A DNA stretch of 64,000 bases from Rhodococcus rhodnii NBRC 100604 (GTDB lineage: Bacteria; Actinomycetota; Actinomycetes; Mycobacteriales; Mycobacteriaceae), in contig NZ_BCXD01000001.1 of the NCBI RefSeq assembly GCF_001894925.1, positions 124,001 through 188,000 of the forward strand, given 5' to 3'. Made by a program: the position numbers and the translations under genes. The notes under the pieces were generated by a model that saw only the letters and a list, made by a program, of their open reading frames with translations, had not been told where the DNA came from and did no database searches. Of the stretch, positions 1 through 64,000 are shown piece after piece (the stretch's first letter is position 1; each line of letters opens with the position of its first letter).

Positions 1-28
1 CACTCGACCGGCTGATCTCGCTCGCCGG

Positions 29-931
29 ATGAGACGACCGCTCGCGACAGCAACTGCGGCCGTGCTCGGTTCGGCGCTCCTGGCGGCGTGCGCGCCGTCG
101 TCGGCAGCACCTGATCCCGATGCCGAGAAGAGCAGCGCCGACGCCCCCGTGGTCAGCGCCGGCGGAGTCCCCGTCCCCCGCGGCGACCTGCGCGGCTGGC
201 ACCAGATCTTCACCGACGAGTTCGACCGAGCGGAACTCGGCGACAGGTGGGGTACGTACGAGGGAACGCCCGGGGGCAATCCGCATTCGTGGTGGGACCC
301 GTCGATGGTCACGCTGTCCGACGGAGCGCTGCGCCTCGGCGCCGAGCGCGTCGACGGCCGGTGGATCACCGGCGGCGTCTCCAACTATCCCGTGACACAG
401 CGCTACGGGCGCTGGGAGATCAGGATGCGCGCGGACCGCAGCGAGGCGATCTCGTACCACATGCTGCTGTGGCCGCAGGACGAGAACTGGCCGCCCGAAA
501 TCGATTTCGCGGAGTCGGTGAGCCCGGATCGCACCGAGACGACGGCCTTCCTGCACTGGGTGGACGAGAACGGCGAGAACGACAAGGACGACGCCGAGAT
601 CACCGGCCGCTTCGACGAGTGGCACACCATCGGTGTCGAGTGGCTGCCCGGCCTCGTCCGCTACCTGCTCGACGGCGAGGTGTGGGCGGAGGCACGCGGC
701 GACGACATCGTGCCGGACGTCCCGATGTGGCTCGGGCTGCAGGCCGAGGCCGGTGCGTGCGAGCGGCGCCTCGACTGGGGCCTCACGCCCTGCAGCGGGT
801 CCCCGGATCCTGCGGCACCCGTCGTCGAGATCGACTGGGTCACCGTCTACGCGCCGATCGAATCCGAACTGCGCGAGATGGAGTCCGAGGGGCTGTTCGA
901 GCCGGCACCGGACGCCGCGCCGATCGGCTGA
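29..931 (+). CDS. Secreted GH16-family glycoside hydrolase lipoprotein
   Basis: Probable beta-glucanase/galactanase-type hydrolase anchored outside the cell membrane. The N-terminus has Arg residues, a hydrophobic stretch and a lipobox (LLAAC, Cys about residue 21), so signal peptidase II processing is expected. The catalytic signature of family 16, ExDxxE, is present as EIDFAE with Glu157, Asp159 and Glu162, and the flanking YGRWEIRMR and WLPGLVRYLLDG segments are typical of the jelly-roll fold. At 300 aa it is a single-domain member. The true substrate cannot be read from sequence. The adjoining flippase and glycosyltransferase suggest a surface polysaccharide context. Its last 85 bases overlap the 3' end of the convergent flippase gene. 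Confidence 0.85.
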   Translation: MRRPLATATAAVLGSALLAACAPSSAAPDPDAEKSSADAPVVSAGGVPVPRGDLRGWHQIFTDEFDRAELGDRWGTYEGTPGGNPHSWWDPSMVTLSDGALRLGAERVDGRWITGGVSNYPVTQRYGRWEIRMRADRSEAISYHMLLWPQDENWPPEIDFAESVSPDRTETTAFLHWVDENGENDKDDAEITGRFDEWHTIGVEWLPGLVRYLLDGEVWAEARGDDIVPDVPMWLGLQAEAGACERRLDWGLTPCSGSPDPAAPVVEIDWVTVYAPIESELREMESEGLFEPAPDAAPIG

Positions 932-2181
932 GCCGCCGACCGCAGCATTCGCCTGAGCGGGACGACGAGCACGACCGCCGCGAGCGCCTCGGCCACGACG
1001 TAAGACCAGCCGATCGCCCGAATCCCGTGCTCCGGCAGGAACAGTGCACTACCACCCAGCACGACGACGGCGACGAGCAGCTGCACGCCGACGGCGAGCC
1101 GGAGACGACGCGTGACACGGGCGAGTGCGTTGTAGACGAGCGCGACGATCGCGAGCGGGAACGCCCACGCGACGATGCGCAGCAGCGGCACGCCCTCCTC
1201 CTGGTAGGCGGGGTCGAGCAGGCCGAGCAGCATCGGTGCGATCCCGGCGCACCCGAGCACGCCCGCGACAGCGACGGCGCCGAGAATCGTGACGTACCGG
1301 CGGGTCTCACGGCGGATCGCCGGTGCGCGCTCGGCCTCGGGTGCCGACACCACCGACGCGACGAACGGGCCGGTCAGCATCGTCATGAGAACCAGCACCG
1401 CGGACACGAGCGACCAGCAGATCGCGAAATACGCGTTGGCCTCCGCGCCGAGGGTCGCGATCACGACGATCGGCAGGACGAGCGGCGCGATCGCGCCGAC
1501 GACGTAGATGCCGTACGACGCCGCGAGAAAGCCTCGCATCTCGCGGCGCGGCGGCAACGTCACGGGCCCGTCGCGGTACTCCGTCCCCACGCGCCGCGCC
1601 ACCACGACTGCGAGAACGACGGCGCACCCGGCCGCGAGAAGCAGCCACGTCCAGACCATTCCGGCGCGCGACGCCGTGAACGCGAACGCGACGAGAGCCA
1701 CGAGCTTCGCGACGGAGTGGACGATGTTCTTCGTCGCCGCCCACCCGGCCTCGCGCAGGCCGACGACGGTGTGATCGAGCAGCGCGAACCCCGACAGGAT
1801 CGCCACGGCGAGCGGGAACAGCGCGGCGTCGAGCGGCCCGGTGAACATCTCGTCGGCCGGCCCGACCACGACGAATCCTGCGCCGAGCACCGCCCCGCAC
1901 AAGGCGCCGACCGTGAAACCGCGCGTCAGCATCGCGCGGGCACGCGCCCCCGCCTCGGGGAGGAAGCGCTCGAAAAGCGCGCCGAGCGAGAGATTTCCGA
2001 AGGCCGCGAGCATCGTCGCCGTCGTGATGACGGCCGACGCCGCACCGACCTCACGCGCGGGATAGAGCCGTGCCGCGAGCAGCCAGTACAGCAGTCCCGT
2101 GACGCCGGTGACGGCCGCGGAGACCGTCAGCGCGAGGCTGTTGCGCGAGAGGCTCTTCCCGCTCGCGGTGCGCTCAGGCAC
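847..2181 (-). CDS. Wzx-like polysaccharide flippase (membrane transporter)
   Basis: A very hydrophobic 444-residue protein with roughly a dozen membrane segments, resembling oligosaccharide flippases of the MATE/MOP superfamily (RfbX/Wzx). Such proteins move lipid-linked sugars across the cytoplasmic membrane. The motif around AARLYPAREVG and NLSLGALFERFLPEAG is repeated almost exactly in the second flippase at 13426-14739, so the two are paralogues. The start is GTG and overlaps the end of the upstream glycosyltransferase by 8 bases, which indicates co-translation. The Ser-rich C-terminal tail lies in the part that overlaps the GH16 gene and may be dispensable. Substrate unknown. Confidence 0.8.
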   Translation of the reverse strand: MPERTASGKSLSRNSLALTVSAAVTGVTGLLYWLLAARLYPAREVGAASAVITTATMLAAFGNLSLGALFERFLPEAGARARAMLTRGFTVGALCGAVLGAGFVVVGPADEMFTGPLDAALFPLAVAILSGFALLDHTVVGLREAGWAATKNIVHSVAKLVALVAFAFTASRAGMVWTWLLLAAGCAVVLAVVVARRVGTEYRDGPVTLPPRREMRGFLAASYGIYVVGAIAPLVLPIVVIATLGAEANAYFAICWSLVSAVLVLMTMLTGPFVASVVSAPEAERAPAIRRETRRYVTILGAVAVAGVLGCAGIAPMLLGLLDPAYQEEGVPLLRIVAWAFPLAIVALVYNALARVTRRLRLAVGVQLLVAVVVLGGSALFLPEHGIRAIGWSYVVAEALAAVVLVVPLRRMLRSAAQPIGAASGAGSNSPSDSISRSSDSIGA

Positions 2182-3028
2182 TCAGTTCGCGGATGTCCGC
2201 ACGCTGCGACTGTTTACGGATGTCGCGGGTGGCGCGCCAGTGACGCCACTCCTGACCGATGGTGCGCAGCACCCGCATTCCGTCGCTGTACGCGTTGAGA
2301 TTGCTGCGGCCGTGGATGCGGGGCCCCTCGAAGCTGCCCACCTCGACGATCTCGAGGCCGCTCGTCGCGAGCCGCACGTTGATGACGGTCTCGATCTCGA
2401 AGCCGTCGCCCCACTGCGCGCGGGAGTACTCCGGGGGCGCGAGTTCGAGGACCGGCACGTGCCGGCGCCAGAACGCGTTGTAGCCGTAGCAGAGGTCCGA
2501 GAAGTGGGTCCGGAACACGAGGTTGACGAGTCCGTTGAGCCCCTTGTTGCCGACGGACCGCAGCACGGTGATGTCGCTGCTGCCACCGGGAGCGACGAAT
2601 CGGCTCCCCTTCGCGAGATCCGCGCCGCCCACGAGCGCCTCGACGAACCGCGGGATCTCGCCCGGATCGGTCGACCCGTCGGCGTCGATCATGACGATGA
2701 TGTCGCTCGTGGCGGCGGCGAAACCGCACGCCAGCGCGTTGCCCTTGCCCCGGCGCGTCTGCGTCACGAAGGTCGCGGTGGGCCACAGCTCTCGCGCGAC
2801 GGCCATCGTGTCGTCCGTGGAATTGCCGTCGACGAACACGATCTGATCGACGCCGTCGGGCATCCGCGCCGCGACGAACGGCAGGTTGCGGGCCTCGTTC
2901 ATCGCCGGGATCACGACGGTGACGGTCGGGCGGTGGGGACCGTTGCCCGAGTCGACCGCCGCCGGCGGGACGACGGGGACGTCGGGAGTGGCGGTGGCGG
3001 GCGGGTCGATCGGCGATGGCGCGGTCAC
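2174..3028 (-). CDS. Family 2 glycosyltransferase (DPM1/GtrB-like)
   Basis: A GT-A fold transferase that would pass a nucleotide-activated sugar to a lipid or sugar acceptor. The nucleotide-binding beginning (VTVVIPAMNEA), FVDGNSTDDT, and the metal-binding DADGS with DPGEIP are all present, as in dolichol/polyprenyl-phosphate sugar synthases. No C-terminal membrane segments are visible. I chose the GTG at 3028, about 54 codons inside the longest reading frame, because GGAG lies 5 bases upstream and the extra N-terminus has no family resemblance. It is the first gene of a two-gene minus-strand unit with the flippase. Its promoter region is shared with the divergent aryl operon and contains an IdeR box at 3205-3223. 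Confidence 0.82.
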   Translation of the reverse strand: MTAPSPIDPPATATPDVPVVPPAAVDSGNGPHRPTVTVVIPAMNEARNLPFVAARMPDGVDQIVFVDGNSTDDTMAVARELWPTATFVTQTRRGKGNALACGFAAATSDIIVMIDADGSTDPGEIPRFVEALVGGADLAKGSRFVAPGGSSDITVLRSVGNKGLNGLVNLVFRTHFSDLCYGYNAFWRRHVPVLELAPPEYSRAQWGDGFEIETVINVRLATSGLEIVEVGSFEGPRIHGRSNLNAYSDGMRVLRTIGQEWRHWRATRDIRKQSQRADIRELSA

Positions 3029-3204
3029 AGGAACTCCGTGGGCGTGATGAAGGGATACCCGGGTCGGACGCTTCGCGGCGCGCACGGTTTGTGCTGCGGC
3101 CGTGAAACGTTCGCGTTGCGACCGATTCCGGGCGAGTCGAGAGCACCGTATGAGAGTTCCGCCGGAAAAGGGGTACCCAGGGCTCTGCATATGATCACTA
3201 TCAC

Positions 3205-3223
3205 TGAGCTGAGCCTAACCTCA
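3205..3223 (+). promoter_or_regulatory. IdeR/DtxR iron box upstream of the aryl operon
   Basis: The 19-mer TGAGCTGAGCCTAACCTCA matches the mycobacterial IdeR consensus TTAGGTTAGGCTAACCTAA at 15 positions (counting S at position 10), with an intact right half. It sits just downstream of a plausible -10 element, TATGAT at 3190-3195. Iron-loaded repressor would therefore block transcription of the hydroxylase gene starting at 3282. The divergent glycosyltransferase starts 177 bases away on the other strand and could also be affected. This is an inference from sequence only. Confidence 0.65.
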
Positions 3224-3281
3224 TCGATGCGCTACAGTTCGTCGCGTTCCGAAATTCGACATCTCTCGTTCGAGGTCACAC

Positions 3282-4469
3282 GTGCGCACCCAGGTAGCCA
3301 TCGTCGGGGCCGGCCCTGCCGGTCTCGTTCTCGCGCGCATGCTCGAACTCCAGGGAATCGATTCCGTCGTCCTCGAATCGCGTTCGCGCGAGTATGTCGA
3401 GAAGCGCACGCGCGCCGGAATACTCGAACAGCCCACCGTCGACGTCGTCCACGAACTCGGTATCGGCGACCGTCTCGCGGCGGAGGGCATGGCCCACGAC
3501 GGTTTCCACCTCCGCTTCGATCGCACCACCCACCGCTTCGACTTCCACTCGCTCGTCGGCGGCCACGCGACCGTGTATCCGCAGCAGAAACTCGTCGCCG
3601 ATCTGATCGCGGCGCGCGTCTCGTCGGGCCTGCCGATCCTGTTCGGCGCCTTCGTCAAGGGAATCGACACCGCGACCGGACGCGTCACCTACGAACGCGA
3701 CGGACACGTCCACGAGCTCGACGCCGACATCGTCGCGGGCTGCGACGGCTTCCACGGCGTCGCGCGCACCGCGATCCCCACCGCGCTGCGCCGCGATCGT
3801 TCGCGGTCGTACCCGTTCTCGTGGCTCGGGATCCTCGCGAACAGCACTCCCGTCTCCGACGAGGGCATGTACTGCGCGCACGAGAACGGACTGTCGGTGC
3901 ACAGCATGCGCGGGCCTGCCGTGACGCGGCAGTACCTCCAGGTCCCCGAAGGAACCGACCTCGCCGACTGGCCGGACGACCGCATCTGGGACGAGCTCGC
4001 CGTCCGCAGCGAGTCCCACGACGGCGCGCCGCTCGACCGCGGCGAGATCGTCGACCGCTCACTCGCTCCCCTGCGATCGTTCGTGTCGGAGACCATGTCG
4101 CACGAGCGGCTGTTCCTGCTCGGCGACGCCGCCCACATCGTGCCCCCGACCGGCGCGAAGGGACTCAACCTCGCGGTGTCCGACGCCGCCGTCCTCTCGC
4201 ACGCCCTGGGCCGCTGGTTCGCGACCGGTGCCCGCGACGCACTGGACGCGTACGCCGCGACGTGCCTCCCCCGGATCTGGGCGGCGCAACTGTTCTCGTG
4301 GACGCTCACGACCACCCTCCACCGCATGTCGGACGACCCGCTGGACGCCCGGCTGCGCTTCGCACGCCTGCGCCGATGGGTCGAGTCCGAAGCCGAGCGC
4401 ACCGCGCTCGGCGAGGTCTACCTCGGCCTGCCGTTCCCTTCTCGATGGAGTCACCGATGGAACCACTGA
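3282..4469 (+). CDS. PobA-type FAD-dependent aromatic hydroxylase (p-hydroxybenzoate hydroxylase family)
   Basis: A class A flavoprotein monooxygenase of 395 aa, the usual length for 4-hydroxybenzoate 3-monooxygenase. The FAD-binding GAGPAG lies at residues 9-14, the DG motif (AGCDGFHG) near residue 155 and the second FAD motif GDAAHIVPPTGAKG near residues 280-294. The family reaction is NAD(P)H- and O2-dependent hydroxylation ortho to a phenolic OH. It starts at GTG with GAGG 6 bases upstream, so the N-terminus is well fixed. Catabolic pobA normally sits with protocatechuate genes. Here it leads an operon with GriI/GriH-like genes, so 3-amino-4-hydroxybenzoate is as likely a substrate as 4-hydroxybenzoate. 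The next gene overlaps its end by 13 bases. An IdeR box lies upstream. Confidence 0.85.
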   Translation: MRTQVAIVGAGPAGLVLARMLELQGIDSVVLESRSREYVEKRTRAGILEQPTVDVVHELGIGDRLAAEGMAHDGFHLRFDRTTHRFDFHSLVGGHATVYPQQKLVADLIAARVSSGLPILFGAFVKGIDTATGRVTYERDGHVHELDADIVAGCDGFHGVARTAIPTALRRDRSRSYPFSWLGILANSTPVSDEGMYCAHENGLSVHSMRGPAVTRQYLQVPEGTDLADWPDDRIWDELAVRSESHDGAPLDRGEIVDRSLAPLRSFVSETMSHERLFLLGDAAHIVPPTGAKGLNLAVSDAAVLSHALGRWFATGARDALDAYAATCLPRIWAAQLFSWTLTTTLHRMSDDPLDARLRFARLRRWVESEAERTALGEVYLGLPFPSRWSHRWNH

Positions 4470-5305
4470 CGTTCCCGAGCCCGTCCGGCATGCGTCACAG
4501 CACCGGTAAGCGAATTCGATTCTCGCGCATCACCGATCCGGTGACGGGACACATGTTCATCGTGCCGATGGACCACTCCGTGACGCTCGGCCCGCTCGGG
4601 CCCGCATCCCACACGGCGTCGTTCGTGCGGCTGCTCGCCGACGCGGGCGCCGGCGCCGTCGTGCTGCACCGTGGCCGCGTTCGGCATGTCGATCCCGCCG
4701 TGTTCGCGAGTCTCGGTCTCGTCGTGCATCTCTCCGCCGGTACCGAACTGAGCCTGGATCGCGACGCGAAGGTCCTCGTCTCCGGTGTCGACGATGCGAT
4801 GCGGCTCGGCGCCGACGCCGTCAGCGTCCACGTCAACGTCGGCTCGGACACCGAAGCGCGACAACTCGCCGACTTCGCCGCCGTCTCCCGCGAATGCGAG
4901 ACGGTCGGGATGCCGCTGCTCGCCATGATGTACGCGCGAGGGCGGGAGCGGCCCGCACCCACGCCGTCGGGCGACATCGCCCATCTCGCGTCGATCGCGA
5001 CCGACCTCGGTGCGGACATCGTCAAGGTCGACTACCCGGGTTCGCCCGAGGCCCTCGCCGCCGTCGCCGCGACCTGCCCGATCCCGCTCTGTGTCGCGGG
5101 CGGCGGTCGGCTCGCGGCCGACGACGACGTCGTCGACTTCGCGCGCACCCTCCTCGCCTCCGGCGCCGGGGGACTGTGCTTCGGCCGCAACGTCTTCGAG
5201 GCCGCCGATCCCCTCGCCGTCGCCACGGGCCTCGCCCGGCTCGTCCGCGGCGACGCCGAACCGCACGCCGTGCGACCGGCGCACCCCCAGCTCGAACTCG
5301 CGTAG
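4457..5305 (+). CDS. DhnA/FbaB-family class I aldolase, GriI-like (2-amino-3,7-dideoxyheptulosonate synthase type)
   Basis: A TIM-barrel class I aldolase of 282 aa related to archaeal ADH synthase (MJ0400) and Streptomyces GriI. The substrate-binding Asp is in VPMDHSVTLGP and the Schiff-base Lys is in DIVKVDYPG (about residue 191). In grixazone biosynthesis GriI joins aspartate-4-semialdehyde to a triose phosphate to give the precursor of 3-amino-4-hydroxybenzoate. In archaea the homologue starts an alternative route to dehydroquinate. I chose the ATG at 4457 because GGAG lies 6 bases upstream; another in-frame ATG 12 bases earlier lacks a binding site. The pairing with the next gene, as in griI-griH, favours aryl acid biosynthesis. 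Confidence 0.8.
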   Translation: MEPLTFPSPSGMRHSTGKRIRFSRITDPVTGHMFIVPMDHSVTLGPLGPASHTASFVRLLADAGAGAVVLHRGRVRHVDPAVFASLGLVVHLSAGTELSLDRDAKVLVSGVDDAMRLGADAVSVHVNVGSDTEARQLADFAAVSRECETVGMPLLAMMYARGRERPAPTPSGDIAHLASIATDLGADIVKVDYPGSPEALAAVAATCPIPLCVAGGGRLAADDDVVDFARTLLASGAGGLCFGRNVFEAADPLAVATGLARLVRGDAEPHAVRPAHPQLELA

Positions 5306-5319
5306 AACTCACCTTCGCG

Positions 5320-6525
5320 ATGTCCGTCTCCACAGAAAGAACATCCCCGGCCATGCCCGAGACCACCACGATCGTCACCGACCGGATCACGCCACTGACC
5401 GCCGCGGCTCCCGCGAGCCGCGAGGGCCACTTCGCGTGGCTCGACCTCCGCGGGATCGGTGCGGACGCACTCGCCCCCATCGTGCAGGCCGCGCTGCACC
5501 ACCGCATCGACGGGCTGCTGTCCGACGATCCTGCCGTCTTCGAGGGCCTGCCCCCGACGGTGCGCCGCATCCTCGTCCTCGACGAGCCCGCGGTCGACGG
5601 GTTCCCGTACGACGACGTCGATCTCGTCGTCGTGAACGATCGCGCTCACCTCACGTCGCCGCACGTCGGACACACCCCGGACCGCGGCGTCCACGTCGTC
5701 GTCTCCGACGCCCCGACCCTCCAGGAGGCGTGCGAGGTCGTCCGCGAGGTGCCGTGGACGCTGCTGACCTTCACCGATCCCACCAAGATTCCGCTCGAGA
5801 TCGTCATCGCCGCGGCCGAGAACAGCGGCGGGCGCACCGTCACGACGGTCACCGACGTCGAGGACGCCGGCATCGTCAAGCTCGTCCTCGAACACGGCTC
5901 CGACGGACTGCTGCTCGCACCGCGCTCGGCCGACGACGTCGTCAAGGTCGCGCGCATCGTCGAGCACGAGGCCGAGAAGCTCGAACTGTGCGAACTCGTC
6001 GTCGACGCCATCGAGCACATCGGCATCGGCGATCGCGCGTGCATCGACACGTGCTCACTGCTCGACAAGGACGAAGGCTGCCTCGTCGGCTCGTTCTCGA
6101 CGGGTATGTTCCTCTCGTGCAGCGAGACCCATCCGCTGCCGTACATGCCGACCCGCCCGTTCCGATGGAACGCCGCGGCCGTCCACTCGTACGTCCTCGG
6201 GCCCGAGAACCGCACGCGCTACGTCAGCGAACTGAAGGCCGGCTTTCCGATCCTCGCCGTGCGCTCGGACGGCAGCGTCCGCGAGGTGCGCATCGGCCGA
6301 GTCAAGATCGAGAAGCGCCCCCTGCTGTCGATCAACGCGACGACGCCCGACGGCCGGTCGATCAACGTCATCACGCAGGACGACTGGCACGTGCGGCTGC
6401 TCGGCCCCGGCGGCAGCGTCAACAACGTCACCGAACTCCGCAAGGGCGACCGGCTGCTCGGCTACGTCCCCCGCGAGGCGCGGCACGTCGGGCTGCCGAT
6501 CACCGAGTTCTGCGACGAGCGCTGA
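5320..6525 (+). CDS. 3-Dehydroquinate synthase II family protein, GriH-like
   Basis: About 400 aa, similar to archaeal dehydroquinate synthase II (MJ1249) and to GriH, which forms 3-amino-4-hydroxybenzoate from the aldolase product. Recognisable family features are the N-terminal WLDLR segment, the DACID-like region IGIGDRACIDTCSLL, the GCLVGSFSTGMFL loop and the C-terminal RPLLSINATT and VKIEKRPLL segments. These enzymes are rare in bacteria, which normally use the unrelated AroB. Together with the preceding aldolase this makes a two-gene pathway independent of chorismate. The start is uncertain: ATG 5320 and ATG 5353 are in frame and neither has a strong binding site. Which of the two known activities applies cannot be decided from sequence. 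Confidence 0.8.
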   Translation: MSVSTERTSPAMPETTTIVTDRITPLTAAAPASREGHFAWLDLRGIGADALAPIVQAALHHRIDGLLSDDPAVFEGLPPTVRRILVLDEPAVDGFPYDDVDLVVVNDRAHLTSPHVGHTPDRGVHVVVSDAPTLQEACEVVREVPWTLLTFTDPTKIPLEIVIAAAENSGGRTVTTVTDVEDAGIVKLVLEHGSDGLLLAPRSADDVVKVARIVEHEAEKLELCELVVDAIEHIGIGDRACIDTCSLLDKDEGCLVGSFSTGMFLSCSETHPLPYMPTRPFRWNAAAVHSYVLGPENRTRYVSELKAGFPILAVRSDGSVREVRIGRVKIEKRPLLSINATTPDGRSINVITQDDWHVRLLGPGGSVNNVTELRKGDRLLGYVPREARHVGLPITEFCDER

Positions 6526-6547
6526 CGTACCGGCCGCGAGCGACACG

Positions 6548-7663
6548 ATGAGCACACCCGACGTCCTCTGGTACATCGGCACGAACGACGGTCCCGCGCC
6601 GTGGGATCCGGCGGCGCGGGACGAGCCGTCGTTCGCCGCCGTCCGCGAGCAGGCGCGCGTCCTCGACCGGCTCGGTTTCCACGGCGCCCTCACGACGGCG
6701 CGCGAGGCGATCGCGCTCGTCGGCGAGACCACCCAGCTGCGCTTCGTCGTACCCGAGTACCCCGGAGTCAAGCCGCCCGCCCTGCTCGCCGAGCAGGCGC
6801 AGGTCTTCGACCACTACTCCGGTGGGCGGCTGATCTTCAATCAGGTCAACGGCGCCGACCCGGTACTCGCGCGGTACGGGCAGTTCCACGACAAGAACAC
6901 CCGGTACGAGCGTTCGGTCGAGTACTGGACCCGGGTGCGCGAGCTGTATCTCGACGAGACCGCCGCGTGGGACGGCGAGCACTTCGCGTACGGCCCCCGC
7001 TACAAGCCGGCGATCCCTGGGCCGCGGCAGCCCGGCGGCGTCCCGATCTGGGGCACGGGCGCTTCACCCGCCGGGATCGCCCACGCCGCGGCGGTCCTCG
7101 ACGCCTACCTCATGTTCATGGCACCGGTACCCGACATGGACGCCGTGTTCTCCAAGGTCCGCAAGGCATGCGCCGAGACCGGCCGCGAGATGCGGTTCGG
7201 CGCGCTCGCGAGCGTCGTCGTCCGCGAGACCGACGACGAGGCGTGGGACTACTTCGAGTCGCAACTCGCCCGGACGAGCCCCGAATCGGTGCTCGCGACG
7301 GCGGACCGCAACCTCCGCAGTTTCGGGTTCGATCCGCTGGCAACGCTGACGTCGCACGACGCTCAGGTGCAGGCGCGGATCGACGCGCTGCGCAGCGGAC
7401 GGCTGCCGACTCGCAGCGAACTCGAGTTCGCCCCGAACACGGCGGCAGGCCTGACGACGTGGTCCGGCGCCGAGCCGCCGTTCGACATCGCGGGCAAGGG
7501 AACCGGCAACTACTTCGTCGGCAGTGCCGAGAACGTCGCCGCCAGGATGAACGCGATGGCGGCCGAACTGGGCATCGACATCTGGATCCTGTCCGGGTGG
7601 CCGCTGATCGACGAGGCGCGCACGACGGCGTCACTGCTGCTGCCCAGGCTCACCGGGCAGTGA
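6548..7663 (+). CDS. Luciferase-like flavin-dependent monooxygenase (SsuD type)
   Basis: A 371-residue member of the bacterial luciferase/alkanesulfonate monooxygenase superfamily, which uses reduced FMN from a partner reductase. Family features are the N-terminal WYIGTNDG strand, LTTAREAIA, the LLAEQAQVFDHYSGGRLIFNQV helix-turn, WDGEHFAYGP and the phosphate-binding IWGTGASPAG. No reductase gene is adjacent. In this operon it may oxidise the amino group or ring of an aryl intermediate, for example amine to hydroxylamine or nitroso, but that is only an inference from position. A sulfonate-desulfurising role is the usual alternative for SsuD-like proteins; no sulfur-uptake genes are nearby. Its stop overlaps the GTG start of the next gene. 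Confidence 0.78.
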   Translation: MSTPDVLWYIGTNDGPAPWDPAARDEPSFAAVREQARVLDRLGFHGALTTAREAIALVGETTQLRFVVPEYPGVKPPALLAEQAQVFDHYSGGRLIFNQVNGADPVLARYGQFHDKNTRYERSVEYWTRVRELYLDETAAWDGEHFAYGPRYKPAIPGPRQPGGVPIWGTGASPAGIAHAAAVLDAYLMFMAPVPDMDAVFSKVRKACAETGREMRFGALASVVVRETDDEAWDYFESQLARTSPESVLATADRNLRSFGFDPLATLTSHDAQVQARIDALRSGRLPTRSELEFAPNTAAGLTTWSGAEPPFDIAGKGTGNYFVGSAENVAARMNAMAAELGIDIWILSGWPLIDEARTTASLLLPRLTGQ

Positions 7664-10143
7664 CCGCTCCCGTCACGCGCGTGCCCGTGCCGGGCGAGTC
7701 GATCCGTGAGCGGCTCTACGAGATCGCCGCCGCCGCCCCCGATCGGATCGCGATCGTGTGCGGCGGCGAGCGGATCACGTTCGGGCGGCTCGTCGCGACG
7801 GCGACGGCCTCGGCCCGTGGTCTCGTTGCTCTGGGAACCGCGCCGGTCGCCCTCGACACGGTGTGCTCGCTCGACTGCGTCCGTGCCGTCGTCACGATCC
7901 TGATCTCGGGCCGCCCGCTCGTACTGCTCGACTCGCAGCTTCCCGAGGATCGCCGCACAGCGATCGTCGATCTGTCCGGTGCGCAGCGACTCTCGCCCGA
8001 GGCCGTCGTGGCGCTGTCCGGCCGCAAGCCACTGCGACCGCTGTCGCGCGCCGACACCGCCGTGCTTCTCTTCACCTCGGGCTCCACCGGAACCCCCAAG
8101 GCCGTGCGTCACGGACAACGCCTGTGGCTCGGGCAGGCCGTCGATTTCGCACATCACCTGGATGTCGGGCCGGAGGACCGGATCGGTTCCGCACTGCCGA
8201 TCGGATTCGGCGGCGGCATGGACGTCGTCGTGATGGCCTTGCTGAACGGTGCTGCGCTGCACTGGTACGACCCGCGTGAGATCGGGCGCGACGGCATCGA
8301 GGAGTGGGTGCGGTCGAACGACCTCACGACGCTGCATGCCACTCCGTCGCTGCTGCGGTCGATCGTCGCGTCGTGGTCGGCGGAAGCGGCGCCGCGCACG
8401 CTGCGCCTCGTGACGACGTGCGGCGAGGCCGTCCACTCCGCGGACGTCGCCTCGGCACGCGCGCGTCTCGGCGACGGGTTCGCGTACTGCAATCTGTCGG
8501 GATCGTCGGAGACCGGGAACCTCGCGTTCGCGATGGTCGGCTCCGGGGCCGAGGTGCCCGAGCGGATACCCGCCGGGGTTCCGGGCGTGAACAAGGTCGT
8601 CCGCATCGACTCGCCCGATGCGTCCGGCGCGGGTGAGATCGTCGTGGAGTCCGAGTTCGTCGCCGAGGGATACGTGCTCGGCGACGGCACCCGTTTCGAG
8701 CCGGTCGACGAGCGCGTGCGCCGGTATCGCACCGGCGATCTGGGACGATTCGACGCCGACGGCAGACTCAACCTACTGGGACGCATGGACGGCGCGGTGA
8801 AGGTCCGCGGCTATCTCGTCGAGCCCTCCGAGATCGAAGCGGCGGCGCTGCGAGCACCGGGTGTGAGCGAGGCAGTCGTGATCGCGCAGCGCACGGACGC
8901 AGGTGCGGTGGTCGCGGCCTTCGTCAGCGGTCCCGGTGCACGCGAGGTCGCCGCGATCCGTCGGCACCTCGCCCTCGCCCTCCCGTCGTGGATGCTGCCG
9001 ACGCACGTCGTGCCGATGACGTCGCTGCCGCGCACCGAACGCGGCAAGGTCGATCGCGCGAATCTCGTCGTGCCGGCGGAGCGGCCGCCGTTCGCTGCCG
9101 CGCGGCCGGGCGTCGAACTCGCCGCTGCGGAGGCGTGGCGGCGCGAGCTCGGAGTGGCGATCGGGCGCGACGAGGATCCGTTCGCACTCGGTGGCACGTC
9201 GCTCGGACTCGTCCGCGTGCTCGCACGGATCGAGGCCGAGACCGGGCGGGCTCTCGGTGTTCACGACGTCGTCGCGGACGCGAGCCCGGCCGGAATCGCA
9301 GGTGCAGCGGGTTCTGCTGCGCCCGAGGCGCTTCCGGCGTCGGCGACGCGACTCGGCGGCGACGCCGGCCCCGTCGTGTGGGCCTTCTGCGGTGCGGGTG
9401 CGGATCCGTCGTGCTTCGCCGATTTGGCGCGCGCATACGACGGCACGGTGTACGCGCTCGCCCAACACGGGCTGGAACGGCGCGGGGTCCCCGATTGGAC
9501 GGTCGCGGCGATGGTCCGCCGCCACTTGCGGACGATGCGCGCCGTCCAGCCGCAGGGGCCGTACCGTCTCGTCGGGCATTCGCTCGGCGGGATTCTGGCG
9601 ATCGAGGTCGCACGCGCGTTGCGGGCGGAGGGACACGACGTCGCGGCGCTCACGGTGCTCGACACGCTGCTGCCGCCGGGCGCACGACCCGTGGGCACGG
9701 GAACGACACCGGTGTCCGGGCCCGCGATCGCCGCTCCCCCGCTCGTGGAGCGAGTGCGGGTGCACGCCCGCGTGTACACGGCGGGAGTGATCCGGCGCGA
9801 GCACGCTCTGCAGGAGAAGGTGTTCTGGGAGCAGGGGGTTCGCGTCGGCGCTCGGTGGCGTCCGCGTCCCTTGGACGTTCCGGCCCGAGTGGTGATTGCA
9901 GCCGACAACCCCGACGATCCGCAGTGGTGGCGCCGGATACTCACCGGGCCACTCGACATCGACCGTGTCGCCGGCGACCACCACGCCGTCCTCCACGCAC
10001 CCACGATTCACACCGTGGCGCGCGCTAGGGCGCGGCTGAGCGACCCGTTACCGACCGCGTTCACGCGACGACCGAACCGCGCGGCGAGGGTGGCCGTGCA
10101 TCCGGTGGTTCGAAGCGGGGTCTGCCGCGTGGGACCGGGATGA
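7660..10143 (+). CDS. NRPS-like mini-synthetase: adenylation-PCP-thioesterase
   Basis: An 827-residue, three-domain protein. The A domain (about 20-490) has the A3 loop FTSGSTGTPK near residue 135. The carrier domain has LGGTSL with Ser514 for phosphopantetheine. The type I thioesterase has GHSLGG with nucleophile Ser641 and GDHHA near residue 774. In the substrate pocket the FDxS element reads FGGG, so the Asp that holds an alpha-amino group is missing, as in aryl-acid or hydroxy-acid activating domains. No condensation domain is present. It should load one acid and release it by hydrolysis, self-esterification or transfer. The GTG start is fixed by a GTGA overlap with the monooxygenase gene. 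The last 83 bases overlap the convergent HNH gene. Confidence 0.85.
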   Translation: MTAPVTRVPVPGESIRERLYEIAAAAPDRIAIVCGGERITFGRLVATATASARGLVALGTAPVALDTVCSLDCVRAVVTILISGRPLVLLDSQLPEDRRTAIVDLSGAQRLSPEAVVALSGRKPLRPLSRADTAVLLFTSGSTGTPKAVRHGQRLWLGQAVDFAHHLDVGPEDRIGSALPIGFGGGMDVVVMALLNGAALHWYDPREIGRDGIEEWVRSNDLTTLHATPSLLRSIVASWSAEAAPRTLRLVTTCGEAVHSADVASARARLGDGFAYCNLSGSSETGNLAFAMVGSGAEVPERIPAGVPGVNKVVRIDSPDASGAGEIVVESEFVAEGYVLGDGTRFEPVDERVRRYRTGDLGRFDADGRLNLLGRMDGAVKVRGYLVEPSEIEAAALRAPGVSEAVVIAQRTDAGAVVAAFVSGPGAREVAAIRRHLALALPSWMLPTHVVPMTSLPRTERGKVDRANLVVPAERPPFAAARPGVELAAAEAWRRELGVAIGRDEDPFALGGTSLGLVRVLARIEAETGRALGVHDVVADASPAGIAGAAGSAAPEALPASATRLGGDAGPVVWAFCGAGADPSCFADLARAYDGTVYALAQHGLERRGVPDWTVAAMVRRHLRTMRAVQPQGPYRLVGHSLGGILAIEVARALRAEGHDVAALTVLDTLLPPGARPVGTGTTPVSGPAIAAPPLVERVRVHARVYTAGVIRREHALQEKVFWEQGVRVGARWRPRPLDVPARVVIAADNPDDPQWWRRILTGPLDIDRVAGDHHAVLHAPTIHTVARARARLSDPLPTAFTRRPNRAARVAVHPVVRSGVCRVGPG

Positions 10144-11344
10144 TGCTCCATCCGCTGTGGTGGATGTGCCGGTGATGCTTACCGCAGAGCAGCACGGTGT
10201 TGTCGAGGTCGGTCGGTCCGCCGTCCGCCCAATGCTCTATGTGGTGAGCCTCGCACCAAGCCGGTGGCGCAGTGCAATTCGGGAACGCGCATCCCCGGTC
10301 GCGGACCGTCAATGCCCGGCGCTGGGCCGGGGTGACGAGCCGCGTGGTGCGGCCCATCGACAGTGGCACACCGTTGTCGTCGACGATCACCGGCGTCACC
10401 CGTGCATCGCACGCCACCGCCCGCGCGGTCTCCGGCGAGAGTGTGCCGCCCCACGGCATCCAGGGCAACGGGATCCCGTCCAGCAGGGCCGTCACCGATA
10501 CGGACGTCCGTTCGTCGCGACCGTCGGGCTGCTTCGCGAGGTCACGCTGGTGGACGATGACGGTCACATGGGGTTTCTCGGCAGCTTCGTGCCCGTTCTC
10601 GCCGGCATCGAGGTGACGTCTGCAGATCTCGACCAGCCCGTCCGCACGTCGCTGCCCGGCAGAGCGGCGATCACGGCTGCCGTCGTCGGCCGGGCGTGGC
10701 GCGGACAGCTTCGAGAGGGCGGTCGACAGGATTTCCCCGGAGAGGGCGTCGAGGTCGCCGTGGAGCACCACCCTGCCGTTGAGGGTGTTCGAAACGGTCA
10801 GCGTGTTCAGATCCTCACGCTCGCGAGTCGTCGGCCCCTCGGTGTCGACATCCAGCCGCGCCCGCAGCGTCTCGATCGCCGTCCGCACCGACTTCGTGGA
10901 GGTTTCCGGCCCCGGCGCCGCAGCAGCCAACAGTGCAGCGCGGCACGCCGCGATCACTGCCGCATGCTCGTCCGGGTCGGTCTCTGCCAAAGCCTTCACC
11001 GCTGACGGTGGTTTGTCGAAGAACGCGCACAGCATGCTCGCGTGCCGCGGCGAGATCCGTTGTTCGGCAACGGCCGCAGCGATCTCCGGCTCGGTCCGTA
11101 AACCCGTCCCCAACGCCGCCACATCCCGTGCCTCGCCGATCTCGAGCATCGTGTGCGCCGCAAGCCACGACCCGCCGTCGCGATACCCCGCTGCGGTCGC
11201 GAGACCGCGCTCGACGACTTCTCCCATCAACGTGACGCGCCGCGCCTGCAACACCTGGATATGCCGCGAGATGTCGAGCACCGCGGCCGACAGCTCGGCA
11301 TCACCGAGCTGCCATGCCTGCGTCTGTGTTTCTCCCGCCCCCAT
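10061..11344 (-). CDS. DUF222/HNH endonuclease-domain protein (13E12-like)
   Basis: A 427-residue member of the abundant actinobacterial DUF222-HNH family. An N-terminal helical DUF222 region is followed by an HNH nuclease domain: RDRGCAFPNC, CEAHHIEHW and the terminal CGKHHRHIHH carry the zinc- and metal-binding Cys and His. These genes occur in many copies per genome and have no settled biological role. The ATG at 11344 was chosen over a longer frame because AGGA lies 8 bases upstream. A distant paralogue lies at 53284-54573. It is transcribed towards the aryl operon and overlaps its 3' end. Confidence 0.85.
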   Translation of the reverse strand: MGAGETQTQAWQLGDAELSAAVLDISRHIQVLQARRVTLMGEVVERGLATAAGYRDGGSWLAAHTMLEIGEARDVAALGTGLRTEPEIAAAVAEQRISPRHASMLCAFFDKPPSAVKALAETDPDEHAAVIAACRAALLAAAAPGPETSTKSVRTAIETLRARLDVDTEGPTTREREDLNTLTVSNTLNGRVVLHGDLDALSGEILSTALSKLSAPRPADDGSRDRRSAGQRRADGLVEICRRHLDAGENGHEAAEKPHVTVIVHQRDLAKQPDGRDERTSVSVTALLDGIPLPWMPWGGTLSPETARAVACDARVTPVIVDDNGVPLSMGRTTRLVTPAQRRALTVRDRGCAFPNCTAPPAWCEAHHIEHWADGGPTDLDNTVLLCGKHHRHIHHSGWSIIPVPRGRPRFEPPDARPPSPRGSVVA

Positions 11345-11443
11345 GCGTCTGATCCTAGTCGAACGTCCTTGCGATGCACGCAGTGTTTTCCCAGCTGGGG
11401 ATAGTTCTGGAGCTGTGGACAACTCGGTGTCGACGGCCGTGGG

Positions 11444-11713
11444 TCACGTGGGTTCGGTGTGCGTCACTGCCTTGTATCCGCGTGCTCCTGCACGATCGAC
11501 GGCTGCGCGCACGACCGCGAACACGACGCCCTGAAGTGCCGCGGCGAGCAGTACTTCGCCGATGCTCCGCTGGAGGTCCTTGGGGTCGGGTGTGTCGGAG
11601 TTCGTGGAGACTCGCTTCCACACCTGGTTGAACACAGCCCCGGCGACGATGCCGCCGACGACGCTGGTTCCGAGCGACAGCGGCTTGTAGAGGGCCTTCG
11701 ACACCGCGCTCAT
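11444..11713 (-). CDS. DUF4235 family small membrane protein
   Basis: An 89-residue protein with two hydrophobic stretches (about residues 14-30 and 53-72) and an intervening KRVSTNSDTPDP loop, as in actinobacterial DUF4235 proteins. Function unknown. Its ATG overlaps the stop of the upstream DUF3618 gene (ATGA), so it is the last member of a three-gene translationally coupled unit often associated with envelope or stress responses. Confidence 0.72.
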   Translation of the reverse strand: MSAVSKALYKPLSLGTSVVGGIVAGAVFNQVWKRVSTNSDTPDPKDLQRSIGEVLLAAALQGVVFAVVRAAVDRAGARGYKAVTHTEPT

Positions 11714-12015
11714 CGGTCGTCGTCCTCACGGCGCCGACGCCGGACTATCAGCAACACCACGAGCGCGAGAACACCCGCCGCGGCGCCGACGACGATCTGG
11801 CGGTTGTCGCGAACCGCCGTCGCGGCGGCCTGCGCCCGCTCACCGGCGGCAGCGTTGACCCGCGACGGCACGTCCAGCTTGCGGGTCAGCGCCTCGACCG
11901 TCTCGGCCAGTTCCTCACGCTGCTCGGTCACCGGTGGCGCGTCCGCTTCCGAGCTGCGCTCACCCTTGCCGGTGCTGGCGTCCCCGTTCGAAGGTGTGTC
12001 GTCTCGATGCGTCAT
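11710..12015 (-). CDS. DUF3618 family membrane-anchored protein
   Basis: A 101-residue protein with a polar N-terminus, the DUF3618 signature REELAETVEALTRKLDVPSR (about residues 33-52), then one membrane helix (VVGAAAGVLALVVLLIV) and an RRRRRED stop-transfer tail. Function unknown. Coupled by ATGA overlaps to both neighbours. The combination with a holin-X-like protein and a DUF4235 protein recurs in actinobacteria. Confidence 0.75.
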   Translation of the reverse strand: MTHRDDTPSNGDASTGKGERSSEADAPPVTEQREELAETVEALTRKLDVPSRVNAAAGERAQAAATAVRDNRQIVVGAAAGVLALVVLLIVRRRRREDDDR

Positions 12016-12410
12016 CGGAGGTGCTCCTTCACGGTGTCGACGTCCTCACGCACGCTGCGAGCAGCATGCTCCGGCGCGGGGGGAACCGCGGATTTCGCTC
12101 GCTGTGCGCCGACCGCCGCGACGATTCCGCCGATCACGAGCAGTGCCGCCCCGACGATGAGCGCCGCCAGCCACGCGTCCACCGCGTTCGCCAGGCCGAT
12201 GACGGCCGCTGCGACGAGCGCGCCCAGCCCGAAGAACACGAGCAGGGCACCCGCACCGGACACACCGACGCCGATCCCCGCCTTGGTGCCCTTCGCCTTG
12301 ACCTCGTCCAGGGCGTCCCTGACCTCGGTCTTCACCAATGTCGTCGTCTGATGCTGAAGCCGTTCGAGGAGTTGTACGGTCGAGAGCTCCTCGGGTGGTC
12401 GTTCGGTCAC
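12012..12410 (-). CDS. Phage holin-family / actinobacterial holin-X-like membrane protein
   Basis: A 132-residue protein with an amphipathic N-terminal region (STVQLLERLQHQTTTLVKTE) followed by two membrane helices (about residues 45-70 and 75-100), the layout of the so-called phage holin family of actinobacteria. Despite the name there are no phage genes nearby, so it is probably a chromosomal envelope protein. The GTG at 12410 is preceded by GGAGG 8 bases upstream, much better than longer alternatives. First gene of the coupled small-protein operon. Confidence 0.72.
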   Translation of the reverse strand: MTERPPEELSTVQLLERLQHQTTTLVKTEVRDALDEVKAKGTKAGIGVGVSGAGALLVFFGLGALVAAAVIGLANAVDAWLAALIVGAALLVIGGIVAAVGAQRAKSAVPPAPEHAARSVREDVDTVKEHLR

Positions 12411-12550
12411 TTTTCTCGCCTCCTCCGTGGCTGCCACAGCACATCGTCGGCCCACGTCGGGACCTCCACCAGGAGTCCTTCCCCAACCGGCGAGAACCGA
12501 AACACGCGAGGTCGGACGCACACGGACGATCGGTGCGCGTGGCCGGACCG

Positions 12551-13429
12551 CTAGCTGCGGAACGCCCGAGCCGACGACGCCTCGACCACCTTGCGAGCGG
12601 TGAACCGTGCCATCTCGCGGCTCGGGACGCTGCGGACCGCGACCGTCGCGGCGCGGGTCGCCGCCACGGTGCGCCGAATTCGACTGTCACCCGGTGCCCA
12701 CAGGAGGTCGCCGTACTGCGGCGCCGCGAGAGGGCGGACTCCCCGCTCGCGCGCGTAGCGCTGCGCGATACGTACGTGCGTACGGCGCTGCTCGCCGGCG
12801 TAGCGCGCACTCACCTGCGCGTCGTGCACCCGATAGCGGTAGCCGGCGATCGGGAGGTTTCCGAGCCGTCCGACGGCGGCGAGGCGCGTCCACATGTCGT
12901 AGTCCTCGGCGTGCCGCGCCTCGGGATCGAATCGGATTCCACTCTCCCGCAGCGCCTCCGCTCTGAGCATCACCGACGGGCCGCAGTGGCAGCTCGCGAC
13001 GGTGAGCCGGTCTCGGCACGCCGAATCCGTCACGGGCATTCGAATCCGCCCGGACTCGCGCCCGTCGGGGAGGACGAGGGTGTAGTCGGTTCCGACACAC
13101 ACGAGTTCGGGGTCGGCCATCATCGCCGCGAGTTGCGCCTCGATACGCCCGGGCACGAACCAGTCGTCGGCGTCCATCCGTGCGACGAACTCACCGCGTG
13201 CGAGGTCGAGACCACGGTTCAGGGTCGCGACGAGCCCGCGATTCTCCTGCCGCACGAGCCGCACACGTGGGTCACCGAAGCTCTCGACGACGGCGGCACC
13301 GTCGTCGGTCGAGCCGTCGTCGACGACGAGGATCTCGGTCTCCCCCGCGGTCGCGGACAGCACAGACCCCAGTGCTTCCTCGACGTGGGCACCTGCGTCG
13401 AACATCGGAATCAGGACGGTGACCTTCAT
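12551..13429 (-). CDS. Family 2 glycosyltransferase
   Basis: A 292-residue GT-A enzyme. It begins with the standard VTVLIPMFDAG strand, has ILVVDDGSTDDG for nucleotide binding, DADDW as the metal-binding DXD, and HAEDYDMWTR as the catalytic ED motif. It probably adds a sugar to an envelope or secreted glycan. The ATG at 13429 overlaps the stop of the upstream flippase gene (ATGA), so it is translated with it. Last gene of the minus-strand polysaccharide unit. Confidence 0.85.
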   Translation of the reverse strand: MKVTVLIPMFDAGAHVEEALGSVLSATAGETEILVVDDGSTDDGAAVVESFGDPRVRLVRQENRGLVATLNRGLDLARGEFVARMDADDWFVPGRIEAQLAAMMADPELVCVGTDYTLVLPDGRESGRIRMPVTDSACRDRLTVASCHCGPSVMLRAEALRESGIRFDPEARHAEDYDMWTRLAAVGRLGNLPIAGYRYRVHDAQVSARYAGEQRRTHVRIAQRYARERGVRPLAAPQYGDLLWAPGDSRIRRTVAATRAATVAVRSVPSREMARFTARKVVEASSARAFRS

Positions 13430-14739
13430 GCGGACACCTGTCGCAGATCGCGGCGCACGATGCGCCACAACGGAACCGCGACGGCGAGTGCCACCGCCAC
13501 CTCGACGGCCACGAAGGCGTAGCCGATGCCGTCGATCCCGACCCGGGGGACGGCGATCAGCGATCCGGTGATGACGCCCGTGGTGGCCACGATCTGGACG
13601 AGTACCGCCCATCGCAGCGTGCGGTGGACCCGGCACAGCACCCCGAACACGGTCCCCGGCACGGCCAGCAGCGCGACGACGGCCATGAGCCGCACGAGCG
13701 TCGCCCCGTGCTCGGCGTAGGTCGGGCCGACGATCCACAGTGCGATCGGCCCGCCGAGCGCGAGCGCGGCAGCCGCTGCGAGCGCGACGATCCCGTACAT
13801 CCGCAGGAACCTGCGCAGCAGGTGGCCGAGCCGCTCGGGACTCGCGGCAGCCGCCGACACGAACGGCGCCGTGACCATCCCGGTCGCGAGCATGATCGCC
13901 GCGACCAGCGTCCACACGACGGAGAAGTAGGCCGTCTCCTCGTGCCCGGCGGAGACCACGACGACGAGCGGCAGCACGAGCGGCGTCGCGGCAGCGACGA
14001 CCGTGATGCCGTAGGCGCCACCGAAGTACGAGAGCAGCGCACGCCGGTCGGGCAGGCGCGGCGGCGCGTCCCGCAGACCGCGGCCCAGCAGCGTGACGAC
14101 GAGTTGAACCACGATCACCGCAGCCGCCGCCGGCACGAGCCACGCGACGATCATCGACGGTGCCCCCGCCATCGGCGTCGCGAGACCGAGTGCGAGCACC
14201 GCCACGAGTTTGGCGACGGCGTGCCAGATGTTCTTCGCCGCAGCCCATCTGCCGGCCTGCAGGCCCACGAGCAACGAGTCGGAGAGCGCGAACGCGGCGA
14301 GCACGGCGACGACGACCGGGAAGAGCAACTGACCGCGGAGCGTCTCGAACAGCCGGTCGCTCGGGCCGATCACGACGAACACCGCACCGAGCACGAGTGC
14401 GGCCGCCGTCGTGAGCACCTGGCCCTGCACGACGCGTCTGCGCCCGAGCACACCGGCCTCGGGAAGGAACCGCTCGTACATCGGCCCGAGGCTCAGGTTC
14501 GCGAGCGTCGCGAGCATGACGGCGGTGTTCACGACGGCACCCGCGCGACCGACCTCGGCATCGGGGTACAGCCGCGCGGCGACCGCCCAGAACACCAGGC
14601 CCAGCGCGCCGTTGACGAGTCCCGCGACGACGAGGGCGGCCGAGTTGAATTCGAGGCTGCGAGGATCGAGCCGGCGAGGAGAGAGGCGGCGGCGCGGTGG
14701 GACGGCTGCCGCGGGGGCGTCTCCGTTCACGAGTGTCAT
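13426..14739 (-). CDS. Wzx-like polysaccharide flippase (second paralogue)
   Basis: A 437-residue, polytopic membrane protein of the oligosaccharide flippase family. It shares the AARLYPDAEVGRAGAVVNTA and NLSLGPMYERFLPEAG segments with the flippase at 847-2181, so one arose from the other or both from a recent common gene. Starts by ATGA overlap with the upstream glycosyltransferase and ends by ATGA overlap with the downstream one. This strict coupling implies one glycan pathway using GT, flippase and GT. Cargo not predictable. Confidence 0.8.
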   Translation of the reverse strand: MTLVNGDAPAAAVPPRRRLSPRRLDPRSLEFNSAALVVAGLVNGALGLVFWAVAARLYPDAEVGRAGAVVNTAVMLATLANLSLGPMYERFLPEAGVLGRRRVVQGQVLTTAAALVLGAVFVVIGPSDRLFETLRGQLLFPVVVAVLAAFALSDSLLVGLQAGRWAAAKNIWHAVAKLVAVLALGLATPMAGAPSMIVAWLVPAAAAVIVVQLVVTLLGRGLRDAPPRLPDRRALLSYFGGAYGITVVAAATPLVLPLVVVVSAGHEETAYFSVVWTLVAAIMLATGMVTAPFVSAAAASPERLGHLLRRFLRMYGIVALAAAAALALGGPIALWIVGPTYAEHGATLVRLMAVVALLAVPGTVFGVLCRVHRTLRWAVLVQIVATTGVITGSLIAVPRVGIDGIGYAFVAVEVAVALAVAVPLWRIVRRDLRQVSA

Positions 14740-15719
14740 CGGAATCTCAGCACCGCCGAGTAGGCGGACGGCGCGACCGAGACGAGCGCTCCGAACACGG
14801 CCTCCCGGACGTGTCCCGTGCGCGCGAGGGCGGGCAGCTCGGCCCAGTCGATGCGATCCCGAACCCGCGTGATCGCCGTGCGGTAGAGGTCGCGGGGAGC
14901 CGTCGCGGCGTGATCGGCACGCATCGCGACGTGCGCGATCGACGTCAGCACCTCGCGGTAGACGAATCCCCGCAGATCGTCGGCCCACTCACCGGCGAGC
15001 CCGGCCGCCGCCACGGCGTCGGCGACGTCGGCGCCGACGGCGAACAGATCCAGCGTGCGCTCCGAGAGCGTCGTGGTGATCGACCCGGACCGCAGCAGAT
15101 AGCTGTAGAGCGGGTCGTCGACGAGGGCGACCAGGCCGCTCGCGAGGGCGATGCGGAACGTCGCGGCGATGTCCTCGTAGTGCCGCCCCTCGTCCCACGG
15201 CCGCTCCCCGAGCGCGCTGCGGCGGAAGAGCTTGGTGCACGGATACGCCTTCGCCCCGCCGCGCAGCAGCAGTCGCGCGAACTCGGGGCCGGTCGTGATC
15301 GCGGCGGGATACGTCGGCTCGTCGATGCCGAGCACCGCGCCGTCCCCATCGAGACGCTGCGTCCGGCATGCGGCGAGATCGGCGCCGGAATCGCGCAGCG
15401 CCGCCGCGAGCGTCGCGACGAAGTGCGGGTCGGCGGTGTCGTCGGCGTCGAGGAACCACACGAGCTCACCGGTCGACGCGGCGAGCCCGGTGTTGCGGGC
15501 GGTGCCGGGACCGAGGTTCGTCGCATGGGTGACCGCCGTGAACGGGGCCCCGCGCGCCGAGAGAAAAGCTGTCGCCGTGCGCATCGAATCGTCGTCGCCG
15601 CGGTCGTCGACGAGGACGATCTCGTGGACGGGATGCGTCTGCGCGAGAACCGACGCGAGCGCGGCCTCGACGTACGGTTCGCACCGGTGGACCGGCACGA
15701 CGACGCTGACAGTGGACAC
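14736..15719 (-). CDS. Family 2 glycosyltransferase
   Basis: A GT2 enzyme with VSVVVPVHRCEPYVEA at the N-terminus, EIVLVDDRGDDDS for nucleotide binding and the metal-binding motif FLDADD near residue 85. About 327 aa from the GTG at 15719. An in-frame ATG at 15746 would add nine residues but has no visible binding site. The upstream endonuclease-family gene ends inside the same stretch, so the two genes nearly touch. An iron-box-like sequence lies right at the start. Acceptor unknown. Confidence 0.83.
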   Translation of the reverse strand: MSTVSVVVPVHRCEPYVEAALASVLAQTHPVHEIVLVDDRGDDDSMRTATAFLSARGAPFTAVTHATNLGPGTARNTGLAASTGELVWFLDADDTADPHFVATLAAALRDSGADLAACRTQRLDGDGAVLGIDEPTYPAAITTGPEFARLLLRGGAKAYPCTKLFRRSALGERPWDEGRHYEDIAATFRIALASGLVALVDDPLYSYLLRSGSITTTLSERTLDLFAVGADVADAVAAAGLAGEWADDLRGFVYREVLTSIAHVAMRADHAATAPRDLYRTAITRVRDRIDWAELPALARTGHVREAVFGALVSVAPSAYSAVLRFR

Positions 15720-15720
15720 G

Positions 15721-15739
15721 AGTAGTGAGGGTAACCTAA
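15721..15739 (-). promoter_or_regulatory. Weak IdeR-box-like sequence at the start of the glycosyltransferase gene
   Basis: Read on the minus strand the sequence TTAGGTTACCCTCACTACT has a perfect left half (TTAGGTTA) of the IdeR consensus but a poor right half, about 13 of 19 matches overall. It overlaps the stop codon of the upstream gene. It could be an internal iron-responsive site for the polysaccharide genes, or chance. Confidence 0.3.
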
Positions 15740-16713
15740 CCCGCATCGAAGGTGGGGGTCACGGTCACGAGCAGCCCCGCATGGTCCGATCCGGCGACGG
15801 ACACCCGCTCGAACGACGACACCGCGGTGTCCCGCACGACGACGTGATCGATCCCGACCAGCGCCGGAATGCGCGAGTCCGTCGGGTACGTGGGAACGAA
15901 CCCGGCCCCCGAGAGATCGGCGGCGTCCCGGTACCCGTCCGTGAGCAGCGCGCGGTAGCGCGTGTGCGACCACGTCGAGTTGAAGTCGCCGCACACGACG
16001 ACAGGCGCGCCATCGGCTGCGAACCCGGTGAGCACGTCGCCGATCCGCTCCATCTCGCCGGCCCAGCGCCACGCGGGCTCGGGGAACGGCGGCAGGGGAT
16101 GCAGCGCGGCGACGGCGACCTCGCGACCGTCGACGTCGAGTCGCGCGGTGACGTTCGCCATCGCGAAACCGCGTGCCACCTCGCCGTCGGTGACCGGATA
16201 CCGGCTGTAGATCCCGGTGCCGCCGCCCGAGCCGTCCTCCTTGGGTGCGGTGAACCGGTACGGCAACAGGTCTCCGATGCCCGCGGCGTCGAGCCGCTCG
16301 ACGGAGCCGAACGTCAGCTCCTGCACGGTGACGAGGTCGACGTCGCGCTCCGCGATCATCCGGACGAGCGCGTCCGGATCGGCCTCGCCGAGCCGAATGT
16401 TCGTCTGCAGCAGGGTCAGCGGAGCACCCGCGACGCGTCCCGCGCCCGGCTGGTCGCCGTCCGCGACGTACAGCGGGGCGTACGTCGCCACACCGACGAT
16501 CGCGACGAGCGACGCCACCGCGGCGAGCACCCACGAACGCGCGGCGAGCAGCAGGAGGGCGCCCACGACGCCGACCAGGACGAGCCACGGAACGAACGAC
16601 GCGATCCTGATGAGCCGGTCGCTCACCGGCCCGACGAAGTGCACGCCGACCCCGACCGCACCCACGAGCGAGGCGAGCAGCCCGAGTGCCACGACCACGT
16701 ACCGAACTCTCAC
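15736..16713 (-). CDS. Endonuclease/exonuclease/phosphatase-family membrane protein
   Basis: About 325 aa. Three membrane segments in the first 100 residues are followed by an extracytoplasmic EEP-fold domain: LLQTNIRLGEAD, VTVQELT (metal-binding Glu), GDFNST (Asp and Asn of the active site) and GSDHAGL (catalytic His). Actinobacteria have several such proteins, with no firm substrate; a secreted phosphodiesterase or phosphatase is likely. The GTG at 16713 lies 34 bases after the exporter gene, so it may be co-transcribed with the siderophore operon. The binding site is weak. Confidence 0.78.
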   Translation of the reverse strand: MRVRYVVVALGLLASLVGAVGVGVHFVGPVSDRLIRIASFVPWLVLVGVVGALLLLAARSWVLAAVASLVAIVGVATYAPLYVADGDQPGAGRVAGAPLTLLQTNIRLGEADPDALVRMIAERDVDLVTVQELTFGSVERLDAAGIGDLLPYRFTAPKEDGSGGGTGIYSRYPVTDGEVARGFAMANVTARLDVDGREVAVAALHPLPPFPEPAWRWAGEMERIGDVLTGFAADGAPVVVCGDFNSTWSHTRYRALLTDGYRDAADLSGAGFVPTYPTDSRIPALVGIDHVVVRDTAVSSFERVSVAGSDHAGLLVTVTPTFDAG

Positions 16714-16747
16714 GCGACCCGAACCCTCACACGACGACCCCGATCTC

Positions 16748-18001
16748 TCACGCGACGACCATCGCGTCGTGCGCGACGACGCGCCGCAGCGACCCGAGAA
16801 CCACGGCGAGGACGGCCGCCAGCGCGAGCGCGACGAGCCCGTAGACCGTGACGGCCTGCGAGGCGGGCAGCCACGATCCGAACGCACCCGCGACGAGCGC
16901 GCCGACCGACATTCCGCCGACCTCCTGCGCCGTCCACAGGCCGCTCACCCTGCCGCGGAGGTGATTCGGGGTGTGCGACTGGATGAGCGAGAACCGCAGC
17001 ACCTCCTGCACGGACGAGAGCGCTCCCGCCACCACCAGTGCCGCGACCGCCGCCACGATCACGGTGGCCTGCCCGACGAGCGCCTGCACGCCGAAGGTCG
17101 CGGCGAGTGCGACGAGCAGCACGACGCCGGGACGCCGGGCTCGGCCCAGCCAGCCGCTCGTGAGCGTCGCACCGACGGCACCGACGGCACCGGCCGCGTA
17201 GAGGATTCCGACGGCGCGCGAGTCGCCGTCGAACCGTTCTGCGACGAACGCCGGGACGAGGACGAGCAGGCCGCCGCCGAGCATCGCGAGCGTGCCGGCG
17301 GCGATGACGCCGCCCACGACCCGTTCGCGCGCGAGGAAGGCGAGGACGCGCTCGACCGGCTCCGCCGCGTCGGACTCCCCGTCGCCCTGCGGCGTCCGGG
17401 GCGACAACGACGGAAGTCCGGTCAGCAGCGCGACGGTGATCGCCGTGCCGACCGCCGCGATCCAGTAGTTCCAGGCGACCGACGCCGCCGCGATGACGAG
17501 GCCACCGAGCGCGGGCGAGATCACCGCGCCGAGGCGGGCGCTCAGGACGTTGACCGCGCCCGCCCCGACGAGTTGATCCTTCGGGACCAGTTCGGGAACC
17601 ACCGACATGAGCGCCGCGACACTGATCGAGCCGATCAGTCCGTTGACGACGGCGAGCACCACGATCGCGACGATCGAGGGGTCGGCGAGCATTGCGTTGA
17701 CCGCGAGCCCGACGAAGGTGAAGCCGGATACCGTGCGAGCGAAGAGGATCAGCGTCCGCCGGTCGTACCGGTCGGCGAGCGCGCCGCCCAGCAGCATGCC
17801 GCCGATCGAGGCGATTCCCTCTGCGGCGGTGACGAACCCGACGAGCAGCGTCGACCCAGTGAGGTCGTACACCTGGATCGGGACGCCGACCATGAGCATC
17901 CCGATCCCGAAGATCGAGATCGTGCGTGCTGCGAAGACTCGACGGAACGGTGCGCTCTCGCGGAGTGGGCGCAGGTCGAGCAGTATCCGGCTTCCGCTCA
18001 C
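16748..18001 (-). CDS. EntS-like MFS exporter, probable siderophore efflux pump
   Basis: A 417-residue major facilitator with about 12 membrane segments. The N-terminal part matches the EntS-type arrangement: RRVFAARTISIFGIGM, the cytoplasmic loop GGALADRYDRRT after helix 2, and the second-half loop SGWLGRARRPG. EntS exports enterobactin across the inner membrane in E. coli. The GTG start overlaps the stop of the siderophore-binding lipoprotein gene (GTGA), which itself is coupled to the giant NRPS gene. This strongly links the pump to export of the peptide made here. Confidence 0.85.
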   Translation of the reverse strand: MSGSRILLDLRPLRESAPFRRVFAARTISIFGIGMLMVGVPIQVYDLTGSTLLVGFVTAAEGIASIGGMLLGGALADRYDRRTLILFARTVSGFTFVGLAVNAMLADPSIVAIVVLAVVNGLIGSISVAALMSVVPELVPKDQLVGAGAVNVLSARLGAVISPALGGLVIAAASVAWNYWIAAVGTAITVALLTGLPSLSPRTPQGDGESDAAEPVERVLAFLARERVVGGVIAAGTLAMLGGGLLVLVPAFVAERFDGDSRAVGILYAAGAVGAVGATLTSGWLGRARRPGVVLLVALAATFGVQALVGQATVIVAAVAALVVAGALSSVQEVLRFSLIQSHTPNHLRGRVSGLWTAQEVGGMSVGALVAGAFGSWLPASQAVTVYGLVALALAAVLAVVLGSLRRVVAHDAMVVA

Positions 18002-19062
18002 TTCTCGAGCGCTTCGGTGACCTTGGGCATGACCTGATCGGTCGCCCATTCGAGCGAGATCGCCGACGGGAAGCCGACGGCGTTGGGCAGACCCGAGGTC
18101 CGCGCGAGCTGCACGACAGCGCCGCGCTCGACCGCGGGAATCGTGTTCCAGCCCTCGAACTTCGTGTAGTCGCCCATGTCGTCGGTGCGGGTGACGACGA
18201 AGACGACGTCGGCGTCGAGGTCACCGAGATTCTCGTAGCTCACGAGACCGCGGCCGTCCTGATCGACGGGGAGCGTCGTCGCATACGGCGCGAGCTCCAT
18301 GCCGAGCGAGCTGATGAACTGGCCGATGCCACGCTCGTCCGACGCGAGGACGGCCATCTGGCCGCCGCCCATGTCGCCGATGATCGCGTTGTAGGTCTTG
18401 CCCTCGACCTGCGGGTTGTCGGCCTTCGCCTGCTCGAGCTTGTCGTGCGCTGCCGCGATGACCTCCTCGGCCTTCTCGGGCACGCCCATGACCTCGGCGA
18501 CCTTGCGGGTCGAGTTCTCCCACGGCTCGCCGTTCGCCTGGGTGTCGAAGTGCACGACCGGAACCTGTGCGTTCAGCTGATCGAACGTCGCCTGATCGAG
18601 GCCCCAGAATCCGGTGGAGACGATGACGTCGGGCTCGAGCGCGGCGATCTGCTCGACGGGCGAGCCGCCCTGCTCCATCACGAGTTGCTCGGGCGTCTCG
18701 TCACCGAGTGCGTCGGCCTCCCACGGGAAGATGCCGGTGCCGCCGGTCGCTGCCTGATTCTGCGCGTCGGTCGGCATCGCGATCGGCGTGATGCCGAGCG
18801 AGAGCAGGATGTCGGCGTCCTGCGGCGAGAGCGGGAGCGCGCGCTGCGGCTGAGCCTCGATCGTCGACTCGCCGAACTTGCCCGACACCGTCAGCGGGTA
18901 CGAGACCGTGCTCTCCGCTGCGGCGTCGCTGGTCGTCGTCGCCGAGCCGTTGCCGCTCCCCGTGGCGTCGTCGCTGCTGCACGCAGCGAGTCCGACGACC
19001 AGCGCCGCCGCGGCGACGGCCGCACCCACGCTGGTGCGGAACCTGCTCTGTCCAATCTTCAT
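17998..19062 (-). CDS. Iron-siderophore ABC transporter substrate-binding lipoprotein (FepB/FecB family)
   Basis: A 354-residue lipoprotein with lipobox LAAC (Cys28), a Ser/Thr-rich linker, then a class III binding-protein fold: QPQRALPLSPQDADILLSLG, EQIAALEPDVIVSTGFWG and the C-terminal YENLGDLDADVVFVV. It should capture the ferric siderophore outside the membrane. The start ATG 19062 has AGGG 6 bases upstream and overlaps the NRPS-2 stop (ATGA). No permease or ATPase of the ABC importer is in the window, so those must lie elsewhere. Confidence 0.88.
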   Translation of the reverse strand: MKIGQSRFRTSVGAAVAAAALVVGLAACSSDDATGSGNGSATTTSDAAAESTVSYPLTVSGKFGESTIEAQPQRALPLSPQDADILLSLGITPIAMPTDAQNQAATGGTGIFPWEADALGDETPEQLVMEQGGSPVEQIAALEPDVIVSTGFWGLDQATFDQLNAQVPVVHFDTQANGEPWENSTRKVAEVMGVPEKAEEVIAAAHDKLEQAKADNPQVEGKTYNAIIGDMGGGQMAVLASDERGIGQFISSLGMELAPYATTLPVDQDGRGLVSYENLGDLDADVVFVVTRTDDMGDYTKFEGWNTIPAVERGAVVQLARTSGLPNAVGFPSAISLEWATDQVMPKVTEALEK

Positions 19063-22000
19063 CGGTTTCCCTCGTTTCTCGTGATTGTTCGTTTCCACCC
19101 CGTGACGGCCCCCGCGGCGAGTACCGCGAACGATTCCGCCGTGAACAGGTCTGCCGCGTCGATCTCGAATCCCCGCTCGCGCAACGCGGTCACGACGCGC
19201 ATGACCCCGATGCTGTCGATCCCGAGCGAGACGAGATCGTCGTCGATTCCGACCGGAACCCCCGCCTCACGCGAGAGCACCGTGCACAGTGTGCGCTCGG
19301 CCTCGGTCGTCGGAGCGACGATCGGGCGTTCGTGGGCGACGGGGTCCGGCAGCGCCGCACGGTCGATCTTGCCGTTCGGGAGTGTCGGGAACTCCGTGAG
19401 CATCGTGAACGACGCCGGGATCATGTAGGCGGGCAGGGTCCGGGCGAGCGCACCGCGCAGCCGCGCGCGATCGAGTTGTTCCGGCGCGGCGACGTAGGCC
19501 GCGAGCGAGCCCGCGTGGGCGAGCACGACCGCGTCCACGACGCCGTCCACCGCCCGCAGCGCGTTCTCGATCTCGCCCGGTTCGATCCGGTAGCCGCGAA
19601 TCTTGAGCTGATCGTCGCCGCGGCCGCGGAACTCGAGGTGCCCGCTCGGCGTCCAGCGCACGCGATCGCCCGTCCGGTACATGCGGCCGCCACCGGGTGC
19701 CGCGACGAAACGGCCGGCGGTGCGGCCGGTCTCGCCGCGGTAACCGCGCGCGAGTCCGTCGCCCGCGAGGTACAACTCGCCGACGACGCCGATCGGCACG
19801 GGCCGGAGCAGGTCGTCGAGCACCCGCACCGTGGTGCCCGCGACCGGACGGCCGGCGACGGGCGCGTCGGCGTCGGTCACCCGCGCGACGAGCGCGTCGA
19901 CCGTGCTCTCGCTCGGCCCGTACAGATTGAACGACTCGGTCTCCGGTGCGAGCATCCGCAGCCGCTCCCACAGTTGCGGCGAGATCGCCTCGCCGCCGAA
20001 GCCGAGCGTCGCGGGCCGGTGCTCACCGGGGGCGGCGAGGCCGGCATCGAGCAGCTGCCCGAGGTGCGAGGGTGTGACTTCGAGGAAGTCCCACCGCTGT
20101 TCGCGAGCGCGCGCGACGGTGCGATGCGGGTCGCGACGGAGTTCGTCGTCGACCACCGCCAGGGTGTGCCCGCCGAGCAGCCACAGCTGCGGCTGCCACG
20201 ACGCGTCGAAGAAGAACGACCACGCGTGACCGACGACGAGACGATCGCGCCCCGCCCGCACCGCCGTCGGCACGTGCAGATCCTCACGGTGCGACCGGTA
20301 CAGGCTCACCAGCCCGCGATGCGTCGCGACGACGGCCTTCGGCGTACCCGTCGAGCCCGACGTGTGGACGACGTACACCGGATGGTCGCGGCGCAGCGGC
20401 GCACGACGGTCGGCATCGGTGAGCGGAGCGTCGGACCGACCCCGCGATGCGGCATCGAGTCGCGCGAGCGACAGTTCCCCCGTGCCGGTGTCGGTGCCGT
20501 CGGTGAGGACGACGACGGGATCGACCGAGTCGAGGATCGTCCGGCGCCGCTCGGCGGGGGCGTCCGGATCGACGGCGACGTACGCGCCGCCCGCGGCGGC
20601 GACGGCGAGGATTGCCGTGATCGTGTCGGCGCGGCGCGGCAGCACGAGGGCCACCGTTCGCTCGGGTGCGACCCCGCGCGCGACCAGCTCGCGTGCCCAG
20701 CGGTGCACGCGCGACGCCAGTTCGGCGAAGGTGAGTCGCGCGTCGTCGGCGATCACGGCGGTCCGGTCGCCGTGGCGTACCGCCGCGGCGGCGAACAGAT
20801 CCGGCAGCGTCTCGTGGTCACCGGGGACCGCGGGCCTCGTCGCGACGACGTCGAGCTCCGCCCGTTCCGCCGGGACGACGTCACCCCACCCGGCGAGCGT
20901 GTGATCGCGGCCCGCACCGGCGAACTCGCGCAGCACCTCCACGACGGCCGAGGTCAGCCGGCGGGCGGTGTCGGCGTCGAACAGGTCGGTCCGGTATTCG
21001 AGAACGCCCGCAACGGTGTCGGTTCCCGCGAACTCGACGAAGTCGAAGGACAGATCGAACTTCGCGGTCTCGGGGGCGATCGGCACGGGCGAGCCGCCGG
21101 GCATCGCGCCACCGGGCATGTCCGGGGCCGGCTGCGTGAGATACACGACCATCACCTGGAACAGCGGGTGCACGCCCGCACCGCGCCCGGGCGACGCGCA
21201 CGCCGAGACGACCTGCTCGAACGGCACGTGCTGGTGCTCGAACGCCGCGAGCGCGCGCTCGCGGACCCGGCCGAGCACCTCGGCGATCGTCGGGTTCCCC
21301 GACAGGTCGGTCCGGACGACGAGCGTGTTGAGGAAGAACCCGACGAGGTCCTCGAGCGCGGGATCGGTCCGCCCGGACACGGGGGTACCGATCGGGATGT
21401 CGTCACCCGCGCCGAACCGTTGCAGCAGAACCGATACCGCGGCGGTCGTGATCATGAACATGCTGACGTCGTGCTCGGCCGCGAGCTCGCGCAGCCCGCG
21501 CACGACGTCGGCGGGAACCACGATCGGTTCGGTCGCACCGCGGTAACTCGGCCGCGCACCGCGGGGCCGGTCGAGCGGGAGCGTGATCTCGTCGGGCGAG
21601 CCGGCGAGGACGCCGCGCCAGTGCTCGAGCTGGGCCGCCGCGAACTCGGTGGGGGCGCCGGCCTCGCCGAGCAGCTCGCGCTGCCACAGCGTGTAGTCGA
21701 CGTACTCGACGGCGGGCGAACCGAATCCGGGGTCCTCGCCGGCGAGCCGCGCGCCGTACGCCGCGGCGACGTCGGCGATCAGCGCACCGGTCGACCATTC
21801 GTCGATCGCGATGTGATGCACGACGAGCACGACGACGGAGGCGTTCGTTTCGTGGATCGTCGTCTCGTGGATCACCGTCGCGTGGACGGGTGCGTCGTGC
21901 CGCAGATCGAACCGGTGGCGCACCGCCGCGCGCAGCATCTCCCCGAGATCGTCTGCCGCGTCGAGAGCGACCTCGTCCACCGCGATGCCGGGCTCGTCCA

Positions 22001-25000
22001 GGACGACCTGCACGGGCTCGCCGTCGGGACCCGCGGGGAAGACCGTGCGCAGCGCGGTGTGACGGCGTGCGACGTCGGCGAGCGCCGCGCGCAGCACCGC
22101 TGCATCGACACCGCCGGGGACGCGCCACGAGATCGGCACGTTGTACGCACCCGCCGTGTCGCCGAGTTGATCGAGCAGCCACATCCGGCGCTGCGCGAAC
22201 GACACCGGCGCGGGGCCGGTGTGCTCGCGGCGCGTGACGGGCGCGACGACGTCCGTGCCGCCTCGCGCGACCCGGTGGGCCAGCGCTGCGGGAGTCGGCG
22301 CATCGAACACGTCGCGCATCGAGAGAGTGACACCGAACTGCTCACGGACGGCGTTGACGAGCCGGACCGCCGACAGCGAATGCCCGCCAAGCGCGAAGAA
22401 TCCGTCGTCCGGCCCCACGTCGTCGCGGTCGAGGACGCGGCCGAACAGTGCGCACAGTTCCGCTTCGCGCCCGGTCGCCGGTGCGCGCTGCGGCGCCTCC
22501 GCGAACTCCGGGACCGGCAGCCGTCGCCGATCGAGCTTGCCGTGCGCGCTGAGCGGGATCTCGTCCAGCGGCAGCACGATCGACGGTACGAGATGCCCCG
22601 GCACCCGCGCCGCGAGCGTTCCGCGTACGGCTTCGGGATCGGTACCGCCGGTGACGTAGCCGACGAGGACGTCGCCGTGGACCGCCGCGGCCGCGCCCGT
22701 GACGCCGGGGACGTCCGCGAGGAACGCCGCGACCTCACCGAGTTCGATGCGCATGCCGCGCAGCTTGACCTGATCGTCCACGCGGCCGCGGAAATCGAGT
22801 GATCCGGCGCTGTTCCAGCGCGCGAGATCGCCGGTGCGATAGAGCCGCTGCCCGCCGCTCCCGTACGGATCGGCGACGAACCGCTCGGCCGTGAGTCCCG
22901 GTCTGCGGAGATAGCCGTCGGCGACCTGGACACCGCCGATGTACAGCTCGCCGGTGACGCCGTGCGGAACCGGACGCAGCGCGGCGTCGAGCACGAGCAG
23001 CCGCACGCGCGCTCCCGCGACGCCGATCGGGACTGCGCGCGTGTCTCCCTGCGCGGCAACGATGTTCGATTCGAGCGTCACCTCGACGGCCGCTTCGGTC
23101 GGCCCGTACAGGTTGTCGACGCGTACCCCGGGCCACACGGCGTGAGCACGAGCCACGGTCGCGGCACCGAGCGCTTCGCCGCTGCACACGATGTGCCGCG
23201 GACCCGGCGCTCCCGCGCCCCGTCCCGGCTCCGAAGCGGCTGCGCGCAGCACCTCGTCGAGTACCGACGGAACGAAGTGCGCGTGGGTCGCGTGGGCGAG
23301 CGGGGCGAGCAGCGCACTCGGATCCCGGTGGGCGTCCGGCGCCGTGACGACGACGCTCGCGCCTTCGGTGAACGGCCAGAACAACTCCCACACCGACACG
23401 TCGAAGCTGATCGGGGTCGCGAGCAGCATCGTGTCGTCCGGCGTCAGCACGACCTCGTCGCGAACCCACGCGAGCCGGTTGGCGACGGCCGCGTGATTCA
23501 CCACGACGCCCTTGGGGCGCCCCGTCGACCCGGAGGTGTAGATGACGTAGAGCGGATGTGCCGGCGAGGGTTCCGGCAGCAGCCCTACGGGCGCTGCCCC
23601 GTCCGCCAGCATCGCGCGCACATCGTCCTCGTCGACGACGAGCACCGGCGCGGCGTCCGACAACACGAACTCGACCCGCTCGGCGGGTGCCGACGTGTCG
23701 ACGGGCAGGTACGCCGCGCCCGCGCGCATGATGGCGTGGACCGCGACGATCTGCTCGAACGACCGGCGTGCCGTCACCGCGACGAGATCGCCGGGACGCA
23801 CACCGCGCGCGATCAGGGCATGCGCGACGCGGGCCGACGCCTCGGCGAGTGCGCGGTACGTCCACGCACTCTCGTCACAGCGGACGGCGATGCGATCGCC
23901 GTGACGCTCGGCCGCGGCAGCGAGCGACGCCGTGAGCAGCGGCGCGTGCGGCGCAGGGCCGCCGTCGCCCACGCGCAGCGCCGCGGTGCGGTCGGCGACG
24001 ACCTCGAGGTCGTTCACCCGCAGCGCCGGGTCCGCCATCGCCGCGAGCACGCGGATCACGACGTCCACGACCGTCTCGATCGTCGCGGCGTCGAACAGAT
24101 CCGTCGCGTACTCCGTCACGAGGGCGAGTTCGCCGGTCGCGGGATCGTCGACGTAGGTGAGGTGCAGATCGAACTTGGCCTGCGCGCTCGCGAGAGGTTG
24201 CCACTGCGTCGTCATGCCGAGGACGCCGGGCGTCTCCTGGGGACGCTGCAGGTAGCCGAGCATGACCTGGAACAGCGGATTGCGGCCGTCGACGCGCGGC
24301 GGTGCGATGCGTTCGACGATCTGCTGGAAGGGCACGTCCTGATGGCTCATCGCCGCGAGGTCGGCATCCTTGACCCGCGAGACCAGCTCGCCCAGCGTCG
24401 GATCGCCCGAGACGTCGGTACGCAGCACCACGGTCTCGACGAAGAACCCGACGAGCTCGTCGAGCGCGGTATCGGCGCGGCCGGAGACCGGGGTGCCGAC
24501 GACGACGTCCGTACCCGCGCCGAGCCGCGCGAGTGCCGCGGCCGTCGCGGCGTGGAGTGCCATGAACATCGAGGCGCCGCGCGCGTCCGCGGCGGCGCGG
24601 ACGTGCCGTGCGACGGCGGGGTCGACGTCCCGCCGGATCGTGTGGGCTCGCCCCGTCGTCTCGGTTCCGCGGGTGCGGTCGAGCGGCAACGGCATCTCCT
24701 CGGGGAGGTCGCGCAGCGCGGTCTCCCACCAGTCGAGCTGCCGGTCGAACTCGCCGCTGTCCAGCAGGTCCTGTTGCCACAGCGTGTAATCCGCGTACTG
24801 GACGGGCAGCGGGGTCCACGACGGCGCCTCGCCGCGGGTGCGCGCGTCGTACGCGTGCCCGAGGTCGCGCAGCAGTGGCGCGTCGGAACGCTCGTCGGTC
24901 GCGATGTGGTGCATCACGATCGCGAGGACGGTCCGGCCCTCGCCACACACGAGACCGACGCGCAGTGGCGCGACGGCCGTGAGGTCGAACTGCTCGGTGA

Positions 25001-28000
25001 GCAGGCCGGTGAGCCACTGCGTCTCGTCGGCGTCGTCGGGTGCGATCCGGACGTCGTGCGCGGCATCGGGATCGAGAACGACCTGCCATGCGGTCTCGCC
25101 GTCGGTGCCGACGACGGTGCGCAGGCTCTCGTGCCGGGCGAGGACGTCGCGGACCGCGGCGCCGAGCGCCGGGGCGTCGACCTCGCCGGCCAACTCGACG
25201 ACGAACGGGTAGTGGTACGGCAGGCTTCCCGCGGGCGAGAGCTGCTGCAACGTCCACATGCGTTCCTGTGCCGCCGACAGCGGGACGCGCTCGGGCCGGG
25301 GACGCGGCGCGATCGCGGGCCGCGCCGACTCCGCCGAACCGAGGCGTTGCGCGAGCGCGGCGACGGTGCGGGCCTCGAAGAGATCGCGGATGGTGATCTG
25401 CACGTCGAACTCGGCGCGCACGCGGCTCACGACGCGCATCGCGATCATCGAGTGGCCGCCGAGCTCGAAGAAGTCGGCGTCCGCGCCCAGTGCGATGTCG
25501 TCGTCCAGCGCGAGCAGTTCGGTGAAGATCGCGGCGAGCGCGTGCTCGGCGGGCGTGCTCGGCGGGCGGCCGCCGGTCGCGGCACGCACCTGCGGCGCCG
25601 GCAGCGCCTTGACGTCGAGCTTGCCGTTGACGGTCGTGGGCAGCGCCGCGATCTGCTGGAGGCTGCCGGGAACCATGTAGTCGGGCAGCCGTTCCCGCAG
25701 ATGCTGCGTCACAGCGGCGTCGTCGAGATCGCTGGCATTCGGCACGGCGTAGGCGGCGAGCCGCTTGGTGCCCGGGACGAGCGGATCGTCGAGCGCGACG
25801 ACCGCCGCCGACCGCACGTCGGGATGCTCCTCGAGGACCGACTCGATCTCGTGGAGTTCTACGCGGTAGCCGCGGATCTTCACCTGATCGTCGATGCGGC
25901 CCAGGTAGTCGACGAGCCCGCTGCCCCGGCGCCGGCGCACGAGGTCGCCCGTCCGGTACATCCGCGTGCCCGGCTCCGCCGTGAACGGATCGGCGACGAA
26001 GCGCTCGCCCGTCAGCTCGGGCCGCGCGAGGTATCCGCGCGCGAGGCCGACACCCGCGATGTACAGCTCACCCGCGACGCCGTCCGGAACCGGACGCAGC
26101 CACGGGTCGAGGATGTGGGCGCGGGTCGCCCGGATCGGGGTACCCACGGTGGGTTCGGCGCTGTCGGCCGTGCCGCCGCCGAGTGTGTTGATGGTGTACT
26201 CGGTCGGGCCGTAGAGGTTGTAGCCGAGCGTTCCATCGGTGTCGCGCAGCCGGTTCCACACCGAGTCCGCGACGGCTTCGCCGCCCAGCAGGACGAGCGG
26301 CGGCCGGTGTCCCGTGCCGTCCTGTTCGAGCAGACCGTCGGAGAACAGCGCCGTCGCGTACGTGGGCGTGACGTTGACGACGTCGATCTCGTGCCGGTCG
26401 CAGTACTCGACGAGCGCCGCCGAGTCGCGGCGCAGATCCTCGTCGCACACGTGGACCTCGTGGCCCTCGACGAGCCACAGCAACTCTTCCCACGACATGT
26501 CGAACGCGAACGACACGGTGTGCGCGACGCGCAGCCGCCGCCCGCCTGCCGCCGCGATGACGGGATCGAAGATCGCGTCCTGATGGTTGCGCTGCATGTT
26601 CGTCAGGCCGAGGTAGGGCGTCACGACGCCCTTCGGCCGTCCCGTCGATCCCGATGTGTAGATGACGTACGCAGGGTGATCGAGGCGACCCCGCGTGCCC
26701 GGCGCGAACCGGCCGAGTTCGGCACCCGTGATCGGGGAACCCCCGGTCTCCCGGGCGCCGCTCGGGAGCAGGCAGCGCTGCGGATCTAGCCTCAGCCGGT
26801 CCCGGACGGCATCGGTCACGACGAACAGCGCCGGATCGGCGTCGCCGATCACGGTGTGCAGCCGCGCGTCGGGCTGATCGAGTTCGAGCGGAACGTAGGC
26901 CGCTCCGGTGCGCAGCACCGCGAACAGCGCGACCACCATGTCGATGCTGCGCGGAACACCGAGACACACCAGCGCTTCCGGTCCGCTGCCTGCCGCGAGG
27001 AGCCGGCGGGCGAGCGCGTCGATCCGCGCGGTGAGTTCGCCGTACGTGCACGACTGTTCGCCCGCGACGAGGGCGATGTCGTCGGGCACCACCGCAGCGC
27101 GTGCGGCGAGCATCTCGGCGACGGTCACGTCCTCGACGGCAGGAAGCGGCGTGCGCCACTGCTCGGCGGCCGCCGCGTACTCGGCGGGCGTGAGCGTCGG
27201 TGCCGCGACCACCGGATCGTCGGCCACGAGGAAGCCGAGGATCGCGACGAACCTGTCGTGCAGCGCCTGCGCCCGTTCGCGTTCGACGAGATCGGGCCGA
27301 TAGTCGATCTTGACGTGCAACCGCTCGCCGGGCGAGACGACGATCGCGAGCGGGTAGTGGGTGTGGTCGAGGCTCGACTCCCCCACGATTCCGTAGCGCT
27401 GCGACTGCTGAGCCATCCGCTTCGCGTCCTTGAAGTTCTGCAACACGAACAGCGTGTCGAAGAGCTCCGAATGTCTTGCCGCCTGCTGAATCTCGCCGAG
27501 ACCGAGGTACTCGACGTCGAGCCGTTCGGCGTACTCGTCCTGCATCCGGCGCAGCAGCGCCGTCGTTGTCTCGTGCGGCCGCAACGTCACCCGGATGGGG
27601 ACGGTGTTGAGGAACATCCCCATGACGCGGTCGAGGCCCGTGACCTCGGTGGGTTGGCCCGCGACGGTCGACCCGAACACGACGTCGGTGCGCCCCGATT
27701 CGGCGGCGGTCAGCAGGCCCATCGCGGCGTTCATGAGGGCGTTGAGCGTGACGCCGGCGGTGCGCGCACGCGAACGCAGCCGCGTCACCGTCTCCTCGTC
27801 CACGTACGACTCGATCCGCAGCGGGACGACGGCGGCTCGACCGGCGACGGAACCCGCGAGCAGCGTCGGCTCGTCGATGCCGTCGAGCATGCGGGCCCAC
27901 GTGCGTGCCGCCGCGTCCTCGTCGCGCTCGGCGAGCCACGCCAGATAGTCGGTGAACTGCGCTTCGGGTGCGGCGACCTCGTCACCCGCGTAGTGCGCGA

Positions 28001-31000
28001 GCAACGCGTCGACGAACAGCGCGCCCGACCAGCCGTCCCACAGGATGAACTCGCGGTCGACGACGAGCCGGTCCACCGCCGCCCCGTCGCCCTCCTCGTC
28101 GCGCAGATGGACGAGCATCATCCGCCACAGCGGCGGCCGGGTGAGATCGAAGGGCGTGCGGCGGTCCGCTTCCTCGAGTTCCGCGAGCCGCGCGTCGCGC
28201 TCGTCGCCGGGCAGCGCCGTGAGGTCGTGCTCGGTGAACGGCACGCTCACACCCGTCGCGACGAACTGGACGGGCTCGCGGACGCCGTCGGTCACGAAAC
28301 CCGCACGCAGCGTGGGGTTCTCGTCGAGAACGCGCTGAGCCGCCGCGCGCAGCCTCGGCACGTCGACGCGCGAGCCGAAGTCGAGTGCGAACTGCGCGGT
28401 GTAGATGTCGGCGCGGTCGTCGAAGGACGACTGGAACAGCAGGCCGCGCTGCAGCGGAGACAGCGGCCAGATGTCCGACACCTGCGCGCCGGACTCGGCG
28501 GCGATCGCGACGACGGCGTCGACGTCGCGCTGCGGCAGCGAGGCGTGCGTGACATCGCGCGCGGCGAGCCGCCCGCGCGACTGCGCGAGTTCGCCCGCAG
28601 CCTCCTCCCAGAAGTCCGCGATGCTCGCGAGGCCCGACTCGGTCAGGCCGTGATCGCTGTGCAGCGTGACGACGGTGCTCCGCCGTCCTGGCGCGAGAGC
28701 GACGTCGAGAACGTAGGTTCCCGCGCGGTCGCCGCCGTCGCGCACGAGGATCTGCGGAACCGCGAGCGCCGCGAGGGCGGGGCCGGCCTGGACCGCGAGA
28801 TGCCGAAGCACGGGCCATGTGGCGGCGTCGACCGCCCCGCGCGCGTCGGCGACGGCACCGAGCGGGTCGGACGAGGCGCGCGCGACGCGGATCGGTGCGG
28901 TCGTGCCGAGTGGACCGAGCGTGCGGGCGCTCTCGCCGCGACGGCCGCCGTTCCAGACGTCGACGAGCAACTCGCCGCCCGCGCACTCCTGATAGCGATC
29001 GAGCGCGACGAGCGTCGCGGCGAGCGCGACGTCGAGGTCGATTCCTTCGGGACAGCCGAGGTCGCCGTCCACTTCGAACGACACCGTGAGCGGAGTGCCG
29101 TGCGCAGGGGCAGAGCTCGGGACGGCCGAGTCCGTGAACTCCGCACCGGGGGCGGCGATCCGCATCCACTCGCCCAGCAGCGCCAGTACCTCCGGATCTG
29201 CTGCACGCTCGGTGATCTCGCGGGCGTACGCGGCGAGCGACCGCGGGACGGGCGGGAGGCCGATCTCGCCTCGCAGCAGCGACGTCGCGACCCCGCGGTG
29301 GACGTCGCGCACGAGCGTGTCCCACGACGGGGCGTCGAGCAGCAGCGACGAGCCGCGCAGTGCAAGCCCGCGCGCACCGCCCGCCGCCGTGTACGGCTCG
29401 GCGGTGAGCACGCGGCGCGCGAACGGATCGGGTTCGCCGCCCGCAGCGGTCACGGTGCCCCGCGGTGCGACGTCGAGCAGCCACATCCCCGGGACGGGAG
29501 CCGTGATCGCGGTACGCAGGACGTCGTGCCGATCGACCACGGCCGCGAGCACCGCGTCGACATCCGCGTCGGCCGGCACGACGAGCCGCGCGGTGCGGTC
29601 CGCGCCGGTGTGGCCGGTGTCGCGGGCACGGGCGAGCGCCGGCAGGATCGGGAGCGGGCCGGCACCGCCGTCGTCGTGAGGGAGTGGCTCGGCTTCACCG
29701 GCCCCACCGAGGACTGCACCGGCCCCACCGAGGACTCCGTCCAGGTCGAGCAGCACCTCGTCGAGGAACGCGGGGAACCCGTCCACGAGGGTGCGGGCGG
29801 TCTCGGCGTGATCGGGGTGCGCACGGAACCCGAACTCGATCGGATCGGCGCCGCGGGGCAGCACGATCGCGAACTCGAACTCGCCGACCGGGCCCCACGA
29901 CAGCACGTCGGCCCGGGTCTCGTCACCGATCGCGCGGCGCGGCGTCGGATTGGGCAGGAGGTTGATCCCGATCGTGGGCGGGCGCCAGTCGGGGTGCGAC
30001 TCCGCCATCGCGGCGCCGATCTCCTCGCCGCGGAAACGTCCGTGCCGCAGCGCCTTCCAGATCTTGAGCTCGACCTCGCCCGCGACGTCCGCGAGCCGAT
30101 CCGTCTCGCCGACCCGCAGTCGCAGCGGGACGACGTTGGACACCATGCACGGGAAGCTCCGCAGCGCGCGATCGCCGCGTGCGGTGGTCGGCAGCGAGAA
30201 GACGACGTCGCGCATCGCGGTGGCTCGCGCGACGTACGCGCCGGTCAGCGCGACGAGCACGTGCGACAGGCGCAGCCCGTGCTCGCGGGCGTGCGCGTCG
30301 AGCAGCTCGCGACGGGCGCCGTCGACGACGACGGGAGCGAACGGCACCGCGGGCGCGGGAACGAGCGGCCCCGGCGCGGCGCTGCCGCCCGGCAGTGCCG
30401 CGAGGGACGGGACGGCCGGAAGGTCCGCGAGCTCGCCGAGCCAGTACGCGCGGTCCTCGTCGCGCCCCGTCGACGCACGGTACGACTCGTCCGCGCCGAC
30501 GAAGACGGGCAGCGTCCAGCCAGGATCGAGGTCCGTGCCGTCGGGGTCGGTGTAGGCGCGGGCGATGCGCGCGACGACGAGGCTGAAGCCGTATCCGTCG
30601 TTGACGATGTGGTGGTACTTCTGGAACAGCCGCACGCGCCGATCGCCGATGCGGTGCACGCAGAAGTCGAACAGCTGGTCCTCGCCCAGATCGAAGGGGA
30701 CGGCCATGCGCTCGCGCATCCACTCGTCGGACGCGGCGACGGGGTCTGCGTGATCGCGGAAGTCGAGGACGATCGGCGACCAGTCGCGGTGCGTGCGCGG
30801 CACCTGCACGAGGCGCGGCTCGCCGTCGTCGGAGTCGCGCATCGCGACGTTGACGTGCAACGTGTCGACCTGGTCGAGTACGAGCTTGCTCACGCGGCCG
30901 AGCCGCTCGGCGTCGATGTCGCCGAGCGTGTCGGTGACGATGCCGATGTTGTACAGCCGCCCCGTCGGATCGAGCTGGTGCCCGAACCAGATCCCGCGCT

Positions 31001-31106
31001 GCGCAGCGGTGACGGGATACTCGCACGACGGATACGTGACGACGTCGGCCACGTCCACCGTGCCACTCGCGCGCACGGCGTCGTCGGTCGAAGTCACGTC
31101 CTGCAT
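19059..31106 (-). CDS. Siderophore NRPS-2 (C-E*-C*-A-PCP-C-A-PCP-C-A-PCP)
   Basis: A 4015-residue synthetase. The N-terminal C domain (about 1-440) looks like the DhbF/EntF starter type and has HHIVNDG. Next come a degenerate epimerase-like domain (about 465-860, HH replaced by SS) and a C domain (about 880-1300) whose HHxxxDG reads EFILWDG. Three A-PCP modules follow, separated by normal C domains (HHIATDE, HHIAIDE). Pocket residues read DMENLGLINK for A4 (N5-hydroxyornithine signature), DVWHVSLVEK for A5 (serine-like) and DAQEGGLVDK for A6 (unassigned, acidic positions suggest a basic side chain). The final PCP has LGIDSI, with no thioesterase or reductase after it. ATG with AGGA upstream; IdeR box at 31139-31157. 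Alignment of pocket positions was done by eye. Confidence 0.93.
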   Translation of the reverse strand: MQDVTSTDDAVRASGTVDVADVVTYPSCEYPVTAAQRGIWFGHQLDPTGRLYNIGIVTDTLGDIDAERLGRVSKLVLDQVDTLHVNVAMRDSDDGEPRLVQVPRTHRDWSPIVLDFRDHADPVAASDEWMRERMAVPFDLGEDQLFDFCVHRIGDRRVRLFQKYHHIVNDGYGFSLVVARIARAYTDPDGTDLDPGWTLPVFVGADESYRASTGRDEDRAYWLGELADLPAVPSLAALPGGSAAPGPLVPAPAVPFAPVVVDGARRELLDAHAREHGLRLSHVLVALTGAYVARATAMRDVVFSLPTTARGDRALRSFPCMVSNVVPLRLRVGETDRLADVAGEVELKIWKALRHGRFRGEEIGAAMAESHPDWRPPTIGINLLPNPTPRRAIGDETRADVLSWGPVGEFEFAIVLPRGADPIEFGFRAHPDHAETARTLVDGFPAFLDEVLLDLDGVLGGAGAVLGGAGEAEPLPHDDGGAGPLPILPALARARDTGHTGADRTARLVVPADADVDAVLAAVVDRHDVLRTAITAPVPGMWLLDVAPRGTVTAAGGEPDPFARRVLTAEPYTAAGGARGLALRGSSLLLDAPSWDTLVRDVHRGVATSLLRGEIGLPPVPRSLAAYAREITERAADPEVLALLGEWMRIAAPGAEFTDSAVPSSAPAHGTPLTVSFEVDGDLGCPEGIDLDVALAATLVALDRYQECAGGELLVDVWNGGRRGESARTLGPLGTTAPIRVARASSDPLGAVADARGAVDAATWPVLRHLAVQAGPALAALAVPQILVRDGGDRAGTYVLDVALAPGRRSTVVTLHSDHGLTESGLASIADFWEEAAGELAQSRGRLAARDVTHASLPQRDVDAVVAIAAESGAQVSDIWPLSPLQRGLLFQSSFDDRADIYTAQFALDFGSRVDVPRLRAAAQRVLDENPTLRAGFVTDGVREPVQFVATGVSVPFTEHDLTALPGDERDARLAELEEADRRTPFDLTRPPLWRMMLVHLRDEEGDGAAVDRLVVDREFILWDGWSGALFVDALLAHYAGDEVAAPEAQFTDYLAWLAERDEDAAARTWARMLDGIDEPTLLAGSVAGRAAVVPLRIESYVDEETVTRLRSRARTAGVTLNALMNAAMGLLTAAESGRTDVVFGSTVAGQPTEVTGLDRVMGMFLNTVPIRVTLRPHETTTALLRRMQDEYAERLDVEYLGLGEIQQAARHSELFDTLFVLQNFKDAKRMAQQSQRYGIVGESSLDHTHYPLAIVVSPGERLHVKIDYRPDLVERERAQALHDRFVAILGFLVADDPVVAAPTLTPAEYAAAAEQWRTPLPAVEDVTVAEMLAARAAVVPDDIALVAGEQSCTYGELTARIDALARRLLAAGSGPEALVCLGVPRSIDMVVALFAVLRTGAAYVPLELDQPDARLHTVIGDADPALFVVTDAVRDRLRLDPQRCLLPSGARETGGSPITGAELGRFAPGTRGRLDHPAYVIYTSGSTGRPKGVVTPYLGLTNMQRNHQDAIFDPVIAAAGGRRLRVAHTVSFAFDMSWEELLWLVEGHEVHVCDEDLRRDSAALVEYCDRHEIDVVNVTPTYATALFSDGLLEQDGTGHRPPLVLLGGEAVADSVWNRLRDTDGTLGYNLYGPTEYTINTLGGGTADSAEPTVGTPIRATRAHILDPWLRPVPDGVAGELYIAGVGLARGYLARPELTGERFVADPFTAEPGTRMYRTGDLVRRRRGSGLVDYLGRIDDQVKIRGYRVELHEIESVLEEHPDVRSAAVVALDDPLVPGTKRLAAYAVPNASDLDDAAVTQHLRERLPDYMVPGSLQQIAALPTTVNGKLDVKALPAPQVRAATGGRPPSTPAEHALAAIFTELLALDDDIALGADADFFELGGHSMIAMRVVSRVRAEFDVQITIRDLFEARTVAALAQRLGSAESARPAIAPRPRPERVPLSAAQERMWTLQQLSPAGSLPYHYPFVVELAGEVDAPALGAAVRDVLARHESLRTVVGTDGETAWQVVLDPDAAHDVRIAPDDADETQWLTGLLTEQFDLTAVAPLRVGLVCGEGRTVLAIVMHHIATDERSDAPLLRDLGHAYDARTRGEAPSWTPLPVQYADYTLWQQDLLDSGEFDRQLDWWETALRDLPEEMPLPLDRTRGTETTGRAHTIRRDVDPAVARHVRAAADARGASMFMALHAATAAALARLGAGTDVVVGTPVSGRADTALDELVGFFVETVVLRTDVSGDPTLGELVSRVKDADLAAMSHQDVPFQQIVERIAPPRVDGRNPLFQVMLGYLQRPQETPGVLGMTTQWQPLASAQAKFDLHLTYVDDPATGELALVTEYATDLFDAATIETVVDVVIRVLAAMADPALRVNDLEVVADRTAALRVGDGGPAPHAPLLTASLAAAAERHGDRIAVRCDESAWTYRALAEASARVAHALIARGVRPGDLVAVTARRSFEQIVAVHAIMRAGAAYLPVDTSAPAERVEFVLSDAAPVLVVDEDDVRAMLADGAAPVGLLPEPSPAHPLYVIYTSGSTGRPKGVVVNHAAVANRLAWVRDEVVLTPDDTMLLATPISFDVSVWELFWPFTEGASVVVTAPDAHRDPSALLAPLAHATHAHFVPSVLDEVLRAAASEPGRGAGAPGPRHIVCSGEALGAATVARAHAVWPGVRVDNLYGPTEAAVEVTLESNIVAAQGDTRAVPIGVAGARVRLLVLDAALRPVPHGVTGELYIGGVQVADGYLRRPGLTAERFVADPYGSGGQRLYRTGDLARWNSAGSLDFRGRVDDQVKLRGMRIELGEVAAFLADVPGVTGAAAAVHGDVLVGYVTGGTDPEAVRGTLAARVPGHLVPSIVLPLDEIPLSAHGKLDRRRLPVPEFAEAPQRAPATGREAELCALFGRVLDRDDVGPDDGFFALGGHSLSAVRLVNAVREQFGVTLSMRDVFDAPTPAALAHRVARGGTDVVAPVTRREHTGPAPVSFAQRRMWLLDQLGDTAGAYNVPISWRVPGGVDAAVLRAALADVARRHTALRTVFPAGPDGEPVQVVLDEPGIAVDEVALDAADDLGEMLRAAVRHRFDLRHDAPVHATVIHETTIHETNASVVVLVVHHIAIDEWSTGALIADVAAAYGARLAGEDPGFGSPAVEYVDYTLWQRELLGEAGAPTEFAAAQLEHWRGVLAGSPDEITLPLDRPRGARPSYRGATEPIVVPADVVRGLRELAAEHDVSMFMITTAAVSVLLQRFGAGDDIPIGTPVSGRTDPALEDLVGFFLNTLVVRTDLSGNPTIAEVLGRVRERALAAFEHQHVPFEQVVSACASPGRGAGVHPLFQVMVVYLTQPAPDMPGGAMPGGSPVPIAPETAKFDLSFDFVEFAGTDTVAGVLEYRTDLFDADTARRLTSAVVEVLREFAGAGRDHTLAGWGDVVPAERAELDVVATRPAVPGDHETLPDLFAAAAVRHGDRTAVIADDARLTFAELASRVHRWARELVARGVAPERTVALVLPRRADTITAILAVAAAGGAYVAVDPDAPAERRRTILDSVDPVVVLTDGTDTGTGELSLARLDAASRGRSDAPLTDADRRAPLRRDHPVYVVHTSGSTGTPKAVVATHRGLVSLYRSHREDLHVPTAVRAGRDRLVVGHAWSFFFDASWQPQLWLLGGHTLAVVDDELRRDPHRTVARAREQRWDFLEVTPSHLGQLLDAGLAAPGEHRPATLGFGGEAISPQLWERLRMLAPETESFNLYGPSESTVDALVARVTDADAPVAGRPVAGTTVRVLDDLLRPVPIGVVGELYLAGDGLARGYRGETGRTAGRFVAAPGGGRMYRTGDRVRWTPSGHLEFRGRGDDQLKIRGYRIEPGEIENALRAVDGVVDAVVLAHAGSLAAYVAAPEQLDRARLRGALARTLPAYMIPASFTMLTEFPTLPNGKIDRAALPDPVAHERPIVAPTTEAERTLCTVLSREAGVPVGIDDDLVSLGIDSIGVMRVVTALRERGFEIDAADLFTAESFAVLAAGAVTGWKRTITRNEGNR

Positions 31107-31138
31107 GTCACGTCCTGTTCGCGTGTCGGGATGCCAGT

Positions 31139-31157
31139 TTTGGGTAGCCTAACCGAA
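31139..31157 (-). promoter_or_regulatory. IdeR/DtxR iron box upstream of NRPS-2
   Basis: On the minus strand TTCGGTTAGGCTACCCAAA matches the IdeR consensus TTAGGTTAGGCTAACCTAA at 16 of 19 positions, the best site in the window. It lies 33 bases before the NRPS-2 ATG, within the 76-base gap after NRPS-1. NRPS-2 and the exporter genes may therefore have their own iron-repressed promoter. Confidence 0.72.
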
Positions 31158-31182
31158 CTCCCCGGATCCGAGAGTGGGCGAC

Positions 31183-34100
31183 TCATGCGAGCGTGCCCGC
31201 CGTCGCGGCCGCCAGGCGCTCCGCGAACGCGCGTTCCCAGGCCACGCACACCGCGTCCAGGGCCCCGTCTCCGAAACCGGCTGTATCGCCCAGCATCTCG
31301 ATCGACACCGACGGGCTGTCCGAATCCGCCCATACGCGCAGTTCGAGCGGGTACCGGGACGGCGCCGGAACGACCCCGGGTGCGAGCACGCGGACCAGGG
31401 CGACGGGGTGCGGCAGTCCCGCGAGGGCCGGCGCCGTCTGCGCGTTGAGGTGACGCAGCGTCGCGTACCCGGTGTCCGCGACCGAGGCACCTCGCGTGGC
31501 CGCCGACCGCGGGACGACCACCTCGAGCGACCCGACGGTGCCCGCAACGGCGGCGCCGCGCGTGAGGACGGCGACGGGGACGTTCGTGTCTCGTCCGGTC
31601 GCGGCGAGCGCGTCCGCGAGGGCGTCCGCCGCGATGTCGCGCACCCGGGCATCATCGCCTCGTGCCGGGTCGTCGCCTCGTGCCAGGTCCGGGCCGACGG
31701 CGACGCGCGCCGTCCGGCTGCTTCGCTCCCCCGTGGCGAGACCGCCGCCACCGGCGAGGACCGCAGACCAGTGCGCGATGTCGGTGAACAGCGCCGGGTC
31801 CTGCGCGGCCGCCGTCAGCGCGTCGGCCGCCTCCCTCACCCCGGGCTCCGGCCGTGCGACGATGGGCTCGTCGCCGCGGGCGACGGCGTCGAGACCCGCC
31901 CGGAGATCGGCGGCGACGACCGCCAGCGAGGCGTCGTCGGCCGCGAACTCGTGGATCAGGACCTCGAGTTCCGCGCCGTTCCGCGTCGCGGAGAGCATCC
32001 GGCCCGCCTCCGGGTCGACCGGACCCGAGCCGAGCTCGGCCGAGGCCCCGTGCGACGGCGCGACGTCGAGCGACCAGATCACCCCAGCGGTGCGGGTCAG
32101 GGTCAGCCGCAGTGCGTCGTGCGCCTGCACGAGGGCGGTGAGCACGGCGTCGATCCCGGAATCCGTGACACCATCGGGAATCTCGACGCGAACGGAACCG
32201 GCGGCACCGAGGTCGCCGGCCTCACGGGCGGCGTGGATCGCCGGCGTGAGGGCCGCGGGCCCACCGGGATCGGCCTGCAACTCGGGCGTGCCGTCGTCGT
32301 CGCCGGCCGGTGTCTCGGGCTGCTCGAACTCGGGCCGCTCGAACTCGGCGACCGCCGCGAGCCCCGCGGCGGTACGCAACTGGAAGACGTCGCGTGCGGA
32401 GAACCGGATGCCCTCGCGGGCAGCGGAGTTGACGAGCGTCATGGACGAGATGCTGTCGCCACCGAGAACGAAGAAGTCGTCGTCCGCGGCGACGTCGCCG
32501 ACGTCGAGGACACGGGCGAGCAGCGCACAGACCGCGCGTTCCTCGTCGGTCTCCGCCGCACGCCCGCCCACGGGCACGTGCGGTTCGGGCAGCGCGCCGC
32601 GATCGAGTTTGCCGTTGGGGGTCAGCGGGAACGCGTCCAGCATCGTGACCGTCGCGGGCAGCATGTACTCGGGCAGGACCGTTGCGGCGTGAGCGATCAC
32701 GTCGGTGTACGCAACGTCCTCGCGGGCCACGACGTACGCGTGGACCTGCCCGCCACCGACCACCGCTACCGCGGCGTCGACGGCAGGATGCGACGCGAGC
32801 ACGCCCTCGATCTCGCCGAGTTCGACCCGCAGCCCGCGCAGCTTGACCTGACCGTCGGCGCGGCCGAGGTACTCGATCCCGCCGCCCTCGCGGCGACGGA
32901 CGATGTCGCCCGTCCGGTACAGCCGCTCACCGGAACCGGGCGCGAACGGGTCGGCGACGAACCGCTCGGCCGTCGTCCCGGGCTTGCCGACGTACCCGCG
33001 GGCGAGCTGGACACCACCGAGGTAGAGCTCCCCCGCTACCCCCGGCGGAACCCGCCGCAGCCACTCGTCGAGGACGTGGGTCGAGGTCGCGCGGATCGGC
33101 CACCCGATCGTCACGGGATCCGTGGCGCCGATCCGCGCGCACGTCACCTCGATTCCCGCCTCGGTCGGGCCGTAGAGATTGAACAGCTCGCCGTCGACGA
33201 GGCGATGGAAGCGGTCGCGATGCGACGCCGTGAGTGCTTCACCGCTGCACAGCACCCGGCGAATCGACGGGCGTGCGAGATCGTCGTTCGCGCGGTCGTC
33301 GTTCTCGAGGTCGTTGTTCTCGAGGTCGTCGAGGAACGCACCGAGCATCGACGGCACGAAGTGCGTCGTCGTGATCGCCCTGCGCACGAGAACCTCACGC
33401 AGATACCCCGGATCGCGGTGCCCGTCCGGCGTCGCGAGTACGAGCGTCGCGCCGGTGAGCAGGGGCCAGAAGAACTCCCACACCGAGACGTCGAAGCCGC
33501 ACGGCGTCTTCTGCAGGACGCGGTCGTCGCTCGTGAGCCCGAAACGTTCCTGTCCCCAGTCGATCCGGTTGAGCACGGCGCGGTGCGGCACCGACACGCC
33601 CTTGGGGCGTCCCGTCGAGCCGGAGGTGTAGACGACGTACGCAGGGTGGTCGCCGCCCGACGGGACGGACGCGTCGCCCGACGCCACGTCCGTGTCGGGT
33701 GAACCGTCCTCACGCAGCACGATCACCGGGACGTCGACGTCGCGGGGGCCGTCGGCGAGGATCACTGCGGGCGCGGCGTCCGCGACCATGTACGCGAGCC
33801 GGTCGACGGGATAACTCTGGTCGAGCGGCAGGTACGCGGCGCCGGCCCGGTGCGTCGCGAGCAACCCGACGACGAGTGCGATCCCGCGCTGGGCCGCGAC
33901 ACCGACGACGCTCTCGGGCGTGATCGAGGCGGTCGCACGAATCGCCCGCGCAACGCGCTCCACGACGTCGTCGAGCTCGCGGTACGTCAGCTCGGTTCCG
34001 GTCGCGTCCTCGACGAGCGCGACCGCGTCCGGCGTCGCAGCTGCCTGTGCCGCGAACCGGTGGCCGAGCCCGTCGCCGGGGGCCGGTTCCGGTGCCGCGG

Positions 34101-37100
34101 GCCCGGTCTCGATCGCCGCGAGCGCGTCCCGTTCGGTGTCGAGGACGGGATCGAGCCGCGAGATCGGGGTGTGCGGGTCGGCTGCGATCGCGGTCAGGAG
34201 CGCGCGCAGGCGTTCGGCGAGTGCCGTCGCGGTCGCGTCGTCGAACAGGTCGGTCGCGTACTCGAGCCGCCCGCGGACACCGCCCGCGTCGTCGGCGCCG
34301 AGATCGAAGGTCAGATCGAACTTCGCCGTTCCCGGCTCCACGAAGAGCGGCGCGGCGTCGAGACCCGTGAGCGCGATCGGCTCGATCGGATCGCGGTACT
34401 GCACGAGCACCTGGAACAGCGGATTCCGTGCGAACGAGCGTTCGGGATCGAGCGCGTCGACGACGGCGTCGAACGGAACGTCCTGGTGCGCGAACGCATC
34501 GAGATCCTCGTCGCGCACCTGTGCCAGGACGTCGGCGAACGACGGGTCCCCCACGAGTTCGGTGCGGAGCACGACGGTGTTGACGAAGAATCCGACGAGG
34601 TCGTGCAGCGCGGCGTCGCCGCGGCCCGCGACGGGAGCACCGACGACGACGTCCCGGCCCGCACCCAGCCCGGCGAGCAGCACCGCGACCGCGGCGTGCG
34701 TCAGCATGAACATCGACGCCCCCTGCTCGGCGGCGACGGCCTCGAGACGCGTGCGCAGTGCGGCGTCGAGATGGAAGGGGGCGGCGGCACCGGCGAACGT
34801 CGGCTCCGACGGCCGGCGACGGTCACGGGGCAGCGCGATCTCGTCCGGTGCTCCCTGCAGGCGCTGCGTCCAGAACCGCAGTTGCTCGTCGCGAACGGAG
34901 TCGCCCGATCCGCCCGGCGCGGCGAGGATCTCGTCGTGCCACTGCGTGAAGTCGCGATACTGCACCGGCAGCGGGCTCGGCTCGGTGGCCCCGGCGGGAC
35001 CGACGGCAGCCGAGTACGCGGCGGCGAGGTCACGCATGAGCGGCGTCGCGGACCATTCGTCGGCCGCGATGTGGTGGACGAGGACGAGCAGCACCGCCGT
35101 CCCGGAACCGCGCACGAGGACGCCACGCAGCGGTCCCTCCTCGTCGATCCGGAACACCGCGCGGGCATGGGTGCGCAGCAGATCCTCGGCCGCGGGGCAA
35201 CCCGACGCGGGATCGAGGTCGCTGTCGACGATCTCGACCGGGACGCCGAGTTCGCCTGCGGGATGGACGATCTGGACAGGGCGGTCGTCGTCGCCGACCC
35301 CGAAGGTCGTGCGCAGCGGTTCGTGCCGTGCCGCGACGGCCGCGAAGGCGCTCGTGAGCGCATCGGTGTCGACGTCGCCGTTCAGGCGGACCCCGAACGC
35401 GATCGTGTACGTCGGGCTCGGCCCCCAGGTCGCGTACTGGAACCACAGCCGACGCTGCGCCGTCGACACGGGCGAGACGGGCGGCAGACCGCACGCCACC
35501 AGCGGCGCACGCTCGGTGCGCGACGGCGCGGCCGCGCGGGCCATCGCCGCGGGGGTCCGCAACTCGAACACGTCGCGCAGCGTCGGCTCCCAGCCCGTCC
35601 GCTCCTTCACCGCCGCGATCAGCCGTGCGGCGAGCAGCGAACTGCCGCCGAGCGCGAAGAAGTCGTCGTCGGGACCGACCTCCGTGCCGTCGCCGCCGGG
35701 ACCGACGAGCTCTGCCAGGAGGTCGCAGTAGAGCTGCTCGTCCGCCGTCGCGGCACGACGCGGCGCCGCGGCCGGAAGCGGGAGCGCCGCGCGATCGACC
35801 TTGCCGCCGGGCAGCAGCGGGTACTCGTCGAGCACGACGATCGTCGGCACCATGTAGTCGGGCAGGAACTCTCGCGCGTGCGCGGTCAGCGCCGACGCGT
35901 CGGCGCCGGTGCCCGTGACGTAGGCGACGATGCCGTCGCCGCCCGGAAGCGCCCGTACGTCGACGAGCGCGCGGCCCACGGACGGATGCGCCGTGAGGAC
36001 ACCCTCGATCTCGCCTGGCTCGATCCGCAGCCCACGCAGTGCGAGCTGGCGGTCGGCGCGGGCGACGAACTCGAGCCGGCCGTCCCGCAGCCGCCGCACG
36101 AGATCGCCCGTCCGGAACACCCGCTCACCGCCGGGTGCCGCGACGAACCGGGTCGCCGTCAGACCGGGGCGCGCGAGATAGCCACGCGCCGACTGGACTC
36201 CGCCCACGTACAGCTCGCCGACGACACCGGACGCGACGGGACGCAGGCGCGCATCGCGCACGTCCGCCGAGGTGCCCGCGACCGGGGCGCCGACGAGCAC
36301 GCGCGGCCCGTCCGCCTCCCACACCGTGACGTCGCCCGCCACCTCGGAGGAACCGTACGAGTCGAACACCCGTGCGCCGGCGCCACGCAGCCGCGCGACG
36401 AGGTCGGCGCCCAGTGGCTCACCCGACAGGAACCACGTGTGGATCGCGGCGACGTCGGCCGCGTACTCGCCTGCCAGCGACGCTGCGAGACTCGGTACCG
36501 CCGTGAGCATCCCGACGCCGTGATCGCGGACCAGCCGGGCGAGCGCCGCGACGTCGCGCGACTCGTCGTCGCTCGCGATCACGACGCGCGCACCCGCGAC
36601 GAGGCCCGCGAGGATCTCCGTCGTACCGTCGACGAAACTCACCGAACTCTTCGCCAGCCGGACGTCCGGTCCGGGGCCCGCCGTGAGATCGCGTTGCCAT
36701 GCGAGACGATTGGCGAGCGCCCCCGCCGTTCCGACGACCCCCTTCGGCGTGCCGGTCGACCCCGATGTGTAGAGGACGTACGCGGCGTCGTCGCCGCGCG
36801 CCGGGACCCGGCGGGGGGCACCCTCGCTCGGTGGTGCGCCGATCGCCTCCCGGATCACGAGCGCGGGCCGGGCGTCGTCGAGGACGTACCGCACGCGCGC
36901 GTCGGGATAGGTGGGATCGACGGGAAGGTACGCGGCGCCGACGTCGAGCACCGCGAGCAGCGCGACGACGAAGTCGACTCCCCGGTCCATGTGCAGCGCG
37001 ACGACGTCGCCGCGCGTGACGCCGCGGGCCTGCAGGGTCGCGGCCGCCGCGGCGACCCGTTCGTCCAGTGCGCGGTAGGTGATCTCGGTGCCGCCGAACA

Positions 37101-40100
37101 CGAGTGCGACGGCGTCGCCCCCGGCGATGCGGCTCTCGCGCAGGAGGTCCGCGAGCCCGAGGCCGGTCGCGGGCGGCGCGGCGGGCAGTGGGCGCTCGTC
37201 CGGTGCGAGGACGTCGATGTCGCCCACGACGCGGGGCGCGGCGGCGGCGAACTCCCGCAGCACGGCGTCCAGCCGCCCGGCGAGGGCCTCGGACCCGTCG
37301 CGGTCGAACAGATCGGCGGAGTATTCGAGGCGCACCCGCGCATCCGTGGCGGGCGGCGCGGACTCGACGAACTCGACGGTGAGGTCGAACTTCGCGGTCC
37401 CCGTGCTCCGGAAGTCGACGTCGCGCACCGGACCGGCGACGGGCGCGGTGAGCGCGCGGCGGTGCTGGACCATCACCTGGAAGAGCAGCGCCCGTGCGGC
37501 GGACCGACGGACCCCGAGCGCGTCGGCGACGTCCTCGAGACGCGCGTGCGGATGATCCGCCGCAGCGAGCGTGGCGTCCGCAGCGGACCGGACGAGCCCC
37601 TCGGGCGTCGCGTCGTCGGACACCGCGAGCCGCACCGGGCGCACGTCGACGAAGACACCGACGACGTCCTCGAGCGCGGCGTCGGGACGCTGCGCGATGG
37701 GGACACCGAGCACGATGTCGTCCCCCGCGCCGACGCGGGCGAGCAGCGCCGCGACGGCGGCCTGCGCGACCGCCGTCGTCGTCGCACCGGACCGGGATGC
37801 CAACTGCCGCAATCCCGTCACGGTCCGGGCGTCGAGGTCGAGCCACACGTCGCCGCCGCGTCCGCTCGGCGCCGGGGGCCGGGGGCGGTCGGTGGGAAGC
37901 GTGATCTCGTCGGGTGCACCGGTGAGGGCCTCGCGCCAGAAGTCGAGGTCCGCGGTGCGCTGCGGTCGCGCGCGCTCCCATGCCGCGACGTCGCCGTACT
38001 GCACCGCGAGCGGCGCGAGGTCGCGCCCCTCGTACGCGTCGGTCAGGTCACGGAGAAGGGGCTCCACCGACCATTCGTCGGCCGCGATGTGATGGACGAC
38101 GACGAGCAGGACGGCACGCTCCGTGCCACGCAGCAGGCTCACCCGCCACGGTGCCGACGCGGCGAGGTCGAACGGCGTGCGCGCACGCTCGTCGATCGCT
38201 GCGGCGAACTCCTCGTCGGTGCACCCCTCTCCGGTCAGGTCGAGCACCTCGAGTTCCGGTGCGGTGTCGCCGATCCGGACGATCGGGCCGTCGGCCCCCA
38301 CCGTGATCGTCGTCCGCAGCACCTCGTGCCGGTGCGCGACGGCGGCGAGCGCAGCCGTCCAGCGCTCGGTGTCGGCGGTGCCCGGTTGGAGGTCGAGAAC
38401 GAGTGGGATGTTGTAGCTCGCGCGAGCGGGATCGCCCGAGGCGAGCCGGTCCTGCAGCCACAACCGTTCCTGCGCGAACGAGAGCGGCGTCGCGCCGTCG
38501 CCGCGCGGCTCGATCCGCGCCTGCGCACGGGGCGCCGCCGCGACGAGCGCCGCGAGCCCGGCGACGGTCGGGGCGTCGAACGCCTGCCGCAACGTGATCG
38601 TCGCGTCGAAGACGTGCGCGATGCGGCCGAGGATGCGGGTGAGCGCGAGCGAGGTGGCGCCGAGCGTGAAGAGGTCGGCGTCGGCAGACATCTCGGAAAC
38701 GCCGGCCACGTCCAGCACGTCGGCGACGATGCGGGCGACATCGATCTCGACGGCACCCTCGGGCGCGCGCCCGGCCATCGCGGTGAACTCGGGATCGGGC
38801 AGCGCGGCCCGATCGACCTTGAGATTCGGGGTCAGCGGGAACTCGTCGAGGATCGTGATCGCCGACGGCACCGTGTATCCGGGCAGCTCACTCGCCAGTT
38901 CGGCGGTGAGGCCGGTGGTGTCGAGCGGGGCGCGCGTCGTGACGTACAGGCAGATCCGGTCGGAGCGCACCGCGGCGATGGCGCCGCGCACGGCGCCGTT
39001 CCGCGCCGCGAGGGCCTCGATCTCACCGAGTTCGACGCGGTACCCGCGTACCTTCACCTGCGCGTCGCTGCGGCCGAGATAGTCGAGGTCGCCGGACGCG
39101 GTGCGCCGCACGAGATCGCCCGTGCGATACATACGTCCGTCACCGAACAGATCCGGGACGAACCGGGTCGCGGTCTGCCCCGCACGGCCGCGATACCCTC
39201 GCGCGAGCTGCTCCCCCGTGACGTACAGCTCACCGACGACGCCGACGTCCACGGGCCGCAGCCAGCGGTCGAGAACGCGAATCCCCGTGCCCGGGTACGC
39301 ATGCCCGATCGACGAGTCGTTGCGCTCGGTGGTCACCTCGGCGCTCGTGCACCACACCGTCGCCTCGGTGGGGCCGTACATGTTGACGACGGACCGCGCG
39401 CGTTCGGCCAGCCCGCGTGCCACGGCGTCGGGAAGCGCCTCACCGCCGACGACGACGTCGACACCCGACAGGTCTGCCCGGCCGTCCTCGAGGACCACTC
39501 CCCACAGCGACGGGGTCGCCTGCATCACGGTCACGTCCTCGTCGCGCACGATCCTCGCGAGCGCTCCGGGATCGCGTGCCTCGTCGTCCGCCGCGACGAC
39601 GACGCAGCCACCGCGCACGAGCGGGACGATCAGTTCGAGCACCGCGATGTCGAAGGACAGCGTCGTCACGGCGAGCAGCCGCGTCCCGTCACGCAGGCCC
39701 ACCGGTGCCGCGTGCGCGAACCGGGCCAGCGCGCGCCGCGACAGCGTCACACCCTTGGGGGTTCCCGTCGATCCGGAGGTGTAGATGACGTAGGCCGCCG
39801 AATCCTCGTGCGGCACACCACGGTCGTCGAGGTCGCCGGGTGCGCCCGCGATCGCACCGGCGACGGAGACGGTCCGCGTTCCCGCCGGCAACGTCAGCCC
39901 CGCGGCGGTCCCGTCGTCGGTGAACACCAGCGGCGGACGGGCGTCGGCGAGCATGTGCTCGAGCCGATGCGCCGGGAAGCCGGGATCGAGCGGGACGTAC
40001 GGCGCCCCGGCCCGCAACGCGGCGAGCAGACCGACGACCATGTCCGCACCACGTGAGAGCGCGAGGGCGACGGGAACCTCGGTCCCCGCGCCTTCACGGC

Positions 40101-41529
40101 GCAGCCATGCGGCGAGGGTCGAGACTCGCTGCGCGAGCTCGCGATACGTCCACCGCACGTCGCCCGCGACGAGTGCGGGCGCCTCCGGCGTCGCGGCGCA
40201 CTGCCGGTCGAACTCGGCCGACACGTCCGGGGCGCTGCCGTCGCTGTGGGCGGGGCCGACGACGCGGGCGATCTCGTCCGGCGCCAGGACGTCGGCGGTC
40301 CGCGGCGAGCCGCCTGCGAGGACCTCGCCGACGAGACGGGCCGCCCCCTCGGCGATCCGGCGCACGTCGTCGGCGGAGTAGCGCGCGGCATCGGCGTCGA
40401 CCAGCACCTCGAGCTCGTCGCCCGACCGCTCGACCACGAACGAGACGTCGCGCACGGGGCCGCGCGCGATCGAACGGATCGGGCACGACACTCCCGCGAA
40501 CGTCACCGAGTCCGCGAACGGCTTGACGTTGACCACGGGCCCGACGACACCGGCGTCACCGGCCGCGAGTTGCGCGTCCCGATGGATCCACTCGGTGCGA
40601 TAGCGCGCGTGCCGCCGGATCCCCGCGAGGGCGTCGCGCACCACCGCGGCGAGCGAGTCCGGGCCGTCGGCGGCGGTCACGTCGAGGCGCAACGCGGCGA
40701 CGTTCACGGCGGTCGTCACGACGGCCGCCGCGGGCGTCCCGAAGCGGTTCATGGTGGGGAACCCGAGGACGACCTCGCCTCCCGACGTCCGGCGCGACAC
40801 GAAGGCGGCGAGCGCTCCGGTCACGACGTCGATCCACGAGCGTCCGGCCTCGGCGAGCGGCGCACCCGGCACCCGCGCGGACCCGGTGACGATCTGCCGG
40901 GCGAGGGCCGACGCGGCCACCGGCGGGCTCGCGGCCAGCGTCGGGGCGGCGGGCGCGCCGCGCAGAGCATCGGCCCAGAACTCGGCGTCGGCGCGTTCGT
41001 CGTCGCTGTCGCGGTACCGTTCGTCGGCCGCGTGCACCGCAGCGGCGTCGCCGAAGCGGGCTGCACGAATCTCGGCCCCGGAGACCAGGGCGCTGTGGAT
41101 CTCGGCGATCCGCCGGACGAGCAGCGTGTACCCGTAGAGATCGCACACGAGGTGATGCGACCAGAGGACGAGCCGGCACGCGTCGGGGGTGAGCTCGATC
41201 CTGGCGCCGAAGAGTCGATCGCGCAGCGGATCGATCGGGGTCGTGCGCAACCGCTCGAGGCCCGCGTCCGATTCGTCCGTCGTGGTGACGACGACCTCGG
41301 GGGCGGGGAACGGCCCGCCGTCGTAGGTGATCTCGATGTCCCCGTGGCCGGGAGTGATTCGCGGCGTCAGCGTTCCGGCCTCGGTCACGCCGCGCACCAC
41401 CGCGTCCGCGAGGGCGGCGGTGTCCACGTCGCGGGGAAGCTCGACGTACTCGACGGTCACGAATGTCGGGTTCTGCGGATCGAGTTGCTGGGCGAACCAC
41501 AGTGCGGACTGTGCCGACGTCGACTTCAC
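31183..41529 (-). CDS. Siderophore NRPS-1 (C-A-PCP-C-A-PCP-C-A-PCP-E*)
   Basis: A 3448-residue synthetase. It opens with a starter-type C domain (HHLVCDLYG, about 1-430), suited to accept an aryl group from a carrier protein. Three modules follow. Pocket residues: A1 DILQVGMVWK, close to the glycine code DILQLGLIWK; A2 VDTTFSSGDK, in which Asp235 is replaced by Val and Asp appears at 236 and 331, as in beta-alanine domains; A3 DVWHLSLIEK, serine-like with Glu for the usual Asp331. Carrier motifs LGATSL, LGGSSL and LGGDSI are intact. The last about 360 residues are epimerase-like, but the active-site HHxxxDG reads HEFAADD, so epimerisation is doubtful. GTG start with AAGGTGG 9 bases upstream; IdeR box at 41583-41601. 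Confidence 0.93.
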   Translation of the reverse strand: MKSTSAQSALWFAQQLDPQNPTFVTVEYVELPRDVDTAALADAVVRGVTEAGTLTPRITPGHGDIEITYDGGPFPAPEVVVTTTDESDAGLERLRTTPIDPLRDRLFGARIELTPDACRLVLWSHHLVCDLYGYTLLVRRIAEIHSALVSGAEIRAARFGDAAAVHAADERYRDSDDERADAEFWADALRGAPAAPTLAASPPVAASALARQIVTGSARVPGAPLAEAGRSWIDVVTGALAAFVSRRTSGGEVVLGFPTMNRFGTPAAAVVTTAVNVAALRLDVTAADGPDSLAAVVRDALAGIRRHARYRTEWIHRDAQLAAGDAGVVGPVVNVKPFADSVTFAGVSCPIRSIARGPVRDVSFVVERSGDELEVLVDADAARYSADDVRRIAEGAARLVGEVLAGGSPRTADVLAPDEIARVVGPAHSDGSAPDVSAEFDRQCAATPEAPALVAGDVRWTYRELAQRVSTLAAWLRREGAGTEVPVALALSRGADMVVGLLAALRAGAPYVPLDPGFPAHRLEHMLADARPPLVFTDDGTAAGLTLPAGTRTVSVAGAIAGAPGDLDDRGVPHEDSAAYVIYTSGSTGTPKGVTLSRRALARFAHAAPVGLRDGTRLLAVTTLSFDIAVLELIVPLVRGGCVVVAADDEARDPGALARIVRDEDVTVMQATPSLWGVVLEDGRADLSGVDVVVGGEALPDAVARGLAERARSVVNMYGPTEATVWCTSAEVTTERNDSSIGHAYPGTGIRVLDRWLRPVDVGVVGELYVTGEQLARGYRGRAGQTATRFVPDLFGDGRMYRTGDLVRRTASGDLDYLGRSDAQVKVRGYRVELGEIEALAARNGAVRGAIAAVRSDRICLYVTTRAPLDTTGLTAELASELPGYTVPSAITILDEFPLTPNLKVDRAALPDPEFTAMAGRAPEGAVEIDVARIVADVLDVAGVSEMSADADLFTLGATSLALTRILGRIAHVFDATITLRQAFDAPTVAGLAALVAAAPRAQARIEPRGDGATPLSFAQERLWLQDRLASGDPARASYNIPLVLDLQPGTADTERWTAALAAVAHRHEVLRTTITVGADGPIVRIGDTAPELEVLDLTGEGCTDEEFAAAIDERARTPFDLAASAPWRVSLLRGTERAVLLVVVHHIAADEWSVEPLLRDLTDAYEGRDLAPLAVQYGDVAAWERARPQRTADLDFWREALTGAPDEITLPTDRPRPPAPSGRGGDVWLDLDARTVTGLRQLASRSGATTTAVAQAAVAALLARVGAGDDIVLGVPIAQRPDAALEDVVGVFVDVRPVRLAVSDDATPEGLVRSAADATLAAADHPHARLEDVADALGVRRSAARALLFQVMVQHRRALTAPVAGPVRDVDFRSTGTAKFDLTVEFVESAPPATDARVRLEYSADLFDRDGSEALAGRLDAVLREFAAAAPRVVGDIDVLAPDERPLPAAPPATGLGLADLLRESRIAGGDAVALVFGGTEITYRALDERVAAAAATLQARGVTRGDVVALHMDRGVDFVVALLAVLDVGAAYLPVDPTYPDARVRYVLDDARPALVIREAIGAPPSEGAPRRVPARGDDAAYVLYTSGSTGTPKGVVGTAGALANRLAWQRDLTAGPGPDVRLAKSSVSFVDGTTEILAGLVAGARVVIASDDESRDVAALARLVRDHGVGMLTAVPSLAASLAGEYAADVAAIHTWFLSGEPLGADLVARLRGAGARVFDSYGSSEVAGDVTVWEADGPRVLVGAPVAGTSADVRDARLRPVASGVVGELYVGGVQSARGYLARPGLTATRFVAAPGGERVFRTGDLVRRLRDGRLEFVARADRQLALRGLRIEPGEIEGVLTAHPSVGRALVDVRALPGGDGIVAYVTGTGADASALTAHAREFLPDYMVPTIVVLDEYPLLPGGKVDRAALPLPAAAPRRAATADEQLYCDLLAELVGPGGDGTEVGPDDDFFALGGSSLLAARLIAAVKERTGWEPTLRDVFELRTPAAMARAAAPSRTERAPLVACGLPPVSPVSTAQRRLWFQYATWGPSPTYTIAFGVRLNGDVDTDALTSAFAAVAARHEPLRTTFGVGDDDRPVQIVHPAGELGVPVEIVDSDLDPASGCPAAEDLLRTHARAVFRIDEEGPLRGVLVRGSGTAVLLVLVHHIAADEWSATPLMRDLAAAYSAAVGPAGATEPSPLPVQYRDFTQWHDEILAAPGGSGDSVRDEQLRFWTQRLQGAPDEIALPRDRRRPSEPTFAGAAAPFHLDAALRTRLEAVAAEQGASMFMLTHAAVAVLLAGLGAGRDVVVGAPVAGRGDAALHDLVGFFVNTVVLRTELVGDPSFADVLAQVRDEDLDAFAHQDVPFDAVVDALDPERSFARNPLFQVLVQYRDPIEPIALTGLDAAPLFVEPGTAKFDLTFDLGADDAGGVRGRLEYATDLFDDATATALAERLRALLTAIAADPHTPISRLDPVLDTERDALAAIETGPAAPEPAPGDGLGHRFAAQAAATPDAVALVEDATGTELTYRELDDVVERVARAIRATASITPESVVGVAAQRGIALVVGLLATHRAGAAYLPLDQSYPVDRLAYMVADAAPAVILADGPRDVDVPVIVLREDGSPDTDVASGDASVPSGGDHPAYVVYTSGSTGRPKGVSVPHRAVLNRIDWGQERFGLTSDDRVLQKTPCGFDVSVWEFFWPLLTGATLVLATPDGHRDPGYLREVLVRRAITTTHFVPSMLGAFLDDLENNDLENDDRANDDLARPSIRRVLCSGEALTASHRDRFHRLVDGELFNLYGPTEAGIEVTCARIGATDPVTIGWPIRATSTHVLDEWLRRVPPGVAGELYLGGVQLARGYVGKPGTTAERFVADPFAPGSGERLYRTGDIVRRREGGGIEYLGRADGQVKLRGLRVELGEIEGVLASHPAVDAAVAVVGGGQVHAYVVAREDVAYTDVIAHAATVLPEYMLPATVTMLDAFPLTPNGKLDRGALPEPHVPVGGRAAETDEERAVCALLARVLDVGDVAADDDFFVLGGDSISSMTLVNSAAREGIRFSARDVFQLRTAAGLAAVAEFERPEFEQPETPAGDDDGTPELQADPGGPAALTPAIHAAREAGDLGAAGSVRVEIPDGVTDSGIDAVLTALVQAHDALRLTLTRTAGVIWSLDVAPSHGASAELGSGPVDPEAGRMLSATRNGAELEVLIHEFAADDASLAVVAADLRAGLDAVARGDEPIVARPEPGVREAADALTAAAQDPALFTDIAHWSAVLAGGGGLATGERSSRTARVAVGPDLARGDDPARGDDARVRDIAADALADALAATGRDTNVPVAVLTRGAAVAGTVGSLEVVVPRSAATRGASVADTGYATLRHLNAQTAPALAGLPHPVALVRVLAPGVVPAPSRYPLELRVWADSDSPSVSIEMLGDTAGFGDGALDAVCVAWERAFAERLAAATAGTLA

Positions 41530-41582
41530 CGGACGATTCCACCTTTCTGGTGCGGGCGCGAGCTCCCGGACGTACAGTTCGG

Positions 41583-41601
41583 TAAGGTTTGCCTACCCTA
41601 G
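41583..41601 (-). promoter_or_regulatory. IdeR/DtxR iron box between NRPS-1 and the siderophore reductase gene
   Basis: On the minus strand CTAGGGTAGGCAAACCTTA matches the IdeR consensus at 15 of 19 positions. It lies 53 bases before the NRPS-1 start and 110 bases before the divergent siderophore-interacting protein gene, so one site could control both directions. A half-site-like TAAGGTT also occurs near 41652 on the plus strand. Confidence 0.68.
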
Positions 41602-41711
41602 CAGTCTCTCCGGTCGTGATCGTGTGTCCGCTGCGGCACTTCTCGCTCCGCTAAGGTTCGAGCGCGCCATGACTCCCTCGAGGGCGACCGAGACTCCCGA
41701 AAGGCCGACCG

Positions 41712-42602
41712 ATGCCCGTGATCACGCCCTCCCGCCGCCTGCACCTGCCCATCGTGCTGCGTGAACTCGAGGTCCTCCGGACCCGCGCGGTCACCCCGCG
41801 CATGCGCCGCATCACGCTCGGCGGGCCGCAGCTGGGGGCGTTCCGGGCGAACGGCTTCGACCTCCCTGCCTTCACGACCGAAGGCGCCGACGACTACGTC
41901 AAGGTCTTCCTCGCCGACGGGCCGCAGGCGGGCCCCGTGCTCCCCGAGCAGCACGACGGGCACCTCCACTGGCCGCGCAAGCCCGCACCGACCGCCCGCG
42001 CGTACACCGTCCGGCGTTTCGACGCCGAGCAGCGCGAGCTCGATCTCGACTTCGTGCTCCACGGGCACGGCGTCGCCGGCACGTGGGCGCGCTCCGCCGC
42101 AGTCGGCGACACCCTGCACCTCGCGGGCCCCAAGATCGCGACGCTGCCGCCCCGCGGCGCGGACTGGTGGCTGCTCGCAGGGGACGACACCGCGCTGCCC
42201 GCGATCTCGCGGTATCTCGAAGAGACACACGACGTCCCGGTGCACGCGGCGATTCTCGTGGAGAACGCCGACGAGGAGCAGCCCGATCTTCCGGGAGTCA
42301 CGTGGGTGCACCGGAAGGCCGGGACCACCGCCGCCGCACTACTCGCCGAAGCCGCGGCACGCATCGCGCCCCGCTCCGGCACCGGGTGGATGTGGATCGC
42401 CGGCGAGACCGACATCGTCCGGTCGCTGCGTGCCGTCGCGAGCGACCTGGGGATCCCCCGCGATCTGCTCGACGCGTCCGGATACTGGCGTGCACCGAGC
42501 ACCGGACGCACCCCGCTGGGGCGCGTCCGGACCCTGCGCGAATCCGCGCGGGAGAGCCTCGATCTCCGGCGCCGCGAACACATCGGCAAGCCCGCGCACT
42601 GA
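41712..42602 (+). CDS. Siderophore-interacting protein (ViuB/FSR-type ferric-siderophore reductase)
   Basis: A 296-residue FAD-dependent reductase expected to release iron from the imported ferric siderophore in the cytoplasm. The FAD-binding motif RAYTVRRFD (about residues 97-105), the nucleotide-domain start LLAGDDTALPAI and the C-terminal ASGYWR are all diagnostic of the SIP family. The ATG has AAAGG 7 bases upstream. It is divergent from NRPS-1 and shares its iron-controlled promoter region, and it converges on panD with a 15-base gap. Confidence 0.9.
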   Translation: MPVITPSRRLHLPIVLRELEVLRTRAVTPRMRRITLGGPQLGAFRANGFDLPAFTTEGADDYVKVFLADGPQAGPVLPEQHDGHLHWPRKPAPTARAYTVRRFDAEQRELDLDFVLHGHGVAGTWARSAAVGDTLHLAGPKIATLPPRGADWWLLAGDDTALPAISRYLEETHDVPVHAAILVENADEEQPDLPGVTWVHRKAGTTAAALLAEAAARIAPRSGTGWMWIAGETDIVRSLRAVASDLGIPRDLLDASGYWRAPSTGRTPLGRVRTLRESARESLDLRRREHIGKPAH

Positions 42603-42617
42603 GCGGGGCCCCGGCTC

Positions 42618-43049
42618 CTACCGCGGCGACAGCTGGTCGGTCGCGCCCGGAACCGGTTGTGCCGGATCGTGTCCGAGCGCGACGATCCGGTTCGATTCGT
42701 CCACATGAACGACGTGCGGCTGCCACTCGCGTGCGGCGTCACCGCCCACCTGCCGGTACGACATCACGATCACGAGATCACCAGGGTGGACGAGATGCGC
42801 TGCCGCGCCGTTGATCCCGATGACACCGCTGCCGCGCTCACCCGTGATCGCATAGGTCTCGAGGCGCGCGCCGTTGGTGATGTCGACGATGTGGACCTGC
42901 TCGCCTTCGAGGATGTCGGCGGCCTCGAGCAGGTCCGCGTCGATCGTCACCGATCCGACGTAGTGCAGATCGGCCTGGGTCACGGTGGCGCGGTGGATCT
43001 TCCCGCCCATCATCGTTCGCAGCCCGTCCGTGGTGCGCAGTGCGGTCAT
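42618..43049 (-). CDS. panD: Aspartate 1-decarboxylase (PanD), siderophore-linked copy
   Basis: Pyruvoyl enzyme that converts L-aspartate to beta-alanine. The proenzyme self-cleavage site Gly-Ser is present in [10 protein letters not shown] (Gly32-Ser33), with upstream GKIHRATVT containing the conserved Lys, and the IINGAAAHL-like segment [16 protein letters not shown]. At 143 aa it is of normal length, with about eight extra N-terminal residues compared with the E. coli protein. Its ATG overlaps the stop of the isochorismatase gene (ATGA), so it is translated with siderophore genes. A beta-alanine-type adenylation domain in NRPS-1 explains its presence. Being outside a panBC context, it is probably a second, pathway-dedicated copy; this depends on the rest of the genome. 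Confidence 0.92.
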
Positions 43050-43717
43050 CGTGCGGCCTCCACGGCGAGTCGGGAGTCCGCGGTCGCCTCGATCGCGGAC
43101 ACGAGGGCGTCGGTCGTCTCGACGCGGCCGCACCGCTTCGCGACGTACTCGAGCGCCATGACGTGCTCGTCACGCGAGAAGTCCGCCGTCGCGTCGAGTG
43201 CGAAGAACGGCGCCACATCATTCATGAAACCGTCGGCGGCACTGAGCATGCAGCCCATGTGCGCGTAGACACCGGTCACGATCAGCTGATCACGACCGAA
43301 GTGCCCGAGCAGCTGACGCAGATCGGTCCGCTGGAACGCCGAGTACCGCCACTTGGTGACCTCGATGTCACCCGGACCGGGAGCGAGTTCGTCGATGACG
43401 AGCGTCTCGTCGCCCGTCGTCAGGCCCGTGCCCCAGAAGTCCGCGAGAATGCCACGGCGCGACGGATGCTGATCCCCCGGCTGCATCGTGTAGACGACCG
43501 GAATGTGCGCCTCCCGGCACGCCTCACGCAAGCGGGCGATGTTCGCGATCGCCGGCTCGATCGGTTCGGTACCCCGCTGGTACGCGTCGACGAAGTAGCG
43601 CTGCATGTCGTGGATCAGCAGCGCCGCGCGCGACGCGTCGAGCGCCCAGTCGACGCGCGCGGACGGCACGTCCGCCGGAGTCGGCATCGGGTACGGCGCG
43701 ATCGGTGGAATTGCCAC
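43046..43717 (-). CDS. Isochorismatase (DhbB/EntB catalytic domain, no aryl carrier domain)
   Basis: Hydrolyses isochorismate to 2,3-dihydro-2,3-dihydroxybenzoate. The 223-residue protein has the family's Asp in [11 protein letters not shown], Lys in [10 protein letters not shown] and the [17 protein letters not shown] loop typical of EntB. EntB and DhbB carry a C-terminal aryl carrier protein of about 75 residues. This protein stops right after the isochorismatase fold, so the carrier must be a separate gene outside the window. GTG 43717 has a perfect AGGAGG 8 bases upstream. Lies 47 bases after dhbA and overlaps panD. Confidence 0.9.
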
Positions 43718-43764
43718 GGTGGAACCCTCCTCTGGTCTGATGTGGCGGAATCGTCGGTGGCGGT

Positions 43765-44517
43765 TCACATGTCGAGAGTCGCGCCGCCGTCGACCCGCAG
43801 ATCGTGCATCGTGACGTGACGGGCGGCGTCCGAGACGAGATAGACGGCCGCGTTCGCGATGTCCTCGGGGTCGGCGATGCGTCGCAACGGGATACCGAGC
43901 CGGAACTGCTCGGCGTCCCCCGCGACGACGCCCTCCGCGTCGGACGGATCGGACCACATGCCGCGCAGCATCGCGGTGTCGGTCGATCCGGGCGAGACGA
44001 TGTTGCAGCGCACGCCGTGCCGCGCGACCTCGAGTCCCAGCGACCGGACGAACGAGGTCGCCGCCGCCTTCGACGCGCCGTAGGCGGCCATCGACGTGCG
44101 CGGGCTCGCGGCCGCGTTGGACGACACGACCACGATGGCCCCGCCGCCCGCGGCGACGAAGCGGCGTGCGGCCTCCGACGCGACGATCATCGTTCCGGTG
44201 GCGTTGACGGCGAGGCACTCGTGCCATGCCGTGTGGTCGTCGTCGAGCGCCGATCCGGTCCGCAGGACGCCCGCGGCGTGCACGAGGATCGTGGGTGTTC
44301 CCAGCTCGGCCTCGGTGCGCCCCCACGCCGCCGCGACGGCTGCGGGGTCGGTGACGTCCACCGTCAGCGCCAGTCCGCCGTCGGGCACGTCGGTGACCTC
44401 CTCGCGATCCCACACGGCGACCGTCGCGCCGTGTTTCGCCAGGAGAGCGGCGGTCGCCCTGCCGATCGCGCCCGCCGCTCCGGTGACCACGGCGATCCGC
44501 GTCTCGAGTCCGTCCAT
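43765..44517 (-). CDS. dhbA: 2,3-Dihydro-2,3-dihydroxybenzoate dehydrogenase (DhbA/EntA)
   Basis: Short-chain dehydrogenase of 250 aa that oxidises the isochorismatase product to 2,3-dihydroxybenzoate with NAD+. The cofactor motif is VVTGAAGAIG, the catalytic residues are in VVSSNAA and YGASKAA, and the EntA-characteristic RCNIVSPGSTDTAM follows. I placed the start at ATG 44517 because it gives the usual distance to the TGxxxGxG motif; an ATG at 44529 would lie within the iron box. No clear binding site precedes either, so leaderless translation is possible. First gene of a dhbA, isochorismatase, panD unit. Confidence 0.88.
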   Translation of the reverse strand: MDGLETRIAVVTGAAGAIGRATAALLAKHGATVAVWDREEVTDVPDGGLALTVDVTDPAAVAAAWGRTEAELGTPTILVHAAGVLRTGSALDDDHTAWHECLAVNATGTMIVASEAARRFVAAGGGAIVVVSSNAAASPRTSMAAYGASKAAATSFVRSLGLEVARHGVRCNIVSPGSTDTAMLRGMWSDPSDAEGVVAGDAEQFRLGIPLRRIADPEDIANAAVYLVSDAARHVTMHDLRVDGGATLDM

Positions 44518-44522
44518 GCGGG

Positions 44523-44541
44523 TGAGCATAGGCTACCCTCA
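44523..44541 (-). promoter_or_regulatory. IdeR/DtxR iron box between dhbA and dhbE
   Basis: The plus-strand 19-mer TGAGCATAGGCTACCCTCA keeps the core TAGGCTA of the IdeR consensus and matches 14 of 19 positions. It sits between the divergent dhbA and dhbE genes, at the very start of dhbA, so it can repress both. It supports joint iron control with the NRPS genes. Confidence 0.6.
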
Positions 44542-44609
44542 ATGCCCGCGGGGTCGCCCCGACCCGGCAGCCGCGCCGTCCGCCGTCCGAGAGTTCGAGG
44601 AGACCGTCC

Positions 44610-46244
<1,635 letters not shown>

Positions 46245-46259
46245 TCCCGGCGCGCTCGG

Positions 46260-47573
46260 TTACCGCGGCGTCGGACCGAACTCCTCGAGCATGTCGGTGA
46301 CGAGTTCGGCGATCGGCGACCGCTCGCTCCGCGTGAGCGTGATGTGCGCGAAGAGCGGGTGCCCCTTGAGCTTCTCGATCACGGCACCGACGCCGTCGTG
46401 CCGCCCGACACGAAGGTTGTCGCGTTGCGCGACGTCGTGCGTCAGGACGACGCGCGAGCCCGACCCGAGCCGCGAGAGCACCGTGAGCAGCACGTTGCGT
46501 TCGAGCGACTGCGCCTCGTCGACGATCACGAACGAATCGTGCAGCGACCGGCCGCGAATATGCGTGAGCGGCAGCACTTCCAGCATTCCCCGCGCCATCA
46601 CCTCGTCCATCACCTCGGGGCTCGCGAGCCCTTCGAGCGTGTCGTAGACGGCCTGCGCCCACGGCCCCATCTTCTCGCTCTCGCTGCCCGGCAGATAGCC
46701 GAGATCCTGGCCGCCGACGGCGTAGAGCGGACGGAAGACGACGACCTTGCGGTGACTGCGCCGTTCGAGGACCGCTTCGAGCCCGGCAGTGAGTGCGAGG
46801 GCCGACTTGCCGGTGCCCGCCTTCCCGCCGAGCGAGACGATGCCGACGCTCTCGTCGAGCAGCAGATCCAGCGCGACACGCTGTTCCGCACTGCGGCCGT
46901 GGAGCCCGAACGCCTCGCGCTCGCCGCGGACCAGCTGCACCCGCTTGTCCGCCGTCACCCGGCCCAGCGCACTCGACGTCTCGCCCACGAGGCGAATACC
47001 CGTGTGGCACGGCAACTCCCGTGCGTCGTCGAGGTCGACGGCGCCGTCGCGGAACAGCACGTCGATCTCGCTCGACGGCACGCACAGTTCCGTCATCCCC
47101 GTCCAGCCGGACGGCACGACGTCCTGTGCGTGGTACTCGTCCGCGGGCAGCCCGACGGCGCCGGCCTTGACCCGCAGCGGGATGTCCTTGCTGACGAGGA
47201 CGACATCGCGCCCCTCCGCGGCGAGGTTGAGCGCACACGCGAGGATGCGGGAGTCGTTGGAGTCGGTGCGGAAACCGACGGGGAGCACCGTGGGATCGGT
47301 GTGATTGAGCTCGACCTGCAGCGTTCCCGTGGAGTCACCGATCGGCACCGGCCGGTCGAGCCGGCTGTGCACCTGCCGGAGGTCGTCGAGCAGCCGGAGC
47401 GATTCGCGGGCGAACCATCCGAGCTCGTGGTGGTGCCGCTTGTCCTCGAGTTCCCCCACGACCACGAGGGGCAGGATCACGTCGTGCTCGGCGAACCGGG
47501 TCACCGCCCAGGGATCGGACAGCAGGACCGACGTGTCGAGGACGTACGTGCGAACGGAGCGAGTAGCAGTCAC
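46260..47573 (-). CDS. PhoH-like ATPase with N-terminal PIN domain (PhoH2)
   Basis: A 437-residue fusion of a PIN ribonuclease domain ([29 protein letters not shown]) and a PhoH ATPase domain with Walker [10 protein letters not shown] near residue 250 and Walker B IVDEAQ near 350. Mycobacterial PhoH2 is reported to unwind and cleave RNA. GTG 47573 is preceded by AGGAG with 5-base spacing, so the longer reading frame upstream is not used. It marks the left edge of the conserved glyA-coaA-mca-greA block, as in M. tuberculosis where Rv1095 follows glyA. Confidence 0.9.
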
Positions 47574-47804
47574 GTGGGCTCCTAGGTTCGTGTGGCACCA
47601 CACGAACTCTGTCGGCGAGGCCGGGCCGTCCCTGGTGCGGAACACCGCACGAGGGCCGGGTGCCGGCCCCCTCGCACCGATTGCTCAGTCACGATCAGGA
47701 CCTCCCGCGACGAACAGCTTCCCCGCTGTCCGTCGTTCGTGACGCTACCGCCGATGTCGCGGATCGGCCGCGCGGGAGACCGGTGTGTCGGTGAACACTG
47801 CGTA

Positions 47805-47826
47805 ACGCTCCGCCGTCGCGGAGCGT
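47805..47826 (-). terminator. Hairpin between glyA and the PhoH-like gene
   Basis: Perfect 8-bp inverted repeat ACGCTCCG/CGGAGCGT with a 6-base loop, 20 bases after the glyA stop codon. No run of T follows in the glyA direction, as is common for actinobacterial terminators. Confidence 0.5.
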
Positions 47827-47846
47827 CACGCAGCCCGGCGATCTCG

Positions 47847-49142
47847 CTACAGCAGGCGCCAGTCCTCGAGTCCCTCGTACAGCGGGAAGTCGGCGGCGAG
47901 CGTGTCGACGCGCGCACGCAGCGACGCAGTGTCCGACGAACCGGTCAGCGCTGCCGCGATGATGTCGGCGACCTCGGTGAACTCGGCGTCGCCGAAACCA
48001 CGGGTCGCGAGCGCCGCCGTGCCGATCCGCAGGCCCGACGTGACCATCGGCGGGCGCGGATCGAACGGGACCGCGTTGCGGTTGACGGTGATACCGACCT
48101 CGTGGAGCAGGTCCTCGCCCTGCTGTCCGTCGAGGTTCGAGTTGCGCAGGTCGACGAGCACGAGGTGCACGTCGGTGCCGCCAGTGAGGACGCTGATGCC
48201 CTTGCCCTCGACGTCCGACCCCGTCAGGCGCTCGGCGAGGATCTGCGCGCCCGAGATCGTGCGCTGCTGGCGATCCTTGAACTCCTCGGTGCCGGCGATC
48301 TTGAGCGACACGGCCTTCGCCGCGATCACGTGCATGAGCGGGCCGCCCTGCTGACCGGGGAACACCGCCGAGTTGAGCTTCTTCGCCCACTCCTGCTTCG
48401 CGAGGATCAGACCCGAGCGCGGGCCGCCCAGCGTCTTGTGGACGGTCGACGACACGACGTCCGCGTACGGAACGGGCGACGGGTGCAGGCCCGCGGCGAC
48501 GAGGCCCGCGAAGTGCGCCATGTCGACCCACAGGTACGCGCCGACCTCGTCGGCGATCGAGCGGAACGCCGCGAAGTCCTGGTGGCGCGGGTACGCCGAC
48601 CAGCCGGCGACGATGACCTTCGGCTTCTCGGCGAGTGCCGTCGCGCGCACCTCGTCCATGTCGATCCGGTGGTCCTCCTTGCTCACACCGTAGGACGCGA
48701 CGTCGTAGAGCTTGCCGGAGAAGTTGAGCTTCATGCCGTGCGTGAGGTGGCCGCCGTGCGCGAGATCGAGCCCGAGCAGCTTCTCACCGGGGCTCATGAG
48801 CGCCATGAGCACCGCGGCGTTGGCCTGCGCACCCGAGTGCGGCTGGACGTTCGCGAAGTCGGCGCCGAACAGTTCCTTCGCGCGCGTACGGGCGAGGTCC
48901 TCGACGACGTCGACGTTCTCGCAGCCGCCGTAGTAGCGGCGGCCCGGGTAGCCCTCGGCGTACTTGTTGGTCAGGACGCTGCCCTGCGCCTGGAGCACTG
49001 CACGCGGAACGAAGTTCTCGGAGGCGATCATCTCGAGCGTGTCGCGCTGCCGACCGAGCTCGCCGGCCATCGCGTGCGCGAGTTCCGGGTCGAGGTCCGC
49101 GAGCGCGGCGTTGTTGAGGTCGGTACCGGGCGCAGCGGTCAT
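47847..49142 (-). CDS. glyA: Serine hydroxymethyltransferase
   Basis: PLP enzyme interconverting serine plus tetrahydrofolate with glycine plus methylene-tetrahydrofolate. 431 aa, normal length. The PLP lysine is in [14 protein letters not shown] near residue 234, and [25 protein letters not shown] and the HSGAQAN segment are all conserved. ATG with GGAG 9 bases upstream. Housekeeping gene in the same relative position as M. tuberculosis glyA1. Confidence 0.96.
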
Positions 49143-49212
49143 GCGAGACGTCTCCAGTGCGTGAGTGTGTAGGTGAGCGGGGCCGTGCACTCCCCAGTCT
49201 ACGAACCCGTCG

Positions 49213-50418
49213 TCACGCGGCGTCGTCGGCCCGAAGAGCACTCGGAACGAGCGGCTCGTCGAGCAGCCTGCCGAACCGCGCGATGCGCTCGTCCGTGTCC
49301 TCGGCGGCGTCGAGCCAGCCGCCGAGCAGCCGGTAGCCCTCGACGTAGGTGCTGATGTACGCGCGCCACAGCGGCGACCCGAGGAACCGCAACTGCTGGC
49401 GGGCGCGCTCGGGCGTCGCGAGCGTCCAGCGCTCGAGGAAGGCCGCGACGTCGTCGGCGGAACGATGCTCGTCGTGGAGCATGAGCGCGGCGTCCTGCCG
49501 CACCCCGAGCAGCTGCGACGACGCTGCCGACAGCGCCTCGGCGGTCTCGCCGTCGAATCGCAGCCCCAGGTCCGCGTAGATCTCCTGCGCCCAGCGGCCC
49601 CAACCCGGCCCGACGATCGCGCCGAGCGCGAGATCCGCCAGCCCCTCCGCCATGAGGCACTGCGGCGTGTTGACGACGAACAACGTCTGCTCGAGCTGCC
49701 CGGCCGCCACGAGCCCGGCCTCCTTGCGGCAGTGCTCGGTGTGATGGCCCGGATACGCCTCGTGCGCGACGAGATGCGGCAGATTCGCGCGCTGCTGCTT
49801 CAGATCCGAGTTGATCGCGACGGTGGACCGGTCGTCGCCGAGGTAGTAGTTGAACCCCGACCACGGCTTGTCCCCGACGATCTCGTAGTCGACGATCTCG
49901 CCGTCCGGCAGCGGATAGCGCTCCCGCACCAGATCGCGCAGCGCCGACGAGAACGCCGCCACACAGTCGGAAAGCCGCTCGGGCGGAATCTCGTCCGCGG
50001 CGCGATGTGCGCGCACGCGCTCCGCGAGCGTCCCCGGCCCGGGCAGCACGGCGTCCATCCGCGCGTGCGCCTCGCGGTACCTGTCCTCGTCCTCGCGGGC
50101 GATCCGCACGTCGAAATACGCCTCGACCTCGTCGACGAACCCGATGTCGTCTCCCGCGAACCGCCGCGCCGACGTCTCGAGTGCCCGCAGGTGCGCGTCG
50201 AGGAATGCCGTGCGCTGCGTCGACAGGCCCGCCGACGGGAGCTCGGCGCGCAACGTGCGTGCCGACGCGGCGAGCTCGCGCGGCTGCGGCGCGGGCGCGT
50301 TCTCGACCCGGGCGCGCAACGCGGGATCGCCCGTGTAGGCGTCGACGAAGCCCTCCTCGATCCGGTCGAAAGCAAGGCCGAGCAGCAGATATTCCCGAAC
50401 GAGGTCGCCGTGGTCCAT
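49213..50418 (-). CDS. DUF885-family metalloprotein (putative carboxypeptidase-like)
   Basis: About 401 aa with the DUF885 signature HEAYPGHH, a zinc-type HExxxGH arrangement, near residue 225, followed by an EGLADLALG segment that would give a third ligand Glu. Many members are annotated as hypothetical peptidases; the substrate is unknown. The ATG at 50418 is preceded by GGAC and begins [14 protein letters not shown]. The longer upstream frame has no family similarity. It lies divergent from coaA. Confidence 0.78.
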
Positions 50419-50506
50419 GCCGTCCGACTCTAGCGCCACGCCGTCGCGACCCCGAAGAATCCGACCCGGCGACGACTCGGTCTGTGGGACCGAGCACAAT
50501 CCCGTT

Positions 50507-50608
50507 ATGCAATCGGCTGCCTGCGGGGCCACTCCGCCCTCTGCTGCGAAGCGAGTAACGGTGTCCTGCTGCGAAGCGAGTAACGGTGTCCTGCTGCGAA
50601 GCGAGTAA
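50507..50608 (+). promoter_or_regulatory. Possible upstream leader ORF of coaA with Cys-Cys codons
   Basis: An ATG-initiated 33-codon frame ends with TAA two bases before the coaA GTG. It contains one single Cys codon and an adjacent Cys-Cys pair ([10 protein letters not shown]). Such leaders can couple translation or sense an amino acid, and cysteine is a substrate of CoA synthesis. The frame runs through the tandem repeats, and no clear binding site precedes it, so it may be fortuitous. Confidence 0.3.
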
Positions 50609-50615
50609 CGGTGTC
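50541..50615 (+). repeat. Three perfect tandem 25-bp repeats ending in the coaA start codon
   Basis: The unit CTGCTGCGAAGCGAGTAACG plus GTGTC occurs three times head to tail with no mismatch. Each copy contains AGCGAG, five bases and GTG, i.e. a possible binding site and start codon. Only the third copy's GTG (50611) is in frame with pantothenate kinase. Because 25 is not a multiple of three, the first two GTGs start short frames of other phase. Confidence 0.9.
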
Positions 50616-51543
50616 ACGGACGAGTGAACCCAGCCCCTACGTGGAGTTCGACCGCAAGCAGTGGCGGACGCTGCGGCGGTCGACGCCGCTCGTGCTCACC
50701 GAGGACGAGCTGCGCGGTCTGCGCGGACTCGGCGAGCAGATCGATCTCGAAGAGGTCGCCGAGGTCTATCTGCCGCTCGCACGGCTGATCCACCTCCAGG
50801 TGGCAGCACGCCAGCGCCTGTTCGCCGCCACCGCGACCTTCCTCGGTGAGAAGCACCCCGACCGTCAGGTGCCGTTCGTCATCGGCGTCGCGGGCTCGGT
50901 CGCCGTCGGCAAGTCGACGACGGCCCGCGTGCTGCAGGCACTGCTCGCACGGTGGGAGCACCATCCCCGCGTCGACCTCGTGACGACGGACGGATTCCTC
51001 TATCCCACGCGAGAACTCGAGCGGCGCGGCATCATGCACCGCAAGGGTTTTCCCGAGAGCTACGACCGCCGCAAACTGCTGCGCTTCGTCACCGAGGTGA
51101 AGTCGGGCGCCGCCGAGGTCGCGGCGCCGGTGTACTCGCACATCAGCTACGACATCGTGCCCGGGCAGTACCACCTCGTCCGGCAACCCGACATCCTCAT
51201 CGTCGAGGGCCTCAACGTGCTGCAGACCGGACCGCGCCTGATGGTCTCGGACCTGTTCGACTTCTCGATCTACGTCGACGCGCGCATCGAGGACATCGAG
51301 CACTGGTACGTCAAACGCTTCCTGACGCTGCGCGGCACCGCGTTCGCGGACCCCAACGCGCACTTCCATCATTACGCGGCGCTGTCGGATCGCGACGCCA
51401 CCGCAGCCGCGCTCGACATCTGGAACAACGTCAACCGGCCGAACCTCGTCGAGAACATCCTGCCGACACGGCCCCGCGCGACCCTCGTCCTGCGCAAGGA
51501 CGCCGATCACTCCGTCGGCAGGCTGCGGCTGCGCAAGCTCTGA
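50611..51543 (+). CDS. coaA: Type I pantothenate kinase
   Basis: First enzyme of CoA biosynthesis, phosphorylating pantothenate with ATP. 310 aa, the standard length. P-loop [12 protein letters not shown] near residues 93-104, catalytic Asp in [10 protein letters not shown], the [15 protein letters not shown] region, [11 protein letters not shown] and the DFSIYVDA strand all match CoaA. The GTG start is in the third copy of a tandem repeat and agrees with the family N-terminus ([12 protein letters not shown]). Housekeeping synteny with glyA is conserved in mycobacteria. Confidence 0.95.
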
Positions 51544-51573
51544 ACGGAGTTCCGTCGCCGAGACGGCAGGAGG

Positions 51574-52362
51574 TCAGATGCCGAAACGGCGGTGCCGCGC
51601 AGCGAAATCGCGCAACGCGCGCAGGAAGTCGACCCGCCGGAACTCGGGCCAGTACGCCTCGGTGAACCAGATCTCCGAATAGGCGCTCTGCCACAGCAGA
51701 AAGCCGGAGAGCCGCTGCTCCCCCGACGTCCGGATCACGAGATCGGGATCGGGCTGACCCGACGTGTACAGGTGGCCGTCGATGCCGTCGACGTCGACCG
51801 ACTCGACGAGATCACGCCCCGTCTTCCCGGCGGCGATCCGCTCGGTGAGCAGCGCCTGCACCGCGTCCACGATCTCCTGACGGCCGCCGTAACCGACCGC
51901 GACGTTCACGTGCGTTCCGGTGCGACCCGCCGTCGACGCCGCGGCCCCCCGCAGCCGGTCCGCGATGCCTCGCGGCAGCAGATCTGGCGTACCGACGATC
52001 TTGACGCTCCAGTTCTTGCCCGGAGCCGAGATCTCCTCGACGACGTCGGTGATGATCTCGAGCAACGCGTCGAGTTCCTCGGGCGCGCGCCGGAGATTCT
52101 CCGTCGACAGCAGGTAGATCGTCGCCATCTCGATGCCCGCGGAGTCGCACCATTCGAGGAGCTCCGCGATCTTGAGGGCACCCATCCGATGGCCGTGGGC
52201 GACGTCGGTGAAGCCGTTCTCTCGTGCCCAGCGACGGTTTCCGTCGCACATGACGGCGATGTGCCGCGGGCGGGGCTTGCCGGCGAGACTCCGGATCAGC
52301 CGACGCTCGTAGAGGCGATACAGCAGCGACCGCGGGCTGGGCACAGGGTCACGATCGCACAC
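51574..52362 (-). CDS. Short-chain Z-isoprenyl diphosphate synthase (Rv1086-like)
   Basis: Cis-prenyltransferase of 262 aa. The catalytic Asp is in HIAVMCDGNRRWAR, followed by HGHRMGA, TIYLLSTENL, NVAVGYGGRQEIVDA, SGQPDPDLVIRTSGEQRLSG and WPEFRRVDFLRALRD, all nearly identical in pattern to M. tuberculosis Rv1086, which makes Z,E-farnesyl diphosphate for decaprenyl phosphate. A UppS-type long-chain product cannot be excluded. The GTG at 52362 was chosen because GGAGG lies 8 bases upstream, 23 codons inside the longest frame. It converges on coaA. Confidence 0.92.
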   Translation of the reverse strand: MCDRDPVPSPRSLLYRLYERRLIRSLAGKPRPRHIAVMCDGNRRWARENGFTDVAHGHRMGALKIAELLEWCDSAGIEMATIYLLSTENLRRAPEELDALLEIITDVVEEISAPGKNWSVKIVGTPDLLPRGIADRLRGAAASTAGRTGTHVNVAVGYGGRQEIVDAVQALLTERIAAGKTGRDLVESVDVDGIDGHLYTSGQPDPDLVIRTSGEQRLSGFLLWQSAYSEIWFTEAYWPEFRRVDFLRALRDFAARHRRFGI

Positions 52363-52524
52363 CGGACCCACCTCCGGTGCGACGTCGCGGCCGCGATCGG
52401 TGTTGCCGATGTCGCGCAGCAGGTTGCTCACCGAGTCATCACCACGATCGACCAGCCTACGCTGTCCGATTCGCCTCTCCCTGGGTCCACGACCGTCGCT
52501 ACTCGCCGGTACGCTTCGAGCCGT

Positions 52525-52544
52525 AACCTACGAGACCGTAGGTT
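52525..52544. promoter_or_regulatory. Palindromic operator-like site upstream of trhA
   Basis: Perfect inverted repeat AACCTACG-4 bases-CGTAGGTT, 40 bases before the trhA start, in the divergent region between trhA and the Z-prenyl synthase. The size and spacing suit a dimeric TetR- or GntR-type regulator. Which protein binds is unknown; no regulator gene is adjacent. Confidence 0.55.
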
Positions 52545-52583
52545 CGCAGGATTTCGTGGCCTCACGGGCCGAAGGGAGAACGC

Positions 52584-53258
52584 ATGACCGCGTTCGGACT
52601 CGACGAGCTCCCGGTCAAACCCCGCATGCGCGGCTGGATCCACGTCTGGGCGTTCGCTCTGTCGATCGTCCTCGGCATCGTGCTCGTCTCGGTCGCCGCC
52701 ACGAGCGCCGGCCCGCGCGCAGGCTGGGCGACGGCCGTCTACGCGATCACGGTGTGCGGACTGTTCGGCATCAGCGCGACCTATCACCGCATCACGTGGT
52801 CGAGCGTCCGCACCCGCACACGGATGAAGCGCGCCGATCACTCGATGATCTTCGTGTTCATCGCCGGCAGTTACACGCCGTTCGCGCTCCTTGCGCTCCC
52901 CGCCACCACGGGACGCGTCCTGCTCGCCGTCGTCTGGACCGGCGCCCTCGCGGGCGTCGCACTGAAGATGCTGTGGCCCACGGCGCCCCGCTGGGTCGGC
53001 GTGCCGCTGTACCCGCTGCTCGGGTGGGCCATCGTTCCCGTCGCACCCGAACTCGTCCGGACCGTCGGCGTCGTGCCCATGCTCCTGCTCCTCGTCGGCG
53101 GCATCCTCTACAGCGTCGGCGCCGTCCTCTACGCGACCCGCTGGCCCAATCCGTGGCCGGAGACGTTCGGCCACCACGAGTTCTTCCACGCCGGAACCGT
53201 GATCGCAGCACTGTGCCACTACGTCGCCGTGTGGATGGTGGTCCTCGGCAGCACGTGA
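52584..53258 (+). CDS. trhA: Hemolysin III / PAQR family membrane protein TrhA
   Basis: A 224-residue, seven-helix membrane protein of the PAQR superfamily. Conserved elements are SATYHR after helix 2, RADHSMIFVFIAGSYTPF and the C-terminal HHEFFHAGTVIAALCHY, whose His residues with the first His/Asp form the metal site. Bacterial members are linked to membrane energetics and lipid homeostasis. ATG with GAAGGGAG about 6 bases upstream. Equivalent to M. tuberculosis Rv1085c in the conserved block. Confidence 0.88.
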   Translation: MTAFGLDELPVKPRMRGWIHVWAFALSIVLGIVLVSVAATSAGPRAGWATAVYAITVCGLFGISATYHRITWSSVRTRTRMKRADHSMIFVFIAGSYTPFALLALPATTGRVLLAVVWTGALAGVALKMLWPTAPRWVGVPLYPLLGWAIVPVAPELVRTVGVVPMLLLLVGGILYSVGAVLYATRWPNPWPETFGHHEFFHAGTVIAALCHYVAVWMVVLGST

Positions 53259-53283
53259 ACGAACCCGCACGTGACGGCAGCGT

Positions 53284-54573
53284 TCACGCTCCCGCTGCCC
53301 AGAAAGTGGGCGAGTCGGGTTCGGTGTCGTAGACGGTGCCGTCGGGCATGGTCCAGCGCAGCAGCCCGTCGCCGAGTTGCTGTACGGCCATGCGGCCCTG
53401 GGTTTTCCAGCGATGGTGGCGCCGACACAGGCAGGCGAGGTTCGCTTCCTCGGTCCTGCCGCCCTCGCTGGGGTTGGCGTGGTCGAACGGGATCGTGTGG
53501 TCGATGTCGCAGCTCGATGCCGGGACGGCGCAGTGCGGGAATCGGCACACCCCGTCACGCGCCCGGATCCGGTCCGCCAAGGAACGCGGGATGCGGTACC
53601 GCAACGCTGCGATGTCCGGGGCCGCCTCAACGGGATCGACGGCGCTCACATGGATACGTTGTGTGGCCGAGTGCGCGATCGCGCCGCGCACCGTCTCGGG
53701 ATCGAGCGGACCCACACCGGGCAAGAACCCGACCAGCACCGAACCGTCCGAGCCGGTACAAGCAGTGAATCCACCACCGAACGATCCGTCGCTCACGACG
53801 ATCTGCACGAGCGGCCCCCGCTTCGTTGCTGCCGGAATGGCGGTCGCGCAGTCGTCGCGTCCACACCCACACGTGAGCCGCCCGCTCCCGTCCGCAAGCG
53901 CGACGAGGGCGTCCGCATGACGCTGACTCATGGATCTTTCGTCACCGGCACACACGTCGCCGATGGCCATTTCCTTCAGCCGGTTCCAGATCGTGGCCGC
54001 ATCCAGTGACGGCAGCTCGCCCGAGAGGAACGCCATCCCGTCGTCGCACTGCTTGACCGAGATGTACCGCTCCTCCTTCGCGCGCGCCGACCGCTCGGCG
54101 AACCCGTCCCGGTCGTAGCGCGCCACCAACCGCCGCAGCCGCCCGCTCAAGCGTGCCGGTGGTAGCCGGTCGATCGGCCCGCGCGCGAACAAGGCCGCTT
54201 CCACGATCCGGGCCTTCTCGTCGGAGAGGTTCTGCAGCAGGTTGTGGATCGTGCGGACCTGCGCCAGATCGAGCTCGCCCACCGAGAACGCGGTGTTCGT
54301 GAGCGGCAGCCGGGTATCGAGGTCCTCGCACAGCGCGATCGCGAACCACACCCGGCCCTCGCTCATCCCCAGTGCGAGCGACACCTCGTTCGCCGCCGAC
54401 TCGCCTGGAATCCCCACCGACCCGGACGCTTCCGCCGCCACCCGCGCCGCGTGGAATCCGCCGATCGCCTGGATCTGCCGATACTCCGCACACGCGAGCA
54501 CGCGTTTGGACTCGACCAGTCCCGCCACGTCTACCAGCTCGTTTCCCGAGCCGCCCCCACCCGAATCGAACAT
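53284..54573 (-). CDS. DUF222/HNH endonuclease-domain protein (13E12-like, second copy)
   Basis: A 429-residue DUF222-HNH protein. The C-terminal nuclease domain has RDGVCRFPHC, CDIDHTIPFDHA and CLCRRHHRWKT. An extra Cys cluster, CGCGRDDC, precedes it near residue 235. Only distantly similar to the copy at 10061-11344, so not a recent duplication. The ATG at 54573 was preferred over a GTG ten codons earlier; neither has a good binding site. An inverted repeat CGTGAACG/CGTTCACG (53254-53288) lies between its stop and that of trhA and may end transcription of trhA. Confidence 0.82.
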   Translation of the reverse strand: MFDSGGGGSGNELVDVAGLVESKRVLACAEYRQIQAIGGFHAARVAAEASGSVGIPGESAANEVSLALGMSEGRVWFAIALCEDLDTRLPLTNTAFSVGELDLAQVRTIHNLLQNLSDEKARIVEAALFARGPIDRLPPARLSGRLRRLVARYDRDGFAERSARAKEERYISVKQCDDGMAFLSGELPSLDAATIWNRLKEMAIGDVCAGDERSMSQRHADALVALADGSGRLTCGCGRDDCATAIPAATKRGPLVQIVVSDGSFGGGFTACTGSDGSVLVGFLPGVGPLDPETVRGAIAHSATQRIHVSAVDPVEAAPDIAALRYRIPRSLADRIRARDGVCRFPHCAVPASSCDIDHTIPFDHANPSEGGRTEEANLACLCRRHHRWKTQGRMAVQQLGDGLLRWTMPDGTVYDTEPDSPTFWAAGA

Positions 54574-54618
54574 AGGTACGACACTAGCCCAAGGGGCCGA
54601 CACTCCACCCGCAGCAAT

Positions 54619-56631
54619 TCACACGGTGCGGGCCGGAGCCAGCAGCGCGGCGAGTTCGTCGACGTCGCCCACGGGCCGATCGCACACGAATCCCCGGCAC
54701 ACGTAGGCAGCGGCCGCCCCGTCCACGAGCGGCCGATCCTGTAGCAGCACACCCGAATCCGGTTCGCCGCCGAGCACGACCGAGCCGCCGGGTGCATCAC
54801 GGCGCGCGGCGTCGAGCAGGACCGTCGACCCTTCGGTGGCGACGGCGACCTGCAGCGGGCCAGTCACCGCGGCTTCCGCGACCGCGAGCCACATGCCGGC
54901 CGACCGCGACACGCGCTCGAGCAGCAGGCTCGCACGACGCAGTGCCGCCTCGACGTGCTCCCGGTATCGGCCGGCCCGTTCGGTCTCGGCGAGCGCCGAC
55001 GCCGTCAGCAGCGCTTCGGCGATGCTCGACGCACCCGACGGCGTCGCCCCGTCGACGGGATCGCGCGGCCTGGTCACGAGCGATTCGGCGTCCGCACCGG
55101 TGTCGAACCACGCTCCCGGGGCGTCGGGGTCGTGGAACAGGTCGAGCGCGTTGTCGATCAGTGCATGCGCGGCCCGTTCCCATTCCGGATCGCCGTCGGC
55201 CTGCGCGAGTGCGAGCAGTCCGGTCGCGAACGCGCCATGGTCGTCGAGTACGGCCGGCGCCGCTCCCACGACGCCGCCGAGCGAGGACCGCCGCAGCCGC
55301 CCGTCCACGACATGCAGATCGAGGACGGCACGCGCACACCGTGCTGCCGCGGTCACCCACTCCGGCTCCGCGAGCGCCGCACCCGCCTCGGCGAGCGCCG
55401 TGATCGCGAGACCGTTCCACGCGGTGACGACCTTGTCGTCGCGCGCGGGCTGCGGGCGCCGCGACCGGTACTCGAACAGTGTGGAGCGCACCCGCTCCCA
55501 GCGGGCGGCGTCGTCCGGCTCGCGCAGCAGGCGCGCCACCGACGTCCCCTTCTCGAACGACCCGGGCGACCCGACGTCGAGCACCTCCGCGGCCCACGCG
55601 CCGTCGTCCTCGCCGAGCGCGTCCACCAGATCGGCGGGCGTCCACACGTAGGTGAGTCCCTCGACGCCGTCGGTGTCGGCGTCCAGCGCCGAGGCGAACG
55701 CACCGGAATCGGTGACGAGATCACGCAGCAGGAACCGAGCGATGCCCGACGCGACCCGGCGTGCCGCGGGCGATCCGGTACGGCGGGCCACGTGCGCGTA
55801 CACCCGGAGCAACTGGGCGTTGTCGTAGAGCATCTTCTCGAAGTGCGGAACGACCCACCCCGCATCGACGGCGTACCGCGCGAAGCCGCCCGCGATCACG
55901 TCGTGGATGCCACCGCGCGCCATCGCGTCACAGGTGCGCGACACGAGCGCGAGCGTCGCCTCGTCACCGGTCCGTTCGTGATGGCGCAGCAATCCTTCGA
56001 GCAGCGCCGACGGCGGGAACTTCGGGGCACCACCGAAGCCGCCGTTGTCGCGGTCCTCGTCGGCAGCCGCCGCGGCGACCGCATGCGCGAGCAGGTCCGC
56101 ATCGACCGGGCGCTCACCCTCGGGAACGGGTCCGGCGCTCCGCGCGAGTTCGGTGACGACGGCGGCACCCGCGGCCTGCGCGTCGTCGCGCCGCGTCCGC
56201 CACGTGTCGGCAACGGCCTGCAGCACCTGCACGAACGACGGCATCCCGCCCCGCGGCGTGTCGGGGTAGTACGTCCCGCAGTAGAAGGGGGCACCGTCCG
56301 GGGTGAGGAAGCACGTCATGGGCCAGCCGCCCTGACCCGTCGTCGCGACGGTCGCCGTCATGTACACCGAATCGATGTCGGGCCGCTCCTCGCGGTCGAC
56401 CTTGATGCACACGAAGTTCTCGTTCATCACGGCGGCGGTGCGCTCGTCCTCGAACGACTCGCGCGCCATGACGTGACACCAGTGGCACGCGGCGTACCCG
56501 ACCGACAGCAGGATCGGGACGTCACGCTCGTGCGCTTCGGCGAGCGCCTCCGGTCCCCACTGCTGCCAGTGAACCGGATTGTCCGCGTGCTGACGCAGAT
56601 ACGGAGACCGGGCATCGGCCAATCGGTTCAT
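54619..56631 (-). CDS. DUF255 thioredoxin-domain protein (YyaL/spermatogenesis-associated protein 20 type)
   Basis: A 670-residue protein with an N-terminal thioredoxin-like domain (LADARSPYLRQHADNPVHW, then SVGYAACHWCHVM with Cys49 and Cys52) followed by an (alpha/alpha)6 barrel resembling N-acylglucosamine epimerases (GGFGGAPKFPPS, WVVPHFEKMLYDNAQLL, DDKVVTAWNGL). Length and order match the family. Biochemical role is unsettled. Homologue of Rv1084, adjacent to the small membrane protein and mca as in mycobacteria. Confidence 0.9.
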   Translation of the reverse strand: MNRLADARSPYLRQHADNPVHWQQWGPEALAEAHERDVPILLSVGYAACHWCHVMARESFEDERTAAVMNENFVCIKVDREERPDIDSVYMTATVATTGQGGWPMTCFLTPDGAPFYCGTYYPDTPRGGMPSFVQVLQAVADTWRTRRDDAQAAGAAVVTELARSAGPVPEGERPVDADLLAHAVAAAAADEDRDNGGFGGAPKFPPSALLEGLLRHHERTGDEATLALVSRTCDAMARGGIHDVIAGGFARYAVDAGWVVPHFEKMLYDNAQLLRVYAHVARRTGSPAARRVASGIARFLLRDLVTDSGAFASALDADTDGVEGLTYVWTPADLVDALGEDDGAWAAEVLDVGSPGSFEKGTSVARLLREPDDAARWERVRSTLFEYRSRRPQPARDDKVVTAWNGLAITALAEAGAALAEPEWVTAAARCARAVLDLHVVDGRLRRSSLGGVVGAAPAVLDDHGAFATGLLALAQADGDPEWERAAHALIDNALDLFHDPDAPGAWFDTGADAESLVTRPRDPVDGATPSGASSIAEALLTASALAETERAGRYREHVEAALRRASLLLERVSRSAGMWLAVAEAAVTGPLQVAVATEGSTVLLDAARRDAPGGSVVLGGEPDSGVLLQDRPLVDGAAAAYVCRGFVCDRPVGDVDELAALLAPARTV

Positions 56632-56678
56632 GGAACCAGCGTGGCACAGACAGGACGAACCGTGCGCCGACGCGGCGG

Positions 56679-57002
56679 CTACGGGGCCGAGGGACGTCCC
56701 GGCGCGGCGTCGCTGTGGTCGGCGTCCTCGGTGGGCACGGCGCCCTGATCGGTGCCGTCGTCGGCCGCCTGATCCGGCTCGGGTCGCTCGGGATCGAAGC
56801 TCTCGGGGAGGCGCTTGAGGCGCTTGTTCATAGACCGGACCAGGAGGACGATCGCGACGAGCAGCACGAGTGTCAGTACGAGCCCGATCGGCGAGGCCTT
56901 GCCGAACTCCGGCCCCTCCGGACTGGTCGGCGTCGACGGGAACTGCGCGAGCAGCTCCCACGCGCGGAGGTTGGCGTCAGCGTGCAACGTCGTGCCGATC
57001 AC
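56679..57002 (-). CDS. Small single-pass membrane protein (Rv1083-like)
   Basis: 107 aa with one membrane helix ([16 protein letters not shown], about residues 39-54), then a basic [12 protein letters not shown] stretch and an acidic Pro/Asp-rich tail. GTG start overlapping the mca stop (GTGA), so the two are co-translated. Function unknown; its constant linkage to mca in mycolata suggests a thiol-metabolism or membrane role. Confidence 0.75.
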
Positions 57003-57934
57003 TGGGGATAGTCCTTGCTGTCGTCGATACCGTCGTGGCCGCTGCGGACGTCCGCCGCGGCGAGATCCGGGGCTGCGATGCCCGCGAACAGGTCGTTCTC
57101 GGGGAGTGTCGCCTGCACGCGCGTGCGGGCGAGCTCGAACTCCTCGGTCGGCCACACCTTCTGCTGGACGTCGACCGACACCGCGAAGAACGACCCGTTC
57201 GGGTCGATCTGCGTCGCATGCGCACGCAGTGCGTCGTCACGTACCGGGAAGTACGCGCCGCACTCGATCTGCGTCGTCACGCGCGCCATCGTGTCGCCGT
57301 GCTCGGTCTTCCACTTCTTCAGCCATTCGGCGAGCGGGAACTCCTCGCCGCGCCGGTCGTACTCCTCCTGGAACAGGAGCATGCGCTTTCGGATGAAGCC
57401 GTGGTTGTAGTAGATCTTCGCGACCTCCCACGGCTCCCCCGCGTCCGGATACCGCTCGGGGTCGGCCGCGGCCTCGAACGCCGCCATCGAGACCTCGTGG
57501 CATCGGATGTGATCGGGATGCGGGTAGCCGCCGTTCTCGTCGTACGTCGTCATGACGTGCGGCTTGAACTCGCGGATCGCGCGCACGAGCGGCTCGACGG
57601 CGACGTCGAGCGGCACGAGCGCGAAACTGTCCTCGGGCAGCGGCGGCTTGGGGTCGCCCTCGGGAAGCCCCGAGTCGACGAAGCCGAGCCACTCGTGCTC
57701 GACACCGAGGATCCGGGCCGCCTCGGCCATCTCCTCGATCCGCAGCTCGGACATGCGCTCACGGTTGCCGGGCAGATCCATCGCGGGATTGAGGATGTCG
57801 CCGCGCTCGCCGCCGGTGAGCGTCACGACGCGCACCCGGTTGCCCTCGCGGGCGTACCGAGCCATGGTCGCCGCACCCTTGCTGGACTCGTCGTCGGGAT
57901 GCGCGTGCACGGCCATCAGCCGGTATCCGCTCAC
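56999..57934 (-). CDS. mca: Mycothiol S-conjugate amidase
   Basis: Zinc amidase that cleaves mycothiol conjugates of toxins and oxidants so the mercapturic acid can be exported. The metal site is AHPDDES near residue 11 and YPHPDH near residue 141; [10 protein letters not shown] and the long C-terminal extension to 311 aa separate Mca from MshB. GTG with GAGGTGA 7 bases upstream. Presence of mycothiol enzymes restricts the host to actinobacteria. Confidence 0.94.
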
Positions 57935-58099
57935 GTGATGGTCACCTCGGCTTCGCTGTCGGTTCGGCGGACCGCGGGGCGGTCGCCTGTCGCTCGTCCT
58001 CTATAGTCCCACTCCGAAGAACCACGTGCAGCCGCGCCCCCGTCCGAGGCTGTACCGAGGTGGTCTCCAGACCGCACGGGGGCACGGGAGTCACGCGAG

Positions 58100-58534
58100 A
58101 TGACAAGACCTCTCCCGGAGGGCCGGTACGCCGCCTCTCGCTCCGAGCCGACCGATCACCGCAAGGCATGGATCGCGACCGCGGTCGTCGTGATCGCCGG
58201 CCTCGTCGTCGCCTTCTACGCGTATCAGCGGTTCGGCGTGAGCGAACTCGACGCCGAGGCGAAGGCCTACGAGATCATCGACGACTCCCGCATCGACGTC
58301 ACCGTGAGCCTCACCCGCGCCGAACCCGATCGCGACGTCGTGTGCATCGTCCGCGCCCGCTCGAAGGACGGTTCCGAGACCGGCAGACGCGAGATGCTCA
58401 TCCCCGCCACCGGCGATCCGACCGTACTCGTGACGGCACCCGTCTACACGTCACACCCGCCCGGTATGGGCGATCTGTACGGATGCAGCTACGACATCCC
58501 CGAGTACCTCGTCGCACCCCCCGCCGCCGGATAG
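58100..58534 (+). CDS. DUF4307 family membrane protein (Rv1081c-like)
   Basis: 144 aa. A polar N-terminus (MTRPLPEGRY), one membrane helix (about residues 24-41), then an extracytoplasmic domain with VTVSLTRAEPDRDVVCIVRA, as in DUF4307. Divergent from mca and upstream of greA, the same place as in M. tuberculosis. Function unknown. Confidence 0.82.
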   Translation: MTRPLPEGRYAASRSEPTDHRKAWIATAVVVIAGLVVAFYAYQRFGVSELDAEAKAYEIIDDSRIDVTVSLTRAEPDRDVVCIVRARSKDGSETGRREMLIPATGDPTVLVTAPVYTSHPPGMGDLYGCSYDIPEYLVAPPAAG

Positions 58535-58580
58535 CAGCCTGCTGACCAGCAGCGAATCCGGCTCGGTTGTCCGGACACCG

Positions 58581-58589
58581 TGCTAAAAT
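58581..58589 (+). promoter_or_regulatory. Extended -10 promoter of greA
   Basis: TGCTAAAAT is an extended -10 element (TGn plus TAAAAT) in otherwise GC-rich sequence, 208 bases before the greA ATG. The -35 region is weak, as expected for extended -10 promoters. It gives a leader of about 200 bases. Confidence 0.5.
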
Positions 58590-58598
58590 GGCATCATG

Positions 58599-58620
58599 CA
58601 CGGTTCCGCGTGGGACCGTG
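58599..58620 (+). other. Hairpin at the start of the greA leader
   Basis: Nine-base stem CACGGTTCC/GGGACCGTG (one G-T pair) with a 4-base loop, starting about 10 bases after the -10 element, so near the 5' end of the transcript. It may stabilise the mRNA; no T-run follows, so it is not a clear terminator. Confidence 0.4.
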
Positions 58621-58796
58621 TATTGCTGCATTTCGGGAGCGGTTGCGCGTCGGCCGCGTCCCGAACGGCGCCCGCCGAGCGCGGACGCGCGCAGCGTCCT
58701 TGGCACGCCCGCCGCGACACAGGTGGGTGACTGCCTGTGAACACGGGACCGACGGCGAGCGTCGTCGAGGGTCCCGGCTACGAGGGAGTGATCGAG

Positions 58797-59291
58797 ATGA
58801 CCGAGACGCAGGTGACCTGGCTCACGCAGGATTCACACGACCGACTCAAGAGCGAACTCGACCAGCTCATCGCCAATCGCCCCGTCATCGCGGCGGAGAT
58901 CAACGAGCGACGCGAAGAGGGCGACCTGAAGGAGAACGGCGGCTACCACGCGGCCCGCGAAGAGCAGGGCCAGCAGGAGGCGCGCATCCGCCAGCTCCAG
59001 GAACTGCTGAACAACGCGAAGGTCGGCGAGGCTCCGACGCAGTCGGGCGTCGCGCTGCCCGGTTCGGTGGTGAAGGTCTACTACGACGGCGACGAGTCGG
59101 ACACCGAAACCTTCCTGATCGCGACTCGCGAAGAAGGTGCGCGCGGCGACAAGCTCGAGGTCTATTCGCCCAGCTCGCCGCTCGGTGCCGCGCTGCTCGA
59201 GGCGAAGGTCGGCGAGACCCGCGAGTACACGCTGCCCAACGGCAACACCATGAAGGTGACGCTGCTCAGCGCGGAGCCCTACCGCGACTGA
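58797..59291 (+). CDS. greA: Transcription elongation factor GreA
   Basis: 164 aa. The N-terminal coiled-coil hairpin ([35 protein letters not shown] with the tip Asp and Glu that stimulate transcript cleavage) and the C-terminal FKBP-like domain ([20 protein letters not shown]) are complete. ATG with AGGGAG 8 bases upstream; a longer upstream frame lacks similarity. Followed by a strong terminator. Confidence 0.95.
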
Positions 59292-59302
59292 CCGTGCGAC
59301 AC

Positions 59303-59342
59303 CGCCGAATGCCCTGCCGACCGGCGGGGCATTCGGCGTTTT
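59303..59342 (+). terminator. Rho-independent terminator of greA
   Basis: Perfect 12-bp stem CGCCGAATGCCC/GGGCATTCGGCG with a 12-base loop that can itself pair (GCCG/CGGC), followed by TTTT, starting 11 bases after the greA stop. The best terminator in the window. Confidence 0.9.
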
Positions 59343-59372
59343 CGAGGGCATCGGCACCCGCGGCGTCGGGAC

Positions 59373-60818
59373 TCAGAGACGCCGGGCCTTCATGCCCTCG
59401 AACAGCGCGCCGACGCGCACGACGTCGCCCGTCGTCGGAGCATGCAGCATCTGCCCCCCACCGACGTAGATGGCGACGTGTCCCGGTCCGCCGGCACCCC
59501 AGTTGCCGAACAGCAGATCGCCCGGCTTCGCCTGGTCGAGCGGGATCTCCGTCCCCACCCGCCACTGCATCTCCGACGTCCGCGGCAGCGTCACACCGCT
59601 CGCCGCGTGCACCGCGTACGACGTCAGGCCCGAGCAGTCGAATCCACCCATCGTCGGCCCGTTGATGTTGCCGCCGCCCCACACGTACGGCAGACCCAGA
59701 TACCGCATCGCCGCGTCCACGACGCCGCTCGCACCGAAGCCCGTGCCCCCGTAGAAGAACGGTGCGAGCATGCGACCGAACGATTCGCCGAACGCCTGAA
59801 CCCGCTTCACGAGCGCCGTCGGATCGACCGCGGGATCCGCGACCGGCCCGGGCATCGCACCGCCGAACCGGATCTGCTCGGGTGAGGTCAGATAGGCCGC
59901 CAGCGTGAGATCGAGCGAATCACCCGTGACCGCACCCTCCCGTTTCCACGCCTCGACCTGCTGATACGTGTCGCAGAGGTAGCGGCCGCTCGCGAGCGTC
60001 GAGTCGGCGACACCGAGGATGTCCGTCCTGCCGTCACCGTCGGCGTCCTCCGCGTACCGCTCCCACACGTCCGGTGGGAGCTGCGCCGGGCCCCGCTCAC
60101 CCGACGGCGAGATCGGTGCCGCGACGCCGTACCGGAAGCCGCTCACGACCGACAGCAGCGACGCGACCGTCTCGGGCCCGATCTCCGCGCACACCGATCC
60201 CGCCTGCCGGATCCACGGCGCGAACACCGCGACGGCGCCGATCGGCGCGAGCGACGGACCGGGAAACGCCGCCGACACCGGCGGCACCATCGACCCGAGC
60301 GCACCGACCACCGGGGCCGTACCCGAGACCACGACGTCTCCGGAACCGGATCCGCCTGCCGTGGGCGGCGTCGGCGCGGTGTACCGGCCCGAGCCCTGCG
60401 GTGCCGGGGTCTGGGGTGCCGGGCCGGGACCGAGTTCGGGTTCCGGGACGAAGGGGATCCCTTCGAGCCCGGGACGCTGGTCGGCAGGCAGTGGGGCGTC
60501 CGGCAGCGGGATACCGGGTAGGGGTGGCGTGTCCCCCGGCGCGCCCGGCACGGGAGCGGGAATCGGCCCCGGAGGCACCGCCTGACGCGCCGCGTCCGCA
60601 CCGCGAGCGACGAGATCCTCCGCATGCCTGCGCGCGTCGTCGGGCAGGGCATCGAGCGAGGCGTCGACCTGCTGCTGGATCTGTGGGGCCGCGTGTTCGA
60701 CCACCGCGATCGCATCGGCGGCGGCGCGTTCGACCGGCTCCGGAAGACCCACCCCTTGCACGAGCGCCCCCGCTGCAGTCGTGATCGCGACGACGATCGC
60801 TGCTGCATCCGCTGTCAT
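59373..60818 (-). CDS. NlpC/P60-family cell-wall hydrolase with degenerate transglycosylase-like domain
   Basis: 481 aa. A hydrophobic N-terminus without a clear cleavage site is followed by a helical region, a long Pro-rich linker (about 80-160), a lytic-transglycosylase-like region (GERGPAQLPPDVWERYAEDA, TDILGVADSTLASGRYLCD) and a C-terminal NlpC/P60 peptidase with Cys in FDCSGLTSYA, His in GHVAIYVGGG and a third polar residue at HAP. The transglycosylase position expected to hold the catalytic Glu reads VVSGF, so only the peptidase is likely active. Related to mycobacterial RipA-type peptidoglycan endopeptidases. Confidence 0.85.
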   Translation of the reverse strand: MTADAAAIVVAITTAAGALVQGVGLPEPVERAAADAIAVVEHAAPQIQQQVDASLDALPDDARRHAEDLVARGADAARQAVPPGPIPAPVPGAPGDTPPLPGIPLPDAPLPADQRPGLEGIPFVPEPELGPGPAPQTPAPQGSGRYTAPTPPTAGGSGSGDVVVSGTAPVVGALGSMVPPVSAAFPGPSLAPIGAVAVFAPWIRQAGSVCAEIGPETVASLLSVVSGFRYGVAAPISPSGERGPAQLPPDVWERYAEDADGDGRTDILGVADSTLASGRYLCDTYQQVEAWKREGAVTGDSLDLTLAAYLTSPEQIRFGGAMPGPVADPAVDPTALVKRVQAFGESFGRMLAPFFYGGTGFGASGVVDAAMRYLGLPYVWGGGNINGPTMGGFDCSGLTSYAVHAASGVTLPRTSEMQWRVGTEIPLDQAKPGDLLFGNWGAGGPGHVAIYVGGGQMLHAPTTGDVVRVGALFEGMKARRL

Positions 60819-61008
60819 TCACACCGCCCCTGAACGCGCACGTCTGGAACCGAACCCGGACGAACAGCCGCGCGCGAGGCGTACGGCGTGCGAACCGAGT
60901 CGCACCACCGTACGACTGTGACAGCGGTCCCCGTGCCCGAATCGCGATGTCGCCCACATCCTCGCCGGTTCCCAGACTCCTCACAGATCCGGACGGCATC
61001 GTGGACTC

Positions 61009-61218
61009 ATGACCCCGAGCGACGACGCCACCGACAAGAGGACCCCGCCGTCACGACTCCGTGCCCTTGCGCGCGGCGCGTTCGCCGCCCTCGGCGTGAC
61101 GGGTGTGATCGCCGTGGCGCCCGCCGCCGCGGCAGTAGAGCCCGCCACGGTCGAACAGAGCCCCGTCGAGGTGGTACCGGGCGCCGGTGCACCGGACGCG
61201 GTGTCGTCCGGTTGGTGA
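61009..61218 (+). CDS. Small secreted or membrane-anchored peptide
   Basis: 69 aa: basic N-terminus, hydrophobic segment (GAFAALGVTGVIAVAPAAAA) with an Ala-rich possible cleavage site, then an acidic Pro/Val tail. No family recognised. Its TGA overlaps the GTG of the ApbE-like gene (GTGA), so the two are coupled; it may be a target or anchor for that enzyme. Confidence 0.5.
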   Translation: MTPSDDATDKRTPPSRLRALARGAFAALGVTGVIAVAPAAAAVEPATVEQSPVEVVPGAGAPDAVSSGW

Positions 61219-61973
61219 CCGAGCCTCGCCGGGCCGCCGCGGAATGGACCGACTGGGGTGCACACGTGCGGATCGTCGTCACCGACCCGGATCGGCTCGA
61301 CGCCGCATCGAGCATGCTGCGCGGAGTCGTCGCCGCGGCGGACGCCGCGACGAATCTCGAACGTCCCGACGCCGAGGTCCACACGCTCGGGGATGAACCG
61401 CGTTCCGTCGGGCCGCTGCTCGCGCAGTTCGTCGCCGACGCAGTCCACGTCGCCGAACGCACGGCCGGCGCCGTCGCACCCCATCCCCGATGGCGCGAGA
61501 TCGTCGTCGACGGCACCACCGTCCGCGCACCGAGCGATCTCGACCTCACCGCGACCGGACGGCCGAGCACCGCGGATCTCGCCGCACGCCAGATCGCGGA
61601 CCTGCTCGACTGCGGCGTCCTGATCGCGATCGGCGGCCACGTGCGCGCCGTCGGTTCCGGCGGCCGTGACGGCTGGCAGGTCCTCGTGCGCGACATGCCG
61701 GGAGAACCGAGTTCGCAGATCGCGCTGCCCGCCGGCGGTGGCGTCGCGACGGCGAGCACCCTCACCCCGCTCCACGACGATCCGGCCGCCCCGCGCCCGC
61801 AGTGGCGGACCGTCTCCGTCGTCGCACCGACATGCGTCGACGCGCACGCACTGGCGACCGCCGCGCTCCGCCGGCGCGGCGGCGCGATCGACTGGCTCGC
61901 GCAGAAGGGTGCACCGGCGCGGCTCGTCGATCAGGAGATGCGGGTGATCACCCTCGCCGGATGGCCCGGTTGA
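61215..61973 (+). CDS. ApbE-like FAD:protein FMN transferase, divergent
   Basis: 252 aa with the ApbE C-terminal core: ARQIADLLDCGVLIAIGGHVRAVG, DGWQVLVRDMP and GGGVATASTLTP followed by the WRTVSVVAPTCVDAHALATAA helix. ApbE attaches FMN to a Thr of flavoproteins outside the membrane. The family's DPTVG and DLGGIAKG motifs are poorly kept (TAGAVAPHP and DLTATGRPS), and no signal peptide is present, so activity is uncertain. GTG start fixed by overlap with the small upstream gene. Confidence 0.65.
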   Translation: MTEPRRAAAEWTDWGAHVRIVVTDPDRLDAASSMLRGVVAAADAATNLERPDAEVHTLGDEPRSVGPLLAQFVADAVHVAERTAGAVAPHPRWREIVVDGTTVRAPSDLDLTATGRPSTADLAARQIADLLDCGVLIAIGGHVRAVGSGGRDGWQVLVRDMPGEPSSQIALPAGGGVATASTLTPLHDDPAAPRPQWRTVSVVAPTCVDAHALATAALRRRGGAIDWLAQKGAPARLVDQEMRVITLAGWPG

Positions 61974-61983
61974 CGCCCAGCGA

Positions 61984-63195
61984 TCACGCGCGCACCTCGG
62001 CGGAGTAGCCCGACTCCGCGAGTGCCGCGAGGACCTCCCCGCGATGTTCGGCGCCGCGCGTCTCGAGGCTCAGCAGCACGTCGACCTCGTCGATACCGAG
62101 ACCCCGGCCGGTCCGCGAATGCACGACGTCGCGCACGCTCGCCCCCGCATCGCGCACGACCTCGAGCACCGCGACGAGCCCGCCCGGCAGGTCCGGAATC
62201 GTCACCGTCACATCGAGATAGCGGCCGCCGGCCCGCAGACCGTGGGTGACGAGATGCGTCAGCAACAGCGGATCGACATTGCCGCCCGACAGGACCGCAC
62301 ACACCCGCCCGCGCACGTCGAGTTCGCCGCCGGCGAGCGCGGCGACCGCTGCCGCACCGGCAGGCTCGACGACCAGCTTCGCGCGTTCCAGACACAGCAC
62401 GACGGCACGCGCGAGCGAATCCTCGCCGACCGTGACGATCTCGTCGACGTACCGCGACACCGGGCCGAACGGGACCGCACCGGGACGGCCCACCGCGATA
62501 CCGTCCGCGATCGTCGACATCGCGGCGAGCGGGACGGGCTCACCGGCCTCCAGCGACCGCGGCCACGCCGCGGCCTGCTCCGCCTGCACCCCGACGATGC
62601 GGACGTCCGGACGTAGCGCGGCGACGGCGCTCGCGATCCCCGCCGCGAGACCACCACCGCCCATCGGAACGACGATCGTCCCGACGTCCGGAACCTGATC
62701 GAGGATCTCGAGCCCGACCGTCGCCTGACCCGCGACGATGTCGGGATGGTCGAACGGGTGGATCAGCGTCGCGCCCGTCTCCGCCTCGAACTCCTGCGCC
62801 GCGAGGAGGGCGTCGTCGATCGTGTCGCCGACGAGCCGCACCTCCGCGCCGTACGCCTTCGTCGCGACGATCTTCGGCAGCGACGCACCCGTCGGCATGA
62901 ACACCGTCGAGGCGATGCCGAGCTCGGTCGCCGCCCACGCGACACCCTGCGCGTGATTGCCTGCGCTCGCCGCGACGACGCCGCGCGTGCGCGCCTCCGC
63001 CGGAAGATTCGCGATCCGGTAATAGGCGCCGCGAGGCTTGAACGAGCCCGTGCGCTGGAGGTTCTCGCACTTGAGGACGACATCGTGCCCGCACCGCTCC
63101 GAGAGCACCCGCGACGCGATGACGGGCGTGCGCCGCATCACCGGGTCGAGCAGGGACCGGGCCGCTTCGATCGTCTCGATCGTCACCGCATTCAC
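61984..63195 (-). CDS. ilvA: Threonine ammonia-lyase with C-terminal ACT domain
   Basis: PLP enzyme converting threonine to 2-oxobutyrate and ammonia. 403 aa. PLP lysine in TGSFKPRGA near residue 53, SAGNHAQGVA, the glycine-rich PMGGGGLAAG phosphate loop and the SGGNVDP site. The C-terminal ACT-like part (LDVTVTIPDLPGGLVAVLEVV) suggests allosteric control, as in the single-ACT form. GTG start; binding site weak. Converges on the ApbE-like gene with a 10-base gap. Confidence 0.93.
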   Translation of the reverse strand: MNAVTIETIEAARSLLDPVMRRTPVIASRVLSERCGHDVVLKCENLQRTGSFKPRGAYYRIANLPAEARTRGVVAASAGNHAQGVAWAATELGIASTVFMPTGASLPKIVATKAYGAEVRLVGDTIDDALLAAQEFEAETGATLIHPFDHPDIVAGQATVGLEILDQVPDVGTIVVPMGGGGLAAGIASAVAALRPDVRIVGVQAEQAAAWPRSLEAGEPVPLAAMSTIADGIAVGRPGAVPFGPVSRYVDEIVTVGEDSLARAVVLCLERAKLVVEPAGAAAVAALAGGELDVRGRVCAVLSGGNVDPLLLTHLVTHGLRAGGRYLDVTVTIPDLPGGLVAVLEVVRDAGASVRDVVHSRTGRGLGIDEVDVLLSLETRGAEHRGEVLAALAESGYSAEVRA

Positions 63196-63267
63196 GCCAG
63201 ACAGCCTAGGGCCGGCCGCCGCCCGCGGCTCGGCAGCGAACCGGGGACCTGCGGAAGTCGGCCTGGC

Positions 63268-64000
63268 TCAGCCGAGCGCCTGCTCGATGTCTCCGAGGAG
63301 ATCCGCCGCGTCCTCGATGCCGACCGACAGCCGCACGAGGTCGTCGGGAACCTCGAGCACCGAGCCCGCCGTCGACGCGTGCGTCATCGCACCCGGATGC
63401 TCGATGAGCGACTCGACGCCGCCGAGCGACTCCGCGAGCGTGAAGATCTCGGTCCGCGCGCAGAAGTCGAGCGCCGCCTGACGTCCGCCCGCGAGCCGGA
63501 CCGACACCATGCCGCCGAACCGCCGCATCTGCTTCGCCGCGACCGCGTGGCCGGGGTGCGATTCGAGGCCCGGGTAGATCACCGACGTCACGGCGCTGTG
63601 CCCCGTGAGCAGATCGACGACCTTCTCCGCGTTCTCGCTGTGCCGCTCCATGCGCAGCGCGAGCGTCTTGATGCCGCGCAACGTGAGGAACGCGTCGAAC
63701 GGTCCCGGCACGGCACCCGCGCCGTTCTGCAGGAACGCGAACTTCGCGTCGAGTTCCTCGTCGTCGGTGACGAGCGCGCCGCCCACGACGTCCGAGTGAC
63801 CACCGATGTACTTCGTGGTCGAGTGCAGCGCGATGTCGGCGCCGAGCAGCAGCGGCTGCTGCAGGTACGGGGACGCGAAGGTGTTGTCCACGACGAGCTT
63901 CGCGTTCCCCGCGTGCGCGACCTCGGCGAGCGCCTCGATGTCGCCGATGTTCAGCAGCGGGTTGGTCGGCGTCTCGACCCACACCAGCTTCGTCTCAGGA
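63268..64000 (-). CDS. metB: Cystathionine gamma-synthase, 5' end beyond the window
   Basis: The C-terminal 243 residues of a Cys/Met-metabolism PLP enzyme; the frame runs off the right edge. PLP lysine in LHSTTKYIGGHSD, VETPTNPLL, the NTFASPYLQQPLLLGAD segment and the C-terminal SLGGVESLIEHPGAMTH with VRLSVGIED are present. The gene order greA then metB matches M. tuberculosis. MetB versus MetC or a gamma-lyase cannot be fully separated, but the context favours synthase. Confidence 0.88.
   Translation of the reverse strand, partial: PETKLVWVETPTNPLLNIGDIEALAEVAHAGNAKLVVDNTFASPYLQQPLLLGADIALHSTTKYIGGHSDVVGGALVTDDEELDAKFAFLQNGAGAVPGPFDAFLTLRGIKTLALRMERHSENAEKVVDLLTGHSAVTSVIYPGLESHPGHAVAAKQMRRFGGMVSVRLAGGRQAALDFCARTEIFTLAESLGGVESLIEHPGAMTHASTAGSVLEVPDDLVRLSVGIEDAADLLGDIEQALG

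Follow-up and report, generated by a model that had tools for sequence, protein, structure and literature searches.

The enzymes GriI and GriH combine aspartate semialdehyde with a triose phosphate to make 3-amino-4-hydroxybenzoate (AHBA). This two-enzyme construction of a benzene ring from C3 and C4 metabolites is that of the grixazone genes griI and griH (as cited in PMC10466732), and both families recur in the bag and fev clusters for bagremycin and ferroverdin (BagB/FevI and BagC/FevH). In platensimycin biosynthesis ptmB1, ptmB2 and ptmB3 are described as making 3-amino-2,4-dihydroxybenzoate (PMC6006322), and enzymes of the arylamine N-acetyltransferase (NAT) type, a family that includes platensimycin PtmC, are described as acylating the AHBA amine in known pathways (PMC11213898). 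Rhodococcus also makes the NRPS siderophores heterobactin, rhodochelin, rhequichelin and rhequibactin, and the operon reported here has NRPS and dihydroxybenzoate-type genes with iron boxes as its neighbours.

The operon lies in a 64-kb stretch of Rhodococcus rhodnii DNA (the window) and consists of five plus-strand genes. These encode a PobA-like FAD hydroxylase (3282–4469; PRK08243 4-hydroxybenzoate 3-monooxygenase subfamily, 506 bits against a cut-off of 351), a GriI/MJ0400-type DhnA aldolase (4457–5305; PRK07226 ADH-synthase subfamily, 271 bits against 241), a predicted GriH-type AHBA synthase (5320–6525, with an alternative start at 5353; DHQS-II subfamily PRK02290.1-3, 483 bits against 375), an SsuD-like luciferase-family monooxygenase (6548–7663; Bac_luciferase match, with SsuD models at 166 bits, far under their cut-off of 510), and an A-PCP-TE synthetase (7660–10143; AMP-binding, PP-binding and Thioesterase matches). 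The first two genes overlap by 13 bp and the last two by 4 bp; the gap between the aldolase and GriH-like genes is 14 or 47 bp depending on the GriH-like start, and 22 bp separate the GriH-like and luciferase-like genes. An earlier note on this DNA had described these five co-directional genes behind an IdeR box, and all five genes lie where it placed them; its coordinates leave out the glycan genes flanking the operon on both sides.

Assignment to the AHBA route is supported by the adjacency of a DhnA-type aldolase and a DHQ-synthase-II protein of the GriH rather than the archaeal type. GriH-type models score the window protein at 417–483 bits, whereas the DHQ-synthase-II equivalog models give at most 239 bits. 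In an alignment with MJ0400 the aldolase shares the Asp-His, Tyr and Lys residues, which we take to be catalytic. The family assignment points to chorismate-independent aryl acid synthesis of the GriI/GriH type, as had been proposed. Scores against the bag/fev models are 233 bits for the aldolase (BagB/FevI) and 417.5 bits for the GriH-like protein (BagC/FevH), below the curated exception cut-offs of 500 and 750, respectively, and control here is expected at low rather than high iron. Unlike the bag/fev and grixazone systems, the operon has no tyrosinase-type oxidase, and it differs from grixazone in its iron boxes and its downstream genes.

Related GriH genes came to light in 28 genomes of Rhodococcus, Gordonia and mycobacteria, 27 of which were examined for boxes; among 401 genomes drawn griH occurs in 23, scattered over species of these groups. 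The window's box (3205–3223) is situated between the PobA-like gene and a divergent glycosyltransferase gene, and agrees at 15 of 19 positions with a consensus that we take to be that of the iron repressor IdeR. Three sites of 15/19 are present in the window (at 3205, 31139 and 41583), the latter two each preceding a large NRPS gene, whereas ten first-order Markov windows held a mean of 0.2 sites at 13/19 and none of 14 or better. In 25 of the 27 griH genomes, griI or pobA has a box of at least 14/19 in the 350 bp ahead of it, as against 0 of 61 other loci; in the two exceptions (L010 and L011) a 16/19 box precedes a same-strand GT2 gene that is itself ahead of pobA. Since the box recurs before orthologous genes in related genomes, as expected of an IdeR regulon, a chance origin is unlikely, and the operon is apparently iron-controlled by IdeR. 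The iron regulation suggested previously is borne out at the level of these boxes.

The operon-type PobA is set apart from other PobA proteins by its separate clade in the tree and by glycine in place of Leu199 (24/24). The 4-hydroxybenzoate-binding residues Ser212, Arg214, Tyr222, Tyr201 and Tyr385 are kept, a pattern that would suit a hydroxylase of a 3-substituted 4-hydroxybenzoate, with position 199 changed and the carboxylate-binding Ser212, Arg214 and Tyr222 retained in all 24. Its score of 418.7 bits against the TIGR02360 PobA equivalog (curated cut-off 538.7) is not distinctive, because three other actinobacterial paralogues also fall below that cut-off (409, 464 and 389 bits). Members with 59–70 percent identity were found in all 19 relatives searched and in none of nine genomes with an A-PCP-TE but without griH. 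Position 199 lies within 4 Å of the ligand in a model described in PMC10466732, and changes there, combined with others, are reported to admit 3-hydroxy-4-hydroxybenzoate (PMC10770758, PMC9063093). The natural enzyme XaPobA and the engineered PaPobA variant L199V/Y385F, both hydroxylases of 3-substituted 4-hydroxybenzoate, are likewise changed at 199 with the carboxylate-binding residues kept; XaPobA has Val199, Trp201 and Phe385, whereas the operon type combines Gly199 with Tyr201 and Tyr385. Because the GriH protein matches AHBA synthase models and the PobA has Gly199 with its binding residues kept, the aryl acid is likely to be a hydroxylated AHBA such as 3-amino-4,5-dihydroxybenzoate, and the clade and active site thereby lend support to the aminocatechol monomer that had been suggested. 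The site of hydroxylation may differ, since PtmB3, the nearest functional analogue, helps to make a 2-hydroxyl product.

The earlier note had recognised no described pathway with this gene combination. This is true only in part: the platensimycin genes ptmB1-ptmB2-ptmB3 are a precedent, likewise three genes for a hydroxylated AHBA (PMC6006322). A NAT gene stands beside pobA or griI in the examined stretches of 8/27 genomes, a further likeness to platensimycin with its NAT-family PtmC, whereas no ketolide genes are seen here and iron boxes, an A-PCP-TE and glycan genes are present instead. A literature search covering few subscription papers gave no match for a hydroxylated-AHBA pathway with iron boxes in Rhodococcus, Gordonia or mycobacteria, and a 2017 survey of Rhodococcus (PMC5550956) contains in its main text none of the strings '3-amino', 'aminohydroxybenz', 'globerulus' and 'triatomae'. 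The likeness to PtmB1-B3 is drawn by description, with all three products placed in the families to which we presume they belong.

The A-PCP-TE protein has the PCP serine and the TE Ser/Asp/His residues, and the domain scan of the window protein detected no condensation domain. Its A domain is of the aryl-acid type, with Gly rather than Asp at the alpha-amino-binding position 235, which we presume to have placed correctly from the core motifs without a structural alignment; the absence of this Asp, part of the original description, extends to all 69 aligned homologues (13 rows of which repeat others), which have Gly, Ala or Ser. An A-PCP-TE homologue of one type or the other is present in 27/27 griH genomes, and of 378 genomes lacking griH, 69 also have the family (two candidates were scored per genome), so that AHBA cannot be its sole substrate. 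There is no clear split in the A-domain pocket between griH-bearing and griH-less members of the glycan type. Members of a second clade adjoin NRPS genes, and in 4/4 annotated loci (L161, L162, L207 and L219) they also lie beside GT2 genes. Among the candidates scored, only this NRPS type was found in L020, G231 and G179; with only two candidates scored per genome, a glycan-type member could have escaped notice in G231 or G179.

In some genomes the glycan-type protein is physically coupled to a flippase-like membrane protein. The two form a single frame in several mycobacteria (L008, L016 and L023) and, by gene calls, in L203, L204, L214 and L216, and their genes overlap in three Gordonia loci (L010, L011 and L013). 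In the window, the genes to the left of the operon encode a GH16-family protein (29–931, plus strand; with a start that we read as lipoprotein-like), a flippase-like protein with 11 hydrophobic segments and no family match of its own (847–2181, minus strand), and a GT2 glycosyltransferase (2174–3028, minus strand; the longest frame starts at 3190). To the right, all on the minus strand, are a GT2 glycosyltransferase (12551–13429, scanned as a longer frame to 14248), a second flippase-like protein (13426–14739; hydropathy, no Pfam match), a further GT2 glycosyltransferase (14736–15719) and a frequent companion, a protein of the endonuclease/exonuclease/phosphatase family that has a membrane segment at its N terminus (15736–16698). 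Family matches make the GT2 and GH16 assignments clear; the flippases are putative, identified by hydropathy together with one homologue (L005:15852-17147) that matches Polysacc_synt just below the cut-off.

The operon usually sits in an iron-boxed glycan locus of glycosyltransferase, GH16, flippase-like and condensation-fold genes, an association that is new here. The examined stretches include the GT2 gene in 21 of the 27 genomes, the luciferase-like gene in 19, the endonuclease/exonuclease/phosphatase gene in 16, and the c11 protein, which has a condensation-superfamily fold, in only 10. A GT-C-like protein with 14 transmembrane segments is present in 14/23 griH genomes and 12/378 others (Fisher p = 2e-13, a value that ignores the relatedness of the genomes). 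Boxes of at least 14/19 accompany the GT2 gene at 19/24 loci, the c3-type glycosyltransferase gene at 7/22 and the flippase-like gene at 6/26, in each case at a distance of no more than 250 bp. The A-PCP-TE/flippase-like module also occurs without AHBA genes, and none of the glycan-module genes is present in the examined stretches of L012, L014, L020, G231 or G179.

Gene set, boxes, clades, fusions and co-conservation are direct observations, and they suggest the following course. At low iron IdeR would leave the operon promoter, and the aldolase and GriH-type synthase would form AHBA from the same two precursors as GriI and GriH. The PobA-like enzyme would hydroxylate beside the 4-hydroxyl, most likely giving the aminocatechol 3-amino-4,5-dihydroxybenzoate. 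The luciferase-like enzyme may modify this product further, as may the NAT that some relatives have. It is plausible, if somewhat short of probable, that the A-PCP-TE serves to load this aryl acid so that it can be transferred to a glycan or to a siderophore bearing sugar; the protein would activate the acid and hold it as a thioester, and its TE domain or the condensation-fold protein would pass the acyl group to a sugar of the lipid-linked glycan or siderophore. We know of no tested case of acyl transfer to a sugar for an A-PCP-TE of this kind. The flippase-like protein would export the acylated product, an aryl-bearing glycoconjugate binding iron at or near the cell surface. More tentatively, the locus may specify a new iron-scavenging material, an iron-repressed surface polymer, glycolipid or oligosaccharide with aminocatechol groups of chorismate-independent origin attached by the flippase-coupled A-PCP-TE, in which the glycan-loading module is the stable core and the AHBA genes are interchangeable. 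If true, this would be an undescribed iron-response pathway in scattered Rhodococcus, Gordonia and mycobacterial species, with the rare GriI/GriH route replacing chorismate and a PobA variant whose proposed new substrate can be tested; it would couple the loading of aryl acids to the export of glycans, connect the chemistry of siderophores to polysaccharide at the cell surface, and offer a source of aminocatechol building blocks.

A somewhat unlikely alternative is that the loaded aryl unit joins the neighbouring NRPS siderophore, as a second aryl group or through TE release in trans, the glycan genes having another task. The block does run into EntS, binding-protein and two large NRPS genes in four Rhodococcus genomes (the window's, G025, G017 and G003); neither NRPS in the window has a Pfam thioesterase match at E 1e-8, and a carrier domain, recognised by motif, closes the one at 19059–31106. 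The Gordonia sihwensis locus (L020) has griH, the luciferase-like gene, pobA, NAT and griI between NRPS genes and an NRPS-clade A-PCP-TE. However, L020 is the only non-Rhodococcus locus of those checked with an NRPS in its 10-kb flanks, the A-PCP-TE has no condensation domain, and the NRPS cluster carries its own dihydroxybenzoate-type dehydrogenase (287/312 bits) and adenylate-synthase (673/724 bits) genes, both just under curated cut-offs.

Single-module A-T-TE enzymes coupling aryl acids exist in fungi, and the product could by analogy be a small free chelator or pigment (an aminocatechol, N-acyl derivative, dimer or TE-released ester) exported as such. L012 and L014 would fit: a 15/19 box precedes pobA, griI and griH, which follow an MFS transporter gene, a separate 15/19 box precedes the A-PCP-TE gene at another place, and the stretches examined have no glycan-module genes; we nonetheless consider a free product unlikely, as it leaves the A-PCP-TE/flippase-like fusion and the boxed glycosyltransferase genes unexplained. 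An o-nitrosophenol chelator of the ferroverdin or viridomycin type, raised previously, has the GriI/GriH-type genes and the iron boxes in its favour but is now very improbable: the o-aminophenol oxidases are described as type-III copper enzymes (PMC12982950), ferroverdin is reported as made at high iron (PMC6692506), and the four Rhodococcus genomes searched, the window's among them, gave no match to the tyrosinase family, whereas 3/3 Streptomyces controls were positive. That the aldolase/synthase pair merely supplies 3-dehydroquinate to the shikimate pathway and the PobA serves ordinary protocatechuate catabolism, as the family names DHQ synthase II and 4-hydroxybenzoate 3-monooxygenase might imply, is scarcely credible given the model scores and iron boxes above, and the genome has both a classical DHQ synthase and another PobA paralogue, with Leu199.

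The five genes described in the earlier note (pobA, a griI-type aldolase gene, griH, a luciferase-like gene and the gene for the A-PCP-TE protein) are present as described, and the IdeR box reported with them lies at 3205–3223, matching 15 of the 19 consensus letters. In a scan of the window, other sites of at least 15/19 occur only before the two large NRPS genes (19059–31106 and 31183–41529). Of 27 griH-bearing genomes examined, 25 have a box of at least 14/19 no more than 350 bp from griI or pobA; in the two exceptions (loci L010 and L011), a 16/19 box precedes a same-strand GT2 glycosyltransferase gene leading into pobA. These genomes derive from 28 that combine the best-locus set and a draw from the family, matched by coordinates, with genome G092 left out of the box and neighbour counts. 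The griI/griH locus set comprises the best 80 of 396 loci, and none of 61 comparison loci has such a box (0/61), nearly all of these being from other actinobacteria and one a MAG titled Corynebacteriales (L037). Random draws on the same loci contained a box in 308/4000 cases, a corrected rate of ~8–9%, with draws on three short loci skipped and real boxes present in the sampled stretches. A chance box at the operon is rejected on the window scan and the recurrence before orthologous genes. Two weaker IdeR-like sites are located at 44523–44541 (14/19) by an entA/entE-like pair, and at 15726–15744 (13/19) by GT2/phosphatase-like genes.

The synthase scores 417–483 bits with GriH-type models and no more than 239 with dehydroquinate-synthase-II equivalogs, and is below the strict BagC/FevH cut-off; the aldolase aligns to MJ0400 over nearly its whole length. 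In the tree, the 24 operon-type PobA hydroxylases form a clade of their own (support 100/100), distinct from the Pseudomonas enzyme and from 13 further PobA paralogues, and the genome of the window also carries a paralogue of the other kind. The operon-type proteins keep Tyr201, Ser212, Arg214, Tyr222, Pro293, Thr294 and Tyr385, and position 199 is Gly in 24/24 of them and Leu in 13/13 of the others. The window PobA misses the PobA equivalog cut-off, which is no sign of a different enzyme because ordinary paralogues fall below it as well.

A homology model (PMC10466732) puts position 199 within 4 Å of 4-aminobenzoate, and two further papers report that changes at 199 and Tyr385 enable PobA to hydroxylate 3,4-dihydroxybenzoate and that a natural protocatechuate hydroxylase has Val199 (PMC10770758, PMC9063093). 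We infer that operon-type PobA would act on 3-amino-4-hydroxybenzoate (AHBA) and hydroxylate its C5 position, ortho to the 4-OH. This site is uncertain because ptmB1-B2-B3 yields the 2,4-dihydroxy isomer (PMC6006322). A dehydroquinate or ordinary protocatechuate pathway is rejected on the model scores, the classical DHQ synthase present in the host genome, the PobA clade, Gly199 and the second PobA paralogue, and the o-nitrosophenol chelator suggested in the earlier note was discarded after a tyrosinase-family search had no match in four Rhodococcus genomes (3/3 Streptomyces controls matched) and because ferroverdin forms at high iron (PMC6692506).

GriH relatives at 63–83 percent identity are found in Rhodococcus, Gordonia and mycobacteria, and this spread across three groups dismisses the operon as a one-species curiosity. 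In a draw of 401 genomes from the family, 23 have a DHQS-II match; a search for plasmid-borne GriH relatives gave no lead, with none of 13 matches at 60 percent identity or higher. Operon-type PobA was found in 19/19 griH genomes searched and in 0/9 genomes that have an A-PCP-TE gene but no griH, although for one of the nine (G245) the tree shows a PobA belonging to the other type (L226); griH was not found in these nine with a query that matched in another search, the run itself having no positive control. PDB sequence searches with GriH, the condensation-fold c11 family and the GT-C-like family gave no lead. An arylamine N-acetyltransferase gene adjoins pobA or griI in the locus stretches of 8/27 genomes. 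One mycobacterial genome has two griH copies, one continuous with a GT2 glycosyltransferase domain (L216:5410–7464) and the other separate, and in Gordonia sihwensis (L020:8250–20924) the AHBA genes are scattered between NRPS, ABC transporter, GT2, A-PCP-TE and esterase genes.

An A-PCP-TE protein of either type (E ≤1e-60) is present in 23/23 griH genomes versus 69/378 others, and the GT-C-like 14-TM family in 14/23 versus 12/378, with 13 of the 14 matches of at least 650 bits in griH genomes; two candidates were scored per genome, and the counts are uncorrected for relatedness. In one gene search with up to 52 candidates per genome, L010 scored under threshold despite carrying the gene, and misses therefore occur. 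The locus stretches of 5/27 genomes (L012, L014, L020, G231, G179) contain none of the glycan-module genes counted, these counts covering the stretches examined rather than whole genomes; GT2-type genes nonetheless lie beside the A-PCP-TE gene in L020 and G179 (L219).

A quick tree places the proteins of L020, G179 (L219) and G231 (L190, by tree with its surroundings unread) in an NRPS-associated A-PCP-TE clade that also occurs without griH, e.g. in G383 (L207). Among the tree labels, 7/11 'near NRPS' rows were assigned by A-domain residues and 7/13 'other' rows without reading the neighbourhood, and the 'glycan without griH' group includes L210, where a weak GH16 match is the only nearby module trace. 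The A-domain residues (69 rows, 13 repeating others) are GGDHTCLNLK in the Rhodococcus type and GANxITWAIK-like in the flippase-fused type; both occur with griH, and the difference does not point to one shared substrate. Query homology and reading revealed no aryl-acid genes near griH-less modules, most genes there being unscanned by the family library. Genes of the NRPS-associated clade, the second one of the A-PCP-TE proteins (L161:9838–12372, L162:9180–11675, L207:8794–11340, L219:8296–10788), have an NRPS, GT2 genes and ABC-transporter-like genes as neighbours and IdeR boxes in the vicinity, and remoter homologues (L206, L208, L209, L212, L213) have no 14/19 box in the 20 kb read. Neighbourhood genes were called by a crude codon-usage caller, and starts are approximate.

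Each enzyme family is already known. The combination of hydroxylated-AHBA genes, IdeR boxes, A-PCP-TE and glycan module is absent among the literature matches listed, mostly open-access; polymer-bound catechol siderophores likewise gave no match in mostly open-access literature, and a search for iron-regulated glycan loci in Gordonia gave no lead. A glycan-bound product would take the system beyond a variant of a known one.

Transfer of the aryl unit to the peptide of the adjoining NRPS is a live alternative to a glycan-bound product, because the Rhodococcus operon block adjoins an NRPS cluster that lacks a thioesterase match. Both large NRPSs are without a Pfam thioesterase match at E 1e-8, and motifs place a carrier domain at the end of the first (19059–31106). 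A DUF222 gene (10061–11422), unmatched in nine stretches compared, runs antisense into the 3′ end of the A-PCP-TE gene and lies between the operon and the second block of glycan genes. The siderophore block also includes an aspartate 1-decarboxylase gene, panD (42618–43049; 164 bits against a cut-off of 106), conserved at 77–79 percent in genomes G025 and G017, and its product may supply beta-alanine to the NRPS.
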